Source: a virus | IMG/VR virus record: IMGVR_UViG_3300002835_000043 | Coordinates: 54,302 to 118,301 of that record | Direction: 5' to 3' (one strand) | DNA length: 64,000 bases | Shown: positions 1 to 64,000 of the stretch, one piece after another | Layout of the letters: each line of letters opens with the position of its first letter | Numbering within the stretch: the first letter of the stretch is position 1 | The notes under the pieces: model-generated | What the model saw: the letters and a program-made list of their open reading frames with translations, nothing else | Databases searched by the model: none | What the model was told of the DNA's origin: nothing | Program-made: the position numbers and the translations under genes

Positions 1-1
1 T

Positions 2-1024
2 GGCGGTTCTGATAAAGAAGATATTGAAAGCATAAGAAGAAATGCTCTAAAAAACTATTCAAATGAAGAAAGAGCAGTTACTGCAAGTGATTACGAGAGT
101 TTGATTCTTAAAAATTACAACAATATTGAATCTATTCGATGTTGGGGTGGTGAACAAAATAATCCACCACAATATGGAAAAGTTTTTGCCTCAATAAAAC
201 CATATAATAGTTCCGTACTATCAATACAAGAAAAGAAGCAAATAGTAGATTCTATCCTAAGAAATAGATCTATGGCTGGTATTACTTTAGAAATTTTAGA
301 TCCAGATATCCTGTACTTAAATCTTTTAGTTAATGCAAAATATGATCCAACATCAACAAGAGATTCTGAAACAAAAATCAAAGAAGTTATTAATACTAAG
401 ATAAGAGAATACGCTGTACAGAATTTTAAAGGATTTGATGATGATTATTATTCATCTGATTTAATTCCAGAACTATTAAAATTTCATCCAAGCATAGTTG
501 GTGCTTCTACAAGCGTAACTATGGAAAAAAGAATATACCCAGAATTAACAAAGAAAATTACACATACAATTGATTTTGGAAATGAATTATATCACCCAAG
601 AGCATGTTATGATGTTCCAGTTGTCGAAAGTTCATACTTTAAGATGTATGTAATACAAAATTCAGCATTAGTGGAAAAAATATGTTATTTTGATGATGAT
701 GGTGATGGAAACATGAGAATTTATACAACAGATAATAAAAACAACAAAATTTACATAAACAATAAAGCAGGAAAAGTTGATTACAAAACTGGAATAATAA
801 CACTAACAGATTTAACAGTTTCATCATTCGTTAACGCACAAAACTATATTTACTTCATTGCAACACCAAATGATGCAGATGTATTTACCGATTATGACAC
901 GATATTATCTTTTGATACATCCATTAATAGAAATGTTTCAATAACCTTACTGCCAGTTTACAAAAACTCATTAAACAACGCATCTTATTCTACTAGAAAT
1001 AGTTCTAATTACACATCTGGTTAA
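2..1024 (+). CDS. 6: Baseplate wedge protein gp6-like (3' part)
   Basis: The frame is open from base 2, so the gene starts left of the window; the TTG at 101 is internal. The first visible residues carry the block ERAVTASDY, followed by a stretch ending QYGKVFASIKP, which is typical of the C-terminal half of T4 gp6 and related J-like wedge proteins. In the T4 baseplate gp6 forms the ring that links wedges around the hub. About 340 residues are visible. It is followed after two bases by the next structural gene, consistent with one late structural operon. The gp6 assignment rests on the motif and on gp8 downstream; the N-terminal half cannot be judged. Confidence 0.85.
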   Translation, partial: GGSDKEDIESIRRNALKNYSNEERAVTASDYESLILKNYNNIESIRCWGGEQNNPPQYGKVFASIKPYNSSVLSIQEKKQIVDSILRNRSMAGITLEILDPDILYLNLLVNAKYDPTSTRDSETKIKEVINTKIREYAVQNFKGFDDDYYSSDLIPELLKFHPSIVGASTSVTMEKRIYPELTKKITHTIDFGNELYHPRACYDVPVVESSYFKMYVIQNSALVEKICYFDDDGDGNMRIYTTDNKNNKIYINNKAGKVDYKTGIITLTDLTVSSFVNAQNYIYFIATPNDADVFTDYDTILSFDTSINRNVSITLLPVYKNSLNNASYSTRNSSNYTSG

Positions 1025-1026
1025 AC

Positions 1027-2871
1027 ATGTTACAAGTAGAAATCATATATCCTCAACAAGATTCAACTGTTTATAGTGACGAATTAAAATTTCGTTATAA
1101 AGTTTTAAACAATTTAGAAAAATATAAACTCAGTAAAATTGTTTTCATAGTAAATGATACCGAAGAAATAACAACTACTGTAAGCAATGAATACACTTTT
1201 GATTCTCTCAAATCTGGTACATATGAAATAAAAGGATATCTATTAAATAAAAATAACATAAAAATAGATGAAACGGATTTCTCTGTAAAATTTAATGTAG
1301 TTACTGAAAAATTTGAATCAAAAAATCCAACATGGTCATTTGCTAAAACAAAACTACCACAATTTATACAAGAAGATTATAAAACATTTTCAAGATTTAT
1401 AGAAGCATATTACGAATGGCTACACAAATCTAATAATCCAATTTTTGCACCATTCACATCTGAACAATTTGCTGATGTAGATACCACTCCAGAAGTTTTC
1501 TTATCAAATTTTAGAATACAATATTTAAACGATTTTCCAGATAATATATTGACATCTGGTGATAAAAATATAAAAACAATAATTAAAAATATAAAACAAT
1601 TTTACAGATCTAAAGGTTCTGAAAAGTCCTTTAGATTTTTATTTAGATTACTGTATAACACTTATGTTGATTTTTATTATCCACGAACCGATTTGATAAA
1701 GGGTTCGGGTAATTTGTGGGTAGAGAATGTTGGTATGAAAGTAAAAAATATAGAATTAAAGACTGCATTTTTACTAAAAAACTCTTTAATATATCAATTA
1801 GATGCCAGCGGAAATATAACTGCTTCCGCAAGAGTTGTAGAAGTTAGTGTACAAAGAGTAACAAATATGGATTTAATTGAACTTTTTGTAGCAAATGTTG
1901 TTGGTGAATTTGATGGAGATAAACAAGTTTATAGTGATATGCTAATTGATGGTAAGAGAAAACAAGTATCAATGGATCTTTTACCAGTTGTTACTAGTGT
2001 TGATATAACAAGTAAAGCTTTACGAGTTGGTGATCCTGTTTATTTGCTCGACTCCACAGATTCTATAAGTGGAACTGGTTTTTATGCAGTAATACAAGAA
2101 GTAGATTTTAAAGGTAAAGTAAAAAGATTACAAATAATTGATTCTGGTTATAATTATTCAGGTACACATTTACTTCACAAAAAAAATCAAAATGGCTCTT
2201 ACACACCAATATCAGGAACTTATGAAATAGGAGTCATGACAAGATATCCTGGATATTATAAGACAATATCATCTTCTCCCTCCTCTAGAGGCAAATTACA
2301 CGATAATAGAAAGTACCAAGAACTTTCTTATGTGTTAAAGGTTGAAGAAAATATAATAAATTATGCCGATATAGTCAAGAGGTTGGTACATCCAGCAGGT
2401 GTTGGGTTATTTGGTAGTTACCTTGTTAAAAGAGATGAACAGATCGATGTAAGTAGTTCAACAACTACAAATTTATATTATCAAGGATTTATAGGTAATT
2501 ACCTACCATATACATTCAATACTATAAAAAATTTAAGAAATGATTCTTATCCGAATGCCGATCCTATTCTTTATCCATCGGGTATGACAGATTTGTATCC
2601 TTCTGGATTTAATCCAAATCAAACCATTCCTGATGAGGATGAAGCAACACAAGAACATTTAGCAGGGATTGAAAGAAAAAATTCCGGTGTTAATGATTTG
2701 GTTTTTATTTATAAACCAGATGTATCAGATAAAAATCAAATAAATGAGTATTGGATTGTTTTTCCAAATCCAAATACACTACTAAATAATTCTGATAACG
2801 CAGTTGGAGAAATAGTAATAAGAGATTTCTTAAAAATACCAATAACAGATTTAACACAAAGTACTAACTAA
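1027..2871 (+). CDS. Putative baseplate wedge/tail structural protein (gp7 position)
   Basis: This 614-aa protein lies between gp6 and gp8, where T4 carries gp7. Residues 1-95 look like an Ig-like beta-sandwich (alternating hydrophobic strands, with a G-T-Y-E-I-K-G-Y strand near residue 70). A block near residues 110-135, with LPQFIQEDYKTFSRFIEAYY, recurs in tail or baseplate proteins of many marine T4-like phages. The C-terminal ~120 residues are Pro/Asn-rich and low in complexity. It is much shorter than T4 gp7 (about 1030 aa), so equivalence to gp7 is inferred from position only. The start is an ATG two bases after the gp6 stop, and the next gene starts within two bases of its end. Confidence 0.6.
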   Translation: MLQVEIIYPQQDSTVYSDELKFRYKVLNNLEKYKLSKIVFIVNDTEEITTTVSNEYTFDSLKSGTYEIKGYLLNKNNIKIDETDFSVKFNVVTEKFESKNPTWSFAKTKLPQFIQEDYKTFSRFIEAYYEWLHKSNNPIFAPFTSEQFADVDTTPEVFLSNFRIQYLNDFPDNILTSGDKNIKTIIKNIKQFYRSKGSEKSFRFLFRLLYNTYVDFYYPRTDLIKGSGNLWVENVGMKVKNIELKTAFLLKNSLIYQLDASGNITASARVVEVSVQRVTNMDLIELFVANVVGEFDGDKQVYSDMLIDGKRKQVSMDLLPVVTSVDITSKALRVGDPVYLLDSTDSISGTGFYAVIQEVDFKGKVKRLQIIDSGYNYSGTHLLHKKNQNGSYTPISGTYEIGVMTRYPGYYKTISSSPSSRGKLHDNRKYQELSYVLKVEENIINYADIVKRLVHPAGVGLFGSYLVKRDEQIDVSSSTTTNLYYQGFIGNYLPYTFNTIKNLRNDSYPNADPILYPSGMTDLYPSGFNPNQTIPDEDEATQEHLAGIERKNSGVNDLVFIYKPDVSDKNQINEYWIVFPNPNTLLNNSDNAVGEIVIRDFLKIPITDLTQSTN

Positions 2872-2872
2872 A

Positions 2873-5158
2873 ATGCTAAAAACCAACTTAAAAAATTCAT
2901 TAATACAGTCTTTTTATGACAAATTTTCCGCATTTTCAAATATAAAAAATTATCTCTTTATTGGTAAAGTTACTGAATGGGATAACGAAACTCTTCCCCC
3001 AACAGCAGACGATTCTCTCAATGAAGAACTAGAGGCATGGAGAAACATGCTACTTTGCAAGTCATTGAATTCTGATGATGTTGCATTTGTAATAAGAAGA
3101 ATTAATTGGGAATATAATAAAGTTTTTTCACAATATGATGATGTGATTGAATTGTATTCCGAAACAAATAATTATGATTTTTATGTTTATACTTCTGGTA
3201 AAAATGTTTATAAATGTATTTCAAATAATAATGGTTCGTTCTCTCAATATGAACCATCAGGAACTAGTACTGATGACATAATAACCCAAGATGGTTATAT
3301 TTGGAAATATATGTATTCTGTTAGACCAGAATTAGAAGATTTTATAACGGAGGAATATATTCCTGTAGAATTGCTAGACGAACTATTTTACACCGATCAA
3401 CGATCTCTGCAATTAACAGTTCAACAAGATGCAAAACAAAATAAAAATGGTGCAATCACTTCGATACAAGTAACTCAAACTGGTGCATCATATCCATTCG
3501 CTATTGACTATGTAACAAATCCCGAAGCTCAAATTTTTCATGTTGTACAAGAAACTGTTAATGTTGGTAGTTTTACTATAAAACTAAACCCATTGTCCGA
3601 TATAAGTAGAATTAATGATATTTATAAAAATGATTATGTTGTTTATATTTATTCTGGAACTGGTTCAGGTCAAGTTAGAAAAATAACAGCATATAATGGT
3701 GAATCTTGTATTGCAACTGTTAGTGAAGCATTTACTGAACAAATAACAACTGATTCATATTATAAAATTTTACCAAGAATAGAAATAATAGGTGACGGTA
3801 GAAATGCAGTTGCAATTCCAATTTTAAATCCTTTGACAAAAATGATAGAAAGTGTAACCATCTTAAATGGTGGTGAAAATTATCGAAAAGCAATTGTAGA
3901 AATAAAATCAAAACGAACTAATGATATTGATTTAACAAAAGCAAGAGCAATATTAGCACCAGTTAATGGTCATGGTTATTCTTCTATTATTGAATTAGGT
4001 TGTAAAGATTTAATGATAAAATCATATTTTGATAAAGAAGAAATTCAAGACAATAATTTTTACAATGATTATAGACAAGTTGGTTTGATACAAGATATAG
4101 AATTATTAAATGAAATCACCCCAAAACAAAAATATACTCTTGATATTGAAAATTTAAATGCAACAACAGCATTGACATTGGGTGGAAATTATTCAACATT
4201 TGTAAGTGTTTTACAGAGCAATCCCAACTTAATAGTAAAACAAGGATCCGATGACAACATCAGTCAAGCACAAGGAACTTATTTAAGTTTTGATTCTACA
4301 ACCGAAACATTAATACTAAAAACTGTAAATGGTAAATTTATGAATTATCCATCATCTACAGTATATCCACTAGTAATAGAGGATTATCCAACAACAGGAA
4401 CCGACACATATTATACATCAGTGAATGTTTTAAATTGTGCTCCTTTAAATTATTATAGTGATTTAACATTCAAATTGGATGATACTATTTTAGGAGAAGA
4501 TTCAAAAACAACAGGTACTGTAGTTGATTGGAAACCTACTTTCTTTGGCACTGACGGTAAATTAGTTGTAACAGATGTAAATGGTTCTTTTGATGAATCA
4601 TATTATAATGATTCTGGAGATTTAATAAATGGAGAAAGAATAATAGCATTCTCTGCTGTGAATATGACATCTGGTATTTCAGGATTTAATGAGAATAAAG
4701 TTGGTATTATTAAGAATATTTCAAAAGCAGGATTAACAGAGGGTAAAACCAGTTATAGAACCACAACTGCTTTAACATTAAGATCTGTAAACAATCCAAT
4801 AACAGATACTTTTTCAGAAACAGATTTTTCAGAAGATGATATTATAAAACAAGAGACATCTGGTGCTACTGGTATTGTAGTTTCATGGAAACTTTCAGAT
4901 GATAAAACCACTGGTACTTTGTTACTGACTGGAGTTGATGGTGCTTTTGATCCAACCCCAACATCAGGACAAAGAATATTGAAATTGGTAGGTGGTTCAT
5001 ATACATCAACTTATAAAGATTTTAATGTTGGAATTTACGATATCAAGTTACCAGAAGTTTCTAGGTATTCTGGTAAAATGTTATACATAGAAAATATAAG
5101 ACCAGTTGTTCGTGGTGATGATCAAATGGAAGAATTTAAAATAATAATAGGACTCTGA
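2873..5158 (+). CDS. 8: Baseplate wedge protein gp8, enlarged
   Basis: The N-terminal part has the gp8 pattern: a short hydrophobic helix, the block VIRRINWEYNKVFSQYDD (residues ~63-80), and D-G-Y-I-W-K-Y-M-Y near residue 142. The end reads SGKMLYIENIRPVVRGDDQM and closely follows the T4 gp8 C-terminus. T4 gp8 is 334 aa but this protein is 761 aa. The extra ~400 residues sit before the conserved end and include two copies of a ~65-residue beta module (about residues 529-595 and 641-712), each with a T-G-x-V-V-x-W-K turn and a later G-x-F-D block. gp8 dimers brace the wedge in the T4 baseplate; the insert could decorate the baseplate rim. The assignment is strong from both ends. Confidence 0.85.
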   Translation: MLKTNLKNSLIQSFYDKFSAFSNIKNYLFIGKVTEWDNETLPPTADDSLNEELEAWRNMLLCKSLNSDDVAFVIRRINWEYNKVFSQYDDVIELYSETNNYDFYVYTSGKNVYKCISNNNGSFSQYEPSGTSTDDIITQDGYIWKYMYSVRPELEDFITEEYIPVELLDELFYTDQRSLQLTVQQDAKQNKNGAITSIQVTQTGASYPFAIDYVTNPEAQIFHVVQETVNVGSFTIKLNPLSDISRINDIYKNDYVVYIYSGTGSGQVRKITAYNGESCIATVSEAFTEQITTDSYYKILPRIEIIGDGRNAVAIPILNPLTKMIESVTILNGGENYRKAIVEIKSKRTNDIDLTKARAILAPVNGHGYSSIIELGCKDLMIKSYFDKEEIQDNNFYNDYRQVGLIQDIELLNEITPKQKYTLDIENLNATTALTLGGNYSTFVSVLQSNPNLIVKQGSDDNISQAQGTYLSFDSTTETLILKTVNGKFMNYPSSTVYPLVIEDYPTTGTDTYYTSVNVLNCAPLNYYSDLTFKLDDTILGEDSKTTGTVVDWKPTFFGTDGKLVVTDVNGSFDESYYNDSGDLINGERIIAFSAVNMTSGISGFNENKVGIIKNISKAGLTEGKTSYRTTTALTLRSVNNPITDTFSETDFSEDDIIKQETSGATGIVVSWKLSDDKTTGTLLLTGVDGAFDPTPTSGQRILKLVGGSYTSTYKDFNVGIYDIKLPEVSRYSGKMLYIENIRPVVRGDDQMEEFKIIIGL

Positions 5159-5167
5159 GGTAATTAA

Positions 5168-8100
5168 ATGGCATATAAACACACAGATATACTTTCCGGT
5201 TCGCCTTATTACGACGATTTTGCCGATACAAAGAATTTTTTAAGAATTCTTTTTAAACCGGGCTATTCTGTTCAAGCAAGAGAACTAACTCAATTACAAA
5301 CACTATTACAAAATCAAGTATCAAAACTTGGTAGCCATGTATTTAAAAATGGTAGTCTTGTATATGGTGGTGTTTCTACACTTACTGAGTGTAAGTTCCT
5401 CAGAGTAAAACAAACTGATATAAATCATGAGGATCTAAGAGGTAAGGTCATATCAGACACCAGCAGCACAGATGTTCTTGGATCCACAACAGCAAGTAAA
5501 GCAAAAATTGTTTATACTCTACCAGAAGTTATAGGAACAGACGAATATACAATTTTATTCTTACAGTATCTAACTGGAAATGAATTGAACAATGCACAAA
5601 GATTGTTCATAGGTTCTACTGTCCAATCCATAACAGTAAAATCAACAACAGTTGATACTTCAATTCCTGTTTCTGGTTCAGCAAGTCTTGTTTCTGTTGA
5701 AGAAGGTATATTTTATGTTGATGGTTTCTTCGTAAACAATACAAAACAAACAACTTCACTTTATAAATTAGATTCAACATCTGGATTTAGAGATTTTTCA
5801 ACACCAACAAACAGAGTTGGATTCTCATTAAATAGAATAACTGTAGACGCAACCGAAGACGAAACATTAAAAGATCCTGCAAATGGTTCATATAATTTTA
5901 ATGCACCCGGAGCAGATAGATATGTTATAGAGTTGAATTTGACATCATATGTTTTTGATGATAAAGAAACAAAACCAGAAGAATATTCAACAGAAGATTT
6001 TATTGAACTTGCAAGAACAGTAAATGGTAAATTGGATTTCGTAAGAAGAACTCCAACATATTCCGATTTGCTTGAAATATTTGCTAGAAGAACTTATGAT
6101 GAATCTGGTTCTTATACAGTTAAACCATTTGGTCTAGAACTCAAAAATCATATTCGTTCTGATAAATTTAAGTTTGTAGTTTCACGATATCTTGGTGATA
6201 TCACAAAACCAATATCATCATCAGTTCAAGATACATTTAGTTATTCCTCAGAAACTGGCAATTTACCACCATTTCCAAATGATATATTAAAGGTTTATGA
6301 TGAAACTACTGCAAAAACATCTCTTTTGGATATTGTAAATGTTAGCGCAAGTTCAGATAGTCCATACGCAACAATTACAGCAAAATATCAAGAAACAGAC
6401 ATAAATGATGTATTGACGATAGGATTGAACACAAAGTTTTATCTTTTTAGAAAAGGTAATGCAGTTCCTGAAGGTGGCGTTTTCTATGCAGTAGTCAATG
6501 TACAAGATACTCCAATAGTAACAATTGATCAAGATGAAACAGGAACATATACATTAACAGATACACCAAAAGGATCAGAAGATAAGTTTGTTTTATCAGT
6601 ACAACCAGGCAAAGCATATGTTTATGGTTATGAGTTTGAAAATATTAACAATACAAATATATCAATAGATAAACCAAGAGATACTGTATTTTTAAATAAT
6701 TATGAAGTAAACGCAAATGTTGGAAATTATTTCGTCGCAACAACAACTCTTGGTGCAGATGGTTTGTATAAATTTAATGATTATTCTTCTTCATTGAACA
6801 TAAATGAATTCCCACCAGTAAAGTTGAAGGGTCAATTTGTTGAAATCAATTTACCAAAGGTAGAAGAACAAGAAGCATCATTACCTGTAAAATATTGGTC
6901 ACCTTTGTTTGCTTCAGAACATACAAATTACTCAAGTATATTGTTCTTGGAACCAAATTCCGAAGCAGGTGGTCTTGCATTATTAAAGGAATTGCCAACA
7001 GGTTCAACTACATATGGTCTTATTAGACCAGAAGAAACAACAGATACTAGAAAGAAAACTATAGGACAAAAAGTATCTGCAACAAATAGTATTTACTACA
7101 ATATAAACAAATCATCATTTGCAACTGAAAATAATATAAGCAGATTGGTATTCACTGAGCCATATCACGGTAATTTTAGAACAGCATATGGTCAAGATGG
7201 TAATGCTGATCTTGATGATCAATTTGGCACTGATGAATATAGAGATACTACAAAAAATTATGTCTATCAAGTTGACTATAAGAATATAAAAAATGCAATT
7301 CCAGATGAACCAACATCTGCAGAAATTTTAAATTATATTACTGTAAAGAAAGCAGAAACTAGAAGATGGGTTCCTGCTGGTTCTTCAGGCGTAACTAGTG
7401 GAAGTGCATTATATATCAAACAAGGAACAGGAAATATAGTATTCGGTTCAGGTGCAACAAGAGGATTCTCATTACCAGGATCAAATATTACAGATGGTGT
7501 AGGAGAAGAATCTGGTGTAGTATTTAATCCAGAAGTTGGTAGTGATATTTCCTATGGAAGTAGTATTGAAACTGTTCAAATACAAAATAATATTGTTCAA
7601 ATAACACTAACAAAGGCAACAGGAGTTGAGGATTGTTCACAAACAAATCCACCAACTGCAACTGATGGTTTTGGTAAATATCGTATTGGTGATCTCATAA
7701 CTCAAGTTTATGATACGGTTGGTGGAAGCACAAGAGAAGCAACAGGTATAGTTTTAGCAGTTAGTGAAAGTCCAGATGCTGGTAATTATAAAATTTATGT
7801 TGAAATGAAAGGTAGTGATGATTTTGTTACAAATGTAAATCCAAATCCAGCACTCTATTCTAATGTTGGCTTGTTATATGCACCATGTGCTTGCTATGCT
7901 ATCAAGGGAGTAGTAGTTTTAGACAACTCAACTTGTGGTGAATTTACAACAATTAAATTTACCGAATCTGCAATTTATGGTGAATATACTGCTGGTAACA
8001 GAGTATTCCAATTTGATGTAAACAGTTTACCAATTGATAGTTTAACACCACCAACAAATTTTGTTTCATCGAAGTGTGTAGCAAAAGGAACTGTTGTATC

Positions 8101-11100
8101 ATGGGATGCAAATACAAGAACACTAATTATTCTACAAGAGAAAAATAAATTTAATAAAGAATCTGGTTGGGTTTTTGAAATAGGAACAGGTATTCATTAT
8201 GGTGGTAGAGGTTGGGATTTGGCAAAACACAATGAAAACACAGTATCATCATTCGAAGAAATAGAAAAAGCATCTGGTGTATTTGTTCATGTTTCTGATT
8301 CATATGTTAGTGGAAAAGATTTCGATGAAGATAATGCATTTGGTTCTGCTAAACAAATTATAATTTCAGCAGAACAAAACTTTAAGAAAGGCAAGGAAGC
8401 CAGAATTGGTGATATTATAACACAAAGAAATAGCGGTATCACTAGTGAAGGAAAGGTTGTATTCTTTAAGGCTGGTGATGTTGATAATCCTGCAGCAACC
8501 GAAGATGAAAGCACAACAACATTTGTCTTAACACCAAACACACTAAATGGTGTTTCATTGCCATTCTCGTTCAATATCGGAGCACCATCATCTAGTCCAT
8601 TATCAATTAAAGGAAGATCTCCATCAGTAACATATGCTGTTGATAGTACAAAGGTTCCAACAGGTGGTTTGGTATCCACAACTGTAACAGGAAATGCAAA
8701 ATTAAGACAATTACATAGAATTTCAGAGGAAAGATATAGTGTACACTTATTCGACATTGCAATGTTGAATATTGGTTCTACAACATCAAAATATCCATTA
8801 AATTCTACAACACACATTGCAGATACAAATGAAAATGATTTATTTGCTATAGAAACTGCAAATGGTGTTTCAACAATATATTCACCACAACAAAACACAC
8901 TATTGTTTGATTTACCAGTTGGTGACATTGTTCAAAATGTTAGTGATTTTAAATATAGAATTCAAAGAGACATTAATGTAACAATAAACACTACAAGTAC
9001 AACAAAACTAATAGAGCCAGGTTTACCAGCAAATATAAGATTTATAGGTGGTGCTTCTGGAACAGGTGAAGAAACTGGTAAAGTTGATATGGCAGATCTT
9101 CTAGAGCACTATATCTTCTTAAATACCGATAATGGTAAAGTTTATAACCTATCAGATACAAGATATTTTGATAAGATTATTACAAACAATACAAGTGAAG
9201 GAGCTTCTTCAACCTTAACACTTTATATGAAGCAATCTGGTGGTAATAGAATTTTGCCAGATGGTGATTATAAATTAATCGCAACCATGTCTGTTGGTGG
9301 TTCAACACAAACAGGTGTTGGTATTAGAAGCAAAGTAAAGAAGAGAGCAACAAAGGTACTAACATTCAATTCAAGTGGTGTTCTAACAATACCACAATCA
9401 GATATAATTTCTGTTGATTATATGACAACAACAACTGGTGCAATTTATGATTTAACATATTTTACACTAAATAATGGTCAAACAGATAATATCTATGATT
9501 ATGCAACATTCAAATTGAAACCAGAAAATAATGGTGTATTTATTCTGTCAAATGAACAGGTATTGATAACATACACATATTTCGAACATCAAGGTAATGG
9601 ACCAATTGTTGTTAACTCTTATGAATCACACAATGATATTCCGGAATATATAAGTCCCTCTACTAATGAAAAATATAAACTTGATACAGTGATTGATTTT
9701 AGACCATATAGAAACTCATCTGGCACATTGGATGGTATCTATGGTATACCTGTTATAACAGAATCATTTACTGTTGATTATTCATACTATCAGGCTAAGA
9801 ACTATAAATTGGTTCTAACTAGAGATAGAAAATTTAAAGTAATTTCAAGTCCTTCATCACTAACCCCGGTTATACCACCAGATGAACCAAATTCAATGAC
9901 TCTCTATACTATAGAGTCACCTGCATATCTTTCAAATATTGGTGATTTGAAGATCACTCCATATAATCATCAAAGATATACAATGAGTGACATTAGAGAT
10001 CTTGAAAGAAGAATTAGTGAATTAGAGCACACAACCAGAATGAATCTTTTGGAAAAGACCGCTAAAGAGCAAAGTATTCCAGATTCAACAACTGGTGAAG
10101 AATTAATCAAAACTTCAATTCTTGTTGATGGATTCTCTGGTCATGGAACAGGTGATACATTAAGTTCTGATTATAACTGTTCTATAGATGTTGGAAACAA
10201 CTTGTTAAGACCACCATTCAAAACAACTGTTATTGGTTTTGATGTAAATACAGCAACTAGCACAAATATCAATATCAATAATACTACAGGATTAGTAACT
10301 CTTGATTACACAGAGACACCACTAATTATTCAGCCATTATCAAGCACATTAACTACAATAAATGCATTTGCTGATACTGTATGGACAGGTAGAATGAATC
10401 TCTCACCATCTAGTGATTCTTGGTTTGATGATACAAAGACTCCACAAGTTCTCTCAAATCAAGAAGGTGAAAATGATTCATTTATAAATGTAAAACCAAG
10501 CGTAAAGAATAATAATACCGGAGCATTTGGTACAAATTATGACTCTTGGAGAACATTCTGGCAAGGAATTCCAAGAAGAAAATTTGGTTCAACAAGAGGA
10601 AGTGGTGGTTATCGATTCGGTGCAGGATATAAGAATATTAATGGTGAAAAATTAATTTTCCCCGCTCCTCTACCAGTTTCAGAAACACCAAAACCAACCA
10701 AAGTAAATGTTGGTGAAAAGGTAGTTGACAAGGATATTATTCCTTTCATGAGAGAAAAAACAATCTCAGTAAGTATTACTGGATTGAAACCAAAAACATT
10801 AGTATATCCATATTTTGATGGAATAAGAATCGATTCATATTGTAAGATTGGTAGTAATGATTTTGTAAATGGTTCTAATAATAAGACAGATTCCAGTGGT
10901 TCAATTTCATTCACATTCAACTTACCATCTGGTAAATTTAAAGTTGGTGAGAAGTTACTAACTGTAATGGATAATCAATCTGGTAACAGAGAGGCAGCAC
11001 AAACAATAGCAGAATCGAAATATGTTGCAGCAGGTGCAAATACAAATACAAACGATTATTTTGTAAATACAAGACCAGCAATTGTCGATACTCTTAACAA

Positions 11101-12349
11101 ACCAAAAACACTATTAGCACAAACATTCTTCGTAGATGGTAATAACTATCCACAAGGTGTTTATATTAAGAGTGTTGAGTTGTTCTTCCGTTCAATTGAC
11201 ACTCAAAATATACCAGTAACCTTAGAAGTAAGACCAGTTGTATCTGGTTATCCACTAATAGGTGAAGGCTCATATGCATATCCATATGCATCAAAAACTA
11301 TAGTCCCATCAACAAGTTCGATTATACAAGATGGTGTAACACCAACCCCAGGATCAAAAGATGGTTCAGTTGCATCTAATGGAACTAAATTTACATTTGA
11401 TGCTCCAATACATTTGTTGCCAGGAGAACATGCATTGGTATTGAATAGTAATAGTTCTGAATACTCTGTATATTCAGCAGAAATTGGTGAAGTTCAAATT
11501 AACACTGGAATACCAATCTCAGAACAACCATATTCCGGTAAGATGTATAAGACAAATAATAACACTATTTGGACAGAAATCCAAGGAACAGATTTAATGT
11601 TTGTCATTAATAGATGTGACTTTGAAACAGATGGTCTTTTAGTTCTAAGTGAACCAAACACGAGAAAGTCAAAGGACAATTACTCTGTAGCAAATGTTAA
11701 CATATCTTATGTCGATTTAAACAATACCATAGATGGAATAACATTAGAAACATTAAATGAAAATGCAGCAACTAGAGTATCTGCTTCAATCAAACCAAAT
11801 ACAAATATTGATTTTGGTGTAAATAAGAAGATTCTATATAATAGCAGTTCTGTAAGATTGTCTCTAGATTTATCATCCGATGGTATCATAACACCTGTAA
11901 TCGATACAGACAAGATCAGTATGATCTGTGTTAGAAATATGATAACGACACAATCTAGAACAAGTGAAGAATTATTACCAATAGCAACTACTGCTAAGGC
12001 TCGTTATATTACTAAGACAATAACATTGGAGCCTGGTTTAGAATCTACTAATTGTTCAGTGTTCATGAAATTATGCAAACCACAGGGAACAGCAGTGGAT
12101 GTTTACATAAAGAGACAAAAGCAAGGAACTGATTCTGCGTTTATAGAAGAATATTATGAATCAATGACACCAGAATTTGAAAACTTTGTTTCTGCAGATG
12201 AAAATGACTTTAGAGAAGTAAAATATACAATAAATGCTGACCAAGTTGGTGAAGAATTCTCTAAATTTAATATAAAAATTGTCCTATATAGCACAGATGA
12301 GTCAATAGTTCCAATTGCTAAGGAATTGAGGATTATTTCTACAACATGA
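5168..12349 (+). CDS. Giant DUF4815-type baseplate/fibre structural protein
   Basis: This 2393-residue protein is the largest in the window. The N-terminus, with Y-Y-D-D-F near residue 14 and F-K-P-G-Y-S-V-Q-A-R-E-L-T-Q-L-Q near residues 30-45, matches my recollection of DUF4815, which begins large virion proteins in marine T4-like phages, often in the slot of T4 gp10. A predicted coiled coil, D-I-R-D-L-E-R-R-I-S-E-L-E, lies near residues 1607-1620 and probably trimerises the chain. The rest is beta-rich, low in Cys and rich in Thr, Ser and Asn, as expected for an extended fibre or tail pin. A short G-T-V-V-S-W-D module near residue 970 resembles the repeats in gp8. It starts nine bases after gp8 and overlaps the next gene by ATGA. 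The exact role is not proved by sequence. Confidence 0.75.
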   Translation: MAYKHTDILSGSPYYDDFADTKNFLRILFKPGYSVQARELTQLQTLLQNQVSKLGSHVFKNGSLVYGGVSTLTECKFLRVKQTDINHEDLRGKVISDTSSTDVLGSTTASKAKIVYTLPEVIGTDEYTILFLQYLTGNELNNAQRLFIGSTVQSITVKSTTVDTSIPVSGSASLVSVEEGIFYVDGFFVNNTKQTTSLYKLDSTSGFRDFSTPTNRVGFSLNRITVDATEDETLKDPANGSYNFNAPGADRYVIELNLTSYVFDDKETKPEEYSTEDFIELARTVNGKLDFVRRTPTYSDLLEIFARRTYDESGSYTVKPFGLELKNHIRSDKFKFVVSRYLGDITKPISSSVQDTFSYSSETGNLPPFPNDILKVYDETTAKTSLLDIVNVSASSDSPYATITAKYQETDINDVLTIGLNTKFYLFRKGNAVPEGGVFYAVVNVQDTPIVTIDQDETGTYTLTDTPKGSEDKFVLSVQPGKAYVYGYEFENINNTNISIDKPRDTVFLNNYEVNANVGNYFVATTTLGADGLYKFNDYSSSLNINEFPPVKLKGQFVEINLPKVEEQEASLPVKYWSPLFASEHTNYSSILFLEPNSEAGGLALLKELPTGSTTYGLIRPEETTDTRKKTIGQKVSATNSIYYNINKSSFATENNISRLVFTEPYHGNFRTAYGQDGNADLDDQFGTDEYRDTTKNYVYQVDYKNIKNAIPDEPTSAEILNYITVKKAETRRWVPAGSSGVTSGSALYIKQGTGNIVFGSGATRGFSLPGSNITDGVGEESGVVFNPEVGSDISYGSSIETVQIQNNIVQITLTKATGVEDCSQTNPPTATDGFGKYRIGDLITQVYDTVGGSTREATGIVLAVSESPDAGNYKIYVEMKGSDDFVTNVNPNPALYSNVGLLYAPCACYAIKGVVVLDNSTCGEFTTIKFTESAIYGEYTAGNRVFQFDVNSLPIDSLTPPTNFVSSKCVAKGTVVSWDANTRTLIILQEKNKFNKESGWVFEIGTGIHYGGRGWDLAKHNENTVSSFEEIEKASGVFVHVSDSYVSGKDFDEDNAFGSAKQIIISAEQNFKKGKEARIGDIITQRNSGITSEGKVVFFKAGDVDNPAATEDESTTTFVLTPNTLNGVSLPFSFNIGAPSSSPLSIKGRSPSVTYAVDSTKVPTGGLVSTTVTGNAKLRQLHRISEERYSVHLFDIAMLNIGSTTSKYPLNSTTHIADTNENDLFAIETANGVSTIYSPQQNTLLFDLPVGDIVQNVSDFKYRIQRDINVTINTTSTTKLIEPGLPANIRFIGGASGTGEETGKVDMADLLEHYIFLNTDNGKVYNLSDTRYFDKIITNNTSEGASSTLTLYMKQSGGNRILPDGDYKLIATMSVGGSTQTGVGIRSKVKKRATKVLTFNSSGVLTIPQSDIISVDYMTTTTGAIYDLTYFTLNNGQTDNIYDYATFKLKPENNGVFILSNEQVLITYTYFEHQGNGPIVVNSYESHNDIPEYISPSTNEKYKLDTVIDFRPYRNSSGTLDGIYGIPVITESFTVDYSYYQAKNYKLVLTRDRKFKVISSPSSLTPVIPPDEPNSMTLYTIESPAYLSNIGDLKITPYNHQRYTMSDIRDLERRISELEHTTRMNLLEKTAKEQSIPDSTTGEELIKTSILVDGFSGHGTGDTLSSDYNCSIDVGNNLLRPPFKTTVIGFDVNTATSTNININNTTGLVTLDYTETPLIIQPLSSTLTTINAFADTVWTGRMNLSPSSDSWFDDTKTPQVLSNQEGENDSFINVKPSVKNNNTGAFGTNYDSWRTFWQGIPRRKFGSTRGSGGYRFGAGYKNINGEKLIFPAPLPVSETPKPTKVNVGEKVVDKDIIPFMREKTISVSITGLKPKTLVYPYFDGIRIDSYCKIGSNDFVNGSNNKTDSSGSISFTFNLPSGKFKVGEKLLTVMDNQSGNREAAQTIAESKYVAAGANTNTNDYFVNTRPAIVDTLNKPKTLLAQTFFVDGNNYPQGVYIKSVELFFRSIDTQNIPVTLEVRPVVSGYPLIGEGSYAYPYASKTIVPSTSSIIQDGVTPTPGSKDGSVASNGTKFTFDAPIHLLPGEHALVLNSNSSEYSVYSAEIGEVQINTGIPISEQPYSGKMYKTNNNTIWTEIQGTDLMFVINRCDFETDGLLVLSEPNTRKSKDNYSVANVNISYVDLNNTIDGITLETLNENAATRVSASIKPNTNIDFGVNKKILYNSSSVRLSLDLSSDGIITPVIDTDKISMICVRNMITTQSRTSEELLPIATTAKARYITKTITLEPGLESTNCSVFMKLCKPQGTAVDVYIKRQKQGTDSAFIEEYYESMTPEFENFVSADENDFREVKYTINADQVGEEFSKFNIKIVLYSTDESIVPIAKELRIISTT

Positions 12350-12567
12350 ACCAAAAAATAAGAGTTGAAGGACAACCCAATTTATGCCGTGATAAATATT
12401 CAAGAGCACTTTTGAATACTAATGTCAATGAAGTTATTACGGCTAAAAATAGAAGAAAAGAAAGAGAAAGATTAAGCGGTTTAGAAGAAACAGTAGGATC
12501 ACTAAAGCAGGATATAACCGAATTGAAAGATTTGTTAAACAATCTAATACGGGAAATTAAGAAATGA
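12346..12567 (+). CDS. Small coiled-coil protein, hypothetical
   Basis: This is a 73-aa highly charged protein. Residues ~30-72 form a continuous amphipathic helix (K-N-R-R-K-E-R-E-R-L, then L-E-E-T-V-G-S-L-K-Q-D-I-T-E-L-K) with heptad spacing of Leu and Ile, suggesting an oligomeric coiled coil. Both ends overlap neighbours by four bases (ATGA), so it is almost certainly translationally coupled to the giant protein before it and the fibre after it. Similar small coiled-coil genes sit beside fibre genes in marine T4-like phages, and an assembly or trimerisation aid is one possibility. No function can be assigned. Confidence 0.7.
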   Translation: MNQKIRVEGQPNLCRDKYSRALLNTNVNEVITAKNRRKERERLSGLEETVGSLKQDITELKDLLNNLIREIKK

Positions 12568-15500
12568 GTAATACAGACGGAAGCGATCTAGTACAAGACA
12601 TAACAAAATTAGCATTAAGTGATAATTTTTATACTTGGTTTACAACAACTAACCAAATAATTGATGCTATCAATCCATTAAATATTTACGATATTACTCC
12701 AAGAAAAGGTCTTAATGAGACTCGTTCCGGTGGAAATGTAATACTCGATGTTGAAACTGGTAAAGGTCTTAAAGCATATCCCAATGATGCTATTGGTGCT
12801 CTAACATTAGATATTGAAAATCTTACATCAGAATCCTCTGTTTCAAATTTAGATTATTTTGTAATAGAAAAGCCAGGAACAGAACCAAGTAATGATCTTT
12901 TTAAGGTTCTCGCTTCCAATATTCTACCACCAACCCTATCCGGTAATCATGAATTTACTGGAACTATAACTGTAAATGCACTAAATGTTAAAGACAATGC
13001 TCTTAGATTACAATATGATGATGCCACAACAGATAATGATTCTGGTTTGATTCTTGATACAACATCAAGTTCAAAAGTAAAATTCACATATAATACAACC
13101 AAGTCTGCTTGGTTCTCAAATAGAAATATAGGTTTACAAGATGGCTATGCTTTCTTGACAAATGGTACAGGAAGAAGAGCAGAATTCAAGTATACAACAA
13201 GTGGATCAACACAATATGATGTTGCACTTGAAATGTTCATGGGTGTTGATAGCACAAATAATGATGATAAATCTTGGATAATTGAAGCAAGAAATGTTGA
13301 TAGAGCTCTTAATTTTATATACAAAGATTATACAAATACTGATACCGAAACTAGAGTATTCTATGCAACAGTAGAAACTACAAATCCAGTTACAAGTACA
13401 TTCGTTGTAACAGATAAAATCCAAATTGGTAATGTTTTAGGTTCAACAACCAATTTCAAGACAGTTACAGATTACTCAACAAGTATAATTCCAATTAGTA
13501 ACTCAAATGGTATTCTAGATTCTAAGTGGACAAACCGTTATATAACTTCTAATTATTCTGCAGGATTGGAAGTTGGTAATGTTGTAAAAATATACAACGA
13601 TACAAACAATCAAGCAACAGTAGTTAAATGTTCATTAACTTCTTCATCAGAAGAATCAGAAGCATATTCTATTGGTATTGTTGAAAGAATAAGTGGTGGT
13701 AAAATTTGGGTAGTAACTCATGGTGAGTTCGTACTAAGTAATATCCCAGGATCTTATTCAAATCTTGATGTTGGTGCAGTTTATTATTTAACAAGTGGTT
13801 CACCAAATTATACTCTAACAAAACCAGCAAGTGGCATAGTAAAGCCAGTATTTGTTGCAACAAGTACAACTGGTGGTATATTCTTCCCAGTTAGTGCTCA
13901 AGGACTTTCTTTTGGAAGATTCAATGCAGTTGCTTCAAGCGGTGGTACTTTAGTAAGTGGTGCTGAAGTGACAGCAGACGCACCAAATGATGTATTTACA
14001 ATAGATGCAGGTTCAGGTATTACATTACAAACAGTTCCTGGATCAAATAAAATAGTGATAAGTGCCTCTACACTTGGTAATCAACCAACATATTCAACTA
14101 TTTCTACAGATAGCGGAGGAAGTGTTTCAGCGTTTTATCCAAGTGAAACTCTTCTATTAACAGGTAATGGTGGTGGTATAGAGGTAGTTGCAGATAATAA
14201 AGTAGATACAAACGGCGACAAGATCACAATTAAAGGTAAGTATTTTAGAACAGTTTCTTGGATTGGTGATAGTAGTACAAATGACATTCCTGGTAGTAAA
14301 ACTGCAACTTATGATGACAATCTTCAAATTTATGCAGGAACCGGTATAGGAATTAGAGAATATCTTGGAGTCGGTGGTGGTTTATTAATAGAGGCAACAG
14401 GTCAATCTGTAGCAAGTGTTTCAAACGGTAGCATAACAATAACAAAGCTTGCAACATTTAATCCAAATTCTGTTTTGATTGGTAATTCTAGCGGAACACC
14501 AACTTTACAAGTTACAACTAATAATTCAATTTTAAGTGCAAATTCTTCTGGTGTAATTTCGTGGGATACACCAACAACATTATTACAAGACAAATTTGCT
14601 AAAACAGGTTTTGATACTGGTTATCCGACAGCAAAACAAAATAACTTTGGTATAACACCTACAAGAAATTTTGGTATAGTACGAATACCAAGAAACGCTA
14701 CAACTATAGGAACAACACAAGATTATGAAATACCAGCGTTTAGATTTACAACTACAAATTCTATAAATGGTGCTCTGATTGGTCTTCAAGAGGGAGATGG
14801 CATTGAACTTGCAGTAAATAATACTGTAGCAGATATTATTTCTGGTATTCCATCAATCAAGATAACAAATAAATATGGTTCAGCATTTAGTAAAGTTTAT
14901 ATTGCTGATACTGGTGAAACAATAGAATCAAATGGTACATCAACAGTCACATATAGCAACTATTTCTTGAATAGTAATGTAATGACTTCAATAACTTGGC
15001 TTAGATATAGAGATGGACAAGCAGCAGATTCTTCAATTGGTGCTGCTACAACAAATATTGCAGGAAAAGAAACAGAAAGTTCGATTACATTTACTGATGG
15101 TATAATAACTTCAACCACAGGAACAAAAGTAACTTTCGTAAATAATTCATCATTAACTTCAAATTTAAATAATGGTATTTTTGCAAATTTTTGTAAACCC
15201 GGTACAAGCACAAATTGGAACGCAACAGAAACTGAAGGTAAATATCTTACAATTTCTGTATATGTTGCTACTTTATCTGGTACTCAATCATTTAAAATTG
15301 GTTACTATCACGGAAAAAAAGCAGGATTTGTCAACACTGCAGCACCAACATATTCACCGGATTTTACAGCAACAACAACTCCACAAAGATTTACTTTTAC
15401 AGTTAAAGCACAACCATCCACTACTGTCAGTGCAAGTACAACAGAAATACCACCAAATATTAATATTTCTCAACCATTTGGTACAATAAATGGTGGTAGT

Positions 15501-17345
15501 GTTGTAGTTTGGGGTGCTCAAGTAGAAGAAGGAAGAACAGCAAATTCTCTAATTTCAACAACTTCAACTGCTCTTTCCGTAACCAGAATTGAAACACAAA
15601 GTCATGGAACTTTAAGATTTGATACTACCTCTTCACCAATACTTTTGGATTCTGATACAAATTCAGATACAATTTACTTTAAGATAGCAACGAATGGAAT
15701 AACAAATAATTATCTTGCTACAATGGCAGATAATACAGTAAAGGTTGGCACAGGTTCAACAAATTCTGATAATACACCACAGGATCTGTCAATAGGTACT
15801 AATAGTGTTCTAGGAAGAGTTGGTAATGGTGATCTAAAATCTGTATCTGCATCTGAATTGGCAACAATGATTGGTGCAAATTATTTTACAAGTATAGAAA
15901 CTGATGCCGGAACAGTAACACCAAGTGAAACTAATATTATTAAACTAAAAGGTGGAAGTGGTATTACTGTAACAGAAAGTACAGATCATCAAATTATTAT
16001 TACAAATACTGGTGGTACTGGTGGGACTGGAAGTATATCTCTCGTTGGTGATTGGGATGGCACTAGGACAAACAGTTCTGCATCCTCAAAAGAAAAATTA
16101 TTGTTTTCGGATGGTGATTTAGAATATACTATTTCCTCACTTGACAATTTTACAGCATTAATTTCTTCATCAATAAGATGGTCTGGATTAACTTCTACTA
16201 TCAATGGTGGGGCAGGATTCTTATATGGTTTTGGTACAGCAACTGTAAATAAAGATGCAATAGTCAGTAAATTTGTGCCAGTAAATGCTTCATCCGGTTC
16301 ACAATTACCAGTAATAGACGCTGCAACTGGTAACTTAACTTATGTAAATTCTTTTGGAGCAGGATCAACTGCAATTACACATGTAGTAGGACTTACAGGT
16401 GGTGGAACTTTAGTTGCTACAAGCAATTTCATCAGTACTCTATCATTTACAAATATAAGTAATTTGTCATTCTCTGGTACTACGATTACTGCAAGCACTG
16501 CAGCAGCAACAACTTTCCCAATAATTGCAAGTAACGGTGGAGTGTATACAAACGGAAATGCAAATATTGGTATTAGTATGCCAACTGGTAGTTCTTCACT
16601 ACATCTAGGAAGAGACACTGTTCTTGTTTCAACATGGTCTGGTGGTGATTTTATCACACAATTAGGTCTTGGTGGTTCTGGATTTACGGTTGCATCTGGA
16701 GTAACAGCACCTCCAAGTTCTACTATAAAGACAAGATTCTTTGGTAGTTCTGCTTGGGCAAATCTATCTGCTGCAAGTTCTCCAAGAATTTGTATGCCCA
16801 ATTTCTTAATCGGGACTGGTCCAGATTCAAATTCAGATACTCTTGGTAATGGTGTCTATCTAAGAAATGATACAACAAATAATGGTTTAATCTTTACTAA
16901 CTATAATTTATCAACAAATACTGGTAAAACAATACAAAAAGATAGAAGTTGTCGTTTAGGTTTAGAAGTATTGGATGTTGATACTGGTACTACTGCATAT
17001 GCAAATTCTAAGAATACTGCATATTTAACACATACATTCATACCAAGAGCAACAAGTGCAACTACCGTTGATCAATTCCTTATTCCAAATAATTCAAAGA
17101 AATCCTATAAATATTTCATACATGTAGAAAATGCATCAGGTGATTTCTATACAACAGAATTATTGATTCAAGTTAAAGGAACCACAACAAATATAGTTCA
17201 ATATGCATCATCCAGTACATCGACATCATTATCAGTGAATTTTTCAATTTCCGCTACAGCAGGTGGTAGTGAAACAACTGTTACACTCACACATAGTAAT
17301 ACACCAGGAAGTTTAGATATCAAACTATTGAAGTACGAAGTCTAA
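12564..17345 (+). CDS. Long tail fibre protein with carbohydrate-binding-like module
   Basis: This 1593-aa protein is rich in Gly, Ser, Thr and Asn. The N-terminus (F-Y-T-W-F-T-T-T-N-Q-I-I-D-A-I-N-P-L-N) and the following V-E-T-G-K-G-L resemble the attachment end of fibres in marine T4-like phages. Residues ~795-1010 form a discrete domain of the phage fibre/CBM jelly-roll type: a L-N-S-N start, a S-V-Y-V-A strand, a T-P-Q-R-F-T-F-T strand and the closing V-V-V-W-G-A-Q-V-E-E-G block. A related copy occurs in the fibronectin-III protein at 26040. The C-terminal ~100 residues look like a beta-sandwich tip. Role inferred: host-surface recognition. Start is ATG within an ATGA overlap; the next gene follows after one base. 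Confidence 0.75.
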   Translation: MSNTDGSDLVQDITKLALSDNFYTWFTTTNQIIDAINPLNIYDITPRKGLNETRSGGNVILDVETGKGLKAYPNDAIGALTLDIENLTSESSVSNLDYFVIEKPGTEPSNDLFKVLASNILPPTLSGNHEFTGTITVNALNVKDNALRLQYDDATTDNDSGLILDTTSSSKVKFTYNTTKSAWFSNRNIGLQDGYAFLTNGTGRRAEFKYTTSGSTQYDVALEMFMGVDSTNNDDKSWIIEARNVDRALNFIYKDYTNTDTETRVFYATVETTNPVTSTFVVTDKIQIGNVLGSTTNFKTVTDYSTSIIPISNSNGILDSKWTNRYITSNYSAGLEVGNVVKIYNDTNNQATVVKCSLTSSSEESEAYSIGIVERISGGKIWVVTHGEFVLSNIPGSYSNLDVGAVYYLTSGSPNYTLTKPASGIVKPVFVATSTTGGIFFPVSAQGLSFGRFNAVASSGGTLVSGAEVTADAPNDVFTIDAGSGITLQTVPGSNKIVISASTLGNQPTYSTISTDSGGSVSAFYPSETLLLTGNGGGIEVVADNKVDTNGDKITIKGKYFRTVSWIGDSSTNDIPGSKTATYDDNLQIYAGTGIGIREYLGVGGGLLIEATGQSVASVSNGSITITKLATFNPNSVLIGNSSGTPTLQVTTNNSILSANSSGVISWDTPTTLLQDKFAKTGFDTGYPTAKQNNFGITPTRNFGIVRIPRNATTIGTTQDYEIPAFRFTTTNSINGALIGLQEGDGIELAVNNTVADIISGIPSIKITNKYGSAFSKVYIADTGETIESNGTSTVTYSNYFLNSNVMTSITWLRYRDGQAADSSIGAATTNIAGKETESSITFTDGIITSTTGTKVTFVNNSSLTSNLNNGIFANFCKPGTSTNWNATETEGKYLTISVYVATLSGTQSFKIGYYHGKKAGFVNTAAPTYSPDFTATTTPQRFTFTVKAQPSTTVSASTTEIPPNINISQPFGTINGGSVVVWGAQVEEGRTANSLISTTSTALSVTRIETQSHGTLRFDTTSSPILLDSDTNSDTIYFKIATNGITNNYLATMADNTVKVGTGSTNSDNTPQDLSIGTNSVLGRVGNGDLKSVSASELATMIGANYFTSIETDAGTVTPSETNIIKLKGGSGITVTESTDHQIIITNTGGTGGTGSISLVGDWDGTRTNSSASSKEKLLFSDGDLEYTISSLDNFTALISSSIRWSGLTSTINGGAGFLYGFGTATVNKDAIVSKFVPVNASSGSQLPVIDAATGNLTYVNSFGAGSTAITHVVGLTGGGTLVATSNFISTLSFTNISNLSFSGTTITASTAAATTFPIIASNGGVYTNGNANIGISMPTGSSSLHLGRDTVLVSTWSGGDFITQLGLGGSGFTVASGVTAPPSSTIKTRFFGSSAWANLSAASSPRICMPNFLIGTGPDSNSDTLGNGVYLRNDTTNNGLIFTNYNLSTNTGKTIQKDRSCRLGLEVLDVDTGTTAYANSKNTAYLTHTFIPRATSATTVDQFLIPNNSKKSYKYFIHVENASGDFYTTELLIQVKGTTTNIVQYASSSTSTSLSVNFSISATAGGSETTVTLTHSNTPGSLDIKLLKYEV

Positions 17346-17346
17346 T

Positions 17347-22455
<5,109 letters not shown>

Positions 22456-22468
22456 CAAAGGAAACCAC

Positions 22469-23236
22469 ATGGGAAACACTTCATTTAATTCAAATTATGG
22501 ATTCGATTTAGGAAATATAAGTAATATATTAATTTCCGGTGCTAGTTCCACAGCAGATCAAGTTTTAGTGTTAAAATCAGATGCTACTGGAAAATTTAGA
22601 TTAGAACCACAAGCATTAAACTCAGTTGGTTCAGCGGATTCAATAACTATAACACCAACTAGTGGTAGTTCTTATTATAAAAAAGAAGTATTTTCTAATT
22701 CAATGACAAACACTACTACATTCGGTACACTAAAAAGTTATAATTTTAATATAGGTACATCAAAAACTAAATTATATCTTACTGTAAAAATGGATCTTAT
22801 GGCACAAGGGACTATTGGATCTGTTTTTCAATATTATCATTTTACAACAGGATATAATATAGTATCAGATAGAACTGGTGCTAGTAACTTTATTTTTAGA
22901 CATATACCAGGTCATTTTTCTTATATTTTTAATAAAGGCAGTGGTGCAAATAATTCTACTATTGCTGCAGTTGGACCAGATAAACAATTTCAAAATTTTG
23001 CATCTATACCAACAGTATCAGAATTGATGTTACAACCAAAATTCTCTACAATAACAACTCCACTAGATTCTACAATAATTGCAAATTATCCAAAGATAAT
23101 ACACAGTATAAATACTGGTAACACAAATAGCACTACAGATGATACTTTGAACTTGACAATTCAAGGAAGAAGTATAAGATCTAGTGAAAACATTGAGTGG
23201 TTTGGTACTGTTGAGTTTTTTGCATCTATAGCATAA
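22469..23236 (+). CDS. Short fibre-like virion protein, hypothetical
   Basis: This 255-aa beta-rich protein has an N-terminus (N-Y-G-F-D-L-G-N-I-S-N-I-L-I-S-G, then A-D-Q-V-L-V-L-K-S-D) that looks like the attachment repeat found at the start of small fibre or tip proteins. The rest is a predicted globular beta domain with many aromatic residues and ends in W-F-G-T-V-E-F-F-A-S. It follows the giant Cys-rich protein by 13 bases, with an AAAGGAAA ribosome-binding site. It is possibly a tip or collar (whisker) protein, since it lies just upstream of the neck genes where T4 carries wac; that is positional inference only. Confidence 0.55.
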   Translation: MGNTSFNSNYGFDLGNISNILISGASSTADQVLVLKSDATGKFRLEPQALNSVGSADSITITPTSGSSYYKKEVFSNSMTNTTTFGTLKSYNFNIGTSKTKLYLTVKMDLMAQGTIGSVFQYYHFTTGYNIVSDRTGASNFIFRHIPGHFSYIFNKGSGANNSTIAAVGPDKQFQNFASIPTVSELMLQPKFSTITTPLDSTIIANYPKIIHSINTGNTNSTTDDTLNLTIQGRSIRSSENIEWFGTVEFFASIA

Positions 23237-23250
23237 AAGGAGATTTAAAA

Positions 23251-23607
23251 ATGAAGGTTAAGTTAGTTGAAGTTTATAATTCTGTTTCTGTCATGAACAA
23301 GATACTAGATGCTGAATTACCAGCATCAGTGGCATTTAAGTTAACAAAGTTACTAAAGTCTTTAAATGATGAGATTAAGTCAATAGAAGACCAAAGAGTT
23401 AAATTGGTATCAAAGCATGGTCAAAAGGATGAAAATGGCTCTGTTTCGGTATCAGAGGCAAATAAAGAAGAATTTATGAAGGAATTTGGAGAATTACTAT
23501 CTACGGAGATCGAAATTCAATGGGAACCAGTTTCTGTTGAAAAATTCGATGGACTCAACTTATCTGCAAATGATTTGTTAAAAGTCGGATTCTTATTCTC
23601 AGAATAA
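23251..23607 (+). CDS. DUF1617-like small phage protein
   Basis: This 118-aa acidic helical protein has an N-terminal half (K-V-K-L-V-E-V-Y-N-S, then L-P-A-S-V-A-F-K-L-T-K-L-L-K, then I-E-D-Q-R-V-K-L-V) that matches my recollection of the DUF1617 pattern, seen mainly in tail-region proteins of siphophages of Gram-positive bacteria. Its function there is unknown. The C-terminal half ends with an acidic strand-rich segment. A clear AAAAGGAGA ribosome-binding site precedes the ATG. It is the last gene before the terminator/late-promoter element ahead of gp13, so it ends the preceding operon. Confidence 0.6.
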   Translation: MKVKLVEVYNSVSVMNKILDAELPASVAFKLTKLLKSLNDEIKSIEDQRVKLVSKHGQKDENGSVSVSEANKEEFMKEFGELLSTEIEIQWEPVSVEKFDGLNLSANDLLKVGFLFSE

Positions 23608-23631
23608 GCATTTTTCTTAAAAACTAAGAAG

Positions 23632-23671
23632 TCTCCTCTTTATAAATAACAGATAAAGAGGAGATTTTTTT
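23632..23671 (+). terminator. Intrinsic terminator overlapping late promoter and gp13 ribosome-binding site
   Basis: A perfect 12-bp inverted repeat (TCTCCTCTTTAT at 23632-23643 and ATAAAGAGGAGA at 23653-23664) with a nine-base loop is followed by seven T residues (23665-23671). This is a textbook rho-independent terminator for the operon ending at 23607. The 3' arm contains GAGGAGA, the only good ribosome-binding site for gp13, whose ATG follows the T run directly. Confidence 0.85.
23641..23648 (+). promoter_or_regulatory. T4-type late promoter for gp13 (TATAAATA)
   Basis: This is an exact match to the T4 late promoter -10 consensus recognised by gp55. It spans the end of the 5' stem arm and the start of the loop of the terminator at 23632-23671. 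Initiation about six bases downstream would give a transcript carrying only the 3' arm, leaving the gp13 ribosome-binding site free. Confidence 0.75.
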
Positions 23672-24496
23672 ATGGCTAAACCAGCCAGCAGAGAACAATT
23701 AAAAGATTTTTGTCTTAGAAAACTGGGTTATCCAGTTATTCAAATAAATGTCGATGATGCCCAAATAGAGGATCGTCTAGACGATGCTTTGCAATTTTTT
23801 GCAGAATATCATTTTGATGGTGTCGAAAAGGTATACATGCGTAAGCAGATTGAACAAAAAGACATAGACAGAGGATATATTGATCTAACAGAAGCAACTA
23901 CAGCAGACCCAGGAGCAACTGTGCCTATCGTGGATGCTCCCGCATTAGATCCAGATGGCAATTCTATCATATCAGTAACAAAGGTATTCCAGTTGTATGA
24001 TACCCTTGGTGGCACTGGTATGTTTGATGCACGCTACCAGATCGCTTTAAACGACTTATACGGTCTTCGCACAAACACCTATAGTCAGTCTTTGATAACA
24101 TATGCAATAACAAGAAGCCACATGCAGATGTTACAAGATATGTTAACTCCGGAGAAGACTTTGGAATTTAGTCGTGTGACAAACAGAATATATGTAAACA
24201 TGGATTGGAAGGGTCAAACATATCTTGGTCAATATATGTTATTCGAAGCATACAAGATATTGAATCCAGAAGCATATACTGAAATATACAACGATAGAAC
24301 ATTAAAACTTTATACTACCGCTCTTATTAAACAACAATGGGGAGCAAATATGATGAAGTTTGGTGGTATGGAGTTACCGGGTGGAATTGTTCTGAATGGT
24401 GCTGAAATATTCCAAGAAGCAACATCAGAAGTACAAAAATTAGAAAACGAAATGCAATCTAAGTGGGAACTTCCTCCTCAATTCTTTGTAGGATAA
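23672..24496 (+). CDS. 13: Neck protein gp13
   Basis: At 274 aa (T4 gp13 is 309 aa), this matches gp13 from the N-terminal LKDFCLRKLGYPVIQINVDD through D-D-A-L-Q-F-F-A-E-Y-H-F-D-G and the central MDWKGQTYLGQYMLFEAYK block to the end. In T4, gp13 and gp14 form the neck that seals the filled head and joins it to the tail. The ATG follows a seven-T run and uses the GAGGAGA of the terminator's 3' arm as its ribosome-binding site. gp14 begins two bases after its stop. It is mainly helical, with no oddity except its unusual leader. Confidence 0.93.
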   Translation: MAKPASREQLKDFCLRKLGYPVIQINVDDAQIEDRLDDALQFFAEYHFDGVEKVYMRKQIEQKDIDRGYIDLTEATTADPGATVPIVDAPALDPDGNSIISVTKVFQLYDTLGGTGMFDARYQIALNDLYGLRTNTYSQSLITYAITRSHMQMLQDMLTPEKTLEFSRVTNRIYVNMDWKGQTYLGQYMLFEAYKILNPEAYTEIYNDRTLKLYTTALIKQQWGANMMKFGGMELPGGIVLNGAEIFQEATSEVQKLENEMQSKWELPPQFFVG

Positions 24497-24497
24497 A

Positions 24498-25199
24498 ATG
24501 GCAACAAATCCATATTTTAAAAATCAAGGTTATAAACCTACTCAAAATCTGATAGAGGATTTATCAGAAGAGGCTATCAAAGTAAATGGTATTGATGTTG
24601 TTTATATTATAAAAACAACAGATAAAGTTGACCAGTTATTTGGTGATAATCAACATGGCAAACTCAAAAATTCTTTTGGAATTGAAATGTATTTAAAGAA
24701 TGCAAAGGGATTTGAGGGAGAAAGAGATATAGTAAATAAATTTGGTATGGAAGTTAAAGATAATGTTACTTTGATTGTATCTAAGAAAAGATTTAGAGAA
24801 GAATCTTTCAAACTACCACAATTAACTGGTCGTTTATACCCAATGAATAGACCAATTGAAGGTGATTTGATTTACTTGCCACTTGCACAAACATCTGACA
24901 ACTTATATGAAATTAAGTTTGTTGAAAATGAAGATGTTCTTTATCAACAAGGCGATTACTACACATTTAGACTAGATTGTGAACTATATAAGTACTCTAT
25001 GGAAGATATTAATACAGGATTCAGTAAGATTGATGATATCAAATCTGAATTGGTACAAGAAGTCGATGTTGATGGTGACGGTATAGCAGATTATATTATG
25101 GATAAGAAAAAGATAAATGACAATACCCAGATTCAAAATGAAGCAAATGATATTATAGATTTTACCGAGAAAGATCCATTCTCTGAGGGTAATTACTGA
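24498..25199 (+). CDS. 14: Neck protein gp14
   Basis: At 233 aa (T4 gp14 is 256 aa), it has the gp14 hallmarks: NPYFKNQGYKPTQNLIEDL at the N-terminus, the strand L-P-Q-L-T-G-R-L-Y-P-M-N-R-P-I-E-G-D-L-I-Y, and an acidic C-terminus ending in D-P-F-S-E-G. It partners gp13 in the head-completion/neck complex and contacts the portal. It starts two bases after gp13 and overlaps gp15 by one base (TGATG), so the three neck genes are translationally coupled. Confidence 0.92.
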   Translation: MATNPYFKNQGYKPTQNLIEDLSEEAIKVNGIDVVYIIKTTDKVDQLFGDNQHGKLKNSFGIEMYLKNAKGFEGERDIVNKFGMEVKDNVTLIVSKKRFREESFKLPQLTGRLYPMNRPIEGDLIYLPLAQTSDNLYEIKFVENEDVLYQQGDYYTFRLDCELYKYSMEDINTGFSKIDDIKSELVQEVDVDGDGIADYIMDKKKINDNTQIQNEANDIIDFTEKDPFSEGNY

Positions 25200-25864
25200 T
25201 GTTTACAAATTTCTATCATGGCACTATAAGAAAAATGGTGACTGCCTTCGGCACCTTATTTAATAACATTTATATCGTAAGAAACGATGGAACTACCACA
25301 AAGAAAATAAAAGTCCCACTGATTTATTCTCCAAAAGAAAAGTTTGTTCATCGTTTAAATTTAGATGTAGATAAGACAATGGTTCAAACTATTCTTCCTA
25401 GAATGGGATTTTCGATAACAAGTATGTCATATGATGCTGACAGAAAGAAAAATTCATTAAATAAAAGATGGAAACAAGAAGTCGGCACTAATGATGATAT
25501 AACCTTTCAATATCGCTATGAAGATGTTCCATATAATATAGATTTTGAATTATACATTTATGCAAGAAACATCGATGACGGTCTACAAGTTGTAGAACAA
25601 ATATTACCATTCTTTACTCCAGATTTTACAATAACAATAAAACCAAAAGTATTGGACAACACTTTAGAAAAAGTAGATATTCCAATAATATTAAATCAAA
25701 TTACACCAAACGAAGTATATGATCAGAGTTTTTCTGAAGAAACAAGAATGTTAACTTGGGATTTGCAATTTACCGCTAAAGCAAATCTATATGGTCCGGT
25801 TAGAAATTCTTCTAGTATAATTAAAGATGTTAAGGTTAATCTTTTTGATTTCGATGAGGTCTAA
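25199..25864 (+). CDS. 15: Tail completion/sheath stabiliser protein gp15
   Basis: At 221 aa (T4 gp15 is 272 aa), diagnostic blocks are Y-H-G-T-I-R-K-M-V-T-A-F-G-T-L-F-N-N-I near the N-terminus, the V-P-L-I-Y-S-P-K-E-K-F strand, and I-L-P-R-M-G-F. In T4, gp15 forms the hexameric ring on top of the assembled tail that interacts with gp14 when the head docks. ATG overlaps the gp14 stop. In T4 gp16 would follow, but here about 11 kb of adhesion genes intervene. Confidence 0.92.
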   Translation: MFTNFYHGTIRKMVTAFGTLFNNIYIVRNDGTTTKKIKVPLIYSPKEKFVHRLNLDVDKTMVQTILPRMGFSITSMSYDADRKKNSLNKRWKQEVGTNDDITFQYRYEDVPYNIDFELYIYARNIDDGLQVVEQILPFFTPDFTITIKPKVLDNTLEKVDIPIILNQITPNEVYDQSFSEETRMLTWDLQFTAKANLYGPVRNSSSIIKDVKVNLFDFDEV

Positions 25865-25866
25865 AT

Positions 25867-26040
25867 ATGGCATATAAGAAATACGCTTCAATAAGAGTTA
25901 GACCTGTTATTTTTGAAAAAGATACGAATGGTGATTTTATACTAGATACAAATAACGATAAGATAATTTTAGTTCAACCTAATAATGTAAATTCAACAGA
26001 ACCATACGACTACTTAGTAGAAATAGAGGAATTTGAATAA
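25867..26040 (+). CDS. Small hypothetical protein between gp15 and fibre
   Basis: This 57-aa protein begins M-A-Y-K-K-Y-A-S-I-R-V-R-P-V-I-F-E-K and ends in an acidic E-E-F-E. It starts two bases after gp15 and its TAA overlaps the ATG of the fibronectin-III protein (TAATG), so it is in the same translation chain and very likely real. Predicted strands and acidity suggest a small structural or attachment protein. I do not recognise a family. Confidence 0.7.
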   Translation: MAYKKYASIRVRPVIFEKDTNGDFILDTNNDKIILVQPNNVNSTEPYDYLVEIEEFE

Positions 26041-29000
26041 TGTCACAAAGAGATCAATTTGCACCCGGTGTTGGTTCTGGAATTTATGGTTCAGGAGAAC
26101 CTGTCGGTAATATAGTTTTTCAATTTAGTGATATTCCATCTCCTCCTACAAATTTAATCGCCTCTAGTAATTTATATACAGACGGTATTGAATTACAATG
26201 GCAACCAAGTGAAAAGGCAGTTTTTTATAAAATTTATAGAGATTTTAATTTTTTAATAGAATTAAATAATTTAACATTAAATACAAATAATACATTTACA
26301 TACAAGGACACAAATGTAGAAGAAGGAAAAATTTATACTTATTCAGTTAGTGGAATTAATAATTCTGGAGAAAGTCAACAAAGTAACACGGATACTGGTT
26401 CTATAAAAATTAATGGTGTTCAAAATTTAACAGCATCACAAACATTACAAAGTACTATAAATTTGTCATGGGATTCTAATCCTAATGCAGTAAATTATAT
26501 TGTTTATAGAGGAAATACTACAAATTTAGAAAATATGATAATTTTGGGAATAACTTCATCAAATTCTTTTATAGATTCATCAGATCTTATATATGGTAAT
26601 ATTTATTACTATAGAATAATACCGGTATCGGGGGATGGTAATGGTATAGAAAGTTCACACACTTCTGGGTTTTTATTCGTTAATAAACCAACCTGTCCAT
26701 CAATAAATGTAAGTTATGGAACATATACAGATAAAATAATATTATCATGGAATTCTGTTCCAACTGCAACAAATTATAGAGTGTATAAAAATGGTATACA
26801 AATACACAATACCACAGAACTAACATACACAGATACATCTATACAACAAGGAATAGAATATCAATATCTAGTAATATCAGAAAATCAAGCAGGACTATGT
26901 ACAGATACAAATGATAATTATGAAATAGGTTGGGCAAAATTATCCCCACCACAATCACTAACTGCTGCTGATGGACAAGATGAAAAAAATATTACTCTGA
27001 GTTGGTCTTCTGTTCAAAATGCAACACATTATAATATTTATAGAAGACCTGCAATTATTGGTGTACCATATTCATTAATCGATTCTGTTCAAACTTTTAA
27101 TTACCAAGATACAAATACTGATTTAGTCTATGGAACTACTTATGTTTATAAAATTCGTGCTGCGTGTCATATAAACGGTATAGAAAAAGAAAGCGCCGAT
27201 AGTAATGAAGACACTGGTATCTTAAAAAACCCAATACCAAATGCACCTGTTATTGTTGCATCAAATGGTGATTATGATAATAAAATTTCTATATCTTGGA
27301 ATCCAGTTCCAAATGCTTCTGTCTATATTGTTTATAGAGATTCAAATCAAATTGCAGTAGTAACTGATACTTTTTATGATGATATTGATCCATCAGTATC
27401 TTCTTGTACAAATTATACTTATAGAGTAAAAGCAAAAAATATGTTCGGGTTTGAGAGTTCTTTTTCAAATTCAGATATTGGTATTAAAAAATTACAAACA
27501 CCATCTGGCTTAGTTGCGAGCGATTCACAATTTACCGGAAAAATTTATGTGTCATGGAATTCTGTTCCAGATGCTTTAAATTATACTTTATATAGATCAC
27601 TATTTAATACCGAAGCAAGCATGGTTCCTCTCGTAACAACTTCAACACCATTTTATGATGATACAAACACCGATTTAGTTTATGAAACCACATATTATTA
27701 TGCAGTAAAAGCAAATTGTATTTGTGCTCTTTGCTCTACAAATGGTGAAACTACAGCATTTAGTAATATCGATTCTGGTGTGTTAAAAAACATGTCAACA
27801 CAATTTACTCCTCCAAGTGCACCAACCACACTCACAATTGCATCACCAAATACTACTTCTATATTATTAACTTGGTCACCAGTTACTGCTGCAACTCTTT
27901 ATAAAATTTATAGAGATGGAATACAAGTAGGAATAACTCTTGCAGGAACAACCACATATACAGATACACCAACACCAGGTATTCAGTACACTTACACTGT
28001 AAAGGCACAGAATAGTGATGGTGAAAGTTCTTCATCACCATCTGCTACTGGTTATATTATATTAACAACACCAACTAGTTTTGTAGCAACAAAAAATGAA
28101 AATTCCACAGAATCTTATATTAAATTAACATGGTCTGCTGTTCCCGGTGCAACAAGTTACACAATTTTTAGAGGAATAAGTTCGAGCACACTATCACAAA
28201 TAGATACAAGTTATACTACGGAATATTTTGATACAAATACAGATTTATCATATAATACAATTTATTACTATCGAATAAAAGCAAATTCATCTTTTGCAAG
28301 TGCAGCAAGTTCACTTAGTAATATAAACAGTTCTTCTACTGGAATTTTAAAATCTCCCCCTCCAACTAATTTTAATTTAAATTCTATAAGTTCAATTTAC
28401 ACAGATAAAGTAATTATAACTTGGAATTCATCGCAATATGCATATGGTGGCTATTCTGTAAATAGAGATGGAATACCATTAACAAACGGATATTCTTCAT
28501 CTAATTTTTTAACACATAGTAATACATTTCAACTAGGACAAACGGATTGGATTTTGTATAATAATTCAACAATTAATTCTAGTCCACAAATTCCTATGCC
28601 AAATGATGATACAAATGGTGAATATGGTAAAATATTATTATTATCTTCATCAAAAACCCAAAATAACGGTATATACCAAGTAATAAAAAATGTAGCAAAT
28701 TCAACAATATACACGCTTTCTTGCTATGTTAGATCTATTACTGACACAGCAAAATTTAGAATGAGTTATTTTAATGGTGGTGTAAGTAGTTTTTCAAATG
28801 AATTTATAGCCAACACAACACCAACGAGATTTACTTTTACATTTACAACTACTACAAATAATATAACATCAAATATTGCAATTGGAAATAATTTTACTAC
28901 ATCTGGTGGAACTACATTTTGGGAAGATGGTAGTATTGTAATATGGGGTGCTCAATTAGAAAAGGGTTCTGTTGCAACTACATTAATTTCAACAACAACA

Positions 29001-29840
29001 GCACCAGTCACATCAACGACATATACAGATACAACAGCAACATATGGAACCAACCATTCATATAGTGTAACTGCTTTGAATAATATAACATCAACAAACA
29101 GTAGTAATTCTGTAAATGGATCTCTAAAATTATTAGCACCAACTTTAACTTCTGTAACAAATAATTTAACAACAAAAGTAACTTTAAATTGGAGTTCTAT
29201 TTCTGGTGCATCTACATATAAAGTTTATAGAGGAACAACTAATGATACTTCTTCTATGTCTCTTTTATCTAGTGGTATTTCCACTACTTCATATGATGAT
29301 ACAACTGCTACTGCTGGAACTACTTATTACTATTCAATAAAAGCCACAACATCATTTGGTACTGATAGTGATTTTGGTAATGTGGTTTCTGGTAGTAAAG
29401 TATTACAGGCAGTACAACCTGGAGATATTTTTGAAAATTATTTTAGCCATAATAAATATGATTATACAAATGTAACATTAACAGATTCGAGTAATAACAA
29501 TGTTACATTCAATCATTTTACACATGAATCTTTTTATAATCCAATGGCAGCAATAAATTGGAATTCTTTACAGAGAGACAGAGATAATAGATATTCAAAA
29601 CAAATATTTTATTCAAATAAGTTATCAAGTACAAATAATGAAGTAAATTATCTTGAAAGAATAATAGTTAACAATTTTAGCAATACCGCAAATGGATTTA
29701 GTGGTACTAAATTATATAAAAATTTTGATGTATATAGAGGAGAAGGAGACTCGCAATATGAAGACGACATTATTTGTACTTTTCCAAATTATACGGAATT
29801 ATTAATTAAAACAGTTGAACCAATTTTACAACCTAAATAA
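26040..29840 (+). CDS. Multi-fibronectin-III tail fibre with nested CBM-like domain
   Basis: This 1266-aa protein has a short Gly-rich N-terminal segment, then about ten tandem fibronectin type III domains of ~90 residues. Each shows the pattern I-x-L-x-W, then Y-x-I/V-Y-R, then Y-x-D-T, then Y-Y-Y-x-V/I-K-A. In the ninth domain the chain leaves after Y-S-V-N-R-D-G-I-P-L at about residue 815 and returns at T-T-Y-T-D-T near residue 990. Between them lies a separate ~170-residue carbohydrate-binding-like domain closing with I-V-I-W-G-A-Q-L-E-K-G. The final ~130 residues are unrelated and Asn/Tyr-rich. FnIII arrays on phage virions usually aid weak surface binding. It starts within TAATG after the small gene upstream and lies between gp15 and gp16. 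Confidence 0.8.
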   Translation: MSQRDQFAPGVGSGIYGSGEPVGNIVFQFSDIPSPPTNLIASSNLYTDGIELQWQPSEKAVFYKIYRDFNFLIELNNLTLNTNNTFTYKDTNVEEGKIYTYSVSGINNSGESQQSNTDTGSIKINGVQNLTASQTLQSTINLSWDSNPNAVNYIVYRGNTTNLENMIILGITSSNSFIDSSDLIYGNIYYYRIIPVSGDGNGIESSHTSGFLFVNKPTCPSINVSYGTYTDKIILSWNSVPTATNYRVYKNGIQIHNTTELTYTDTSIQQGIEYQYLVISENQAGLCTDTNDNYEIGWAKLSPPQSLTAADGQDEKNITLSWSSVQNATHYNIYRRPAIIGVPYSLIDSVQTFNYQDTNTDLVYGTTYVYKIRAACHINGIEKESADSNEDTGILKNPIPNAPVIVASNGDYDNKISISWNPVPNASVYIVYRDSNQIAVVTDTFYDDIDPSVSSCTNYTYRVKAKNMFGFESSFSNSDIGIKKLQTPSGLVASDSQFTGKIYVSWNSVPDALNYTLYRSLFNTEASMVPLVTTSTPFYDDTNTDLVYETTYYYAVKANCICALCSTNGETTAFSNIDSGVLKNMSTQFTPPSAPTTLTIASPNTTSILLTWSPVTAATLYKIYRDGIQVGITLAGTTTYTDTPTPGIQYTYTVKAQNSDGESSSSPSATGYIILTTPTSFVATKNENSTESYIKLTWSAVPGATSYTIFRGISSSTLSQIDTSYTTEYFDTNTDLSYNTIYYYRIKANSSFASAASSLSNINSSSTGILKSPPPTNFNLNSISSIYTDKVIITWNSSQYAYGGYSVNRDGIPLTNGYSSSNFLTHSNTFQLGQTDWILYNNSTINSSPQIPMPNDDTNGEYGKILLLSSSKTQNNGIYQVIKNVANSTIYTLSCYVRSITDTAKFRMSYFNGGVSSFSNEFIANTTPTRFTFTFTTTTNNITSNIAIGNNFTTSGGTTFWEDGSIVIWGAQLEKGSVATTLISTTTAPVTSTTYTDTTATYGTNHSYSVTALNNITSTNSSNSVNGSLKLLAPTLTSVTNNLTTKVTLNWSSISGASTYKVYRGTTNDTSSMSLLSSGISTTSYDDTTATAGTTYYYSIKATTSFGTDSDFGNVVSGSKVLQAVQPGDIFENYFSHNKYDYTNVTLTDSSNNNVTFNHFTHESFYNPMAAINWNSLQRDRDNRYSKQIFYSNKLSSTNNEVNYLERIIVNNFSNTANGFSGTKLYKNFDVYRGEGDSQYEDDIICTFPNYTELLIKTVEPILQPK

Positions 29841-29845
29841 TCAAT

Positions 29846-32626
29846 ATGGCACAATTTATAAACATATCAGATCCTGAATTACAAAAATTTCCACCGTGGA
29901 AAGCACATTCGTGGAGACAAATATCAAGAGAATTAACTGGCATAAGAGGATGTGCTCCTGCTGTTCATTTTCACGATACAACTCATGATAATAGTACTGA
30001 TTTATTAGCACCAGATGACAGAATTTTCAAATGGTATGTTGGTGAACAAATGTATTTTTGGGGACAAGAAATGTGGTCTTCTGTGAATAAAAATAACCAC
30101 AATCATGATAATTTAAATATATATTGGAGAAATTTTGGTGAAGATGATACCAAATGGGTATTGATAAAAGGAACTGGCATTTATGGGTTTAATGCAGCAG
30201 AATATGTATTTTATCCAAATTTAAATCTTAGAAGTTTTGATACATCAAATAATCCACATGCTGGCGCGGCAAACCCCAATTCGTTAACAACATCTGATCC
30301 TGTAGGATATCCTTATATCCGAGAAGATTATGTAACCGGATTTACATCTAATTCTAATAGAGGCGAATCCTATGGATTTGGAAGTACTAGCAATGATAGA
30401 GGTAATGCTATAACATCAACCAGATCTTATACACATGTAAGATGTATGACTTTTTTGAGAGAAGGAGAATATAAAATAGAAATAAGTGAAACCGGAACAT
30501 GGGATGCATCTGCTTCACTAAATGGTAAAAGTTTACCGGCAAAATCTATTGAATCAAATCAGATACTTTATACTAATAGCACATTAACACCAACCGAAAT
30601 AGACAAACTTATAAAATTTAATCCAATAAATTATTCCTCAAATTTAGGTTTATATGGTACATTACCAGAACAATTATCATCGTATACAAATTTACCACAA
30701 ACATATCGTTCACGATTCACAAAAACATTAATTTTAAAAATTTATACTAAAAATAAAGATTTAGTAACTGGTAATGATATATCTTTTCCAGCAGATATAA
30801 CTTTACAACCAGGAACAATAACTACTGGTAGTGTAATAACTCAACCATATCAAAGAGTTATTGGTTATGGTGCAGTATATGAATATATACCATCAGGTAA
30901 TTTTGTTGGTTACTCTACAGTACATACAGATACAACAACACCAGAACAAAGATTTGGTAAAATTAATCAAAGATGGAATGGAACTGCAAAAACATTAATA
31001 AATAGAAGACATTTAGTTGTGGAAGGATTAACATTAAGACCATCTGCAAATAGAAATGTAAATCAAGATAGAAATTTATTTCCATTTATATCGACAGCAA
31101 ATACTATCGTAGATTTAAGAGGTAGTATATTTAAAAATTGTACATTTGAAGATATGGATTTTAATGGTCAGGCAGATTGGATTTGTTTTAGTGGGTGTAA
31201 ATTTATTAATTGTAAATTTAAACGATGTGCAATAAATATGCACGCAGACTCTGTTCTTTTTATGTATTGTGATTTTGAAGGAAGAACAGATTACATAGAT
31301 TCATTTAATGTTTCTGGTATATCAAATGCTAATATTTGTTGTAATTTTGAAAACAATTTTAGAACTTTCTTTTTTGCTACAGACAGTTCACCTTGCACAG
31401 ATAATTTATGGTTTAAATGTATATTTGATACAACTTTATTTAATAGTGGCGGATCTGAACAATTTATAGCAGAACAAGTAGAATCTCGACTTGTTTCAAC
31501 ACCCACCGATTCAACAAGCGAAATACCGATACTTGCAAAACAAAAATTTAGAGAATTTGCAAGAAATATGTTTGTATATAACAGAATATACGATTCTAGT
31601 ATATTTACTATAACAACATATAATGCATTTTCTAGAGCAAATTTATACACTTTAAATGAAACATTTTGTCCAACTGTAGTAGATACTACTACTATAAATT
31701 CTACTAATAACACATCAACAACTGGTATTAGTGGTGGTTCATATTATGATGTTCATTTTTGGAATCATTATAGCAGATTTTCAATGACACTCGGTGAAAA
31801 TACCCATCATACTAGATTTATAGAAAATCTAATCACTGAACCACATTTATCCGGAAATAGGTGGAGTTCAGAAAATGGTTCATGGAATGTTCTCAGTCAA
31901 TTTTCATATCCATTTTTCTCAATACATAGTTTATATGAAAATCCTGCAAATGGTTTTTGGGATTGTAGACATACATCAAGAGCTACAGGTAATAAATTAA
32001 TAGGAAATAAAATAATTAATTGGGGTGGTCGGTTTTCAAAAACTCCAACATCACCATGTTCAGTTTATTTAAATTTTTATAATTTAGAACACTGCCAGAC
32101 ATGCAATGATACAACTTACAATTCAGATACTAATGATGGTACTGGTAATTTTACTCAAAAATACTTACAAAATAAAATGTTAGATTTTTTGGATGATTAT
32201 CCATTTATTAGTGGCGATTCTACTAAGTATGGAAAATATATAAATGTTGCTTATAAGAATGTGTTTCTTACACCAACTGCATATAGTCGAAGAACTATAA
32301 ACAATCAAGGTTATTCTGGATCACCCTGTTCTGGTTTTAATGATAGCAGTATTTCAATTGGTACATTTGATCATATAACATTTCCAGGTGGTACTACTTG
32401 CAAAGAAAATGCTAATTATTTTAATTGTAATTCAATTTATATTGGTTCAGGTACATCATACCCCGATCCATATAGTGATACATTTGGAACACATGGAAAA
32501 CAAGGCAATAATGACTATAGAAGAATAAGTGTACCAACTTACACAAATTCTTCAACTCCAGTTACTATATCGGCATCTACTATATTTACTGGTGATATAT
32601 TCACCGCAATAAATAGTTTTAGTTGA
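29846..32626 (+). CDS. Pentapeptide/beta-helix spike protein A
   Basis: This 926-aa protein is the first of three tandem paralogues. The shared N-terminal block (G-I-R-G-C-A-P-A-V-H-F near residues 31-41) is followed by the Y-F-W-G-Q-E-M strand. A central module near residues 420-480 has five-residue steps (F-K-N-C-T, F-E-D-M-D, F-I-N-C-K, F-K-R-C-A), the pattern of a quadrilateral pentapeptide-repeat helix, then further beta-helix turns. The long C-terminal part, rich in His, Cys, Trp and Tyr, is likely the distal receptor-facing or enzymatic region; no catalytic signature is recognisable. It starts five bases after the FnIII fibre. Role inferred: tail spike or adhesin. Confidence 0.7.
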   Translation: MAQFINISDPELQKFPPWKAHSWRQISRELTGIRGCAPAVHFHDTTHDNSTDLLAPDDRIFKWYVGEQMYFWGQEMWSSVNKNNHNHDNLNIYWRNFGEDDTKWVLIKGTGIYGFNAAEYVFYPNLNLRSFDTSNNPHAGAANPNSLTTSDPVGYPYIREDYVTGFTSNSNRGESYGFGSTSNDRGNAITSTRSYTHVRCMTFLREGEYKIEISETGTWDASASLNGKSLPAKSIESNQILYTNSTLTPTEIDKLIKFNPINYSSNLGLYGTLPEQLSSYTNLPQTYRSRFTKTLILKIYTKNKDLVTGNDISFPADITLQPGTITTGSVITQPYQRVIGYGAVYEYIPSGNFVGYSTVHTDTTTPEQRFGKINQRWNGTAKTLINRRHLVVEGLTLRPSANRNVNQDRNLFPFISTANTIVDLRGSIFKNCTFEDMDFNGQADWICFSGCKFINCKFKRCAINMHADSVLFMYCDFEGRTDYIDSFNVSGISNANICCNFENNFRTFFFATDSSPCTDNLWFKCIFDTTLFNSGGSEQFIAEQVESRLVSTPTDSTSEIPILAKQKFREFARNMFVYNRIYDSSIFTITTYNAFSRANLYTLNETFCPTVVDTTTINSTNNTSTTGISGGSYYDVHFWNHYSRFSMTLGENTHHTRFIENLITEPHLSGNRWSSENGSWNVLSQFSYPFFSIHSLYENPANGFWDCRHTSRATGNKLIGNKIINWGGRFSKTPTSPCSVYLNFYNLEHCQTCNDTTYNSDTNDGTGNFTQKYLQNKMLDFLDDYPFISGDSTKYGKYINVAYKNVFLTPTAYSRRTINNQGYSGSPCSGFNDSSISIGTFDHITFPGGTTCKENANYFNCNSIYIGSGTSYPDPYSDTFGTHGKQGNNDYRRISVPTYTNSSTPVTISASTIFTGDIFTAINSFS

Positions 32627-32637
32627 GGGATAATTTA

Positions 32638-35145
32638 ATGGCTTGGAAAGCATATACAGATACACAGGCACTAAAAGAACTAGCAGGACTTCGTGGTGTT
32701 GCACCATCTGTTAGATTTTTAGAAAAAAGACCACAAAGTTCTACTAAAGAAAAAATATATCATGTTAAAACAAATACACCAATATATCTTTGGGGTGTAG
32801 AAATGTTTCAGGGTGGTTATGATTGTGTTACAATAAACAGAATAAATTCCGATGGAACATTAACTCTTTACAAAGATAGTGGTGGTAGTATCGAAAATTT
32901 TATAAATCAAGATAAAAAAGTATATAATTTTAATTTAACTGAATATCCATCATTTGATGATTTTTGGTCTGATCCTTATCTTGTAAATTATATTGCTGGT
33001 GGTGATACAACAAATACTTCAGATGATGAAATTAAAAAAATAGTTAAAAGCAATTTTCATAGATGTTTTGTGTTTCCAAATGAAGGTTATTATAAAATAA
33101 CTTTAGATGAAAGGTTAAATCCACTTACTGGTTCAACGGGATTTGTTGCAAATTATAGTGAATCACAATATGCACCAGTTACAGATGTTGTTTCTAAATC
33201 ATACTTTCCTTGGGTATACTCTGATGATCTTTCTACAGCAAATAAATTTGTTGTAACATCAAAATTTTCCAATTTAAGTTCTCAAGAAAAAACTATAGGA
33301 CACTTCTCACCACCAATTCAAGCAGTTAGAACAGAATATGAATTTAAAAGAGAAATAATTATCAGAGTAATAGATGAAACAAAAGATATAGTTGATGGTA
33401 CTACTTCAATTTCAAGAAGAGTTATTGCTCTTAATCCCGGATTATCGGATAAATTAAAATATAATTTAACACCAGTTTCTGAAGGTAGCGGAACTAAACT
33501 AGGTTCTTTTCATATAAAAGGAAATAATACATTTATTGGTGGCAAAGAATTATTCAATAATGACAACAGAACCCAATATACAAATGGGGCAGGAATTAAT
33601 ACCATTAGACTTATTTATCCATTACCATTTTTAACCGTTGGTTTTGATATTGGTCATACGAATCAGGGAATTCCAATTATTAAAAATACAGATTTAGAAG
33701 ATTTATATTTTGATAACGATATGGAATTTGCTCCAATACAAAAAGAATTGTATGTTGGTAGCCAAGTAAATAATGGTACATTGAGTGGAACTTCAACTGT
33801 AAATGGTGTTACTAATCCATACAATCCATCAAATAATAATAATGATTCTGGATTAAGAAAATTAAAAATTATAAATGCTAGAAATAGTATTATAGAAAAT
33901 TTAAATTTTTTTGGAGCAGATGGTAATCTGACTGCAAGTGAACCTAGATTTCGTGGTCCAAATCCTTGGTGGATTGCAACACACAACTTAACAGAATACA
34001 ATGATAGATATCAAGTAAAATATGCTGCACTGGATTTTTCGGGTTCTATAATAAGAAATTGTGTTTTTGAAGGAGATAGTTTTACTACTATGTCTTTTAG
34101 AAGCGATCAATATGGAATTTATACAAGGTATATATTTGATGGGTGCACATTTGAAAATTGTACATTTAGAAGATGTAATTTTTTAGGGAGTTGTAATGGT
34201 ACTGGTATATTAATTAAAAATTGTAAATTTGAAAAAGCTCAAAAAAATGGCAGTATTAGTGATAGTACTTTTGGTGTATTTCAAGCAGACTCTATGTGCA
34301 TAATGGGTTGTAATTTTGAAGATCTTGGTAGAACATTCTGGATAGAACCATATGGACCTATTTCAAATAATATCTACATTAGATGTACCGATTCAAGAAA
34401 ATCAAGCCAACACACAGCAGGAGAAGGAGCAACAATAGATGCTCCAAATGAAGGTGGTTTTCAATGGGCTGGCGCAAATGGGTTTAACAATACTGACCGA
34501 GTAGATAAACATTTAGTAACTGGAAATATTTTTATATTTAATGAAAGTTCATATTCATCTGGTGCAAATCTTCTTCTAAGTTCTTATAATGCTATAGCAA
34601 AATTAAACTTAAGTGCATTTACAACACATTTTAATGATCCTGGGTGTTATTTAAAACCTCCTCCAAGTTCAAATGGAAATTCCTATAATGTATACATGCA
34701 TAATTATTCATATGGGACTGTCTTAAAAATTACTGATTTGGAGAATACATCAATACATAATAGATTTTTAAATTGTGTTTATCAAGGAGCTCCCGGTGGA
34801 GCAAATAGTTTCGGAAGTTTTATGCATGTAGCAAATACAATTTATGGCAATCCGCCATTGTTTAAAGTTACATCTAACGCCAAAAGTAATTTAGTAAACA
34901 ATTGTTCTATAGTCGATTATTTGGATAAAATACAATATCCAAGACCTTCGTGGTATCCATTAAATGATTCTGGTAATTCTGGTATTTATGGTGACCAAAC
35001 ACCTACAAATAATGGGTTTATATATGCAAATTCAACCACAGGAGAAATGCATAAAAATCTTTCAGACAGTCAAATACAACAAAAACTAGATAATAATGAA
35101 AATATAATTAATAATTTAACTAAAATAGGATTGAGACACATATAA
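32638..35145 (+). CDS. Pentapeptide/beta-helix spike protein B
   Basis: Starting from the ATG at 32638, which has GAGGG eight bases upstream, gives an 835-aa protein and avoids a TTG at 32623 inside the upstream gene. Residues ~14-30 carry L-A-G-L-R-G-V-A-P-S-V-R-F, followed by I-Y-L-W-G-V-E-M as in the flanking paralogues. Pentapeptide steps near residues 495-530 (F-E-N-C-T, F-R-R-C-N) form the beta-helix core, extended by further N-C-x-F rungs. The C-terminal half differs from protein A, suggesting shared scaffolds with different tips. Likely tail spike, located between gp15 and gp16. Confidence 0.7.
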   Translation: MAWKAYTDTQALKELAGLRGVAPSVRFLEKRPQSSTKEKIYHVKTNTPIYLWGVEMFQGGYDCVTINRINSDGTLTLYKDSGGSIENFINQDKKVYNFNLTEYPSFDDFWSDPYLVNYIAGGDTTNTSDDEIKKIVKSNFHRCFVFPNEGYYKITLDERLNPLTGSTGFVANYSESQYAPVTDVVSKSYFPWVYSDDLSTANKFVVTSKFSNLSSQEKTIGHFSPPIQAVRTEYEFKREIIIRVIDETKDIVDGTTSISRRVIALNPGLSDKLKYNLTPVSEGSGTKLGSFHIKGNNTFIGGKELFNNDNRTQYTNGAGINTIRLIYPLPFLTVGFDIGHTNQGIPIIKNTDLEDLYFDNDMEFAPIQKELYVGSQVNNGTLSGTSTVNGVTNPYNPSNNNNDSGLRKLKIINARNSIIENLNFFGADGNLTASEPRFRGPNPWWIATHNLTEYNDRYQVKYAALDFSGSIIRNCVFEGDSFTTMSFRSDQYGIYTRYIFDGCTFENCTFRRCNFLGSCNGTGILIKNCKFEKAQKNGSISDSTFGVFQADSMCIMGCNFEDLGRTFWIEPYGPISNNIYIRCTDSRKSSQHTAGEGATIDAPNEGGFQWAGANGFNNTDRVDKHLVTGNIFIFNESSYSSGANLLLSSYNAIAKLNLSAFTTHFNDPGCYLKPPPSSNGNSYNVYMHNYSYGTVLKITDLENTSIHNRFLNCVYQGAPGGANSFGSFMHVANTIYGNPPLFKVTSNAKSNLVNNCSIVDYLDKIQYPRPSWYPLNDSGNSGIYGDQTPTNNGFIYANSTTGEMHKNLSDSQIQQKLDNNENIINNLTKIGLRHI

Positions 35146-35146
35146 A

Positions 35147-36736
35147 ATGCCAAACAGTTATGTAGATTTAAGTTTTCAATTGGGATTAAGAAAAATGGCT
35201 GGCTTGCGAGGTGTCGCGCCAGCCATTAGGTGGTTTGATTCTTCTATAGGCGAAGAAGTATATGTAGTTGAAAAAAACAAACAAATACATTTATCGGGTT
35301 GTGAAATGACACCATTGGAAGCAGATTGTATTAAGATACAATATAAATCAAATGCTCTGGGTTCATATAACACTGTTAAAAATTATTATCCACAAACATC
35401 ATATACAGTCACAGATACTACAGATGGTGGGGATATACTATATACAAAAATAGTTGGATCACCAACTATGCCAAGAAACAGATATGATTATGAAACCAGT
35501 TATTTTACATATAAAAATGGTACAACAACCGTTGCACAAGAATTTGATACGCAACAAGGAATCAATGGATCAAATCTATTAAGAAATACTTATGCATCTC
35601 AAGACCCAATTGGTATTAACAATTATAATTTCTCTAGATCTATTACATTTAGAGAAACTGGTTATTTTGAAATTACACTAGATGAAGCACAATCTGCTTT
35701 ATATAAAATTACAAATACAAATTCAATTTTAACAAATCCAGATAATCAATCTGATTATAATCTATACAAAACAACAACTAGAGGACCTTGGACACCTGTA
35801 GATCATTCGATATATCCAAATGGTTCATTGTTTAAAAGAAGAATTGTTATCAGATGTGTTGAAAATTTTGATGTATTGAATTCAACAATTATACCTGTAA
35901 ATACAGATAATATAACATCTTCATTATTAGAAAGTGCTTATACACCAAATACTTCAAGAACTATTAATCGAGTAGGTTTAACAATTCAAGGAACAAATTA
36001 TACAGGTTCCACCAATAAATATTTTATAGAAACAAATTCTTTGTCATCACAAACAATGGGAACTGATGATAAAAATATAACAATAAGTTCCGGATCTGCT
36101 TATAAAATATTAAGAAATAAAATTTTTAACAATACAATATTTAATGGTTCTGGTGATTTTGTTAAAGTGGAGGTTATTGCTGGAGTTACCACTACTGTTG
36201 ATATGCGTAATTCTACTTTTATAAATTGTAAATTTAGGGGTATAACATTTGGCACAAAAAATTTTAAACAATTAATGCTGGATGGGAGTAGATTTTTTAA
36301 TTGCGAGTTTATAAATTGTAAATTTTATATTAGACCACAAAATATTATATTTAATAATTGTTATTTTAATAATCACGGAGATCTTTCTGGTTTATTTTTC
36401 TTTAATGGGTCTGATGGAAATGTGTTTATAGATTGTAGAATGAAAAATATAACCCAACCATTTTATTTTGATAATTCAAATAGTAAAAACAATATTAATA
36501 ATTTGATTTATAAAGTTTATTGCTACAATAGTATCAATATTTCAAATAAATGTTCATTTATTAAAGTAATAGGCAATACTGCTGGCACTATTGGAGTATT
36601 TACTGGTAATGTAGTAATATTAAATTATATTTCCCGTTCAATTGGTGATGTTATCAATATTGAATCTTCTGCAAGTCTTAATCTTTTTGCAATGAATTAT
36701 TTTGAATCAAGTGGATCTGTTAAACTCGGAAAATAA
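35147..36736 (+). CDS. Pentapeptide/beta-helix spike protein C (short paralogue)
   Basis: This 529-aa protein is the third paralogue. It has the shared N-terminus M-A-G-L-R-G-V-A-P-A-I-R-W (residues ~17-29), an I-H-L-S-G-C-E-M strand, the I-T-F-R-E-T-G-Y-F-E-I-T-L-D-E strand that aligns with proteins A and B, and a pentapeptide run near residues 355-400 (F-I-N-C-K, F-R-G-I-T, F-F-N-C-E, F-I-N-C-K). It ends soon after the helix and lacks the ~300-residue C-terminal regions of A and B. It is either a naturally short spike or a copy that lost its tip. ATG two bases after gene B; last gene before the terminase block. Confidence 0.7.
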   Translation: MPNSYVDLSFQLGLRKMAGLRGVAPAIRWFDSSIGEEVYVVEKNKQIHLSGCEMTPLEADCIKIQYKSNALGSYNTVKNYYPQTSYTVTDTTDGGDILYTKIVGSPTMPRNRYDYETSYFTYKNGTTTVAQEFDTQQGINGSNLLRNTYASQDPIGINNYNFSRSITFRETGYFEITLDEAQSALYKITNTNSILTNPDNQSDYNLYKTTTRGPWTPVDHSIYPNGSLFKRRIVIRCVENFDVLNSTIIPVNTDNITSSLLESAYTPNTSRTINRVGLTIQGTNYTGSTNKYFIETNSLSSQTMGTDDKNITISSGSAYKILRNKIFNNTIFNGSGDFVKVEVIAGVTTTVDMRNSTFINCKFRGITFGTKNFKQLMLDGSRFFNCEFINCKFYIRPQNIIFNNCYFNNHGDLSGLFFFNGSDGNVFIDCRMKNITQPFYFDNSNSKNNINNLIYKVYCYNSINISNKCSFIKVIGNTAGTIGVFTGNVVILNYISRSIGDVINIESSASLNLFAMNYFESSGSVKLGK

Positions 36737-36742
36737 ATTTAC

Positions 36743-36753
36743 TATAATAAATA
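36743..36753 (+). promoter_or_regulatory. Candidate promoter upstream of gp16
   Basis: TATAATAAATA in the 32-base gap before gp16 resembles both a sigma70 -10 (TATAAT) and a loose late-promoter box. It would restart transcription of the terminase genes after the fibre cassette. No convincing -35 is visible. Confidence 0.35.
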
Positions 36754-36768
36754 ATTTAAAGGTATATT

Positions 36769-37224
36769 ATGGAAGATAAAAAAAGTATTGACAATAAATT
36801 AGAAGATGCTTTTAATTTGCCCAAATCTGTTGGTGAAATAGTAGAGCAAGAACCAGTTATTCTTACATCAATAAATAAAAACGATGTAGCATCTGAAGAT
36901 TTTCAAGCAGTTCGGTCAAATCTTTATGATATTATTGAAAAGGGAAATAAAGCAATTGAAGGAATTCTTCATGTTGCTTCCGAGGGAGATTCCCCAAGAG
37001 CATATGAAGTTGTATCTCAACTTATCAAAAGTGTAGCAGATGCAAACAAAGATCTTCTTCAATTACACAAACAATTAAAAGAAATTAGACAAGATACTCC
37101 TGCTTCTACACAATCTGCACAAAACATTACAAATCAATCTATATTTGTAGGAAGCACAAATGAATTGCAGAAACTGCTAAGAGGTAAGATGCAGGAGATA
37201 AAGCAAATAGAATCTAATCCATGA
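36769..37224 (+). CDS. 16: Small terminase subunit gp16
   Basis: At 151 aa (T4 gp16 is 164 aa), it is predicted almost entirely helical with a central coiled coil (I-E-K-G-N-K-A-I-E-G-I-L, then A-Y-E-V-V-S-Q-L-I-K-S-V-A-D-A-N-K-D-L-L), as in T4 gp16, whose coiled-coil segments oligomerise the ring that regulates packaging. The C-terminus, with F-V-G-S-T-N-E-L-Q-K-L-L, is a conserved marine T4-like feature. It overlaps gp17 by ATGA. An AAAGG ribosome-binding site lies upstream. Assignment is supported by the immediate gp17 neighbour. Confidence 0.88.
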   Translation: MEDKKSIDNKLEDAFNLPKSVGEIVEQEPVILTSINKNDVASEDFQAVRSNLYDIIEKGNKAIEGILHVASEGDSPRAYEVVSQLIKSVADANKDLLQLHKQLKEIRQDTPASTQSAQNITNQSIFVGSTNELQKLLRGKMQEIKQIESNP

Positions 37225-38894
37225 TTGGTGATAAGAACTCATATCTCGGTAATCCAAATCTCAAGAAGACAAATGTTCCTGTCAACTTTACTCAAGATCA
37301 AGTTGAGGAATATTTAAAGTGTTCTGAAGATCCTGTTTATTTCATGAAAAATTATATTAAGATTGTCAATCTTGATAAGGGATTGATGACCTTCTCGATG
37401 TATCCATTTCAAGAAAAACTAGTAAATCTTATTCGTGACAATAGATTCGTTATTGCAAAGATGCCTCGTCAGTGTGGTAAGTCAACTACCATCATTGCAG
37501 ATATTCTACACCATGCACTGTTTAATCCAAATCAAACCATAGCAATTCTTGCAAATAAAGAAAAACTTGCAAAGGGTCATATGGATCGTTTAAAGACTGC
37601 TTATGAAAACCTACCAAAATGGCTGCAGCAGGGTGTTAAAGAATGGAATAAGCATTCTATCGAATTGGAAAATGGATCAAAAGTCATTTCGTCCGCAACA
37701 TCTGCATCTGCTATCCGTGGTGGATCTTTTAATTATATTCTGTTGGATGAGTTCGCCCATGTCCCTGAAAATATAGCAAACGATTTCTATAGTTCAGTAT
37801 ATCCAACAATCACATCCGGTAAAACTTCCAAAATGGTTGTAATTTCTACACCTAATGGATTGAATTTATATTATAAACTATGGATTGAAGCAATAGAAGG
37901 AAGAAACAGTTTCAAGCATATAGATGTTCACTGGTCAGATGTTCCCGGTCGTGATGAGGAATGGTATCAAAGAGAAATCAAAAACTTAGGTGAAGAACGA
38001 TTCCGCACAGAGCACGAATGTGATTTCATTGGTAGTACCAACACTCTTATCTCTGCAGATAAACTCAGAACAATGGTTTATAAGACTCCAATCCACACTA
38101 CCCCAGACGGATTGAAGGTTTATGAAAAACCAGTAGTAGATTCTAAAAATCCTGCAAATAATCACACCTACATTTTAACAGTTGATACTGCTAGAGGTAC
38201 TGGAAACGATTACCATGCATTCACAGTTGTTGATATAACCAAGACACCTTATAAGATAGCAGCCACTTTTAAAAATAACGAGATGTCTCCTTTGGTATAC
38301 CCAAATGCAATATACCCAATTGCCAAACAATATAATGATGCTTACATATTAGTTGAAATAAATGACATTGGTGGTCAGGTGGCTGATTTATTACATAATG
38401 AACTGGAATATGATAATTTGTTAATGTCTAGTATTCGTGGTAGAAAGGGTCAGACTCTTGATGGTGGGTTCGGAGGAAGTAGTCAAACCCAATTAGGACT
38501 CCGCACTACGAAGGCGGTAAAGCGTCTAGGATGCTCCGTGTTGAAGTCTCTGATCGAATCCAATAAACTACTCATTGCCGATTACGACATCATACAGGAA
38601 CTTGTTTCCTTTATTTCAAAAAATAATTCCTTTGAAGCCGATACTGGTCATAATGACGACTTGGTTATGTGTATGGTTCTCTTTGGTTGGTTGACGACTC
38701 AAAGTTATTTTAAAGATATGACAAATATGGATATCAGAAAAACCGTGTTTGATGAAAAATTAAAACAATTAGAAGAAGAAATGACACCGTTCGGTGTAAT
38801 TGATGATGGTATTCAAATGAATGGTGATGAAATAGACTCATCTGGAACCGTCTGGAGTGATGCCGAAAATAGAAATAATGATTTTTATACATAA
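37221..38894 (+). CDS. 17: Large terminase subunit gp17 (packaging ATPase-nuclease)
   Basis: At 557 aa (T4 gp17 is 610 aa), the ATPase domain has Walker A M-P-R-Q-C-G-K-S-T at residues ~80-88 and Walker B Y-I-L-L-D-E-F-A-H near residues 171-180, with the coupling V-I-S-T-P-N-G segment ~35 residues later. The C-terminal nuclease has the acidic residue in V-D-T-A-R-G near residue 321 and the H-N-D-D motif near residue 476. It cuts concatemers and drives DNA into the prohead through the portal. The ATG overlaps the gp16 stop, and the C-terminus is acidic. Confidence 0.97.
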   Translation: MIGDKNSYLGNPNLKKTNVPVNFTQDQVEEYLKCSEDPVYFMKNYIKIVNLDKGLMTFSMYPFQEKLVNLIRDNRFVIAKMPRQCGKSTTIIADILHHALFNPNQTIAILANKEKLAKGHMDRLKTAYENLPKWLQQGVKEWNKHSIELENGSKVISSATSASAIRGGSFNYILLDEFAHVPENIANDFYSSVYPTITSGKTSKMVVISTPNGLNLYYKLWIEAIEGRNSFKHIDVHWSDVPGRDEEWYQREIKNLGEERFRTEHECDFIGSTNTLISADKLRTMVYKTPIHTTPDGLKVYEKPVVDSKNPANNHTYILTVDTARGTGNDYHAFTVVDITKTPYKIAATFKNNEMSPLVYPNAIYPIAKQYNDAYILVEINDIGGQVADLLHNELEYDNLLMSSIRGRKGQTLDGGFGGSSQTQLGLRTTKAVKRLGCSVLKSLIESNKLLIADYDIIQELVSFISKNNSFEADTGHNDDLVMCMVLFGWLTTQSYFKDMTNMDIRKTVFDEKLKQLEEEMTPFGVIDDGIQMNGDEIDSSGTVWSDAENRNNDFYT

Positions 38895-38928
38895 CCTTAG
38901 ACCAAAATAGGCGAATAAGGAGAGAAAA

Positions 38929-40677
38929 ATGGCATTCCAATTAAGTCCCGGTGTAGAAATTAGAGAATTTGATCTTACTTCAGTAATTCCTGCCATTGCA
39001 ACCACCCCTGCAGGTTATGCTGGCTTTTTTCAATGGGGTCCAGCAGATTCTAGAGTATTAATTGAAACAGAAAAACAATTAACAGATGTTTTTGGCAAAC
39101 CAAATTCAGATGCAACATATGCAGTTGATTGGTATGTTGCTTCAAACTTCTTATCATATGGTGGTGCTCTCCAAGTTGTAAGAGCTGTTGGTACTGGTGA
39201 TGACAATGCAACTGACAGTTCAGATACAGATGGTATTCAAATAAAGAGCAGAGAAGATTTTGAAAAACAATTTGCAAACGCAAATACCACATATAGTGGT
39301 TATGGATTCTACTGGGCAGCAAAGTATCCTGGCGAATTGGGAAATAGTCTAAAGGTAGTAGTAATCGATGGTATTGATCCTGATACAAATGGTACAGGTG
39401 AATGGGAAACATACACAGATGTTTATGGTATCCCAGGCACATCAGATTACGCTTCAAATATCAACGCTAATGCAAAAGATGAAATTACTGTTTTGGTCAT
39501 TGATGAAGACGGTAAGTGGACTGGTACAAAAGGTACAGTTCTAGAACAATTCGTCAAAATATCTAAAGCAACCGACGCTCGCTCAGGTGACGGTAATACA
39601 ATCTTCTGGAGAAATGTAATTAATAATCGTTCTAAGTATGTTTGGGTAGGTAACGAGCCAGCATCTTACAGAACTCAAGCAAACACACAAGATTGGGATA
39701 ATGCCGTTTCATCATCACTAGCATTTAAAACTCTTTCAACAGTCAAGTCATATTCATTAAATGGTGGTTCTTTAACACCAAGCTCAACTTTAGATGAGGC
39801 TGATAAAGTTGCAGCATTCGAGCAACAATTTTCAAATTCAGAAGATGTTGATGTATCACTCTTGATTGCAGGTAATATGACTGCATCAAATGCTAAGTCG
39901 GTAATCAATATTGCAGCAAATCGTCAAGATTGCATCGCATTCGTATCACCAAAGGCTTTGGATGTTCTAAATGCAACATTAACATCAGATGACGCAACAT
40001 TCACTGTACTGAACAATTATAGAACAACATTAGGTTCGTCATCCTACGGTGTAATGGATGGTAATGCTAAGTATCAATATGATCGTTATAACGATAAGTA
40101 CTTATATATTCCTCTCTGTGGTGACACTGCAGGTTGCTGTGTAAGAACAGATAACACAAGAGAGCCTTGGTTCTCACCAGCAGGATATGATCGTGGTCGT
40201 ATCAATAACATAGTAAAGTTGGTATGGAACCCATCAAAAACTTACAGAGATAAGTTATATAAGAACAACATTAACCCAATAGTATCTTTCCAAGGATCTG
40301 GTGCAATTCTCTTCGGTGATAAGACTCTACAAACCAAACCAAGTGCATTTGATAGAATCAATGTTCGTAGACTCTTCAATGTTCTAGAGAAGACAATTGC
40401 TACAGCAGCTAAGTTCCAACTCTTTGAATTCAACGATGCATTCACAAGAGCACAATTTAGACAATTAGTTGAGCCTTTCCTTCGTGAAGTTCAAGGTAAG
40501 CGTGGTGTAAGTTCATATGCAGTAGTGTGTGATGAATCTAATAATCCAGCAAGTGTAATCGATCAAAATCAATTCGTTGCTGATATCTTTGTTGCACCAG
40601 CAAGAAGTATCAACTTCATCCGTCTAAACTTTGTTGCTACCCCAACAGGTGTAACCTTCGCAGAATTCGGTGGATAA
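38929..40677 (+). CDS. 18: Tail sheath protein gp18
   Basis: At 582 aa (T4 gp18 is 659 aa), the N-terminus FQLSPGVEIREFDLT followed by A-G-Y-A-G-F-F-Q-W-G-P-A is the sheath hallmark, and the conserved C-terminal assembly domain contains the I-N-V-R-R-L-F-N-V-L-E-K and F-R-Q-L-V-E-P-F-L-R blocks. It polymerises round the gp19 tube and contracts during infection. A strong AAGGAGAG ribosome-binding site lies five bases before the ATG. Codon use shows more C-ending codons than the fibre genes, fitting high expression. Confidence 0.96.
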   Translation: MAFQLSPGVEIREFDLTSVIPAIATTPAGYAGFFQWGPADSRVLIETEKQLTDVFGKPNSDATYAVDWYVASNFLSYGGALQVVRAVGTGDDNATDSSDTDGIQIKSREDFEKQFANANTTYSGYGFYWAAKYPGELGNSLKVVVIDGIDPDTNGTGEWETYTDVYGIPGTSDYASNINANAKDEITVLVIDEDGKWTGTKGTVLEQFVKISKATDARSGDGNTIFWRNVINNRSKYVWVGNEPASYRTQANTQDWDNAVSSSLAFKTLSTVKSYSLNGGSLTPSSTLDEADKVAAFEQQFSNSEDVDVSLLIAGNMTASNAKSVINIAANRQDCIAFVSPKALDVLNATLTSDDATFTVLNNYRTTLGSSSYGVMDGNAKYQYDRYNDKYLYIPLCGDTAGCCVRTDNTREPWFSPAGYDRGRINNIVKLVWNPSKTYRDKLYKNNINPIVSFQGSGAILFGDKTLQTKPSAFDRINVRRLFNVLEKTIATAAKFQLFEFNDAFTRAQFRQLVEPFLREVQGKRGVSSYAVVCDESNNPASVIDQNQFVADIFVAPARSINFIRLNFVATPTGVTFAEFGG

Positions 40678-40690
40678 TTTAAAAAAAGAG

Positions 40691-40698
40691 TATAAATA
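40691..40698 (+). promoter_or_regulatory. T4-type late promoter for gp19 (TATAAATA)
   Basis: An exact TATAAATA lies in the 46-base gap between gp18 and gp19, 25 bases upstream of the gp19 ATG. A strong AAGGAG (40711-40716) follows, so the predicted transcript has a short standard leader. Confidence 0.75.
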
Positions 40699-40723
40699 AA
40701 GAGGAAAATCAAGGAGCAAATAA

Positions 40724-41494
40724 ATGGCAGACTCATCAATTAATTCATTCATGTCAGCCTTCGACGGCGGTTCAAGACCAAATTTGTACTCTGTAACTAT
40801 GACAAGTCCACAGATTGGTGCTTTACCACAATTACAATTCTTCTGCAAAGCAGCAACATTACCTTCATCAATTCTTGGTGAAGTAAATGTTCCATACTTA
40901 GGTCGTATGGCAAAGTATCCAGGAGATCGTCAATTCGAAGATTGGACAATCGATGTTATCAACGATCAAGGAATGTCACTAAGAAATGCATTTGAATATT
41001 GGAACGAATTATTTAATTCATATGCAGGTAATGCTACAGCATATCCAAATCCAAGAGCAGCATTTGGTTCTGCTACAGTAGCACAATTATCAAGAAATTA
41101 CCAAGTAGTTAAGTGGTATCAATTCTTCGATGTTTGGCCAGAAAACATTGCATCTGTCCAATTAGGATATGATCAAAACGATACAGTATCTGATTTCCAA
41201 GTAACTTTCAAATATTCATATTTCATCACAAGTTCATCACCATTCCAAGTAAATGGAGTTGGCTTACCAGGCGCAATCGGACCAGGTGCAATAGCAGGTG
41301 CTGGTGCAGCAGGATTCGGTATCCCAGGATTTGCTGGCGGTGGATTTGGTGGTGGTTACGGCACAGGAGCAGGTGTAGCAGTTGGCTCAGGTGGCGCAGG
41401 TGTAGCAGTGGGTGCAGGTGGTGGCAAGAACTCCACAGCATTCGGTATAAATACTGGAAACTTCAGCTTTGGTATCGGTACAAGCCGTAGCTGA
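40724..41494 (+). CDS. 19: Tail tube protein gp19 with Gly/Ala-rich C-terminal extension
   Basis: Residues 1-175 match gp19 (T4 gp19 is 163 aa): R-P-N-L-Y-S-V-T-M near residue 20, the F-F-C-K-A-A-T-L-P block, the D-W-T-I-D-V-I-N strand and the closing D-F-Q-V-T-F-K-Y-S-Y-F. The protein continues to 256 aa with an ~80-residue tail rich in Gly, Ala and Val and containing repeats such as G-A-G-V-A-V-G. gp19 stacks as hexamers to form the DNA conduit, so an added tail on every subunit is unusual; it could line the lumen or lie between tube and sheath. Preceded by its own TATAAATA and AAGGAG. Confidence 0.93.
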   Translation: MADSSINSFMSAFDGGSRPNLYSVTMTSPQIGALPQLQFFCKAATLPSSILGEVNVPYLGRMAKYPGDRQFEDWTIDVINDQGMSLRNAFEYWNELFNSYAGNATAYPNPRAAFGSATVAQLSRNYQVVKWYQFFDVWPENIASVQLGYDQNDTVSDFQVTFKYSYFITSSSPFQVNGVGLPGAIGPGAIAGAGAAGFGIPGFAGGGFGGGYGTGAGVAVGSGGAGVAVGAGGGKNSTAFGINTGNFSFGIGTSRS

Positions 41495-41509
41495 AATTAA
41501 TCAGTACTT

Positions 41510-41517
41510 TATAAAAA
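41510..41517 (+). promoter_or_regulatory. Degenerate late-promoter-like box before gp20
   Basis: TATAAAAA lies 12 bases before the portal gene, overlapping the AAGGA ribosome-binding site region. It differs from the late consensus at one position, but AT richness makes chance matches common. Confidence 0.3.
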
Positions 41518-41529
41518 AGGATCTTTATT

Positions 41530-43158
41530 ATGGCATTTGAACTATTTGGATTTACATTTGGCAAAAAAGATAAGGAACCAGAAAAGGTAGAATCCTTTGT
41601 ACCCAAGAATTTTGACGACGGTGCATCCGTTGTTGAAGCAGGTGGGTTTCAAGGATTTTACATTGACTTGGATGGTACTTTAAAGGCAGATGTTGATCTA
41701 GTTAGAAAATACCGTGAAATGAGCCTTCATGCTGAACTCGATCAAGCAATTGATGATATTGTCAATGAAGCAATAACTGAAGATGCTAAAGGATCAATTG
41801 TCGAACTTGATCTTGATAAAGTTCAAGTACCAGAAGAAATTAAACAAATTATAAATGAAGAGTTTGGAACAATTCTTCAATTATTAAACTTCAATAAGAA
41901 AGCACATGAACTTTTCCGTAAATGGTATATTGATGGTAGATTGTACTTCCATCACATATTGAACGATGATCCAACTGAAGGTTTGAAAGAAGTTCGTGTT
42001 ATTGATCCTCTTTTGATTAAGAAGATTCGTGAAGTAAAAAGAAATACAAAACTTGGAAATGTTCCTATCATTGAAGATGTTAGAGAATATTATGTTTTCT
42101 CAAACTATGAAAAATTAAATCCATATGATACAAAGGGATTGAAAATATCAACAGATTCAATCAATTATGTGAATTCTGGTTTGTATGATTATTCAAGTAA
42201 GAGAATCATTGGTTATCTACACAAAGCAATTAAACCACTCAATCAGTTGAGAATGGTTGAAGATGCTACAGTCATTTATCGTTGGTCGCGTGCTCCAGAG
42301 CGTCGTGTATTCTATATCGATGTCGGTTCTTTACCCAAGAACAAAGCAGAGCAATACATGCGTGATCAAATGAATCGTTTCCGCAATAAACTTGTTTACG
42401 ATGCAAATACCGGAGAACTCCGTGATGATCGTAAACACATGAGCATGTTGGAAGATTATTGGCTACCTCGTAGAGAAGGTGGTCGTGGCACAGAAATTTC
42501 CACTCTTCCTGGTGGACAAAACTTAGGAGAGATGGCAGATGTAATGTACTTCCAAAAGAAATTATTGAAAGCACTCAATATTCCAGAGTCTCGCATTGAA
42601 GCAAATACCGGATTCAATATGGGTCGTGCTTCAGAAATTTCAAGAGATGAATTAAAGTTTGCTAAATTTATAAACAAACTAAGAATGAAATTCAGTGAAA
42701 TGTTCTTAAATTTCTTAAGAGTACAATTATTATCTCGACAAGTAATGAGTCAACAAGACTGGGATCAAATTTATCAAAAGATAAATTTTAAATATGCTAC
42801 TGATTCATATTTTGCAGAATCGAAGCAAGCAGAAATCTTAAGAGATAGAATTGCTATTCTCCGTGATGCTGCAGATTACTCTGGTAAGTTTTATTCGGAT
42901 AGATGGCTAAGAAAGAATCTTCTCCGTCAAACTGATCTCGAAATTCAACAAATAGATTCTGAAATACAAGAAGAACAAGTACAACAATTAGAAAAACAAC
43001 AAGAAGCTGTTATGGCTTCACAGTCACAAAGTGCTGGTCAAGAAGTTGCACAACAAGATCAAAATGTTGATACCTCTGGTGGTGCTATAAATACTGCAGC
43101 ATCACAAACAGGTGATACAACAGGAGGTAAAACATTCGATGTCAGCAGCCTATTATGA
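41530..43158 (+). CDS. 20: Portal vertex protein gp20
   Basis: At 542 aa (T4 gp20 is 524 aa), diagnostic portal blocks are M-S-L-H-A-E-L-D-Q-A-I-D-D-I-V-N-E-A near residue 65, R-W-S-R-A-P-E-R-R-V-F-Y-I-D-V-G near residue 253, the M-L-E-D-Y-W-L-P-R-R-E-G block near residue 308, and N-M-G-R-A-S-E-I-S-R-D-E near residue 367. It forms the dodecameric portal that initiates prohead assembly and anchors the terminase. The C-terminal ~60 residues are Gln-rich and low in complexity. Its 3' end overlaps the next gene by 20 bases. Confidence 0.97.
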   Translation: MAFELFGFTFGKKDKEPEKVESFVPKNFDDGASVVEAGGFQGFYIDLDGTLKADVDLVRKYREMSLHAELDQAIDDIVNEAITEDAKGSIVELDLDKVQVPEEIKQIINEEFGTILQLLNFNKKAHELFRKWYIDGRLYFHHILNDDPTEGLKEVRVIDPLLIKKIREVKRNTKLGNVPIIEDVREYYVFSNYEKLNPYDTKGLKISTDSINYVNSGLYDYSSKRIIGYLHKAIKPLNQLRMVEDATVIYRWSRAPERRVFYIDVGSLPKNKAEQYMRDQMNRFRNKLVYDANTGELRDDRKHMSMLEDYWLPRREGGRGTEISTLPGGQNLGEMADVMYFQKKLLKALNIPESRIEANTGFNMGRASEISRDELKFAKFINKLRMKFSEMFLNFLRVQLLSRQVMSQQDWDQIYQKINFKYATDSYFAESKQAEILRDRIAILRDAADYSGKFYSDRWLRKNLLRQTDLEIQQIDSEIQEEQVQQLEKQQEAVMASQSQSAGQEVAQQDQNVDTSGGAINTAASQTGDTTGGKTFDVSSLL

Positions 43159-43666
43159 TATCATAACAGACGAAGGATCTACTTTTCGTTTAAAATTAAA
43201 GTTTACGGATATCAATAAAAATTCCATAAACTTATTAGATCCTCCAACAAGTATTATAGAAGGATATGAAGACCAATTTCCAAAAGATTCAAATGGAAAT
43301 TTATTACCAATAAAAACATATGTTCGTATGCAAGTTAGAGATTCTGTAGATGGTGATTTAATCCTTGTTGAAGAAAACAGTTTAGCAACACAAGGTGATG
43401 ATGAAACATTATGGGGGCAAAGTGATCTTGACTATTCACATATTAAGATAGATCTTAAAGATGGTAAGAATTCATCAACAAATAAACAAGATCAACCAAA
43501 TATAATAATAACAATAAGCGCAGATGTTATGGGAAAAATACCCTATGGTAATTTTTTATATGATATTGAAATATTATTCTCTCAAGACATTATTGACCAT
43601 CCAAATGCTATTGTTTATCGAATAATGCAAGGAAGATTTGTAGTAACACCAAATATAACAAGATAA
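43139..43666 (+). CDS. Small beta-sandwich virion protein (paralogue of 61843 gene)
   Basis: The ATG at 43139 (with AGGAGG 11 bases upstream) is preferred over a GTG at 43112, giving 175 aa and a 20-base overlap with the end of gp20. The N-terminus Y-Y-D-I-I-T-D-E-G-S-T-F-R-L-K-L-K-F is the common phage Y-D-x-x-x-x-x-G-A-T-F-x-L Ig-like module found on baseplate or tail proteins. Its C-terminal strand I-S-A-D-V-M-G-K-I-P-Y-G-N-F-L-Y and G-R-F-V-V align with the protein at 61843. Its location between portal and prohead protease is not seen in T4. Role unknown. Confidence 0.7.
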   Translation: MSAAYYDIITDEGSTFRLKLKFTDINKNSINLLDPPTSIIEGYEDQFPKDSNGNLLPIKTYVRMQVRDSVDGDLILVEENSLATQGDDETLWGQSDLDYSHIKIDLKDGKNSSTNKQDQPNIIITISADVMGKIPYGNFLYDIEILFSQDIIDHPNAIVYRIMQGRFVVTPNITR

Positions 43667-43712
43667 CATACGATGTAATTCTAGTGATTGTTTTTTCAGG
43701 ATAATAATATAA

Positions 43713-45458
43713 ATGCTTGACTATTTATTACAAGTAGAATTAACAACACCAAGATTTTCTGTCAGAGTTTCTGGTATAGATGAAGTTATAATTTCTCCAA
43801 AAATCATAACTGATAGTGTCTTGCAATCAGAACATAAAGATAGAGTTTATAATTTAAAAACTCCTAAATGTCAAGATCTAGATTGTTCTGAATTTTATAC
43901 ATCTTCATTTACTTCTGGAAAAGTATCACAATGTGGTGACTGCTTACCAAGAAGAACAAAAACCACATATACAAAACCATTCGGTTGTCCACAGTGGAAT
44001 TTTTTAAGTAGATATCTTTTTGATTCTACATTCACAAAACCAACAAGAGTAAGTGATGTCACAACTTATAACCAATACATTACTTGGTTAACTGGAGATC
44101 CTGGTCAATCACAATTAAAACAATTTTTGGCAAAATCTGGTTATTGGTTAGGTTTACCTCCATGTGGAAAAGGAAGTTGGCAATGTTTGGTTGATTGTGC
44201 TGGTGGTGAAGTTGGTGGATGTTGGGATACTGATTCTCATGGTTCCGCTGGTTTTGGTTTAGTTTATAATATAAATGGTTCTAATTACCAAGTATATGAT
44301 CCTGTTCAAATTTTATTAGCAGGGTTAACTCCAAATGGTGGAAGTTTTCCTTTACTATCGGGTAATCCTTTGAGTGGATTAACAGCCAATGCCGGTAATC
44401 CTTCAGATAGCGATTATGTTGGTTGTGGTAGACCATTTACCATATTAGAAGATGCTAGAAGTTGTTTAGTAAGTCAACCAAAACCAGAAGTATGTGAGGA
44501 TGAAGAATATCAACCAAAAGAAGGTGCAAATTCAAATTGGGAAAAGAAAGCAATAGAGGGTGATTTTGGTGGAAAAAGTATTTTATCTCAAGGAGAATGT
44601 TACCTAGCACCAACTACAAGCGTTATACAAAACAGTTATTCACTTGCAGGTTCTCTTGGAGGCAACATTGATGTTGGAAGATTTGATGATCCACCTTTAT
44701 TCATAGACCAAGTTATTGAGAATTGCGGTGCATGTCTTTCAAAACTTGTAGAACAAAATGATGGACCAAGTTGTTGCCAGGTTTCATATGGAAAAATTGT
44801 AGTAAGAGATTCGCCAATTTGGGATGGATCTTCATGGGGTTCTGGTGGATTTACATGGAATAATTTTTGGGACGATAGTATTCCGGATGGTGGTTTTAGA
44901 AATGACAATAACTGTGGTGATCCAACAATTCCATCGACATGTTCTTGGAGTAGTAGTTGCGACGGTCCACAATCAGGTGAAAGTGCAAATGGCATCGGAA
45001 CCATACCATGCAATAGTGGCTCATTAAAAACTTCATGTCCAGGAGAACTGATTCAAGTTGGTCATTATGAATATTATGATAATTGTTCTGGAGAAGGAGA
45101 ATTGGTAGCACAATATCCAAAATTTATAACAGATTGTGATTGTTCTAATCTTCCTACATGCTATGAACTATATCAATGCCAATTACCATGTGCAGAAAAT
45201 AATCCAAATCCATATTATTATTCTCATGGTGCATCAAGAAATAAATCTGAATCAGAGTGTAATTTGAGTTCAGGACAACCTGGGTGTTTTGGTCTTGCTA
45301 CACTAATATGTGATGCAGAAGATAGACAAGAAAAAGGTGATTATGTTCCTGTTTGTTGTTCGGAAACTACTTCATATCTTTCAAAAACACCTGCTTCAGA
45401 TGGTACTGGTGGACCAGGAAGTGAGTTTGTCCCATGTCAATCTAACCTTTTTGGTTAA
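43713..45458 (+). CDS. Large Cys-rich hypothetical protein between portal and protease
   Basis: This 581-aa protein is of a type I do not recognise. The N-terminal ~45 residues form beta strands; from residue ~50 to the end cysteines recur every 5-15 residues, often as C-x-x-C or C-C (for example C-G-D-C near residue 72 and S-C-C-Q-V), with many Gly, Ser, Pro and Trp. The composition resembles residues 250-515 of the giant protein at 17347. It occupies the slot where T4 has only the small core genes 67/68. There is no signal peptide or membrane segment. It is preceded by CAGGA and a TATAAATG that overlaps its ATG. Possibly a secondary virion decoration protein; metal binding or extracellular disulphides are open options. 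Confidence 0.6.
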   Translation: MLDYLLQVELTTPRFSVRVSGIDEVIISPKIITDSVLQSEHKDRVYNLKTPKCQDLDCSEFYTSSFTSGKVSQCGDCLPRRTKTTYTKPFGCPQWNFLSRYLFDSTFTKPTRVSDVTTYNQYITWLTGDPGQSQLKQFLAKSGYWLGLPPCGKGSWQCLVDCAGGEVGGCWDTDSHGSAGFGLVYNINGSNYQVYDPVQILLAGLTPNGGSFPLLSGNPLSGLTANAGNPSDSDYVGCGRPFTILEDARSCLVSQPKPEVCEDEEYQPKEGANSNWEKKAIEGDFGGKSILSQGECYLAPTTSVIQNSYSLAGSLGGNIDVGRFDDPPLFIDQVIENCGACLSKLVEQNDGPSCCQVSYGKIVVRDSPIWDGSSWGSGGFTWNNFWDDSIPDGGFRNDNNCGDPTIPSTCSWSSSCDGPQSGESANGIGTIPCNSGSLKTSCPGELIQVGHYEYYDNCSGEGELVAQYPKFITDCDCSNLPTCYELYQCQLPCAENNPNPYYYSHGASRNKSESECNLSSGQPGCFGLATLICDAEDRQEKGDYVPVCCSETTSYLSKTPASDGTGGPGSEFVPCQSNLFG

Positions 45459-45483
45459 TAAACACTAAAAATTATTTTTAATA

Positions 45484-45491
45484 TATAAGAT
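45484..45491 (+). promoter_or_regulatory. Late-promoter-like box before prohead core gene
   Basis: TATAAGAT lies in the 46-base gap before the small core gene at 45505, about 13 bases before its ATG and followed by AAAGGA. It is a one- or two-base variant of the late consensus; weak evidence. Confidence 0.3.
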
Positions 45492-45504
45492 AAAGGATTA
45501 AAAT

Positions 45505-45693
45505 ATGAGCGATTTTATTAATAAATTATTGAATGGTGATTTGGATGGTTTCAGACAAGAAATTTTCAATACTCTCTATCAAAGAGCAGGTGAGAGTTTT
45601 GAAGAAAGAAAAACAGAAATTGCAAACAATCTCTACTCAACACCCGAACAAGAGGCTGACGAAGTAGAGGAAGTAGAAGAAACAGAGGAATAA
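45505..45693 (+). CDS. Putative prohead core protein (gp67/gp68-like)
   Basis: This 62-aa protein begins M-S-D-F-I-N-K-L-L-N-G-D-L-D-G-F and ends in an acidic tail (E-V-E-E-V-E-E-T-E-E). Size, helical N-terminus, acidic end and position directly before the prohead protease match the small internal core proteins gp67/gp68 of T4-like phages, which help shape the prohead and are later degraded. It ends three bases before gp21. The assignment rests on position and composition; the sequence is too short to prove homology by eye. Confidence 0.6.
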   Translation: MSDFINKLLNGDLDGFRQEIFNTLYQRAGESFEERKTEIANNLYSTPEQEADEVEEVEETEE

Positions 45694-45696
45694 TCA

Positions 45697-46353
45697 ATGA
45701 AACTAATCACAGAAACAGTTCAAGATGTTAAGTATGTAACCGAAGCAGCAGAAGACGGTAAAAAGTCACTTTTTATCGTTGGTCCTTACATGGTTGCTGA
45801 AGAACAAAACCGTAATGGTAGAGTTTATTCACAAAAAATACTCGAAGGTGCTGTTAAAAAATACATGCAAAATTATGTAAAAGAAGGCAGAGCATTCGGT
45901 GAACTAGGACATCCAGAAGGACCAACTGTAAATCTTGATAAAGTTTCACATTTAATTAAAGATCTAACATTCAGTGGTAATGTTTGCGAAGGTAAGGCTA
46001 AAATTTTAACAAATACTCCAATGGGTAAGATCGCAAGCAGTCTTATTGAAGAAGGTGCAAAATTAGGTGTTTCAAGCCGTGGTATGGGTTCTTTGAGAGA
46101 ATTTCAAGGTGTAAACCATGTTCAAGAAGACTTTATGCTTGCAGCAGTAGACATTGTTGCAGATCCATCAGCCCCAGGTGCTTTCGTTAATGGTATCATG
46201 GAAGGTAAGGAATGGGTCTGGAATAACGGAATTATGCAAGAAGTTCAAATATCAAATTATAAAAAAGCGATGATGAATACTTCTAGAAAAGATCTAGAAC
46301 AAACACAATTAAAGATATTCGAACATTTCTTGTCAAAGATTAAAGAATTATAA
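45697..46353 (+). CDS. 21: Prohead core protease gp21
   Basis: At 218 aa (T4 gp21 is 212 aa), it shows the serine protease hallmarks of the herpesvirus-assemblin-like fold: the catalytic His in G-E-L-G-H-P-E-G-P near residue 73 and the nucleophile Ser in L-G-V-S-S-R-G-M-G near residues 122-130. The N-terminal N-R-N-G-R-V-Y-S block is also conserved. It matures the prohead by cutting scaffold, core and capsid subunits. The stop codon overlaps the TATAAATA late promoter for the scaffold gene. Confidence 0.95.
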   Translation: MKLITETVQDVKYVTEAAEDGKKSLFIVGPYMVAEEQNRNGRVYSQKILEGAVKKYMQNYVKEGRAFGELGHPEGPTVNLDKVSHLIKDLTFSGNVCEGKAKILTNTPMGKIASSLIEEGAKLGVSSRGMGSLREFQGVNHVQEDFMLAAVDIVADPSAPGAFVNGIMEGKEWVWNNGIMQEVQISNYKKAMMNTSRKDLEQTQLKIFEHFLSKIKEL

Positions 46354-46356
46354 ATA
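46349..46356 (+). promoter_or_regulatory. T4-type late promoter for gp22 (TATAAATA)
   Basis: An exact late consensus overlaps the gp21 stop codon (46351-46353) and lies 35 bases before the gp22 ATG. It is followed by ATCAAGGAG, the same nine-base string that precedes gp19 after its own TATAAATA. Confidence 0.75.
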
Positions 46357-46391
46357 AAAACAGACAAAGATCGATCAAGGAGATTATCAAA

Positions 46392-47528
46392 ATGGATCCA
46401 AAGAAACTAGCAGAAGAAATTCTAAACCAACTCTTTCCACAACAAGAAGAGCTCGTAGAAGAGCAAGAAACTGAAGAAGAGGAAGAGGAAGGCGAAGAAG
46501 AAGAAGGCGAAGAAGAAAACAACAACGAAAGTGAGCAAGAAGGTAAGACACCACTTGCAAATACTCTTAATATGAAGTCTTCTGCTCCAGCAGGATCAAC
46601 TTCTGGCAAAGGTACATTTGACGCATCAGGTAAGGGTGTTCAACCATTCCCAGGTGTAGGTCAACCACAAGAATTTGAAGCAACCAATGTTTCAGCAGAA
46701 GCAAACCAAGCAACATTAAACATGAAGCCATCATTTGCTGGTGTTCAAATGCCAGCACTAAACAAGGCAAAGGTTCAAGAGGATGTTAAGACACTCTTTG
46801 GTGCTGATGTATCAGAAGAGTTTGTCGAGAAGGCATCATCACTCTATGAGGCTTCACTAAACACAAATCTACAAACAATCACAGAGCAAATGGCAAATCT
46901 CTTCGAAGAGAAACTTGCAGAGCAAACTATGATTGTTGCTGAAGAATTAGAAAACAAGATTAACGATTACCTATCATATGTCGTAGAAGAATGGGTAACA
47001 GAAAATCAACTTGCCGTCGATAATGGTCTTCGTACAGAGATTGCAGAAAACTTTATTGAAGGTCTAAAGAATCTCTTTGTAGAATCCTACATTGAAGTTC
47101 CACAAGATAAGACAAATATTTTTGATGAAATGACAACTGCAATTGAAACTCTAGAAACCCGTGTAAACGAAGAGATTGCAAATAATGTATCTCTCCGTGA
47201 GAAGGTTGCATTACTAGAAGCAACAGCAGCATTTGAAGAGGAAACAAAGAGCCTAAAGGCAATTGATGCAGAAAACCTAAGAAAACTCGCTGAGAATGTA
47301 GAATTCTCAAGTGTAGAGGATTTCCGCTCAAAGGTAAAGGTTCTTGTTGAGAACTATTCAAAGGCTAAGGCTGCTCCAGCAAAGGTCGAGAAAACAGCAG
47401 AAAACACCCAAGTCGGTGCTGTAATCGACAATTTGATGGAAGAAACTCACTCAAACGAAGAACAACAATTCGTAAACGAGAGCATTAAGTTATACGCTAA
47501 TGTCCTCGGAAGAACACTCGAAGGTTAA
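46392..47528 (+). CDS. 22: Prohead scaffold protein gp22
   Basis: This 378-aa protein is longer than T4 gp22 (269 aa). Residues ~15-55 are a strongly acidic Glu run (E-E-E-E-E-G-E-E-E-E-G-E-E), then comes a Gly/Pro/Ala linker, and residues ~120-378 are predicted helical with F-G-A-D-V-S-E-E-F-V-E-K-A near residue 137 and F-I-E-G-L-K-N-L-F-V-E-S-Y, both typical of marine T4-like scaffolds. It forms the internal core on which gp23 assembles and is degraded by gp21. AAGGAG lies nine bases before the ATG. Codon bias is close to that of gp23. Confidence 0.92.
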   Translation: MDPKKLAEEILNQLFPQQEELVEEQETEEEEEEGEEEEGEEENNNESEQEGKTPLANTLNMKSSAPAGSTSGKGTFDASGKGVQPFPGVGQPQEFEATNVSAEANQATLNMKPSFAGVQMPALNKAKVQEDVKTLFGADVSEEFVEKASSLYEASLNTNLQTITEQMANLFEEKLAEQTMIVAEELENKINDYLSYVVEEWVTENQLAVDNGLRTEIAENFIEGLKNLFVESYIEVPQDKTNIFDEMTTAIETLETRVNEEIANNVSLREKVALLEATAAFEEETKSLKAIDAENLRKLAENVEFSSVEDFRSKVKVLVENYSKAKAAPAKVEKTAENTQVGAVIDNLMEETHSNEEQQFVNESIKLYANVLGRTLEG

Positions 47529-47549
47529 GTCTAAAAAATTAAAATTATA

Positions 47550-47557
47550 TATAAAAT
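47550..47557 (+). promoter_or_regulatory. Late-promoter-like box before gp23
   Basis: TATAAAAT in the 56-base gap before the major capsid gene is a near match to the late consensus, 27 bases before the ATG and followed by AAAAAGGAG. Given the demand for capsid protein a dedicated promoter is expected, but the match is imperfect. Confidence 0.4.
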
Positions 47558-47584
47558 AGAATTCTAAAAAGGAGCTAGAAAAAA

Positions 47585-49057
47585 ATGGACCCCACTCGTC
47601 AATTACTTTCAGAATCAACAAAGAACAAATGGAAGCCAATCCTTGAGCACAAGGCACTTCCAGAAATCAAAGACAATTACAGAAAGCATGTCACCACAGT
47701 TCTCCTAGAGAACCAAGAACAATGCCTAAGAGAAGCACAAGGCATTCTAGGTACACAACTAGGTACAGCAAACGCAGGTGCAGGCACAACAACTGGTATT
47801 GATTCATTCGATCCAATCCTCATCAGCCTCGTTCGCCGTGCAATGCCAAATCTAATGGCATACGACATCGCTGGTGTTCAACCAATGACCGGTCCAACCG
47901 GACTCATCTTCGCAATGAAGAGTCGTTACGGTGGTGCAGCTGATTCCACAGGTCTAAGAAGTGGTGCAGAAGCACTCTTCGGCGAAGCAGATACAGGTTT
48001 CGGTAACAGCAGTAGCGTTTCTGGTAAAACAGGATCAGGTGCTGGTACTCAACAAGGTACAATGGGTAACCTCTTTTCTGATGATATAGGCAACACAGAC
48101 GGTTCTTTTGAGCCAGGTCGTGGTATGTCAACCAGTATTGGTGAAAACCTTGGTGGTGGAGCATCTGTAAATGGTGGTACATACGGTTTCAATGAAATGT
48201 CATTCACAATCGAGAAGACAGCAGTTGAAGCAAAGACTCGCGCTCTAAAGGCAGAGTACACCATCGAAATGGCACAAGACCTCAAGGCAGTTCACGGTCT
48301 AGATGCTGAAACCGAACTCGCAAACATCCTCTCAACCGAGATCATGTTTGAAATCAACCGTGAACTAGTAAGACTAGTTTATGATGTTGCTAAGCTCGGT
48401 GCTCAACAAGCAGATCTTGCTGCAAAATCAGTTGCAGTTCTCGGTTCAACAACCGGCGGTGTTTACGATCTAGAGAAGGACTCAGACGGTCGTTGGAGTG
48501 CTGAGAAGTTCCGTGGTCTACAATTCCAAATCGAGCGTGAAGCAAATGTTATTGGTTCAGAGACTCGTAGAGGTCGTGCAAACATGGCAATCGTAAGCCC
48601 AGATGTTGCTTCAGCCCTCGCAATGAGTGGTATCCTTGACTTCAGCCCAGCATTCAACAGTGCAATGAATACTGATGTCAATGGTAACACCCTCGCAGGA
48701 ACCATCTCAGGTGGTAAGATTAAGGTTTACATTGATCCATACTCAATGCCAACACATGTTGACACATGGAGTCCAATCAATTATGTTTGCGTAGGTTATA
48801 AGGGTACAAGCCCATACGACGCAGGTATCTTCTACTGCCCATATGTACCTCTACAAATGGTAAGAGCAGTTGATACAAGTACCTTCCAACCAAAGATTGG
48901 TTTCAAGACTCGTTACGGTATCGTAAGCAACCCATTCGTTCTAGGTTCAGACAACAGCCCAGACGCAATGAGACTACAACGCAGAAGAAACCAATACTAC
49001 CGCATTTTCCGCGTAGACAACCTACACGGTAACGATGCAAGTTACGGTGGTACATGA
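47585..49057 (+). CDS. 23: Major capsid protein gp23
   Basis: At 490 aa (T4 gp23 is 521 aa), characteristic blocks include SLVRRAMPNLMAYDIAGVQP near residue 80, G-P-T-G-L-I-F-A-M-K-S-R-Y, the F-S-I-E-K-like strand M-S-F-T-I-E-K-T-A-V-E-A-K-T-R-A-L-K-A-E-Y-T near residue 207, and K-V-Y-I-D-P-Y near residue 380. It forms the hexamers of the head. An L-R-E|A site near residue 50 fits the L/I-x-E rule for gp21 cleavage (inference). Preceded by AAAAAGGAG. C-ending codons are far more frequent than in fibre genes. A strong terminator follows 23 bases after the stop. Confidence 0.97.
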   Translation: MDPTRQLLSESTKNKWKPILEHKALPEIKDNYRKHVTTVLLENQEQCLREAQGILGTQLGTANAGAGTTTGIDSFDPILISLVRRAMPNLMAYDIAGVQPMTGPTGLIFAMKSRYGGAADSTGLRSGAEALFGEADTGFGNSSSVSGKTGSGAGTQQGTMGNLFSDDIGNTDGSFEPGRGMSTSIGENLGGGASVNGGTYGFNEMSFTIEKTAVEAKTRALKAEYTIEMAQDLKAVHGLDAETELANILSTEIMFEINRELVRLVYDVAKLGAQQADLAAKSVAVLGSTTGGVYDLEKDSDGRWSAEKFRGLQFQIEREANVIGSETRRGRANMAIVSPDVASALAMSGILDFSPAFNSAMNTDVNGNTLAGTISGGKIKVYIDPYSMPTHVDTWSPINYVCVGYKGTSPYDAGIFYCPYVPLQMVRAVDTSTFQPKIGFKTRYGIVSNPFVLGSDNSPDAMRLQRRRNQYYRIFRVDNLHGNDASYGGT

Positions 49058-49080
49058 TAGAATCTAGTTTCTGAACGAGA

Positions 49081-49111
49081 GGGGAGGTCGAAAGACCTCC
49101 CCTTATCATTT
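49081..49111 (+). terminator. Strong intrinsic terminator after gp23
   Basis: GGGGAGGTC (49081-49089) pairs perfectly with GACCTCCCC (49094-49102) around a GAAA tetraloop, followed by a T-rich run TTATCATTT. It closes the capsid operon. The next late promoter box begins at 49113, two bases past this element. Confidence 0.9.
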
Positions 49112-49112
49112 C

Positions 49113-49120
49113 TATAAATA
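49113..49120 (+). promoter_or_regulatory. T4-type late promoter directly abutting a start codon
   Basis: An exact TATAAATA lies immediately after the gp23 terminator. The next ATG (49126) is only five bases downstream, so transcription would start at or next to the start codon and the message would have essentially no leader. Confidence 0.7.
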
Positions 49121-49125
49121 CTTGT

Positions 49126-49656
49126 ATGGAAAATCCAGTATTACAAACATTAACAGCAAGAGAACCACAAACTCTTAACTCATTAGCAGCAAATAAATTT
49201 CGTGTTGTATTTCATAAAATACCTCATGTAGTTTATTTTTGTCAATCTGTAAATCTTCCCGGAATATCAATAAATGAATATACACAACCAACACCATTTG
49301 CTACACCTGTTCGTAGACCTATGGGTGGATTAACTTATGACAATTTTGACATGTCATTTATTCTTGCAGAAGATATGGAAAACTGGAAGCAAATACATGA
49401 TTGGTTAATTAAACTTCCACCAACAATAAATTTTGCAAATAATTATCAAAAGTATGAAGATAATTTTTCAGATGCAACATTATTGGTTTTAAATAGTAAT
49501 TCAAAACCATTTTTAACTGTTAATTTTAGAAATTGTTTTCCTACAAATATCGGATCAGTACAATTTGAAACAGATGTAAGTGATGTTTCACCTTTAAAAT
49601 GTCAGGCATCATTTGCGTATACTGGTTATTATATTGAGAAGTTGACTACTTCATAA
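49126..49656 (+). CDS. Second tail-tube-fold protein (gp19 paralogue; possible gp3 counterpart)
   Basis: This 176-aa protein aligns by eye with gp19 at 40724: A-N-K-F-R-V-V-F against P-N-L-Y-S-V-T-M, Y-F-C-Q-S-V-N-L-P-G against F-F-C-K-A-A-T-L-P, and N-C-F-P-T-N-I-G-S-V-Q-F against D-V-W-P-E-N-I-A-S-V-Q-L. It therefore has the tail-tube fold shared by gp19, gp48 and gp54. In marine T4-like phages the gene after gp23 is often annotated gp3 (tail terminator), so a tube-capping role is plausible, but a tube initiator is also possible. There is no ribosome-binding site; the ATG sits five bases after a late promoter box. Confidence 0.75.
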   Translation: MENPVLQTLTAREPQTLNSLAANKFRVVFHKIPHVVYFCQSVNLPGISINEYTQPTPFATPVRRPMGGLTYDNFDMSFILAEDMENWKQIHDWLIKLPPTINFANNYQKYEDNFSDATLLVLNSNSKPFLTVNFRNCFPTNIGSVQFETDVSDVSPLKCQASFAYTGYYIEKLTTS

Positions 49657-49675
49657 TCCGTGATATAATTACATC

Positions 49676-50113
49676 ATGACTTTAAATGAACTAATCGAAC
49701 AAGCAAAACAAGACATGAAGTTTGACGATACAGAACTCGATAAGGAGTCTCTGCGTATTCCCCAGTTACATAACAAGTATCTCAATTTTTATCATGAAGA
49801 GAAGTTGCGATATCAGGGATATAAAACAAATTATTCCAAGATGTTCAAACTCAAATGGGAATACTATTGTGGTAAACTCAGCGAGGATCAATTAAAAGAA
49901 CTTGGATGGGAACCATTTGATCTAAAGATTCTTCGTCAGGATGTAGACATCTATCTAGATGCTGATAAAGATCTAATTGAATTAAAGAATAAGATGTCAA
50001 TTCAAGAAGAAAAGGTAGATTATTTGAGTTCTGTCCTCAAAGGAATCATGAATCGACAGTTTCATATACGCGACGCTATCTCTTGGCGCAAGTTCCTCAA
50101 CGGAAGTATATGA
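49676..50113 (+). CDS. uvsY: Recombination mediator UvsY
   Basis: At 145 aa (T4 UvsY is 137 aa), it is helical and charged, with the pattern L-H-N-K-Y-L-N-F-Y-H-E-E-K-L-R-Y, K-L-K-W-E-Y-Y-C-G-K-L and D-V-D-I-Y-L-D-A-D-K-D-L characteristic of UvsY in marine T4-like phages. UvsY loads the UvsX recombinase onto gp32-coated single strands. UvsX lies outside this window. It is immediately upstream of uvsW, as in T4-like phages; its stop codon begins the TGATAAATA box before uvsW. Confidence 0.85.
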   Translation: MTLNELIEQAKQDMKFDDTELDKESLRIPQLHNKYLNFYHEEKLRYQGYKTNYSKMFKLKWEYYCGKLSEDQLKELGWEPFDLKILRQDVDIYLDADKDLIELKNKMSIQEEKVDYLSSVLKGIMNRQFHIRDAISWRKFLNGSI

Positions 50114-50119
50114 TAAATA
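50112..50119 (+). promoter_or_regulatory. Late-promoter-like box abutting the uvsW start
   Basis: GATAAATA followed by CTTGTAT and then the uvsW ATG. The 14-base string ATAAATACTTGTAT (50113-50126) is identical to 49114-49127, which sits on the start of the tube-like gene. It differs from the late consensus only at the first base and again leaves almost no leader. Confidence 0.5.
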
Positions 50120-50126
50120 CTTGTAT

Positions 50127-51644
50127 ATGGATTTAGTGATTGAACCGTTAGACTCTGTTTATATAAAGGTGGACTGTGATAGAAGTTTTGCAAAGGAGTT
50201 ATCTGACTACTTTACCTTCAAAGTCCCAGGACATAAGTTCATGCCTGCCTACAGAAATAAACTGTGGGACGGACAGATCAAGTTGTATAACATCTACGGA
50301 CAAACTATCTACGCAGGACTTGAAGACTATGTTATCCAGTTTGCCAAGGATAGGTCATATTCGGTTGAGAACCGAATTACAAAAAATAAAGATAGAGTCA
50401 CTCTTGAACAGGTTATAGAGTATATTAAGACTCTGAACCCCCACGCTGCAGGAAAGCGTCTAGAACCCCACCAGCACCAGTTAGAAGCGATCCTACACGC
50501 TTTAAACGAGCGTAGGAGCCTTCTATTGTCTCCCACAGGGTCAGGTAAGAGTCTAATCATATATGTCCTATGTCGTTATTTGTTAAATCTACTACCAGAA
50601 GATAAAAAAATACTAATAATCGTCCCAACCATATCCCTAGTCACCCAGATGTATTCAGACTTTTTTGAATATTCATCCAAGACTGGTTGGAAGACTAGAG
50701 AACATTGTCATAAAATTCACGGTGGTCAGGATAAGGATTCCGATAAAAGAATTATTATTTCAACTTGGCAGAGTATTTACAAAATGCCAAAGAAATACTT
50801 TGATCAATTTGAAGCAGTGATTGGAGATGAATGTCACTTATTCAAATCCAAATCTTTGAGCACTATTATGTCAAAATTAACAACATGCGATTGGCGTATT
50901 GGTACAACTGGTACTCTTGATGGTAGTATGACACATAAATTGGTAATTGAAGGATTGTTCGGTAGAGTAAAGAAAGTTACATCTACAAAAGAATTGATGG
51001 ATAAAGATATTCTTTCTGAACTATCAATTGATTGTTTAGTTCTTCAATATCCAGAAGAAGTACGAAGAGCAATTAAAAAATTAACTTATAAAGAAGAAAT
51101 AGATTGGATTATTTCAAATCAAGCAAGAAACGAATTTATTTCAAATCTTGCTTTGAACTTAAAAGGTAATACACTTGTTTTATTCCAATTTGTTGAGAAG
51201 CATGGTATGGTGCTTCATCAACTTATAGAGAAACTAAATACTAAGGACAAGAAAGTTTTCTTTGTCTATGGTGGCACTGATGTTGAGATGCGTGAACAAG
51301 TTCGTAAGTTATGTGAAAAACAAGACAACGCAATCATCATTGCTTCATACGGAACCTTCTCTACAGGCATCTCAATCCGAAGACTACATAATATTGTATT
51401 CTCCTCTCCATCGAAGAGCAGAATACGGGTCTTACAAAGTATTGGTAGACAGTTAAGAAAATCTGAACACAAAGATAAGGCTAGACTCTTCGATATTGCA
51501 GACGACTTACATTGGAAGTCTTATCAAAATCACACTCTTCGTCATTACAATGAGCGATTAAAAATTTATGAATCCGAGAAGTTCTCGCACAAGAAGTTAA
51601 GTATCAAATTGGAGAGCACATGCAAGACAACGGATACAGACTAA
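50127..51644 (+). CDS. uvsW: Superfamily 2 RNA-DNA/branch-migration helicase UvsW
   Basis: A TTG at 50121 is also possible, but the ATG at 50127 gives the expected UvsW N-terminus (505 aa). A small N-terminal domain (W-D-G-Q-I-K-L-Y near residue 48) precedes the helicase core: Walker A S-P-T-G-S-G-K-S near residue 133, DECH box G-D-E-C-H near residue 234, motif III T-G-T-L, and motif VI Q-S-I-G-R-Q-L-R-K near residue 437. UvsW unwinds R-loops and branched DNA, switching replication from origin- to recombination-dependent mode. No ribosome-binding site precedes it. Its end overlaps the next gene by 25 bases. Confidence 0.93.
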   Translation: MDLVIEPLDSVYIKVDCDRSFAKELSDYFTFKVPGHKFMPAYRNKLWDGQIKLYNIYGQTIYAGLEDYVIQFAKDRSYSVENRITKNKDRVTLEQVIEYIKTLNPHAAGKRLEPHQHQLEAILHALNERRSLLLSPTGSGKSLIIYVLCRYLLNLLPEDKKILIIVPTISLVTQMYSDFFEYSSKTGWKTREHCHKIHGGQDKDSDKRIIISTWQSIYKMPKKYFDQFEAVIGDECHLFKSKSLSTIMSKLTTCDWRIGTTGTLDGSMTHKLVIEGLFGRVKKVTSTKELMDKDILSELSIDCLVLQYPEEVRRAIKKLTYKEEIDWIISNQARNEFISNLALNLKGNTLVLFQFVEKHGMVLHQLIEKLNTKDKKVFFVYGGTDVEMREQVRKLCEKQDNAIIIASYGTFSTGISIRRLHNIVFSSPSKSRIRVLQSIGRQLRKSEHKDKARLFDIADDLHWKSYQNHTLRHYNERLKIYESEKFSHKKLSIKLESTCKTTDTD

Positions 51645-52276
51645 TTAAACTCAAGAATGGTGATATTTTAATATCAAAAGTTCTTGAAATAAGAAAAAAG
51701 ACTTTAGTTGTTGAAAGACCAATGCAGTTTAAAACTGTGGTTCTTGTGAATCAGAACAATATGACTAACACTGAAATGGTAGTGTTTAAACCTTGGATTG
51801 ATTATACAATAGACAGAATTACAGAAATAGCAGCAGATGGTATTATTGCTATTTCAATGCCTGATTCAAAAATTTCTTCATGCTATGATTTAGAAAAAGA
51901 AAAAGAAGACAATCCTGCTATAAGCCAACAAGCACAAAATCTTCAAGATATGACTGAAGAGATTATGGGTACTCCTACAACACAAAATTCAAATGTACCA
52001 CCAGAAAATGTTAATGTAACATTTAGTGTTCCGCCAGATATGGCAGAAGAAATAATCGATATGATGGCAGAGGCAAAAGCATGGGAAAATATAGATGAAG
52101 AAGATTTTGAGGATGAAGATCTTTTCCCAGAGGTTAAGCCCCGTAAGAAGGCAAAGAAAAAGAAGAAGGTAGATCCTTCTTCTAATAAACCCCATCAAAA
52201 GAAAAATAAAAAGGATTCCAATGACTTCGGTAATGATTGGTCTGATTGGAGTCCTGATCCTAAAGACTATATCTAG
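51620..52276 (+). CDS. Sm-like-domain protein with Lys-rich tail, hypothetical
   Basis: In this 218-aa protein, residues 7-60 (Y-R-L-I-K-L-K-N-G-D-I-L-I-S-K-V, then T-L-V-V-E-R-P) follow the first-strand pattern of Sm/LSm beta-barrels. A strand with K-P-W-I-D-Y-T near residues 58-64 and an M-P-D-S strand complete the small domain. A long acidic linker follows, then a Lys-rich stretch (~172-205) and a Trp-containing acidic end. Homologous small proteins sit next to uvsW in marine T4-like phages, function unknown. RNA binding is an inference from the fold resemblance. It overlaps uvsW by 25 bases, suggesting coupling. Confidence 0.6.
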   Translation: MQDNGYRLIKLKNGDILISKVLEIRKKTLVVERPMQFKTVVLVNQNNMTNTEMVVFKPWIDYTIDRITEIAADGIIAISMPDSKISSCYDLEKEKEDNPAISQQAQNLQDMTEEIMGTPTTQNSNVPPENVNVTFSVPPDMAEEIIDMMAEAKAWENIDEEDFEDEDLFPEVKPRKKAKKKKKVDPSSNKPHQKKNKKDSNDFGNDWSDWSPDPKDYI

Positions 52277-52322
52277 AATAGATCATTAGGTGAACCGTGA
52301 CACACTAAGTGTAACGAGCGAA

Positions 52323-52347
52323 AAGGAAATGTCAATAGATTTTCCTT
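52323..52347 (+). promoter_or_regulatory. Stem-loop upstream of gp55
   Basis: AAGGAAA (52323-52329) pairs with TTTCCTT (52341-52347) round an 11-base loop. Its 3' arm overlaps the candidate -35 box of the gp55 promoter. There is no T run after it, so it is not a standard terminator; it might be an operator or an RNA processing site. Confidence 0.4.
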
Positions 52348-52373
52348 GAAATTCTTTCCAGATGGTGTATGAT
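52346..52373 (+). promoter_or_regulatory. Sigma70-like promoter for gp55
   Basis: TTGAAA (52346-52351), a 16-base spacer and TATGAT (52368-52373) lie in the longest gap of the window, 22 bases before the gp55 ATG. A host-type promoter is expected for the late sigma factor, which must be made before late transcription. Confidence 0.55.
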
Positions 52374-52394
52374 CCTTTTGTAATGGAGTAAAAT

Positions 52395-53036
52395 ATGAAA
52401 AAGAAAAAGAAGACAAAGAAAAAGAAATCTAAAGTAGAAGTGAAATTGACAGATGATATAGTCGATGATATAAAAGGTTTCTTAGTAGTAGAAGAAAAAC
52501 CAGAAAAAACCAAAAAAGTAAAAGCACATTACATTGATAATAAGAAATTTTTCAGTGAAATGGTAGAGTGGAAAAAGCAAGTAAAAGAAGCAAAAGAAAC
52601 TGGAGATCCCATTCCACCAGTCACCGAATATATTGGACATTGCTTTTTAGAGATAGCAGAAAACTTATCCAAAAAACCCAATTTTATGAACTATCCATTT
52701 AAGGATGAAATGGTTGGTGATGGTATAGAAAACTGTTTGATGTATTGTGAAAATTTTGATCCAGATAAATCAAACAATCCATTTTCATATTTTACTCAAA
52801 TCATTTATTATGCATTTCTTCGTCGCATACAAAAAGAAAAGAAGCAAAACTATATCAAATATAAATTCCTAGAGTCAATGGATCATGATGGCGATTTTAG
52901 TCAATATCTGAAGGCTATGGGTATAACAGAAGAAGAGCAAGAAGTATATAAAAAACAAGACGAAGAAAAAAATGATAAGAAGCGTAAGAAGCGTAAGAAG
53001 AAAAAGAAAACATTAGAATCCTTTATGGAGGACTAA
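52395..53036 (+). CDS. 55: Late transcription sigma factor gp55
   Basis: At 213 aa (T4 gp55 is 185 aa), the core Y-I-D-N-K-K-F-F-S-E-M-V-E-W-K near residue 46 and the DGIENCLMYCENFD block with P-F-S-Y-F-T-Q-I-I-Y-Y-A-F-L-R-R-I-Q-K-E near residues 115-155 match the sigma region 2-like part of gp55 that reads TATAAATA. An added ~40-residue N-terminus begins with a Lys run. The C-terminus, L-E-S-F-M-E-D, corresponds in place and character to the T4 clamp-binding tail S-L-D-F-L-Y-E. It works with gp45 and host RNA polymerase. GGAG lies upstream; gp47 starts right after the stop. Confidence 0.92.
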   Translation: MKKKKKTKKKKSKVEVKLTDDIVDDIKGFLVVEEKPEKTKKVKAHYIDNKKFFSEMVEWKKQVKEAKETGDPIPPVTEYIGHCFLEIAENLSKKPNFMNYPFKDEMVGDGIENCLMYCENFDPDKSNNPFSYFTQIIYYAFLRRIQKEKKQNYIKYKFLESMDHDGDFSQYLKAMGITEEEQEVYKKQDEEKNDKKRKKRKKKKKTLESFMED

Positions 53037-54077
53037 ATGAAAATTGCTATTGTGTGTGATACACATTTCGGTGTAAGGAATGATTCTCCACTGTTTTTAA
53101 ATTACTTTTTAGATTTCTTTGAGAATCAATTCTTTCCTTATCTTCGTGAACATAATATTAAACAAGTAATACATCTTGGCGATCTGATGGATCGTCGTAA
53201 GTTTGTTAATTTTCAAACACTAGCAGAAGTGAAAAAGAGATTTATTTCTCATTTTGATTCTGGTGAATTTGAACTTTGGTGTTTAATTGGCAACCACGAT
53301 ACCTATTATAAGAATACAAATCAAATTAATTCACTTAATCAACTTTTTGAAAACAATAATATCAACATTATTGATAGACCCATGAATGTTCAATTCGACA
53401 GTCTATCAGTTGCTCTTATTCCCTGGATCAATAAGGAAAATTATGAAACATCTTTGGAATTCATTAAAACTACGACTTCGCCTTTTATTATGGGTCATTT
53501 TGAACTGACAGGATTCGAAGTTCTTCGTGGAGTAAAGCATGAAGATGGTATGAGTCCTGCAATTCTTTCACGATTTGATACTGTTTACTCTGGTCACTTC
53601 CATTGTAAACAGAGCGAAAAGAATGTTTCATATCTTGGAACTCCATATCAGATTACATTCTCTGATTTAAAAGAAAGAAAGGGATTCCATATTCTTGATA
53701 CGGAAACTCGTGAACTAGAATTTATTGAGAATCCAAATCGTATCTTCTATGCTGTTCGTTATAATGATGCAGAACGAGACATGTTGAAGGCAGACTTTGC
53801 AAAGTATAAGAATTCTTTTGTTAAACTTATTGTAGAAAATAAAACCAAACCTTATATATTTGACAAGTTCTTAGATTCGATGTATGGTAATGGTGTAGCA
53901 AGTTTAAACATCATTGAAGAAAACAATGTTGAACTTAGTTCAGAACACACAGTTGACAATACCAAGGATACGCTTACAATTATCAACTCAGAAATTGATG
54001 CTATGGAAGAAGTTCAAAATAAGAATAAACTGAAAACTATCATTCATGAACTATACATGGAAAGCCTTTCACAATGA
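53037..54077 (+). CDS. 47: Recombination nuclease gp47 (Mre11/SbcD-like)
   Basis: At 346 aa (T4 gp47 is 339 aa), all phosphoesterase motifs are visible: C-D-T-H-F-G (residues 7-12), G-D-L-M-D-R-R near residue 48, G-N-H-D near residue 86, G-H-F near residue 153 and G-H-F-H near residue 186. With gp46 it forms the Mre11-Rad50-like complex that resects DNA ends for recombination-dependent replication. Its ATG follows the gp55 TAA directly, and it overlaps the next gene by ATGA. gp46 is separated from it by two small genes. Confidence 0.95.
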   Translation: MKIAIVCDTHFGVRNDSPLFLNYFLDFFENQFFPYLREHNIKQVIHLGDLMDRRKFVNFQTLAEVKKRFISHFDSGEFELWCLIGNHDTYYKNTNQINSLNQLFENNNINIIDRPMNVQFDSLSVALIPWINKENYETSLEFIKTTTSPFIMGHFELTGFEVLRGVKHEDGMSPAILSRFDTVYSGHFHCKQSEKNVSYLGTPYQITFSDLKERKGFHILDTETRELEFIENPNRIFYAVRYNDAERDMLKADFAKYKNSFVKLIVENKTKPYIFDKFLDSMYGNGVASLNIIEENNVELSSEHTVDNTKDTLTIINSEIDAMEEVQNKNKLKTIIHELYMESLSQ

Positions 54078-54673
54078 ACATATTTGTATTGGATAAGAAT
54101 CCAACAACAGCAGCGGAATACATGTGTGACAAACACATCGTAAAAATGATCCTAGAGAGTTGTCAATTACTTTCTACTGCTCATCGTGTATTAGACGGTA
54201 AAAAGGTGGAAAGGCAGACCAAGAACGGTAGACGCTATACTTATTACATGTTAGAGGATTCTAAAGTAGATTCTTACATCTATAAGTCTACAATGATCAA
54301 TCATCCATGCACAATTTGGACTAGACAATCAACTCGTAACTATGATTGGTTGTGCAAGCACACCCTTGCTTTATGTGAACAATACACAAAGCGTTATGGT
54401 AAGACACATGTATCTACGCAATTGGCAGAGTGGTTGTTTAAACACCCACCTACTGGTTTAAAGATTGATAGTCTTACTCCATTTGCTCAAGCAATGCCAG
54501 ACCAGTATAAGCACCAAGATGCAATTAAAGCATATAGGGATTATTATATTTTTGAAAAATCTAGGTTTGCCAAATGGAAACTGGGAAACACCCCTGAGTG
54601 GTATTTGGAAGGACTCAAAGAAAATTCTTTACTAAATAGTAAAGAGGAAACGATAAATGGAGCAACCGTCTGA
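54074..54673 (+). CDS. Conserved phage protein of unknown function (gp47-gp46 interval)
   Basis: This 199-aa protein begins M-N-I-F-V-L-D-K-N-P-T-T-A-A-E-Y-M-C-D-K-H-I-V-K-M-I, a signature I recall from hypothetical proteins in many marine phages and some bacteria. The later H-P-C-T-I-W-T-R-Q-S-T-R-N-Y-D-W-L and the W-Y pair near the C-terminus (P-E-W-Y) are typical too. Conserved His, Asp, Glu, Arg and Trp suggest a nucleic-acid enzyme, and I considered a DNA glycosylase relation, but no catalytic motif is certain. It overlaps gp47 by four bases and the following Arg-rich gene by 17, within the recombination operon. Confidence 0.65.
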   Translation: MNIFVLDKNPTTAAEYMCDKHIVKMILESCQLLSTAHRVLDGKKVERQTKNGRRYTYYMLEDSKVDSYIYKSTMINHPCTIWTRQSTRNYDWLCKHTLALCEQYTKRYGKTHVSTQLAEWLFKHPPTGLKIDSLTPFAQAMPDQYKHQDAIKAYRDYYIFEKSRFAKWKLGNTPEWYLEGLKENSLLNSKEETINGATV

Positions 54674-54941
54674 AACATATACTCTACATGACCTGCGCGA
54701 AGGTATTGCCAAGCGTAAATTGGTTGTACGCAAGGGCAAAAGAAAAGTATTGTTTCGTTGCAAACCAGGTGAAAAGAAAGTAGGCAGACAATGCCGAAGA
54801 ATACCATCTTCCCAGTTGACAAAACTTAAAAGAAGAGCTAGATTAGCAGCAAGGAAGGCTCGTACCAAAAGAGTAAGAGCACAAAGAAGGAGAAAGATCT
54901 CTCTCCGTCGTAGGAGAAATATCCCGAAAACTCCAAGGTGA
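54657..54941 (+). CDS. Small Arg/Lys-rich protein, putative nucleic-acid binding
   Basis: In this 94-aa protein about 40% of residues are Arg or Lys, especially in residues 55-94 (R-R-A-R-L-A-A-R-K-A-R-T-K-R-V-R-A-Q-R-R-R-K). Residues ~18-45 (K-R-K-L-V-V-R-K-G-K-R-K-V-L-F-R-C-K-P-G, then G-R-Q-C-R-R) form a small basic domain with two Cys. It is likely to bind DNA or RNA; histone-like compaction, packaging or transcription roles are all possible. The ATG has AGAGGAAA upstream and overlaps the previous gene by 17 bases. Similar basic proteins accompany gp46/47 in marine T4-like phages. Confidence 0.7.
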   Translation: MEQPSETYTLHDLREGIAKRKLVVRKGKRKVLFRCKPGEKKVGRQCRRIPSSQLTKLKRRARLAARKARTKRVRAQRRRKISLRRRRNIPKTPR

Positions 54942-54957
54942 AATTTAATTATTTGTC

Positions 54958-56673
54958 ATGATTATATTTAAAAAAGTACGCTGGAAGAATTTCCTTTCAA
55001 CAGGAAATAATTTTACAGAGATAAATCTAGATAAAACTAGAACCACTTTAATTAGTGGTGAAAATGGTGCTGGTAAGACAACCTTACTGGACGCTATTAC
55101 ATTTGTTTTATTTGGTAAACCCTATAGAAATATTAATATTCCACAATTAGCAAACTCAATCAATGAGAAGGATTGTATGGTTGAGATTGAGTTTGTATCT
55201 GGTGGTGTAGAATATAAGATCCGTAGAGGACTTGCACCAAAGATCTTTGAGGTCTACAAGTCGGGTAAGATGATGGATCAGGATGCTAAATCCAAAGACT
55301 ATCAGAAGATGTTGGAAGAAACCATACTGAAGATGAACTATAAGTCATTCTGTCAGGTGGTTATTCTTGGTTCCACCAACTATGTCCCATTTATGAGACT
55401 TCCTGCAGCAGATCGTAGAAGTATTGTAGAAGATTTGCTAGACATCAATGTGTTCTCATTGATGAATACACTACTAAAGTCTCGTATGGCTCAAATGAAG
55501 ACAGACATCGCAGAACTAGAACACAAGATCGAGTTACAGAAAGAAAAGACAATTGCTCAGAAGCGTCATATTGAAACTCTTGCTAACAAAAACAAAGAGA
55601 CAATAGACCGACATGAGAAAGAAATTCAAGAATCTTATAAGCAAATTGAAGAGCATCAAAAAGAAATTGATGAAAAGAAAAAGAAAATAGAAGAACTTAT
55701 TCAGATGTCTTCTCAAATTAATGTTGATGCCGAGGTTGAAAAATTAACAGATCTTGGCAGAACCATTAGTATGGAAATGAGAAAGTTAGATAAAGATATT
55801 TCTTTTTATTCAACAAATGATCATTGTCCATCTTGCTCACAGAAGATTGATTGTGAGCACAAGGAAAAGGTTTTGACTGAAAGAAACAAAAAGAAGTCAG
55901 AACTAGAGAAGGGATTGCAATTACAAGAAAAGCAAATGACTAAGTTGAGTGAAAAAGTTGTAGAAAAGAATCTAATCAATAACAAGATTCTTCTAGAACA
56001 AAAGATGATTCATGAAATTGATAGTCAGGTAAATGCGACAAATAAGTATGTCAAGAAGTTGCGTTCTGATATTGATAGTATTCAATCTGACACAAAGAAT
56101 ATTGATGAAGAGCAAGCAAAATTAAAAGAGATGGGTCAAGCAGGTAAAGAACTTGTCGAAAACAAGTTGAAACTAAATGATGATATGCATTACTATTCTC
56201 TTGCATCTTTCTTGATGAAGGATACAGGAATTAAGAGCAAGATTATTAAATATTATCTTCCTATTATGAATAAGATAATTAACAAATATCTTGCACAAAT
56301 GGATTTCTTTGTTCAATTTGAATTAAATGATTCATTTGAAGAAACCATCAAGAGTCGTCACCGTGACATCTTCACATATGATAGTTTCAGTGAAGGTGAA
56401 AAACGAAAGATTGATTTATCTCTTTTGTTTGCATGGCGTGCAGTTGCACAATTAAAGAATTCTCTTAATTGTAATTTGTTAATATTTGATGAAGTATTAG
56501 ATGGTAGTTTAGATGATGTGGCTACTGAATCTTTCCTTTCCATTCTGAAAGGACTTGACAAAGGTACTAACATCTTTGTAATATCTCATAAGTCGAAGGA
56601 ACTATTACAGGATAAGTTCCAAGATCATATTACATTCGTCAAACGAAACAATTTTAGCAAGATAGATCAATGA
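54958..56673 (+). CDS. 46: Recombination ATPase gp46 (Rad50/SbcC-like)
   Basis: At 571 aa (T4 gp46 is 560 aa), it has Walker A S-G-E-N-G-A-G-K-T-T at residues ~32-41, long coiled coils on either side of a zinc hook C-P-S-C near residue 290, the ABC signature F-S-E-G-E-K-R-K-I-D-L-S near residue 477 and Walker B L-L-I-F-D-E-V-L-D near residue 506. It pairs with gp47 for end resection. The ribosome-binding site is poor (leader TTAATTATTTGTC), so expression may depend on upstream translation. The stop overlaps the next ATG by ATGA. Confidence 0.96.
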   Translation: MIIFKKVRWKNFLSTGNNFTEINLDKTRTTLISGENGAGKTTLLDAITFVLFGKPYRNINIPQLANSINEKDCMVEIEFVSGGVEYKIRRGLAPKIFEVYKSGKMMDQDAKSKDYQKMLEETILKMNYKSFCQVVILGSTNYVPFMRLPAADRRSIVEDLLDINVFSLMNTLLKSRMAQMKTDIAELEHKIELQKEKTIAQKRHIETLANKNKETIDRHEKEIQESYKQIEEHQKEIDEKKKKIEELIQMSSQINVDAEVEKLTDLGRTISMEMRKLDKDISFYSTNDHCPSCSQKIDCEHKEKVLTERNKKKSELEKGLQLQEKQMTKLSEKVVEKNLINNKILLEQKMIHEIDSQVNATNKYVKKLRSDIDSIQSDTKNIDEEQAKLKEMGQAGKELVENKLKLNDDMHYYSLASFLMKDTGIKSKIIKYYLPIMNKIINKYLAQMDFFVQFELNDSFEETIKSRHRDIFTYDSFSEGEKRKIDLSLLFAWRAVAQLKNSLNCNLLIFDEVLDGSLDDVATESFLSILKGLDKGTNIFVISHKSKELLQDKFQDHITFVKRNNFSKIDQ

Positions 56674-57410
56674 AAAAGAAAAAGAAAAAGTCCCGCCGTA
56701 TTGGTCGTGGTGATTCTGTAGATTCTCTAATTATGGGTAGCGAACCCGTGTGGAAGGATGCAGATAAACTTACACCAGAGGAACTTGATACCAAGATTCT
56801 TCGTGCTATTAATTGGTATAGTTATTCTTGTGATAACAATATGTGCAAACCTTGGGTTATTGATTGGATGATGAAGAATGAATATTCCAAGAAAGATATC
56901 AAGGCTGCAATGTGCTGTGATATCAACGCTATGGAATTCATTTATATCGGTAGCCGTTGTCGTATTATGAATTTGGGTGGTAAACTTCGACCCGAAACTG
57001 TTGATATGATCAAGAAAAATGTTGAACAAATTATTCACGAAGGTATCCATAAACCAGCAAAGGTTGAAGATCCAAATAAAGAAAAGGTGAATGTTCAAGA
57101 AAGAATTCAAAAGAAAACTGTTGAATATATGTCTGTAATTGAACAAAGAGTCGATGATTTATTTGACACAGCTGAAAAAGATGGTAATCTAAAGAACATA
57201 GACCATTCTGAATGGTTGCGTATGCAAGGTATTAAGTCTGTTCACCACAAGAAACTTGCAAAGGTACTTGATCCACATATCAAGGAACTCAAGCAAGCAT
57301 ATAAGGGAGATCCCGATCTTAAGGAGGGATTCTCTTTCCTTGGTAAGCGTAAGATCAAGGTTGTAATCGAAGCACTTGAAGACCTTAAGGATATTCTAAA
57401 CGCAAAATGA
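56670..57410 (+). CDS. Conserved hypothetical protein of the replication operon
   Basis: This 246-aa protein has a Lys/Arg-rich N-terminus (M-K-K-K-K-K-K-S-R-R), then L-T-P-E-E-L-D-T-K-I-L-R-A-I-N-W-Y-S-Y-S-C-D near residue 33 and a predicted helical body. The C-terminus contains the F-S-F-L-G-K-R-K-I-K-V-V block. It overlaps gp46 by four bases and RNase H by four bases, so it is embedded in the replication/recombination translation chain. I recall similar proteins next to gp46 and rnh in marine T4-like phages, without known function. DNA contact is suggested by the basic N-terminus only. Confidence 0.65.
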   Translation: MKKKKKKSRRIGRGDSVDSLIMGSEPVWKDADKLTPEELDTKILRAINWYSYSCDNNMCKPWVIDWMMKNEYSKKDIKAAMCCDINAMEFIYIGSRCRIMNLGGKLRPETVDMIKKNVEQIIHEGIHKPAKVEDPNKEKVNVQERIQKKTVEYMSVIEQRVDDLFDTAEKDGNLKNIDHSEWLRMQGIKSVHHKKLAKVLDPHIKELKQAYKGDPDLKEGFSFLGKRKIKVVIEALEDLKDILNAK

Positions 57411-58243
57411 TTTTAGTTGACAATACACAAATTATTCTCGGTACAATTTTCGCACAGTATGATTCACCGATGGATGTAACTCTTGAACTTGCAAGACATG
57501 TTACTCTATCCACATATAGAATGTATCGGAATATGTTCCATGCTGAATATGGTGAATTGGTTCTTTGTCAGGATGCAGGTAACTACTGGCGACGCGATAT
57601 TTTTCCAAATTACAAGATTAATAGGAAGAAGACGCGAGCAGTGGATGATTATAACTGGGATCGTATTTTTGAAATCCTTGATACCATTCGCACAGAAGTT
57701 CAAGAAAACTTTCCATATAAGTCTCTCAAGGTAGAACGGTGTGAGGCAGATGACATCATTGCTACACTTGTAAAGCATTATCATGGTAAGGAAAAGATCA
57801 TGATTGTATCAAGTGACAAAGACTTTCAGCAACTATTCCGTTATCCAAATGTAAAGCAATATAGTCCTATTAAGAAGAGTCTGGTTACTTGTGCAGAACC
57901 AGATCGTTATCTTTTTGAACATATTATCAAGGGCGATGCTACAGACGGTATTCCAAATATTCTGTCAGCAGATGATACATTTGCTGTAGACGGAAAGCGT
58001 CAGAAGCCACTTGCTGCAAAGAAACTTGCACAGTGGAAGACATTCAGTGATGTCCCACAAGAGTATCAAACTAATATTAATAGAAATCAAATGTTGGTGG
58101 ATCACACATATATACCTATGGAGTATGAGAATGCTATTCTGGAAAAGTTCAATGAACCACCAGAGGGAGATAGATCCAAGTTATTTGATTACTTTGTTGA
58201 AAAGCGATTGAAAAATTTAATGGATGTAATACAGGATTTTTAA
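57407..58243 (+). CDS. rnh: RNase H / 5'-3' flap exonuclease (T4 rnh-like)
   Basis: At 278 aa (T4 RNase H is 305 aa), FEN1-family residues are clear: the R-R-D-I-F-P-N-Y-K arch region near residue 62, C-E-A-D-D-I-I-A-T-L near residue 109, S-S-D-K-D-F-Q-Q near residue 129, and G-D-A-T-D-G-I-P-N near residue 172, which together supply the metal-binding acidic residues. It removes RNA primers and flaps on the lagging strand. Both neighbours are close: ATGA overlap upstream and one base before the next start. Confidence 0.92.
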   Translation: MILVDNTQIILGTIFAQYDSPMDVTLELARHVTLSTYRMYRNMFHAEYGELVLCQDAGNYWRRDIFPNYKINRKKTRAVDDYNWDRIFEILDTIRTEVQENFPYKSLKVERCEADDIIATLVKHYHGKEKIMIVSSDKDFQQLFRYPNVKQYSPIKKSLVTCAEPDRYLFEHIIKGDATDGIPNILSADDTFAVDGKRQKPLAAKKLAQWKTFSDVPQEYQTNINRNQMLVDHTYIPMEYENAILEKFNEPPEGDRSKLFDYFVEKRLKNLMDVIQDF

Positions 58244-58244
58244 A

Positions 58245-58655
58245 ATGACAAAGTTAATATCTGAAATAATTTATGATGTTAGAGATGCTAAAACAGAAGA
58301 AGAAAAAATTAAACTTCTTCAACAAAACAAGTCACCAGCATTGGTCGAACTAATGAAATATGCATTTTTGGATAAGTATTCAAAGATACAAAATATACCA
58401 ACTTATACACCAGACGATTCTCCTATAGGATTTAGTTATGCTAAACTGTTTAGAGAATTTAGATCTCTTCCGTACTTTTATGAAAAGTATGAAGGATTGC
58501 AGTATACTAAGCAACAAAGAAAATTAGCAATCTTGTTAGAGTCGTTACATTGGACTGAAGCAGCACTTCTTGAAAATATTTTAAAGAAGGATACTTCATC
58601 ATTTGGTTTTAATTTGGAAATTCTTAAAAAAGCATTTGTAGGAGAATTTGTTTGA
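58245..58655 (+). CDS. DUF6433-like conserved phage protein
   Basis: This 136-aa protein has the pattern A-K-T-E-E-E-K-I-K-L-L-Q-Q-N-K-S-P-A-L near residues 15-33 and R-K-L-A-I-L-L-E-S-L-H-W-T-E-A-A-L-L near residues 92-110, ending with L-K-K-A-F-V-G-E-F. This corresponds to a family I recall as DUF6433, widespread in marine T4-like phages beside the clamp genes and of unknown function. All helical. It is in the replication operon, one base after rnh, and followed within three bases by the next small gene. Confidence 0.7.
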   Translation: MTKLISEIIYDVRDAKTEEEKIKLLQQNKSPALVELMKYAFLDKYSKIQNIPTYTPDDSPIGFSYAKLFREFRSLPYFYEKYEGLQYTKQQRKLAILLESLHWTEAALLENILKKDTSSFGFNLEILKKAFVGEFV

Positions 58656-58658
58656 GCC

Positions 58659-58823
58659 ATGTCTGAAGATTACAGAGATCAATTTAAAGATAAGAGTTTA
58701 GCAAAGAAAGTCGAAAAGAAAGCATCTAAAAACAAAAGAAGAGAAACTAAGATGCATTTAGAAGACTTTAAATACATGAATGAGGATGAAATATTTGATA
58801 TGATGGATGAAATGGAGGATTGA
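58659..58823 (+). CDS. Small charged hypothetical protein
   Basis: This 54-aa protein starts M-S-E-D-Y-R-D-Q-F-K-D-K-S-L-A-K-K-V-E-K-K and ends M-N-E-D-E-I-F-D-M-M-D-E-M-E-D. The middle is basic and the end acidic. It lies in the gap between two conserved replication-operon genes, with GGAG upstream, and its stop is one base before the next ATG. Such tight packing makes it very likely real. Similar small proteins occur in this position in marine T4-like phages; function unknown. Confidence 0.75.
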   Translation: MSEDYRDQFKDKSLAKKVEKKASKNKRRETKMHLEDFKYMNEDEIFDMMDEMED

Positions 58824-58824
58824 T

Positions 58825-59334
58825 ATGTCCGACATACACAAAGAAATTGAAGAAAACATTAAAAAGCAAAAACAATTAGAATCAGCCCCTTCAAGTGATG
58901 AAAAAGTACAAAGACCAAAAGCGGGATTCTTAAAGAAAGCAGCAACTTTTACAGAATCAATGGTTTCGAGGGGAATTAAAAATAATAAAGCAGAACCATT
59001 AACTATTGAATTACGACAACTAAGTTGTCATGGTGATTCTGATAAAAAACTACCACCATGTGCCGATAGAAAAGATAGTGTAAAATTTCCCGGTTCTCAT
59101 TTTTGTGGTGCATGTGGTTGTGGAGATAAAGAACTTACACAACTTTCACCAAGAAAACTTGACAACGGACAAGATGCATACTATAAATTAGAGTATCCAA
59201 AAGTACATTGTCCGTTAATGATGCCTGGGTTTACAAATTATGTTCCAACTACTCCGGGCGTATCTGAAAATCCTCGTAAGAAATTTATTGAATTTAGTAA
59301 GGGTATAGAGTATATTAGAGACAACTCTAAGTGA
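58825..59334 (+). CDS. Cys-cluster (putative zinc-binding) phage protein
   Basis: Starting from the ATG at 58825 (with GGAGG seven bases upstream) gives 169 aa; an upstream start at 58807 lacks a ribosome-binding site and overlaps the previous gene. Cysteines at residues 68, 79, 94, 97, 99 and 129 (F-C-G-A-C-G-C-G in the centre) suggest one or two metal sites. The N-terminal 30 residues are a charged helix. It lies just upstream of the sliding clamp, as in other marine T4-like phages. Metal binding is inferred from Cys spacing; function unknown. Confidence 0.65.
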   Translation: MSDIHKEIEENIKKQKQLESAPSSDEKVQRPKAGFLKKAATFTESMVSRGIKNNKAEPLTIELRQLSCHGDSDKKLPPCADRKDSVKFPGSHFCGACGCGDKELTQLSPRKLDNGQDAYYKLEYPKVHCPLMMPGFTNYVPTTPGVSENPRKKFIEFSKGIEYIRDNSK

Positions 59335-59348
59335 TAAAGGAGAATGTG

Positions 59349-60050
59349 ATGACATCTACAACTATGAAAATTTCCAAGCGTACACTAGACATCTTAAAGA
59401 ACTATGCGTCGATTAACTCAAACCTGCTAGTAAAGCCAGGCAATACACTCTCAACCATTTCTCCAGTAAAGAACATTCTTTCTGAAGTAGAGGTTGTAGA
59501 AACCTTTGAAGTAGAATTTGGTATTTGGGATCTGAACAAGTTCCTTGGTACTATTTCTCTCTTCAATGATCCAGAGTTTGAGTTTGATGATAAGTCTGTA
59601 ACCATCAGTGGTTCAAACAATTCGTCTGTAGTTTATCGTTATTGTGAACCAAAGTTGCTAACTGTTCCAACTAAGAAGGTACAGATGCCAAAGGTAGCAG
59701 TTTCATTTGAACTGACTCAGAAGGCATTCTCTGAACTTCTAAAGGCAGCAGCAGTTCTTCAACTTCCTGATATCGGTGTTCGTTATAACATCGATGATAG
59801 CAAGGAAGGTAAGATTGAGATGTTTGCAACTGACAAGTCAGATCCAAGTTCAAACTTCTATTCATTCCCAGTTGGTGATCATAATGGTGAAGAATCATTC
59901 AAGATGTTCTTCAAGACCGAGGATCTAAAGTTGTTCCCCGGCGATTATGAAGTAGAACTCTGCAAGCAGATTGTTAGCAAGTTCAGCCATAAGGAAATGG
60001 ATCTATCGTACTGGATTGCACTACAAGCCGATTCAACATTTAAGGATTGA
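59349..60050 (+). CDS. 45: Sliding clamp gp45
   Basis: The ATG at 59349 with AAGGAG six bases upstream is preferred over a GTG at 59331. At 233 aa (T4 gp45 is 228 aa), the N-terminus M-K-I-S-K-R-T-L-D-I-L-K-N-Y-A-S-I-N-S matches T4 K-L-S-K-D-T-T-A-L-L-K-N-F-A-T-I-N-S, and the end I-A-L-Q-A-D-S-T matches V-A-L-E-A-D-S-T. The trimeric ring tethers polymerase gp43 and also activates late transcription through gp55. It heads the clamp/loader genes 45-44-62, followed by regA, as in T4. Confidence 0.95.
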   Translation: MTSTTMKISKRTLDILKNYASINSNLLVKPGNTLSTISPVKNILSEVEVVETFEVEFGIWDLNKFLGTISLFNDPEFEFDDKSVTISGSNNSSVVYRYCEPKLLTVPTKKVQMPKVAVSFELTQKAFSELLKAAAVLQLPDIGVRYNIDDSKEGKIEMFATDKSDPSSNFYSFPVGDHNGEESFKMFFKTEDLKLFPGDYEVELCKQIVSKFSHKEMDLSYWIALQADSTFKD

Positions 60051-60052
60051 GT

Positions 60053-61009
60053 ATGCAGACAAATGATGACATGTTTATCTGGGTCGAAAAGTATCGACCA
60101 CAGAAAGTGGCAGATTGTATTCTCCCCAACCGTCTAAAGAGTTTTTTCTCTGAGGTTGTTAAGGGAGAATGGAAGGACATGCCAAACATGCTTCTTTCTG
60201 GTGGTGCAGGATGTGGTAAGACAAGTGTAGCCAAAGCACTCTGTATGGAGATGAATCTTGACTACATTATAGTCAACTGCTCAGAAGACGGTAATATTGA
60301 TACACTACGGGTAAAGATTCGAAACTTTGCCAGTAGTGTATCTCTTTCCGGTAATGGTAAGGTTGTAATCCTAGATGAGTTTGATTATGCAAATCCATCC
60401 AGTATGCAGCCTGCTCTTCGTGGATTTATGGAGGAGTTTGCAAAAAGTTGTCGCTTTGTTCTTACTTGCAATTTCAAGAACAAGGTGATTGAACCCCTCC
60501 ATTCAAGGTGTACATGTCTTGATTTCCGGTATGATGGTAAAGAAAAGAAGGAACTATCCTCACAGTTCTTTGATAGGACTAAATTCATTCTTGAAAATGA
60601 AAAGGTCAAGTATGATGATAAGGTTCTTGCAAAACTGGTAGTAAAGTATAGTCCAGACTTCCGTAGACTCATCAATGAACTCCAGAGATATTCGACAAGT
60701 GGAGATATTGATTCCGGTATCCTTGCAGAAGCAGGTGATATCGATATTGAGGATCTTATTGGTCATATGAAGACTAAGAATATTACCAATATTCGTTCTT
60801 GGGTATTCTCCAATCTTGATAATGATCAGTCAATGATATTCCGTAAGTTGTACGACATTCTATCCAAGAAACTATCACCAGCATCCATTGCAACTGCAAT
60901 TCTCATCATTGCAGATTATCAGTACAAGTCAGCATTCGTAGCAGATCAAGAAATCAATCTTGTTGCTTGTATTGTTCAACTTGCAATGGAATGTGAGTTT
61001 GAAAAATGA
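60053..61009 (+). CDS. 44: Clamp loader large subunit gp44
   Basis: Starting from the ATG at 60053 (AAGGA upstream) gives 318 aa (T4 gp44 is 319 aa). W-V-E-K-Y-R-P near residue 12, Walker A G-G-A-G-C-G-K-T-S near residue 51, Walker B V-V-I-L-D-E-F-D near residue 104 and the S-R-C motif near residue 151 are typical AAA+ clamp-loader motifs. Four gp44 and one gp62 subunits open and load the gp45 ring. It begins two bases after gp45 and overlaps gp62 by ATGA. Confidence 0.95.
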   Translation: MQTNDDMFIWVEKYRPQKVADCILPNRLKSFFSEVVKGEWKDMPNMLLSGGAGCGKTSVAKALCMEMNLDYIIVNCSEDGNIDTLRVKIRNFASSVSLSGNGKVVILDEFDYANPSSMQPALRGFMEEFAKSCRFVLTCNFKNKVIEPLHSRCTCLDFRYDGKEKKELSSQFFDRTKFILENEKVKYDDKVLAKLVVKYSPDFRRLINELQRYSTSGDIDSGILAEAGDIDIEDLIGHMKTKNITNIRSWVFSNLDNDQSMIFRKLYDILSKKLSPASIATAILIIADYQYKSAFVADQEINLVACIVQLAMECEFEK

Positions 61010-61380
61010 ATATCTGGGATATAATTAATTCAATCAATTTAACTAAAAAAGATTTATACGAATCTGGAGATATGACAGATAAGGAATATCTTCCATTTAT
61101 TGTAAATAAAAGTTTATCATATTTTAATGATACTCTTTTTCATGCAAATGAAATGAATGTTAGATTTCATTTGCCAAAGAAGATGCAATATGATTATTTG
61201 AGACTTCAGATTCGTCCCCGGAAAAGATTCTCCAAGTGGCTCAAAAAGACTGAAGATAAAGATATTGAATATATTATGGCTTACTATAATATTTCAAATA
61301 AAAGAGCAACCGAGTATAAGAATCTCCTCAACAAGACCCAAATTCAAAAAATAAGGGATACCATGTCCGTACAGGACTAA
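61006..61380 (+). CDS. 62: Clamp loader small subunit gp62
   Basis: At 124 aa it is shorter than T4 gp62 (187 aa), as in marine relatives. Blocks I-N-L-T-K-K-D-L near residue 11, Y-L-P-F-I-V-N-K-S-L-S-Y-F-N-D-T near residue 28 and the H-L-P-K-K-M-Q-Y-D-Y-L motif near residue 54 are typical of gp62. It is the non-ATPase subunit of the gp44/62 loader. It starts within the gp44 stop (ATGA). Translational coupling of 44 and 62 is known in T4; the same overlap is seen here. Confidence 0.9.
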   Translation: MNIWDIINSINLTKKDLYESGDMTDKEYLPFIVNKSLSYFNDTLFHANEMNVRFHLPKKMQYDYLRLQIRPRKRFSKWLKKTEDKDIEYIMAYYNISNKRATEYKNLLNKTQIQKIRDTMSVQD

Positions 61381-61397
61381 TGATTATTTTTTATACA

Positions 61398-61423
61398 TAT
61401 AAATGATATTATTGTCATTTTTT
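61398..61423 (+). promoter_or_regulatory. Late-promoter-like box with small hairpin before regA
   Basis: TATAAATG (61398-61405) overlaps a hairpin with stem AAATGA (61401-61406) and TCATTT (61415-61420) followed by TTT. This is a weak version of the promoter-within-terminator layout before gp13. It could partly end transcripts from gp62 and give regA a late start. Confidence 0.4.
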
Positions 61424-61438
61424 GTAGAAAGAATAATT

Positions 61439-61846
61439 ATGCAAAACGACTCATTTGATGTGGGTTCATTATTAGAAGTAACCCTAAAAAACGAGGATGA
61501 TTTCCTAAAAGTTAAAGAAACTCTGACTAGAATAGGGGTATCTTCTAAAAAAGATAAAAAACTATATCAGTCTTGTCATATTTTACATAAAAGAGGTAAA
61601 TATTACATAGTACATTTTAAAGAATTATTTTCTTTAGATGGATTACCTTCAGATATAAATGAATCCGATCTTGGTAGAAGAAATATGGTTGCTAAATTGT
61701 TAGAGGAATGGGGATTAGTAGCAGTAGTAGATAAGGATAAAATGAATAGTATTCTAACCCCAATCAATCAGATAAAAATCATACCACATAAAGAAAAGGG
61801 AGAGTGGGAACTTTGCCCAAAGTACCACATAGGTAAAAAACGATGA
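61439..61846 (+). CDS. regA: Translational repressor RegA
   Basis: The ATG at 61439 is preferred (135 aa); an upstream ATG at 61403 lies inside the hairpin. After a short extension, F-L-K-V-K-E-T-L-T-R-I-G-V, Y-Q-S-C-H-I-L-H-K-R-G-K-Y-Y-I-V-H-F-K-E and L-L-E-E-W-G-L follow T4 RegA closely (122 aa). RegA binds the start regions of many early messages, including those of gp44 and gp45, and represses them. The leader has only a weak ribosome-binding site (AGAAAGAA). The stop overlaps the next gene by ATGA, so a structural gene follows directly. Confidence 0.93.
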   Translation: MQNDSFDVGSLLEVTLKNEDDFLKVKETLTRIGVSSKKDKKLYQSCHILHKRGKYYIVHFKELFSLDGLPSDINESDLGRRNMVAKLLEEWGLVAVVDKDKMNSILTPINQIKIIPHKEKGEWELCPKYHIGKKR

Positions 61847-62247
61847 TAGGCGGAACATACGACATCTTAGCAGAAGAAGGCGCAACTCTAGAATTGCAAT
61901 TTGATTATCTAGATGAAAATGAAGCAGCAGTAAATATTACTTCTTCATCATATGTTATTGAATTCTTGTTGAAAAAAACATCTACAAAGACTTCGACCTT
62001 TTTATTCATGATTGATTCTAGTGGAAATCAAACAGAAGGAACTTTAGAATATCCTGATACAAATTCTTTCTTTGGTACAATTACAAAAACAGGATCAACA
62101 GTTGGTTCGTTTAAATTGACAATAAATGCAGATACGATGTCACAATTAACACCTGGAACTTATTTTCATTACTTAAGATTAAAAAATTCAAATGTTGTTA
62201 CACCTCTTTGTAAAGGAAGATTCACTGTTGAATCTAAAGTAAAATGA
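61843..62247 (+). CDS. Small beta-sandwich virion protein (paralogue of 43139 gene)
   Basis: This 134-aa protein has the N-terminus G-T-Y-D-I-L-A-E-E-G-A-T-L-E-L-Q-F-D-Y, the common phage Ig-like module. I-N-A-D-T-M-S-Q-L-T-P-G-T-Y-F and G-R-F-T-V-E align with the C-terminal half of the 43139 protein (I-S-A-D-V-M and G-R-F-V-V). It overlaps regA by four bases, unusual for a structural gene next to a regulator. It is followed by two small genes and a fibre, so it is probably part of a tail or baseplate appendage module. Confidence 0.7.
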   Translation: MIGGTYDILAEEGATLELQFDYLDENEAAVNITSSSYVIEFLLKKTSTKTSTFLFMIDSSGNQTEGTLEYPDTNSFFGTITKTGSTVGSFKLTINADTMSQLTPGTYFHYLRLKNSNVVTPLCKGRFTVESKVK

Positions 62248-62354
62248 AACAAATAAAAGTTACATCTAAAGAGGCAAATAAGATACAACCAGATTATAAT
62301 GCAAATAAGATAAAAATTATTAAAGTAAAAAATACAACAGTGATTGTAAAGTAA
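62244..62354 (+). CDS. Very small basic protein, hypothetical
   Basis: This 36-aa product, M-K-Q-I-K-V-T-S-K-E-A-N-K-I-Q then V-K-N-T-T-V-I-V-K, overlaps the previous gene by ATGA and ends one base before the next ATG. The exact packing supports translation. No function is recognisable. Confidence 0.55.
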   Translation: MKQIKVTSKEANKIQPDYNANKIKIIKVKNTTVIVK

Positions 62355-62355
62355 A

Positions 62356-62739
62356 ATGCCAAAAAGAACGGTAAGATCCAATCCTGCAGTTGCTGCGTTT
62401 TATCTAGATGGTGGTGAAAACGAAACGCCAATACTGGATGAAACTACTGTATCTCAAAATTTATACGGTATCCCTATGGGAGAAATCGTAATAAACAATG
62501 CATCAAAAAGATTTTGGTTGGGTGTTGGATTAAATAAAACACCATTTGAATTAAGTAATGTTATTATTTTGGAAAATTCAGGTGAAACTCCAGATGTAAG
62601 TGTTTTATACAATGCAGGAACACTCATCATAAATACAGTAGATAATAAAGTATGGATTGGAACCGGCAATCAAACAACAGATGGAAGTTTTGTACCAATA
62701 AGTGAAACTACAATAGATCTAGATGGTGGAACATTCTAA
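62356..62739 (+). CDS. Small fibre-associated virion protein, hypothetical
   Basis: This 127-aa protein has repeated elements of the type G-E-I-V-I-N-N-A-S-K-R-F-W-L-G-V-G and G-T-L-I-I-N-T-V-D-N-K-V-W-I-G-T-G. This G-x-x-x-I-N-x-x-D-x-K-x-W-I-G pattern is the one found at the N-terminus of phage fibres (compare residues 20-40 of the next gene). It is therefore likely a fibre adaptor or short fibre. Its TAA overlaps the next ATG (TAATG). Confidence 0.6.
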   Translation: MPKRTVRSNPAVAAFYLDGGENETPILDETTVSQNLYGIPMGEIVINNASKRFWLGVGLNKTPFELSNVIILENSGETPDVSVLYNAGTLIINTVDNKVWIGTGNQTTDGSFVPISETTIDLDGGTF

Positions 62740-64000
62740 TGGCAGTAATTAAACTAAAAAGATCAGAAACAGCAGCAACAACACCAGCATCATTGGAATA
62801 TGGTGAAGTTGCTATTAATATTACAGACAAAAAAATCTATATTGGTAATAGTTCAGCAACACCAACTTTAATTGTAGATGGAAATGCTGTTGGCGGTGGC
62901 TACACAGCACCAACTCTCGGTTCAACTACACTCACATCTGGTACAACAATAACCACTGTGGCAGGATTAACCTCAGTAACATCAACATCTTTTGTTGGTG
63001 CTCTAACCGGTAATGCTAGTACAGTAACAAATGGTGTTTATACTACTGATACAGGAACAGTTACCAACACAATGTTGGCTGGTTCTATTGCTTATAGTAA
63101 ATTGAATTTAACTGGTGCAATCTTAAATGCAGATCTAGCAGGTTCTATTGCTTATAGTAAATTGAATTTAACTGGTGCAATCTTAAATGCAGATCTAGCA
63201 GGTTCTATTGCTTATAGTAAATTATCATTGAGTAATTCTATAGTAAATGCTGATATAAGTTCATCTGCTGCTATCGACAATACTAAATTAGCAAATTCCT
63301 CAATCACAGTAAATGGTTCATCAATATCCCTCGGTGGTTCTGCAACTATTACTGCAAATACAACAAATTCACTTTCATTCAGTACAGGATTAACCGCTGC
63401 TTCCAGTTTTAATGGATCCTCCGCAGTATCCGTTTCTGTTGATACATCTACAATTGCAACAAGAGCATATGTTGATACTGTTGCCCAAGGATTACACATC
63501 CATGCAACAGCAAAAACTGCAACTACTGCAACATTAGCAACTTTGACAGGTACAACTGTTTCTTATGCAGGTGGAGCAATCACATGGACTGGTGGAAATG
63601 CAGCAAATGGTGCTTCCTTCAATGATGGCACGACATTAACTGCAAATACGACAGAAGCATCAGCAGATAGAATCTTGGTGAAAAATGAAGGTGGTGTCGG
63701 TGGTCTTGGTGCAAGTAAAAACGGCACATACTATGTTTATGCAGCAAGAGAATTAAGAAGAACAAGCGACGGTGATGCAGCATCAGACTGGCTTGGTGGT
63801 GATTTCTGTTTCGTTACTAATGGTACATTATATGCAGATACTGGTTGGGTTCAAACTGAAGCAATAACAACTCTTGATACTGATTCAATTATTTGGCAAC
63901 AATTCTCTGGTGCAGGTGTTTTTAGTGCAGATGAAACCACACTCACATTAAGTGGTTCACAATTCTCCATAAAGAGTACTTATGTTGGTCAAACATCAAT
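62739..64000 (+). CDS. Tail fibre protein, 5' part
   Basis: The frame runs off the right edge with 420 codons visible. The N-terminus (I-K-L-K-R-S-E-T then L-E-Y-G-E-V-A-I-N-I-T-D-K-K-I-Y-I-G) is the standard phage fibre attachment motif. Residues 115-134 and 135-154 are identical 20-residue repeats (A-G-S-I-A-Y-S-K-L type), continued by the related A-I-D-N-T-K-L-A-N-S-S-I-T-V-N-G, common in fibres of marine T4-like phages. A later domain with S-I-A-T-R-A-Y-V-D near residue 240 begins a H-I-H-A-T-A-K-T region typical of fibre shafts. Role: host adsorption. Confidence 0.8.
   Translation, partial: MAVIKLKRSETAATTPASLEYGEVAINITDKKIYIGNSSATPTLIVDGNAVGGGYTAPTLGSTTLTSGTTITTVAGLTSVTSTSFVGALTGNASTVTNGVYTTDTGTVTNTMLAGSIAYSKLNLTGAILNADLAGSIAYSKLNLTGAILNADLAGSIAYSKLSLSNSIVNADISSSAAIDNTKLANSSITVNGSSISLGGSATITANTTNSLSFSTGLTAASSFNGSSAVSVSVDTSTIATRAYVDTVAQGLHIHATAKTATTATLATLTGTTVSYAGGAITWTGGNAANGASFNDGTTLTANTTEASADRILVKNEGGVGGLGASKNGTYYVYAARELRRTSDGDAASDWLGGDFCFVTNGTLYADTGWVQTEAITTLDTDSIIWQQFSGAGVFSADETTLTLSGSQFSIKSTYVGQTS
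63081..63223 (+). repeat. 60-bp direct tandem repeats in fibre gene
   Basis: 63081-63140 and 63141-63200 are identical base for base; 63201-63223 repeats the first 23 bases and then diverges. The unit is in frame (20 codons), so unit gain or loss by recombination would lengthen or shorten the fibre without a frameshift. Confidence 0.95.

Follow-up and report, generated by a model that had tools for sequence, protein, structure and literature searches.

In phage T4, early or read-through RNA of genes e and soc folds over the ribosome-binding site (RBS), and late RNA, which starts from a promoter at the 5' arm of the fold and does not contain that arm, is translated; for gene e, the effect on translation has been shown by experiment (PMC3014915, PMC2988022). 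Likewise, the T4 genes for I-TevI, I-TevII and I-TevIII, T4 segB, and mobE of Aeh1 carry a hairpin over the RBS, and their late RNA is too short to form the inhibitory structure (PMC2988022). The sections of these two papers drawn on here do not mention gene 13 in connection with such hairpins, nor do they describe a U7 terminator tail for e and soc. The T4 late box itself begins at -13, about one helical turn upstream of the transcript start (PMC2988020).

Here, we describe an element of this kind upstream of the gene for a gp13-type neck protein. The window that we analyzed is a stretch of 64,000 nucleotides that runs from base 54302 to base 118301 of a virus record 118,301 bp long, for which a first megablast of known phages gave no match. 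A perfect 12-bp hairpin, read directly from the sequence at window positions 23632-23664, lies just 5' of gp13, and its components are listed in Table 1.

Table 1. Window coordinates of the hairpin element and of the genes on either side of it
Feature	Position	Strand	Basis and remarks
Upstream gene, 118 aa	23251..23607	+	PHROG 1401; end of the operon from which transcription would run on into gp13
Hairpin 5' arm (anti-Shine-Dalgarno arm) TCTCCTCTTTAT	23632..23643	+	Perfect complement of 23653-23664; the two arms covary among relatives
T4-type late promoter box TATAAATA	23641..23648	+	Sequence; spans 5' arm and loop
Hairpin loop AAATAACAG, 9 nt	23644..23652	+	Folding
Hairpin 3' arm ATAAAGAGGAGA	23653..23664	+	Sequence and folding; holds the gp13 Shine-Dalgarno sequence GAGGAG, 23658-23663
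Predicted late transcript start	23654	+	First base of the box plus 13 nt, so that the box occupies -13 to -6; derived by analogy with T4 late promoters (PMC2988020)
T7 run, terminator-like U tract	23665..23671	+	Sequence; between stem and ATG
gp13-type neck protein/head-tail adaptor Ad2, 274 aa	23672..24496	+	PHROG 211, E 2.8e-37; ATG at 23672
gp14-type head closure Hc2	24498..25199	+	PHROG 460/679, E about 1e-58; starts 1 nt past the gp13 stop
gp15-type tail sheath stabilizer	25199..25864	+	PHROG 227, E 1.2e-69; start overlaps the gp14 stop

The first-pass annotation had described a perfect 12-bp stem with a T run, a late box lying across the 5' arm and the loop, and an RBS within the 3' arm, and each of these is directly visible in the sequence. 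The segment 23632-23671 folds at -15.2 kcal/mol, against -5.5 ± 2.2 kcal/mol for shuffled versions, none of which (0 of 200) folded as well, and in a context of 121 nt the hairpin has a z score of -4.65. A search of window positions 22000-26000 against Rfam gave no match up to E = 1. The element was also missed by our terminator scan, because that scan allows loops of 3 to 8 nt and the loop here has 9. That the arms pair merely by chance in AT-rich DNA is almost inconceivable: the box TATAAATA alone does occur at its expected frequency (12 copies in the window versus 11.2 expected), but the shuffles, together with the clade-wide conservation and the covariation described below, reject this explanation. 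Hence, what goes beyond chance is the conserved position of the late box, not the occurrence of TATAAATA on its own.

We consider it likely that the element is a cis-acting timing switch for gp13, in which a late promoter and a ribosome site share one hairpin. By the T4 box geometry, the late transcript is predicted to start at the second base of the 3' arm; since the 5' arm ends at 23643, such an RNA would lack this arm entirely and would have a gp13 leader of 18 nt. RNA that reads in from the fibre operon would carry both arms, so that the hairpin would hide the Shine-Dalgarno (SD) sequence, and in the subclade of the window the hairpin and its U7 tract should also end much of the read-in transcription. 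RNA polymerase directed by gp55, in turn, would start at TATAAATA inside the element. Because the entire 5' arm is absent from the resulting RNA, neither the lock on the RBS nor the terminator would form, and gp13 could be translated from its short leader. In other words, probably only late transcripts are translated well. The contig encodes a late sigma factor gp55 (57% identity to that of Pelagibacter phage Mosig; E 2e-48) and a homologue of the gp45 clamp (41%; E 2e-46), and it has a weak match to gp33 (E 7e-6). With the T4 leaders, the locus thus has in common a stable hairpin that pairs with the SD, a box placed such that the predicted start removes the 5' arm, and genes for gp55 and gp45.

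The calculated accessibility of the SD is consistent with this switch. In the window, the cost of opening the SD falls from 12.9 kcal/mol with the 5' arm to 1.0 kcal/mol without it, and the same calculation gave a lower cost in the late RNA for all 43 distinct hairpins. The probability that the SD is unpaired is about 0.000 in the read-through RNA. A point against the switch is that in the late RNA of the window it is 0.23, as the SD still pairs weakly with the coding sequence. The earlier proposal that the SD is hidden in read-through RNA and exposed in RNA from the internal late promoter thereby gains support from computation as well as from the comparison of relatives, which concerns both the covariation of the stem and the retention of the design in 43 of 44 upstream regions, and from the presence of gp55 and gp45 genes on the contig.

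A protein search with gp13 yielded 80 viral contigs, the upstream regions of which display the same design with differing stem sequences, and after three further searches gp13 was placed in 280 loci. Conservation of the late box and hairpin among relatives had been set beforehand as a test of the proposal, and it was borne out: among the 44 distinct sequences upstream of gp13 in the clade, 43 have a late box (TAAATA core) 5' of the SD together with a hairpin. In these 43, starting the RNA at the box lowers the SD opening cost by roughly 4 kcal/mol or more (median, 11.7 kcal/mol); the weakest drop, 3.6 kcal/mol, belongs to L038, one of a pair of near-identical loci, which was entered as a hairpin in the tree labels by hand. 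The SD lies in a hairpin arm in every clade member with box and hairpin, and in all class 1 hairpins the 5' arm ends upstream of the predicted start. Only L063 has neither box nor hairpin, and with an identity of 51% it is an outlier of the clade. In the tree, a single starred branch (SH-aLRT, 99) unites the 38 non-redundant hairpin members, and L063 is adjacent to it. On comparison of these regions, the conserved core of the element is the hairpin, the late box and the SD together. The upstream region of gp13 in L080 (about 1840-1953) contains two late-box/hairpin units in tandem.

Furthermore, the stem shows the co-varying bases that the first-pass annotation had predicted for related phages. 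MAFFT applied to whole upstream regions could not align stems of unequal length; the SD therefore served as the anchor for the arms, and a fixed linker was placed between them. Across the 25 distinct sequences aligned in this way, 90.7% of the cells are paired, a share that is inflated because the stems were chosen by a scanner that rewards pairing, a bias against which the shuffle, slide and swap controls guard only in part; it is the comparison with these controls that carries weight. In the same alignment, 10 of the 12 pairs are altered on both sides and G-U pairs are present. The number of cells with changes on both sides is 67, versus 23.6 in shuffles; the covariation score is 0.641, versus 0.242 when shuffled and 0.08 to 0.24 when slid; and arms paired with their own partners score 26.4, versus 5.6 for swapped arms.

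This pattern bears on the question of whether the inverted repeat acts as DNA, either as the operator of a dimeric repressor or as a part of the promoter. The arms are symmetric about the late box, and I-TevI is known to bind an operator that covers its own late promoter (PMC2988022). However, outside the SD and its complement the arms diverge widely while pairing is kept, with G-U pairs among the replacements, a pattern that RNA would be expected to show but an invariant binding site for a protein would not; moreover, the class 2 hairpin of marine relatives sits 3' of the box. We therefore disfavor a DNA operator, above all in view of the covariation with its G-U pairs, and regard this explanation as highly improbable. 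Stable hairpins between operons often serve as elements of RNA processing or stability, and the hairpin might conceivably be a site for RNase III or RNase E, or protect the 3' end of the fibre mRNA, with the hiding of the SD being incidental. Such a role would leave unexplained why a late box lies within or just 5' of the hairpin, why the predicted start falls past the 5' arm and why the tie to the SD has lasted, and we believe it to be very unlikely.

The element resembles an intrinsic (Rho-independent) terminator in that U7 directly follows a stable stem, both in the window and in the 13 relatives nearest to it; it differs in that a promoter and an SD are built into the stem and in that its core is kept where the U run is absent. 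Possibly, then, it is mainly the intrinsic terminator of the fibre operon, and promoter and SD overlap it owing to the short intergenic space. The T7 run directly follows the 12-bp stem in the window and is invariant in all 13 nearest relatives, in which the flank just 5' of the hairpin comprises 10 different sequences, and it is the sole run of at least 6 T before the ATG among the 72 open reading frames with SD and ATG on this contig and strand. Across the clade, however, at least 5 T within the 8 nt after the SD arm were found in only 18 of the 44 distinct regions and 0 or 1 T in 20, although box and hairpin are present in 43. Moreover, the SD lies in an arm in each case, and the predicted start falls beyond the 5' arm. 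A terminator as the main function is thus rejected for the conserved core, over half of the clade being without a U run, and is on the whole an unlikely account of the element. The termination claimed by the first-pass annotation holds up for the subclade of the window and for a few other members with shorter U runs, but not for much of the clade, which keeps hairpin, box and SD without the run. For this reason, termination is best read as a layer that appears to have been added in some subclades and not as the core function. Where it exists, a late start inside the element would bypass it, since the stem cannot form without the 5' arm.

A stem-based scan of 1.83 Mb of loci reached the threshold solely before gp13, a score of 20 being attained by 57 of 166 distinct gp13 sites versus none of 186 other late-box sites. 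Likewise, the cost of opening the SD fell by 4 kcal/mol for just 1 of 39 other late-box genes in the loci of the clade. A shuffle limited to the 30 nt 5' of the box is a poor control here because class 2 hairpins sit 3' of the box. In a ranking of genes with SD and ATG in G000, Mosig and four relative records, gp13 was the gene with the most strongly hidden SD in G000, G001, G003 and G004. The exception is G002, a 77.8-kb relative contig on which late-box hairpins also precede a fibre-like gene of 478 aa and the gene for a NUMOD4/HNH endonuclease, and the device is therefore not strictly limited to gp13. The first of these genes (L308:7938-9374, - strand) encodes a glycine-rich, collagen-like fibre, and its late-box hairpin over the SD (GCCTTCTATAAATAACAAAAGTAGGAGGC) has an opening cost of 10.6 kcal/mol. 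The second (L306:3299-3748, - strand) encodes a homing endonuclease; its SD is hidden by a hairpin (TCTCCTAAATATG...TGTTTAGGAGA) that is accompanied by a late-like box, an arrangement known from T4/Aeh1 mobE.

Outside the clade, hairpins of a second geometry (class 2) occur in marine relatives: the box immediately precedes the hairpin, and the start still removes most of the 5' arm. The opening-cost criterion was passed by 11 of 33 distinct upstream regions with a box in the marine set and by 12 of 58 in the pelagiphage-type set, where calls resting on this threshold may in part be due to chance, and by none of 3 in another freshwater clade. The Mosig-like phages L192, L193 and L194 have an 18-pair hairpin before gp13, with the late box across the 5' arm, a 4-nt loop and a stem sequence unlike that of the window. 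In Pelagibacter phage Mosig itself, a possible weak stem of about 8 bp before gp13 was noticed by eye. A late box precedes gp13 in several of the named T4-like phages and marine cyanophages; apart from the possible Mosig stem, no comparable SD-hiding hairpin was seen there in the seven named phages inspected. As a further point against the switch, other T4-type phages express gp13 without such an element. Relatives without hairpin or box had been named beforehand as evidence against the proposal. Within the clade they are absent except for the outlier L063, whereas outside it T4, the cyanophages examined and the other freshwater clade are of this kind. The hairpin label needs at least 9 changes on the starred branches of the tree, which points to several gains or losses, although some of the pelagiphage calls may be due to chance.

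Tentatively, and with rather more doubt than conviction, we suggest that the element might form a double gate that terminates read-through RNA and locks the translation of those transcripts that escape, with both gates defeated at once by the internal late start because the 5' arm is never made. Freshwater and marine T4-type phages might have arrived at this solution, or rebuilt it, several times in front of gp13, with which the neck module begins; the geometry with the box 5' of the hairpin would be one of these cases.

The genes directly 5' of the element are on the same strand as gp13, and the stop codon of the 118-aa gene ends 24 nt before the hairpin. By appearance these upstream genes are structural, and their own transcription may be late, which makes it ambiguous which RNAs need silencing and counts against the switch. 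Directly upstream, in the same operon, a 1702-aa cysteine-rich protein is encoded at 17347-22455, with a stretch of RCC1-like repeats (Pfam match below the cut-off). On the downstream side, gp14 and gp15 may depend on the element through translational coupling, as suggested by the 1-nt gap after gp13 and the overlapping start of gp15. Between gp15 and another large protein lies a gene (26040-29840) for a 1266-aa protein with fibronectin type III repeats and a match resembling the GH85 C terminus.

In conclusion, the mechanism, judged by analogy, is one already known from T4 (e, soc, I-TevI and mobE), and what differs here is its target gp13, its conservation throughout a clade and the U run of a subclade. 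Like the leaders of e and soc, the element has a fold that hides the RBS and would be undone by a late promoter at the 5' arm. Those leaders, however, serve lysis and head-decoration genes whereas gp13 is a neck gene, the effect on translation is here only predicted, and the window has the U7 tail. Similarly, the T4 and Aeh1 endonuclease hairpins combine an RBS hairpin with a late promoter, and the NUMOD4/HNH hairpin of G002 is similar to them, but they guard mobile genes, whereas here a virion gene is concerned and the element is conserved across the clade.

In summary, our study adds the head-tail connector gene of a group of uncultivated T4-type phages, with evidence from covariation, to the few T4 genes from which this regulatory trick is known. 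The element offers a sequence signature by which late transcription units might be annotated in T4-type phages that cannot be cultivated. Of the five clade contigs that were ranked, four have no start site hidden more strongly than that of gp13. The findings also suggest, although they do not establish, that making the neck protein at the wrong time is costly.

Follow-up and report, generated by a model that had tools for sequence, protein, structure and literature searches.

A candidate three-tailspike receptor-binding cassette with an FN3 partner between gp15 and gp16 of a T4-like phage from environmental DNA

In a T4-like bacteriophage recovered from environmental DNA, a gene for an FN3-repeat protein and three tandem spike genes are inserted between gp15 with its small downstream ORF on one side and gp16 on the other, and this block is probably an FN3-borne three-tailspike receptor-binding cassette situated at a hotspot of modular exchange. 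The stretch analysed (henceforth the window) comprises 64,000 nt of one strand of the IMG/VR record IMGVR_UViG_3300002835_000043 (positions 54,302–118,301), and the flanking genes, the inserted block and its parts are all encoded on the plus strand. Core genes occur in the T4-like order gp13-gp14-gp15 ... gp16-gp17, as identified by PHROG and Pfam matches and verified against the T4 order. The upstream flank consists of the tail sheath stabiliser gp15 (25199..25864; Pfam T4-gp15_tss, 3.8e-68; phrog_227) and an ORF of 57 aa (25867..26040; supported by its translation and tblastn homologues), which is kept after gp15 in relatives both with and without the cassette (tblastn) and delimits the variable segment on its upstream side. 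The inserted block (26040–36736) starts with the putative FN3-repeat stalk protein of 1266 aa (26040..29840; Pfam fn3, 3.8e-18, five stretches), followed by Spike 1 (S1; 926 aa, 29846..32626), Spike 2 (S2; 835 aa, 32638..35145) and Spike 3 (S3; 529 aa, 35147..36736). The start of S2 was set at the ATG at 32638 instead of the TTG at 32623, in agreement with the S2 orthologues. Downstream follow the terminase small subunit gp16 (36769..37224; phrog_445, 2.3e-38) and the terminase large subunit gp17 (37221..38894; Pfam Terminase_6N, 8e-27). The first-pass annotation of this DNA had stated that gp16 directly follows gp15 in T4, which is correct: 8 bp separate the two genes, and T4 has nothing at the cassette site. 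It had also rightly placed three spikes between these genes here, while missing the FN3 gene and the 57-aa ORF.

The three ORFs at 29846–36736 had been proposed to be tandem paralogues with a common N-terminus, and both parts of this proposal agree with pairwise comparisons. BLASTP returned E values of 2e-14 (S1/S2), 5e-9 (S1/S3) and 2e-10 (S2/S3), and profile-profile alignment with hhalign gave probabilities of 99.6–99.8% for the three pairs (E 7e-24 to 7e-30; 481–576 aligned columns), with an alignment span covering practically all of S3, the shortest copy. Given these E values and numbers of aligned columns, the likeness of S1–S3 is far above chance and extends well past the N-terminus, which supports common ancestry of the three proteins as paralogues over about 500 aa. 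In S1 and S2, residues 1–50 rank first or near the top in conservation among the segments, and an HMM of the N-terminal region picked up only S1, S2 and S3 in the window, plus their orthologues.

For the spike bodies, structure models of S1 and S3 were of low confidence (mean pLDDT 36 and 44), and their fold matches are to be read as partial; the matching strand order noted earlier for the three proteins is likewise tentative at this model quality. In these low-confidence models, residues 312–801 of S1 matched the tailspike of Acinetobacter phage Fri1 (Z 17.0, rmsd 3.3, 265 aligned) and residues 311–725 the lyase RbmB (Z 18.0, rmsd 3.8, 270 aligned), residues 247–531 of S3 matched the Sf6 tailspike (Z 11.8, rmsd 4.3, 214 aligned), and the S1 and S3 models matched CBA120 TSP3 and TSP4 chains (Z 16.6 and 11.4). 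They suggest a right-handed beta-helix as in tailspikes and lyases, predicted to be long in S1. Beta-helices serve non-adhesive roles as well. The predicted fold of the spike body resembles that of the Sf6, HK620, P22 and Fri1 tailspikes, although sequence similarity of these to S1–S3 was not detectable, and the arrangement here differs in that three linked paralogues occur on a T4-like phage together with an FN3 partner. More generally, sequence searches linked S1–S3 neither to a named phage protein nor to a solved receptor-binding protein or a catalytic family; a search of named phages with S1, S2, S3 and the C-terminal tip found on some S3 orthologues gave no match, and PDB profile searches gave weak matches only for S1–S3 (mostly pentapeptide proteins) and none for the tip.

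A helix with a pentapeptide step (F-x-N-C) had also been noted in all three proteins. The belt is real and lies at residues 422–464 of S1 (31109..31237; Pentapeptide_4, E 2.2e-4), at 34054..34197 in S2 (Pentapeptide_3, E 5.6e-4) and at residues 352–409 of S3 (36200..36373; Pentapeptide_4, E 2.5e-4), where this short stretch weakly resembles the Pfam pentapeptide models. Its scores are below the respective Pfam gathering cut-offs (21.7 vs 38, 20.5 vs 27 and 21.5 vs 38 bits), and the matches span 20–61 of 500–900 residues; S1–S3 were therefore rejected as pentapeptide-repeat proteins.

The lyase RbmB and the epimerase AlgE were among the best fold matches of the models, which would fit spikes that act mainly as polysaccharide depolymerases clearing capsule or biofilm, with receptor choice residing in other fibres such as the 1593- and 1702-aa genes at 12564–22455. 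More giant genes without a PHROG match are indeed located upstream, and the alternative cassette of one relative (L032) includes a gene with a heparinase II/III-like lyase domain. However, Pfam and PDB profile searches detected no catalytic family in S1–S3, and many tailspikes both bind and cut; we regard this division of labour as possible but doubtful.

Comparative loci were metagenome contigs of uncultured phages. A complete trio was present in six loci, i.e., the window and five uncultured relatives that retain the order FN3-S1-S2-S3; scanning IMG/VR by alignment yielded a single additional trio locus (L088). In the spike tree, S1, S2 and S3 formed separate clades with 100/100 support each, so the triplication is old, and recent duplication or gene conversion among S1–S3 is ruled out by the tree. 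The closest groupings were the same in each clade (window with L002, then L003; L005 with L006), and the spikes have been inherited together at a fixed copy number. The first-pass annotation had linked diversification to copy number, and this was not borne out, as all six complete loci have three copies. It had also named a single conserved copy used as an internal protein as the case against its reading; no single-copy relative was found and no internal use was indicated. Its other counter-case, unrelated folds of the three N-termini in structure predictions, did not turn up either. Between the window and L002, dN/dS was about 0.28 for S1, 0.47 for S2 and about 0.19 for S3, showing the spike ORFs to be under purifying selection. 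Among phages, the spikes diverge by 2–52% (identity 48–97%), compared to 98–99.6% identity for gp17.

Tip variation across phages, which the first-pass annotation had proposed to look for, was seen in S3, where the tip is present, absent or swapped at one linker. The S3 of the window is a tipless form consisting of the N-terminus and the predicted beta-helix only, and ends in a conserved linker (GD-I-IESSASLNLF-MNYFESSGSVKLG; 36644..36733), which was identified as the module boundary by steps in nucleotide identity and by a clean indel of 1638 nt (546 codons) carrying the tip in L002 and lacking in the window. Tipless orthologues measure 544–552 aa and tipped ones 1075–1657 aa. Nucleotide identity between L002 and L005 rises from about 72% before the linker to about 97% after it, whereas L005 and L006 are 98–100% alike up to the linker and about 80% beyond, and near-identical tips are carried on diverged bodies. 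The short S3 was rejected as a pseudogene based on its dN/dS and on three more tipless orthologues (L003, L088 and L038). The tip would bind the receptor. No match of the tip to bacterial genomes was confirmed, and the model of the tipped L002 S3, which was too poor to be informative, had no viral Foldseek match with E below 0.001. Against the hydrolase-like region of L014 and L024, the tip gave weak matches only.

Diversification at this locus hence takes other routes, namely exchange, presence or absence of the S3 C-terminal tip, divergence across the entire linked block, and wholesale cassette replacement. The FN3 protein has a conserved N-terminus of about 45 aa, common to spike and non-spike cassettes, and several FN3 domains. 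Its C-terminal domain of 148 aa (29394..29840; tblastn) was found only beside spikes, in the window, L002, L003, L005, L006 and L088 (read as intact in five loci and as frameshifted in L088), and had no tblastn match in L014 or L024; we infer that it is a docking domain for the spikes. Phages with terminases 89–98% identical have the entire cassette replaced, and more distant ones lack it. L014, for instance, shares 97% nucleotide identity with L006 as far as the beginning of the FN3 gene and 94.5% in the part starting with gp16, and has an unrelated 1991-aa FN3 fusion in place of the spikes; other cassettes hold lyase/RCC1-repeat proteins or unknown giant ORFs. The gp15-gp16 locus is hypervariable among phages with terminases 89–100% identical. 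The swapping, trimming or replacement of the cassette in close relatives suggests that this part determines the range of bacteria to which the virus can attach. The earlier description as a receptor-binding diversification cassette in the morphogenetic core can be kept in its placement and common ancestry, and agrees with the hypervariable locus and the predicted beta-helix, spike-like bodies (S1 and S3; low-confidence models), and has to be changed regarding copy number and the omitted FN3 gene; receptor binding itself is what we infer.

The FN3 protein and the spikes might instead decorate the capsid or neck as Hoc-like or whisker-like fibres, aiding attachment to surfaces or mucus and not tail receptor binding. 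The cassette adjoins the neck genes gp13-gp15, and the sole named-phage match of the FN3 protein was to a protein of Moorella phage MCACPph1 labelled 'Hoc-like head decoration' (E 5e-11), a match that is generic because FN3/Ig repeats are common to many phage surface proteins. Since the S1 and S3 models resemble tailspikes and polysaccharide-acting beta-helices, and whole alleles are more typically exchanged in host-range proteins, we consider capsid or neck decoration unlikely. In the preferred reading of a tailspike cassette, the FN3 stalk would be anchored to the virion through its conserved N-terminus and its C-terminal domain would carry S1, S2 and S3 at the surface; these would share an N-terminal assembly region, probably act as trimers, and recognise, perhaps cut, surface polysaccharides. 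Changes in the cassette would come about through recombination where sequence is conserved, namely in the S3 linker, in the last FN3 domain and in the core genes on either side, with events at the linker leading to gain, loss or swap of the tip and events in the core genes to replacement of the whole cassette.

In Ackermannviridae tailspikes, receptor modules are exchanged at a conserved motif, and the tipless TSP4 of Limestonevirus keeps assembly domains only (PMC11414711, PMC8432352, PMC8825819). The multi-tailspike clusters of this family (TSP1–TSP4, e.g., CBA120 and S117) resemble the present locus in their tandem genes with conserved, related N-terminal parts, their beta-helix bodies (here predicted from low-confidence models), module exchange at a conserved motif (here, the S3 linker) and naturally tipless members. 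In contrast, the three copies here share one N-terminal region, and no gp10-like (XD) domain was detected, with neither Pfam nor PHROG giving such a match for FN3, S1, S2 or S3 up to E 0.1, which leaves room for remote homology. By this analogy, the cassette is best read as working like an Ackermannviridae cluster without detected gp10-like domains. A broader version, which we put forward only tentatively and hold to be rather improbable, is a general 'stalk and exchangeable head' platform, in which the FN3 N-terminus would be a shared virion anchor and the far end would be swapped among heads (three-tailspike branch, fused hydrolase-like domain, lyase/RCC1 proteins); the three-spike branch, built without gp10-like domains, would then be a branched tailspike complex that evolved independently, perhaps mounted at the neck and not the baseplate. 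If confirmed, the cassette would add a spike family without a match in the named-phage collection and a second way of building multi-tailspike complexes, and the gp15-gp16 interval would become a marker for host-range cassettes in uncultured T4-like phages.

The g15-g18 region of cyanomyoviruses is known as hyperplastic (Millard 2009, as cited in PMC2984593), and the window shares with it the structural-module neighbourhood in T4-like phages and the hypervariability, in that gp17 relatives carry the cassette, have it replaced or lack it. Insertions in cyanomyovirus S-CAM3 differ in lying between gp16 and gp17 and including metabolic genes, whereas the insertion here lies between gp15 and gp16 and its contents look like adhesins. 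A block of internal or accessory cargo without a role in adsorption would fit this hotspot, given its metabolic genes in cyanophages (PMC2984593; S-CAM3) and the halogenase and oxygenase of HTVC008M in the same region. Such cargo is very improbable here: by Pfam and PHROG the window's block holds FN3 and spike genes and no metabolic ones, the readable alternative contents include FN3, lyase and RCC1-repeat proteins and no metabolic genes, and the predicted spike folds and the conserved FN3-spike linkage argue against it. Related phages, several with near-identical terminases, form a natural series from an absent cassette to a replaced one, a tipless trio and a tipped trio, which makes the transition from core genes to a putative host-range module directly readable.

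The record of this uncultured virus comprises 118,301 bases, and the window takes up its right-hand 64 kb. Pfam and PHROG matches placed the T4-like core genes gp13, gp14, and gp15 at 23672-25864 and gp16 and gp17 at 36769-38894. Between them lie a 57-aa open reading frame (ORF; 25867-26040), a gene for a 1266-aa protein with fibronectin-III (FN3) repeats (26040-29840), and three large ORFs (29846-36736) encoding the spikes S1, S2, and S3. Because the gaps across the FN3 and spike genes are 5, 11, and 1 bp, these four look like one transcription unit. Inspection of the T4 genome showed 8 bp between gp15 and gp16, in line with the first-pass annotation, which had gp16 directly following gp15 there. 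The 57-aa ORF, with only sub-threshold PHROG matches, recurs at the same position (35-77% identity) in relatives that carry the FN3-spike cassette and in others that lack it.

Paralogy of the three spikes, proposed from a common N-terminus, strand order, and pentapeptide-step helix, was borne out by BLASTP (pairwise E = 2e-14, 5e-9, and 2e-10), profile-profile comparison (99.6-99.8%, E 7e-24 to 7e-30, 481-576 columns aligned), and an HMM built on the N-terminal 110 residues, which matched S1, S2, S3, and their orthologues and nothing else. As the aligned columns cover approximately the whole of S3, the likeness extends beyond the LRGVAPAVRF segment, and the three are paralogues. In a maximum likelihood tree of 19 spike sequences, S1, S2, and S3 formed separate clades (support 100/100 each), all grouping the window with locus L002 and next with L003, and pairing L005 with L006; deeper joins are unsure owing to the long branches of L88 and L27. 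From the separate clades and their matching groupings it follows that the triplication predates the phage group and that the three genes were inherited together.

AlphaFold2 models of S1 and the L002 S3 (6-10 sequences in the alignment) were weak overall (mean pLDDT 35.8 and 44.3), with the F-x-N-C belt region mostly at 45 to 78. In structural alignment, residues ~311-800 of the weak S1 model matched the right-handed beta-helices of the lyase RbmB (Z 18.0, rmsd 3.8, 270 aligned), the Fri1 tailspike (Z 17.0, rmsd 3.3, 265 aligned), and CBA120 TSP3 (Z 16.6, rmsd 3.8, 264 aligned); residues 247-531 of the weak S3 model likewise matched those of RbmB (Z 12.7, rmsd 4.2, 233 aligned) and the Sf6 tailspike (Z 11.8, rmsd 4.3, 214 aligned). 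A common fold is no proof of function for S1 or S3.

The trio was complete in the window, L002, L003, L005, L006, and L088, and partial in L004, L009, L027, and L038. Exactly one S1, one S2, and one S3 were present in 6/6 complete loci; of the variation to be looked for across relatives, copy number was thus constant and the S3 tip, i.e., the module beyond the conserved linker, did vary. Where gp17 could be compared (window, L002, L005, and L006), it was 98-99.6% identical, while spike identities went down to 48-97%. Phages with similarly close terminases carried other cassettes at the gp15-gp16 site: a single 1991-aa FN3 fusion (L014, gp17 98%), ORFs of 925 and 1650 aa (L024, 90%), two ORFs of ~1585 aa (L032, 89%), and a 3174-aa ORF (L047, 93%). 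In the more distant L035, L037, L040, L042, L043, and L048 (gp17 65-70%), the site spans only ~155-230 bp, with the counterpart of the 57-aa ORF in most. L014 and L006 DNA was 96.8% identical until the FN3 gene start and 94.5% from gp16 onward, with nothing alignable in between. In L032, RCC1 repeats come after a heparinase II/III-like domain in one cassette protein (3-4760), and the site encodes a 1586-aa Cys-rich repeat protein; the window has a 581-aa Cys-rich protein at 43713-45458 (no Pfam or PHROG match).

Exchange was traced to the S3 linker (codons 495-515), where L002-L005 DNA identity rises from ~72% along the spikes to ~97%, persisting through the tip and gp16/gp17, and L005-L006 identity drops from 98-100% to ~80%. 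Relative to the window, L002 carries a clean 1638-nt (546-codon) insertion there. S3 is tipless in the window, L003, L088, and L038 (529-552 aa) and tipped in L002, L005, L006, and L027 (1075-1657 aa). Decay of the tipless window S3 was ruled out by its dN/dS of ~0.19 against L002 (S1, 0.28; S2, 0.47; gp17, 0.07). Searches with the tip gave nothing above the Pfam cut-off, nothing convincing in the PDB, and nothing among named phages. The 1657-aa S3 orthologue of L006 (10781-15754) bears two different tips in series, one common to L027 and one related (~40%) to the tip of L002 and L005.

The FN3 protein has a second exchange boundary, close to its last FN3 domain. Its first 45 residues are present in cassettes with and without spikes. 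Its 148-aa C-terminal domain was found beside spikes only (window, L002, L003, L005, L006, L088; no match in L014 or L024), the best hint that this protein may carry the spikes. In L088, an apparent frameshift, real or an assembly artefact, splits this domain (3880-4300).

These results are most economically explained by a receptor-binding cassette of three tailspikes that the FN3 protein would mount and that would be exchanged at conserved blocks; for S1-S3, the location on the surface, the docking to FN3, the receptor, and any enzymatic activity are putative. Tailspike clusters of Ackermannviridae work alike, with tandem tailspikes sharing N-terminal assembly parts, receptor modules swapped at a motif, and some members keeping the assembly part only (PMC8432352, PMC11414711). 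However, the cassette cannot be assigned to these clusters, as it sits in another genomic setting and Pfam and PHROG searches (E up to 0.1) detected no gp10-like domain in the FN3 protein or S1-S3. PMC2984593 describes the g15-g18 neighbourhood as a known hotspot in cyanophages; in the S-CAM3 genome, metabolic cargo sits between gp16 and gp17, whereas the window insertion lies between gp15 and gp16 and is adhesin-like.

Upstream of gp13, giant ORFs of 1593 and 1702 aa (12564-17345 and 17347-22455; no PHROG match), the latter with weak RCC1-like similarity, are likely a second fibre locus. In S-SRM01 (MW015081.1, 128216-132177), two gene names appear to have been interchanged, "tail sheath protein" and "terminase large subunit": gp17 matches the gene that bears the tail sheath label, and the RefSeq copy (NC_070963.1) labels that gene terminase.
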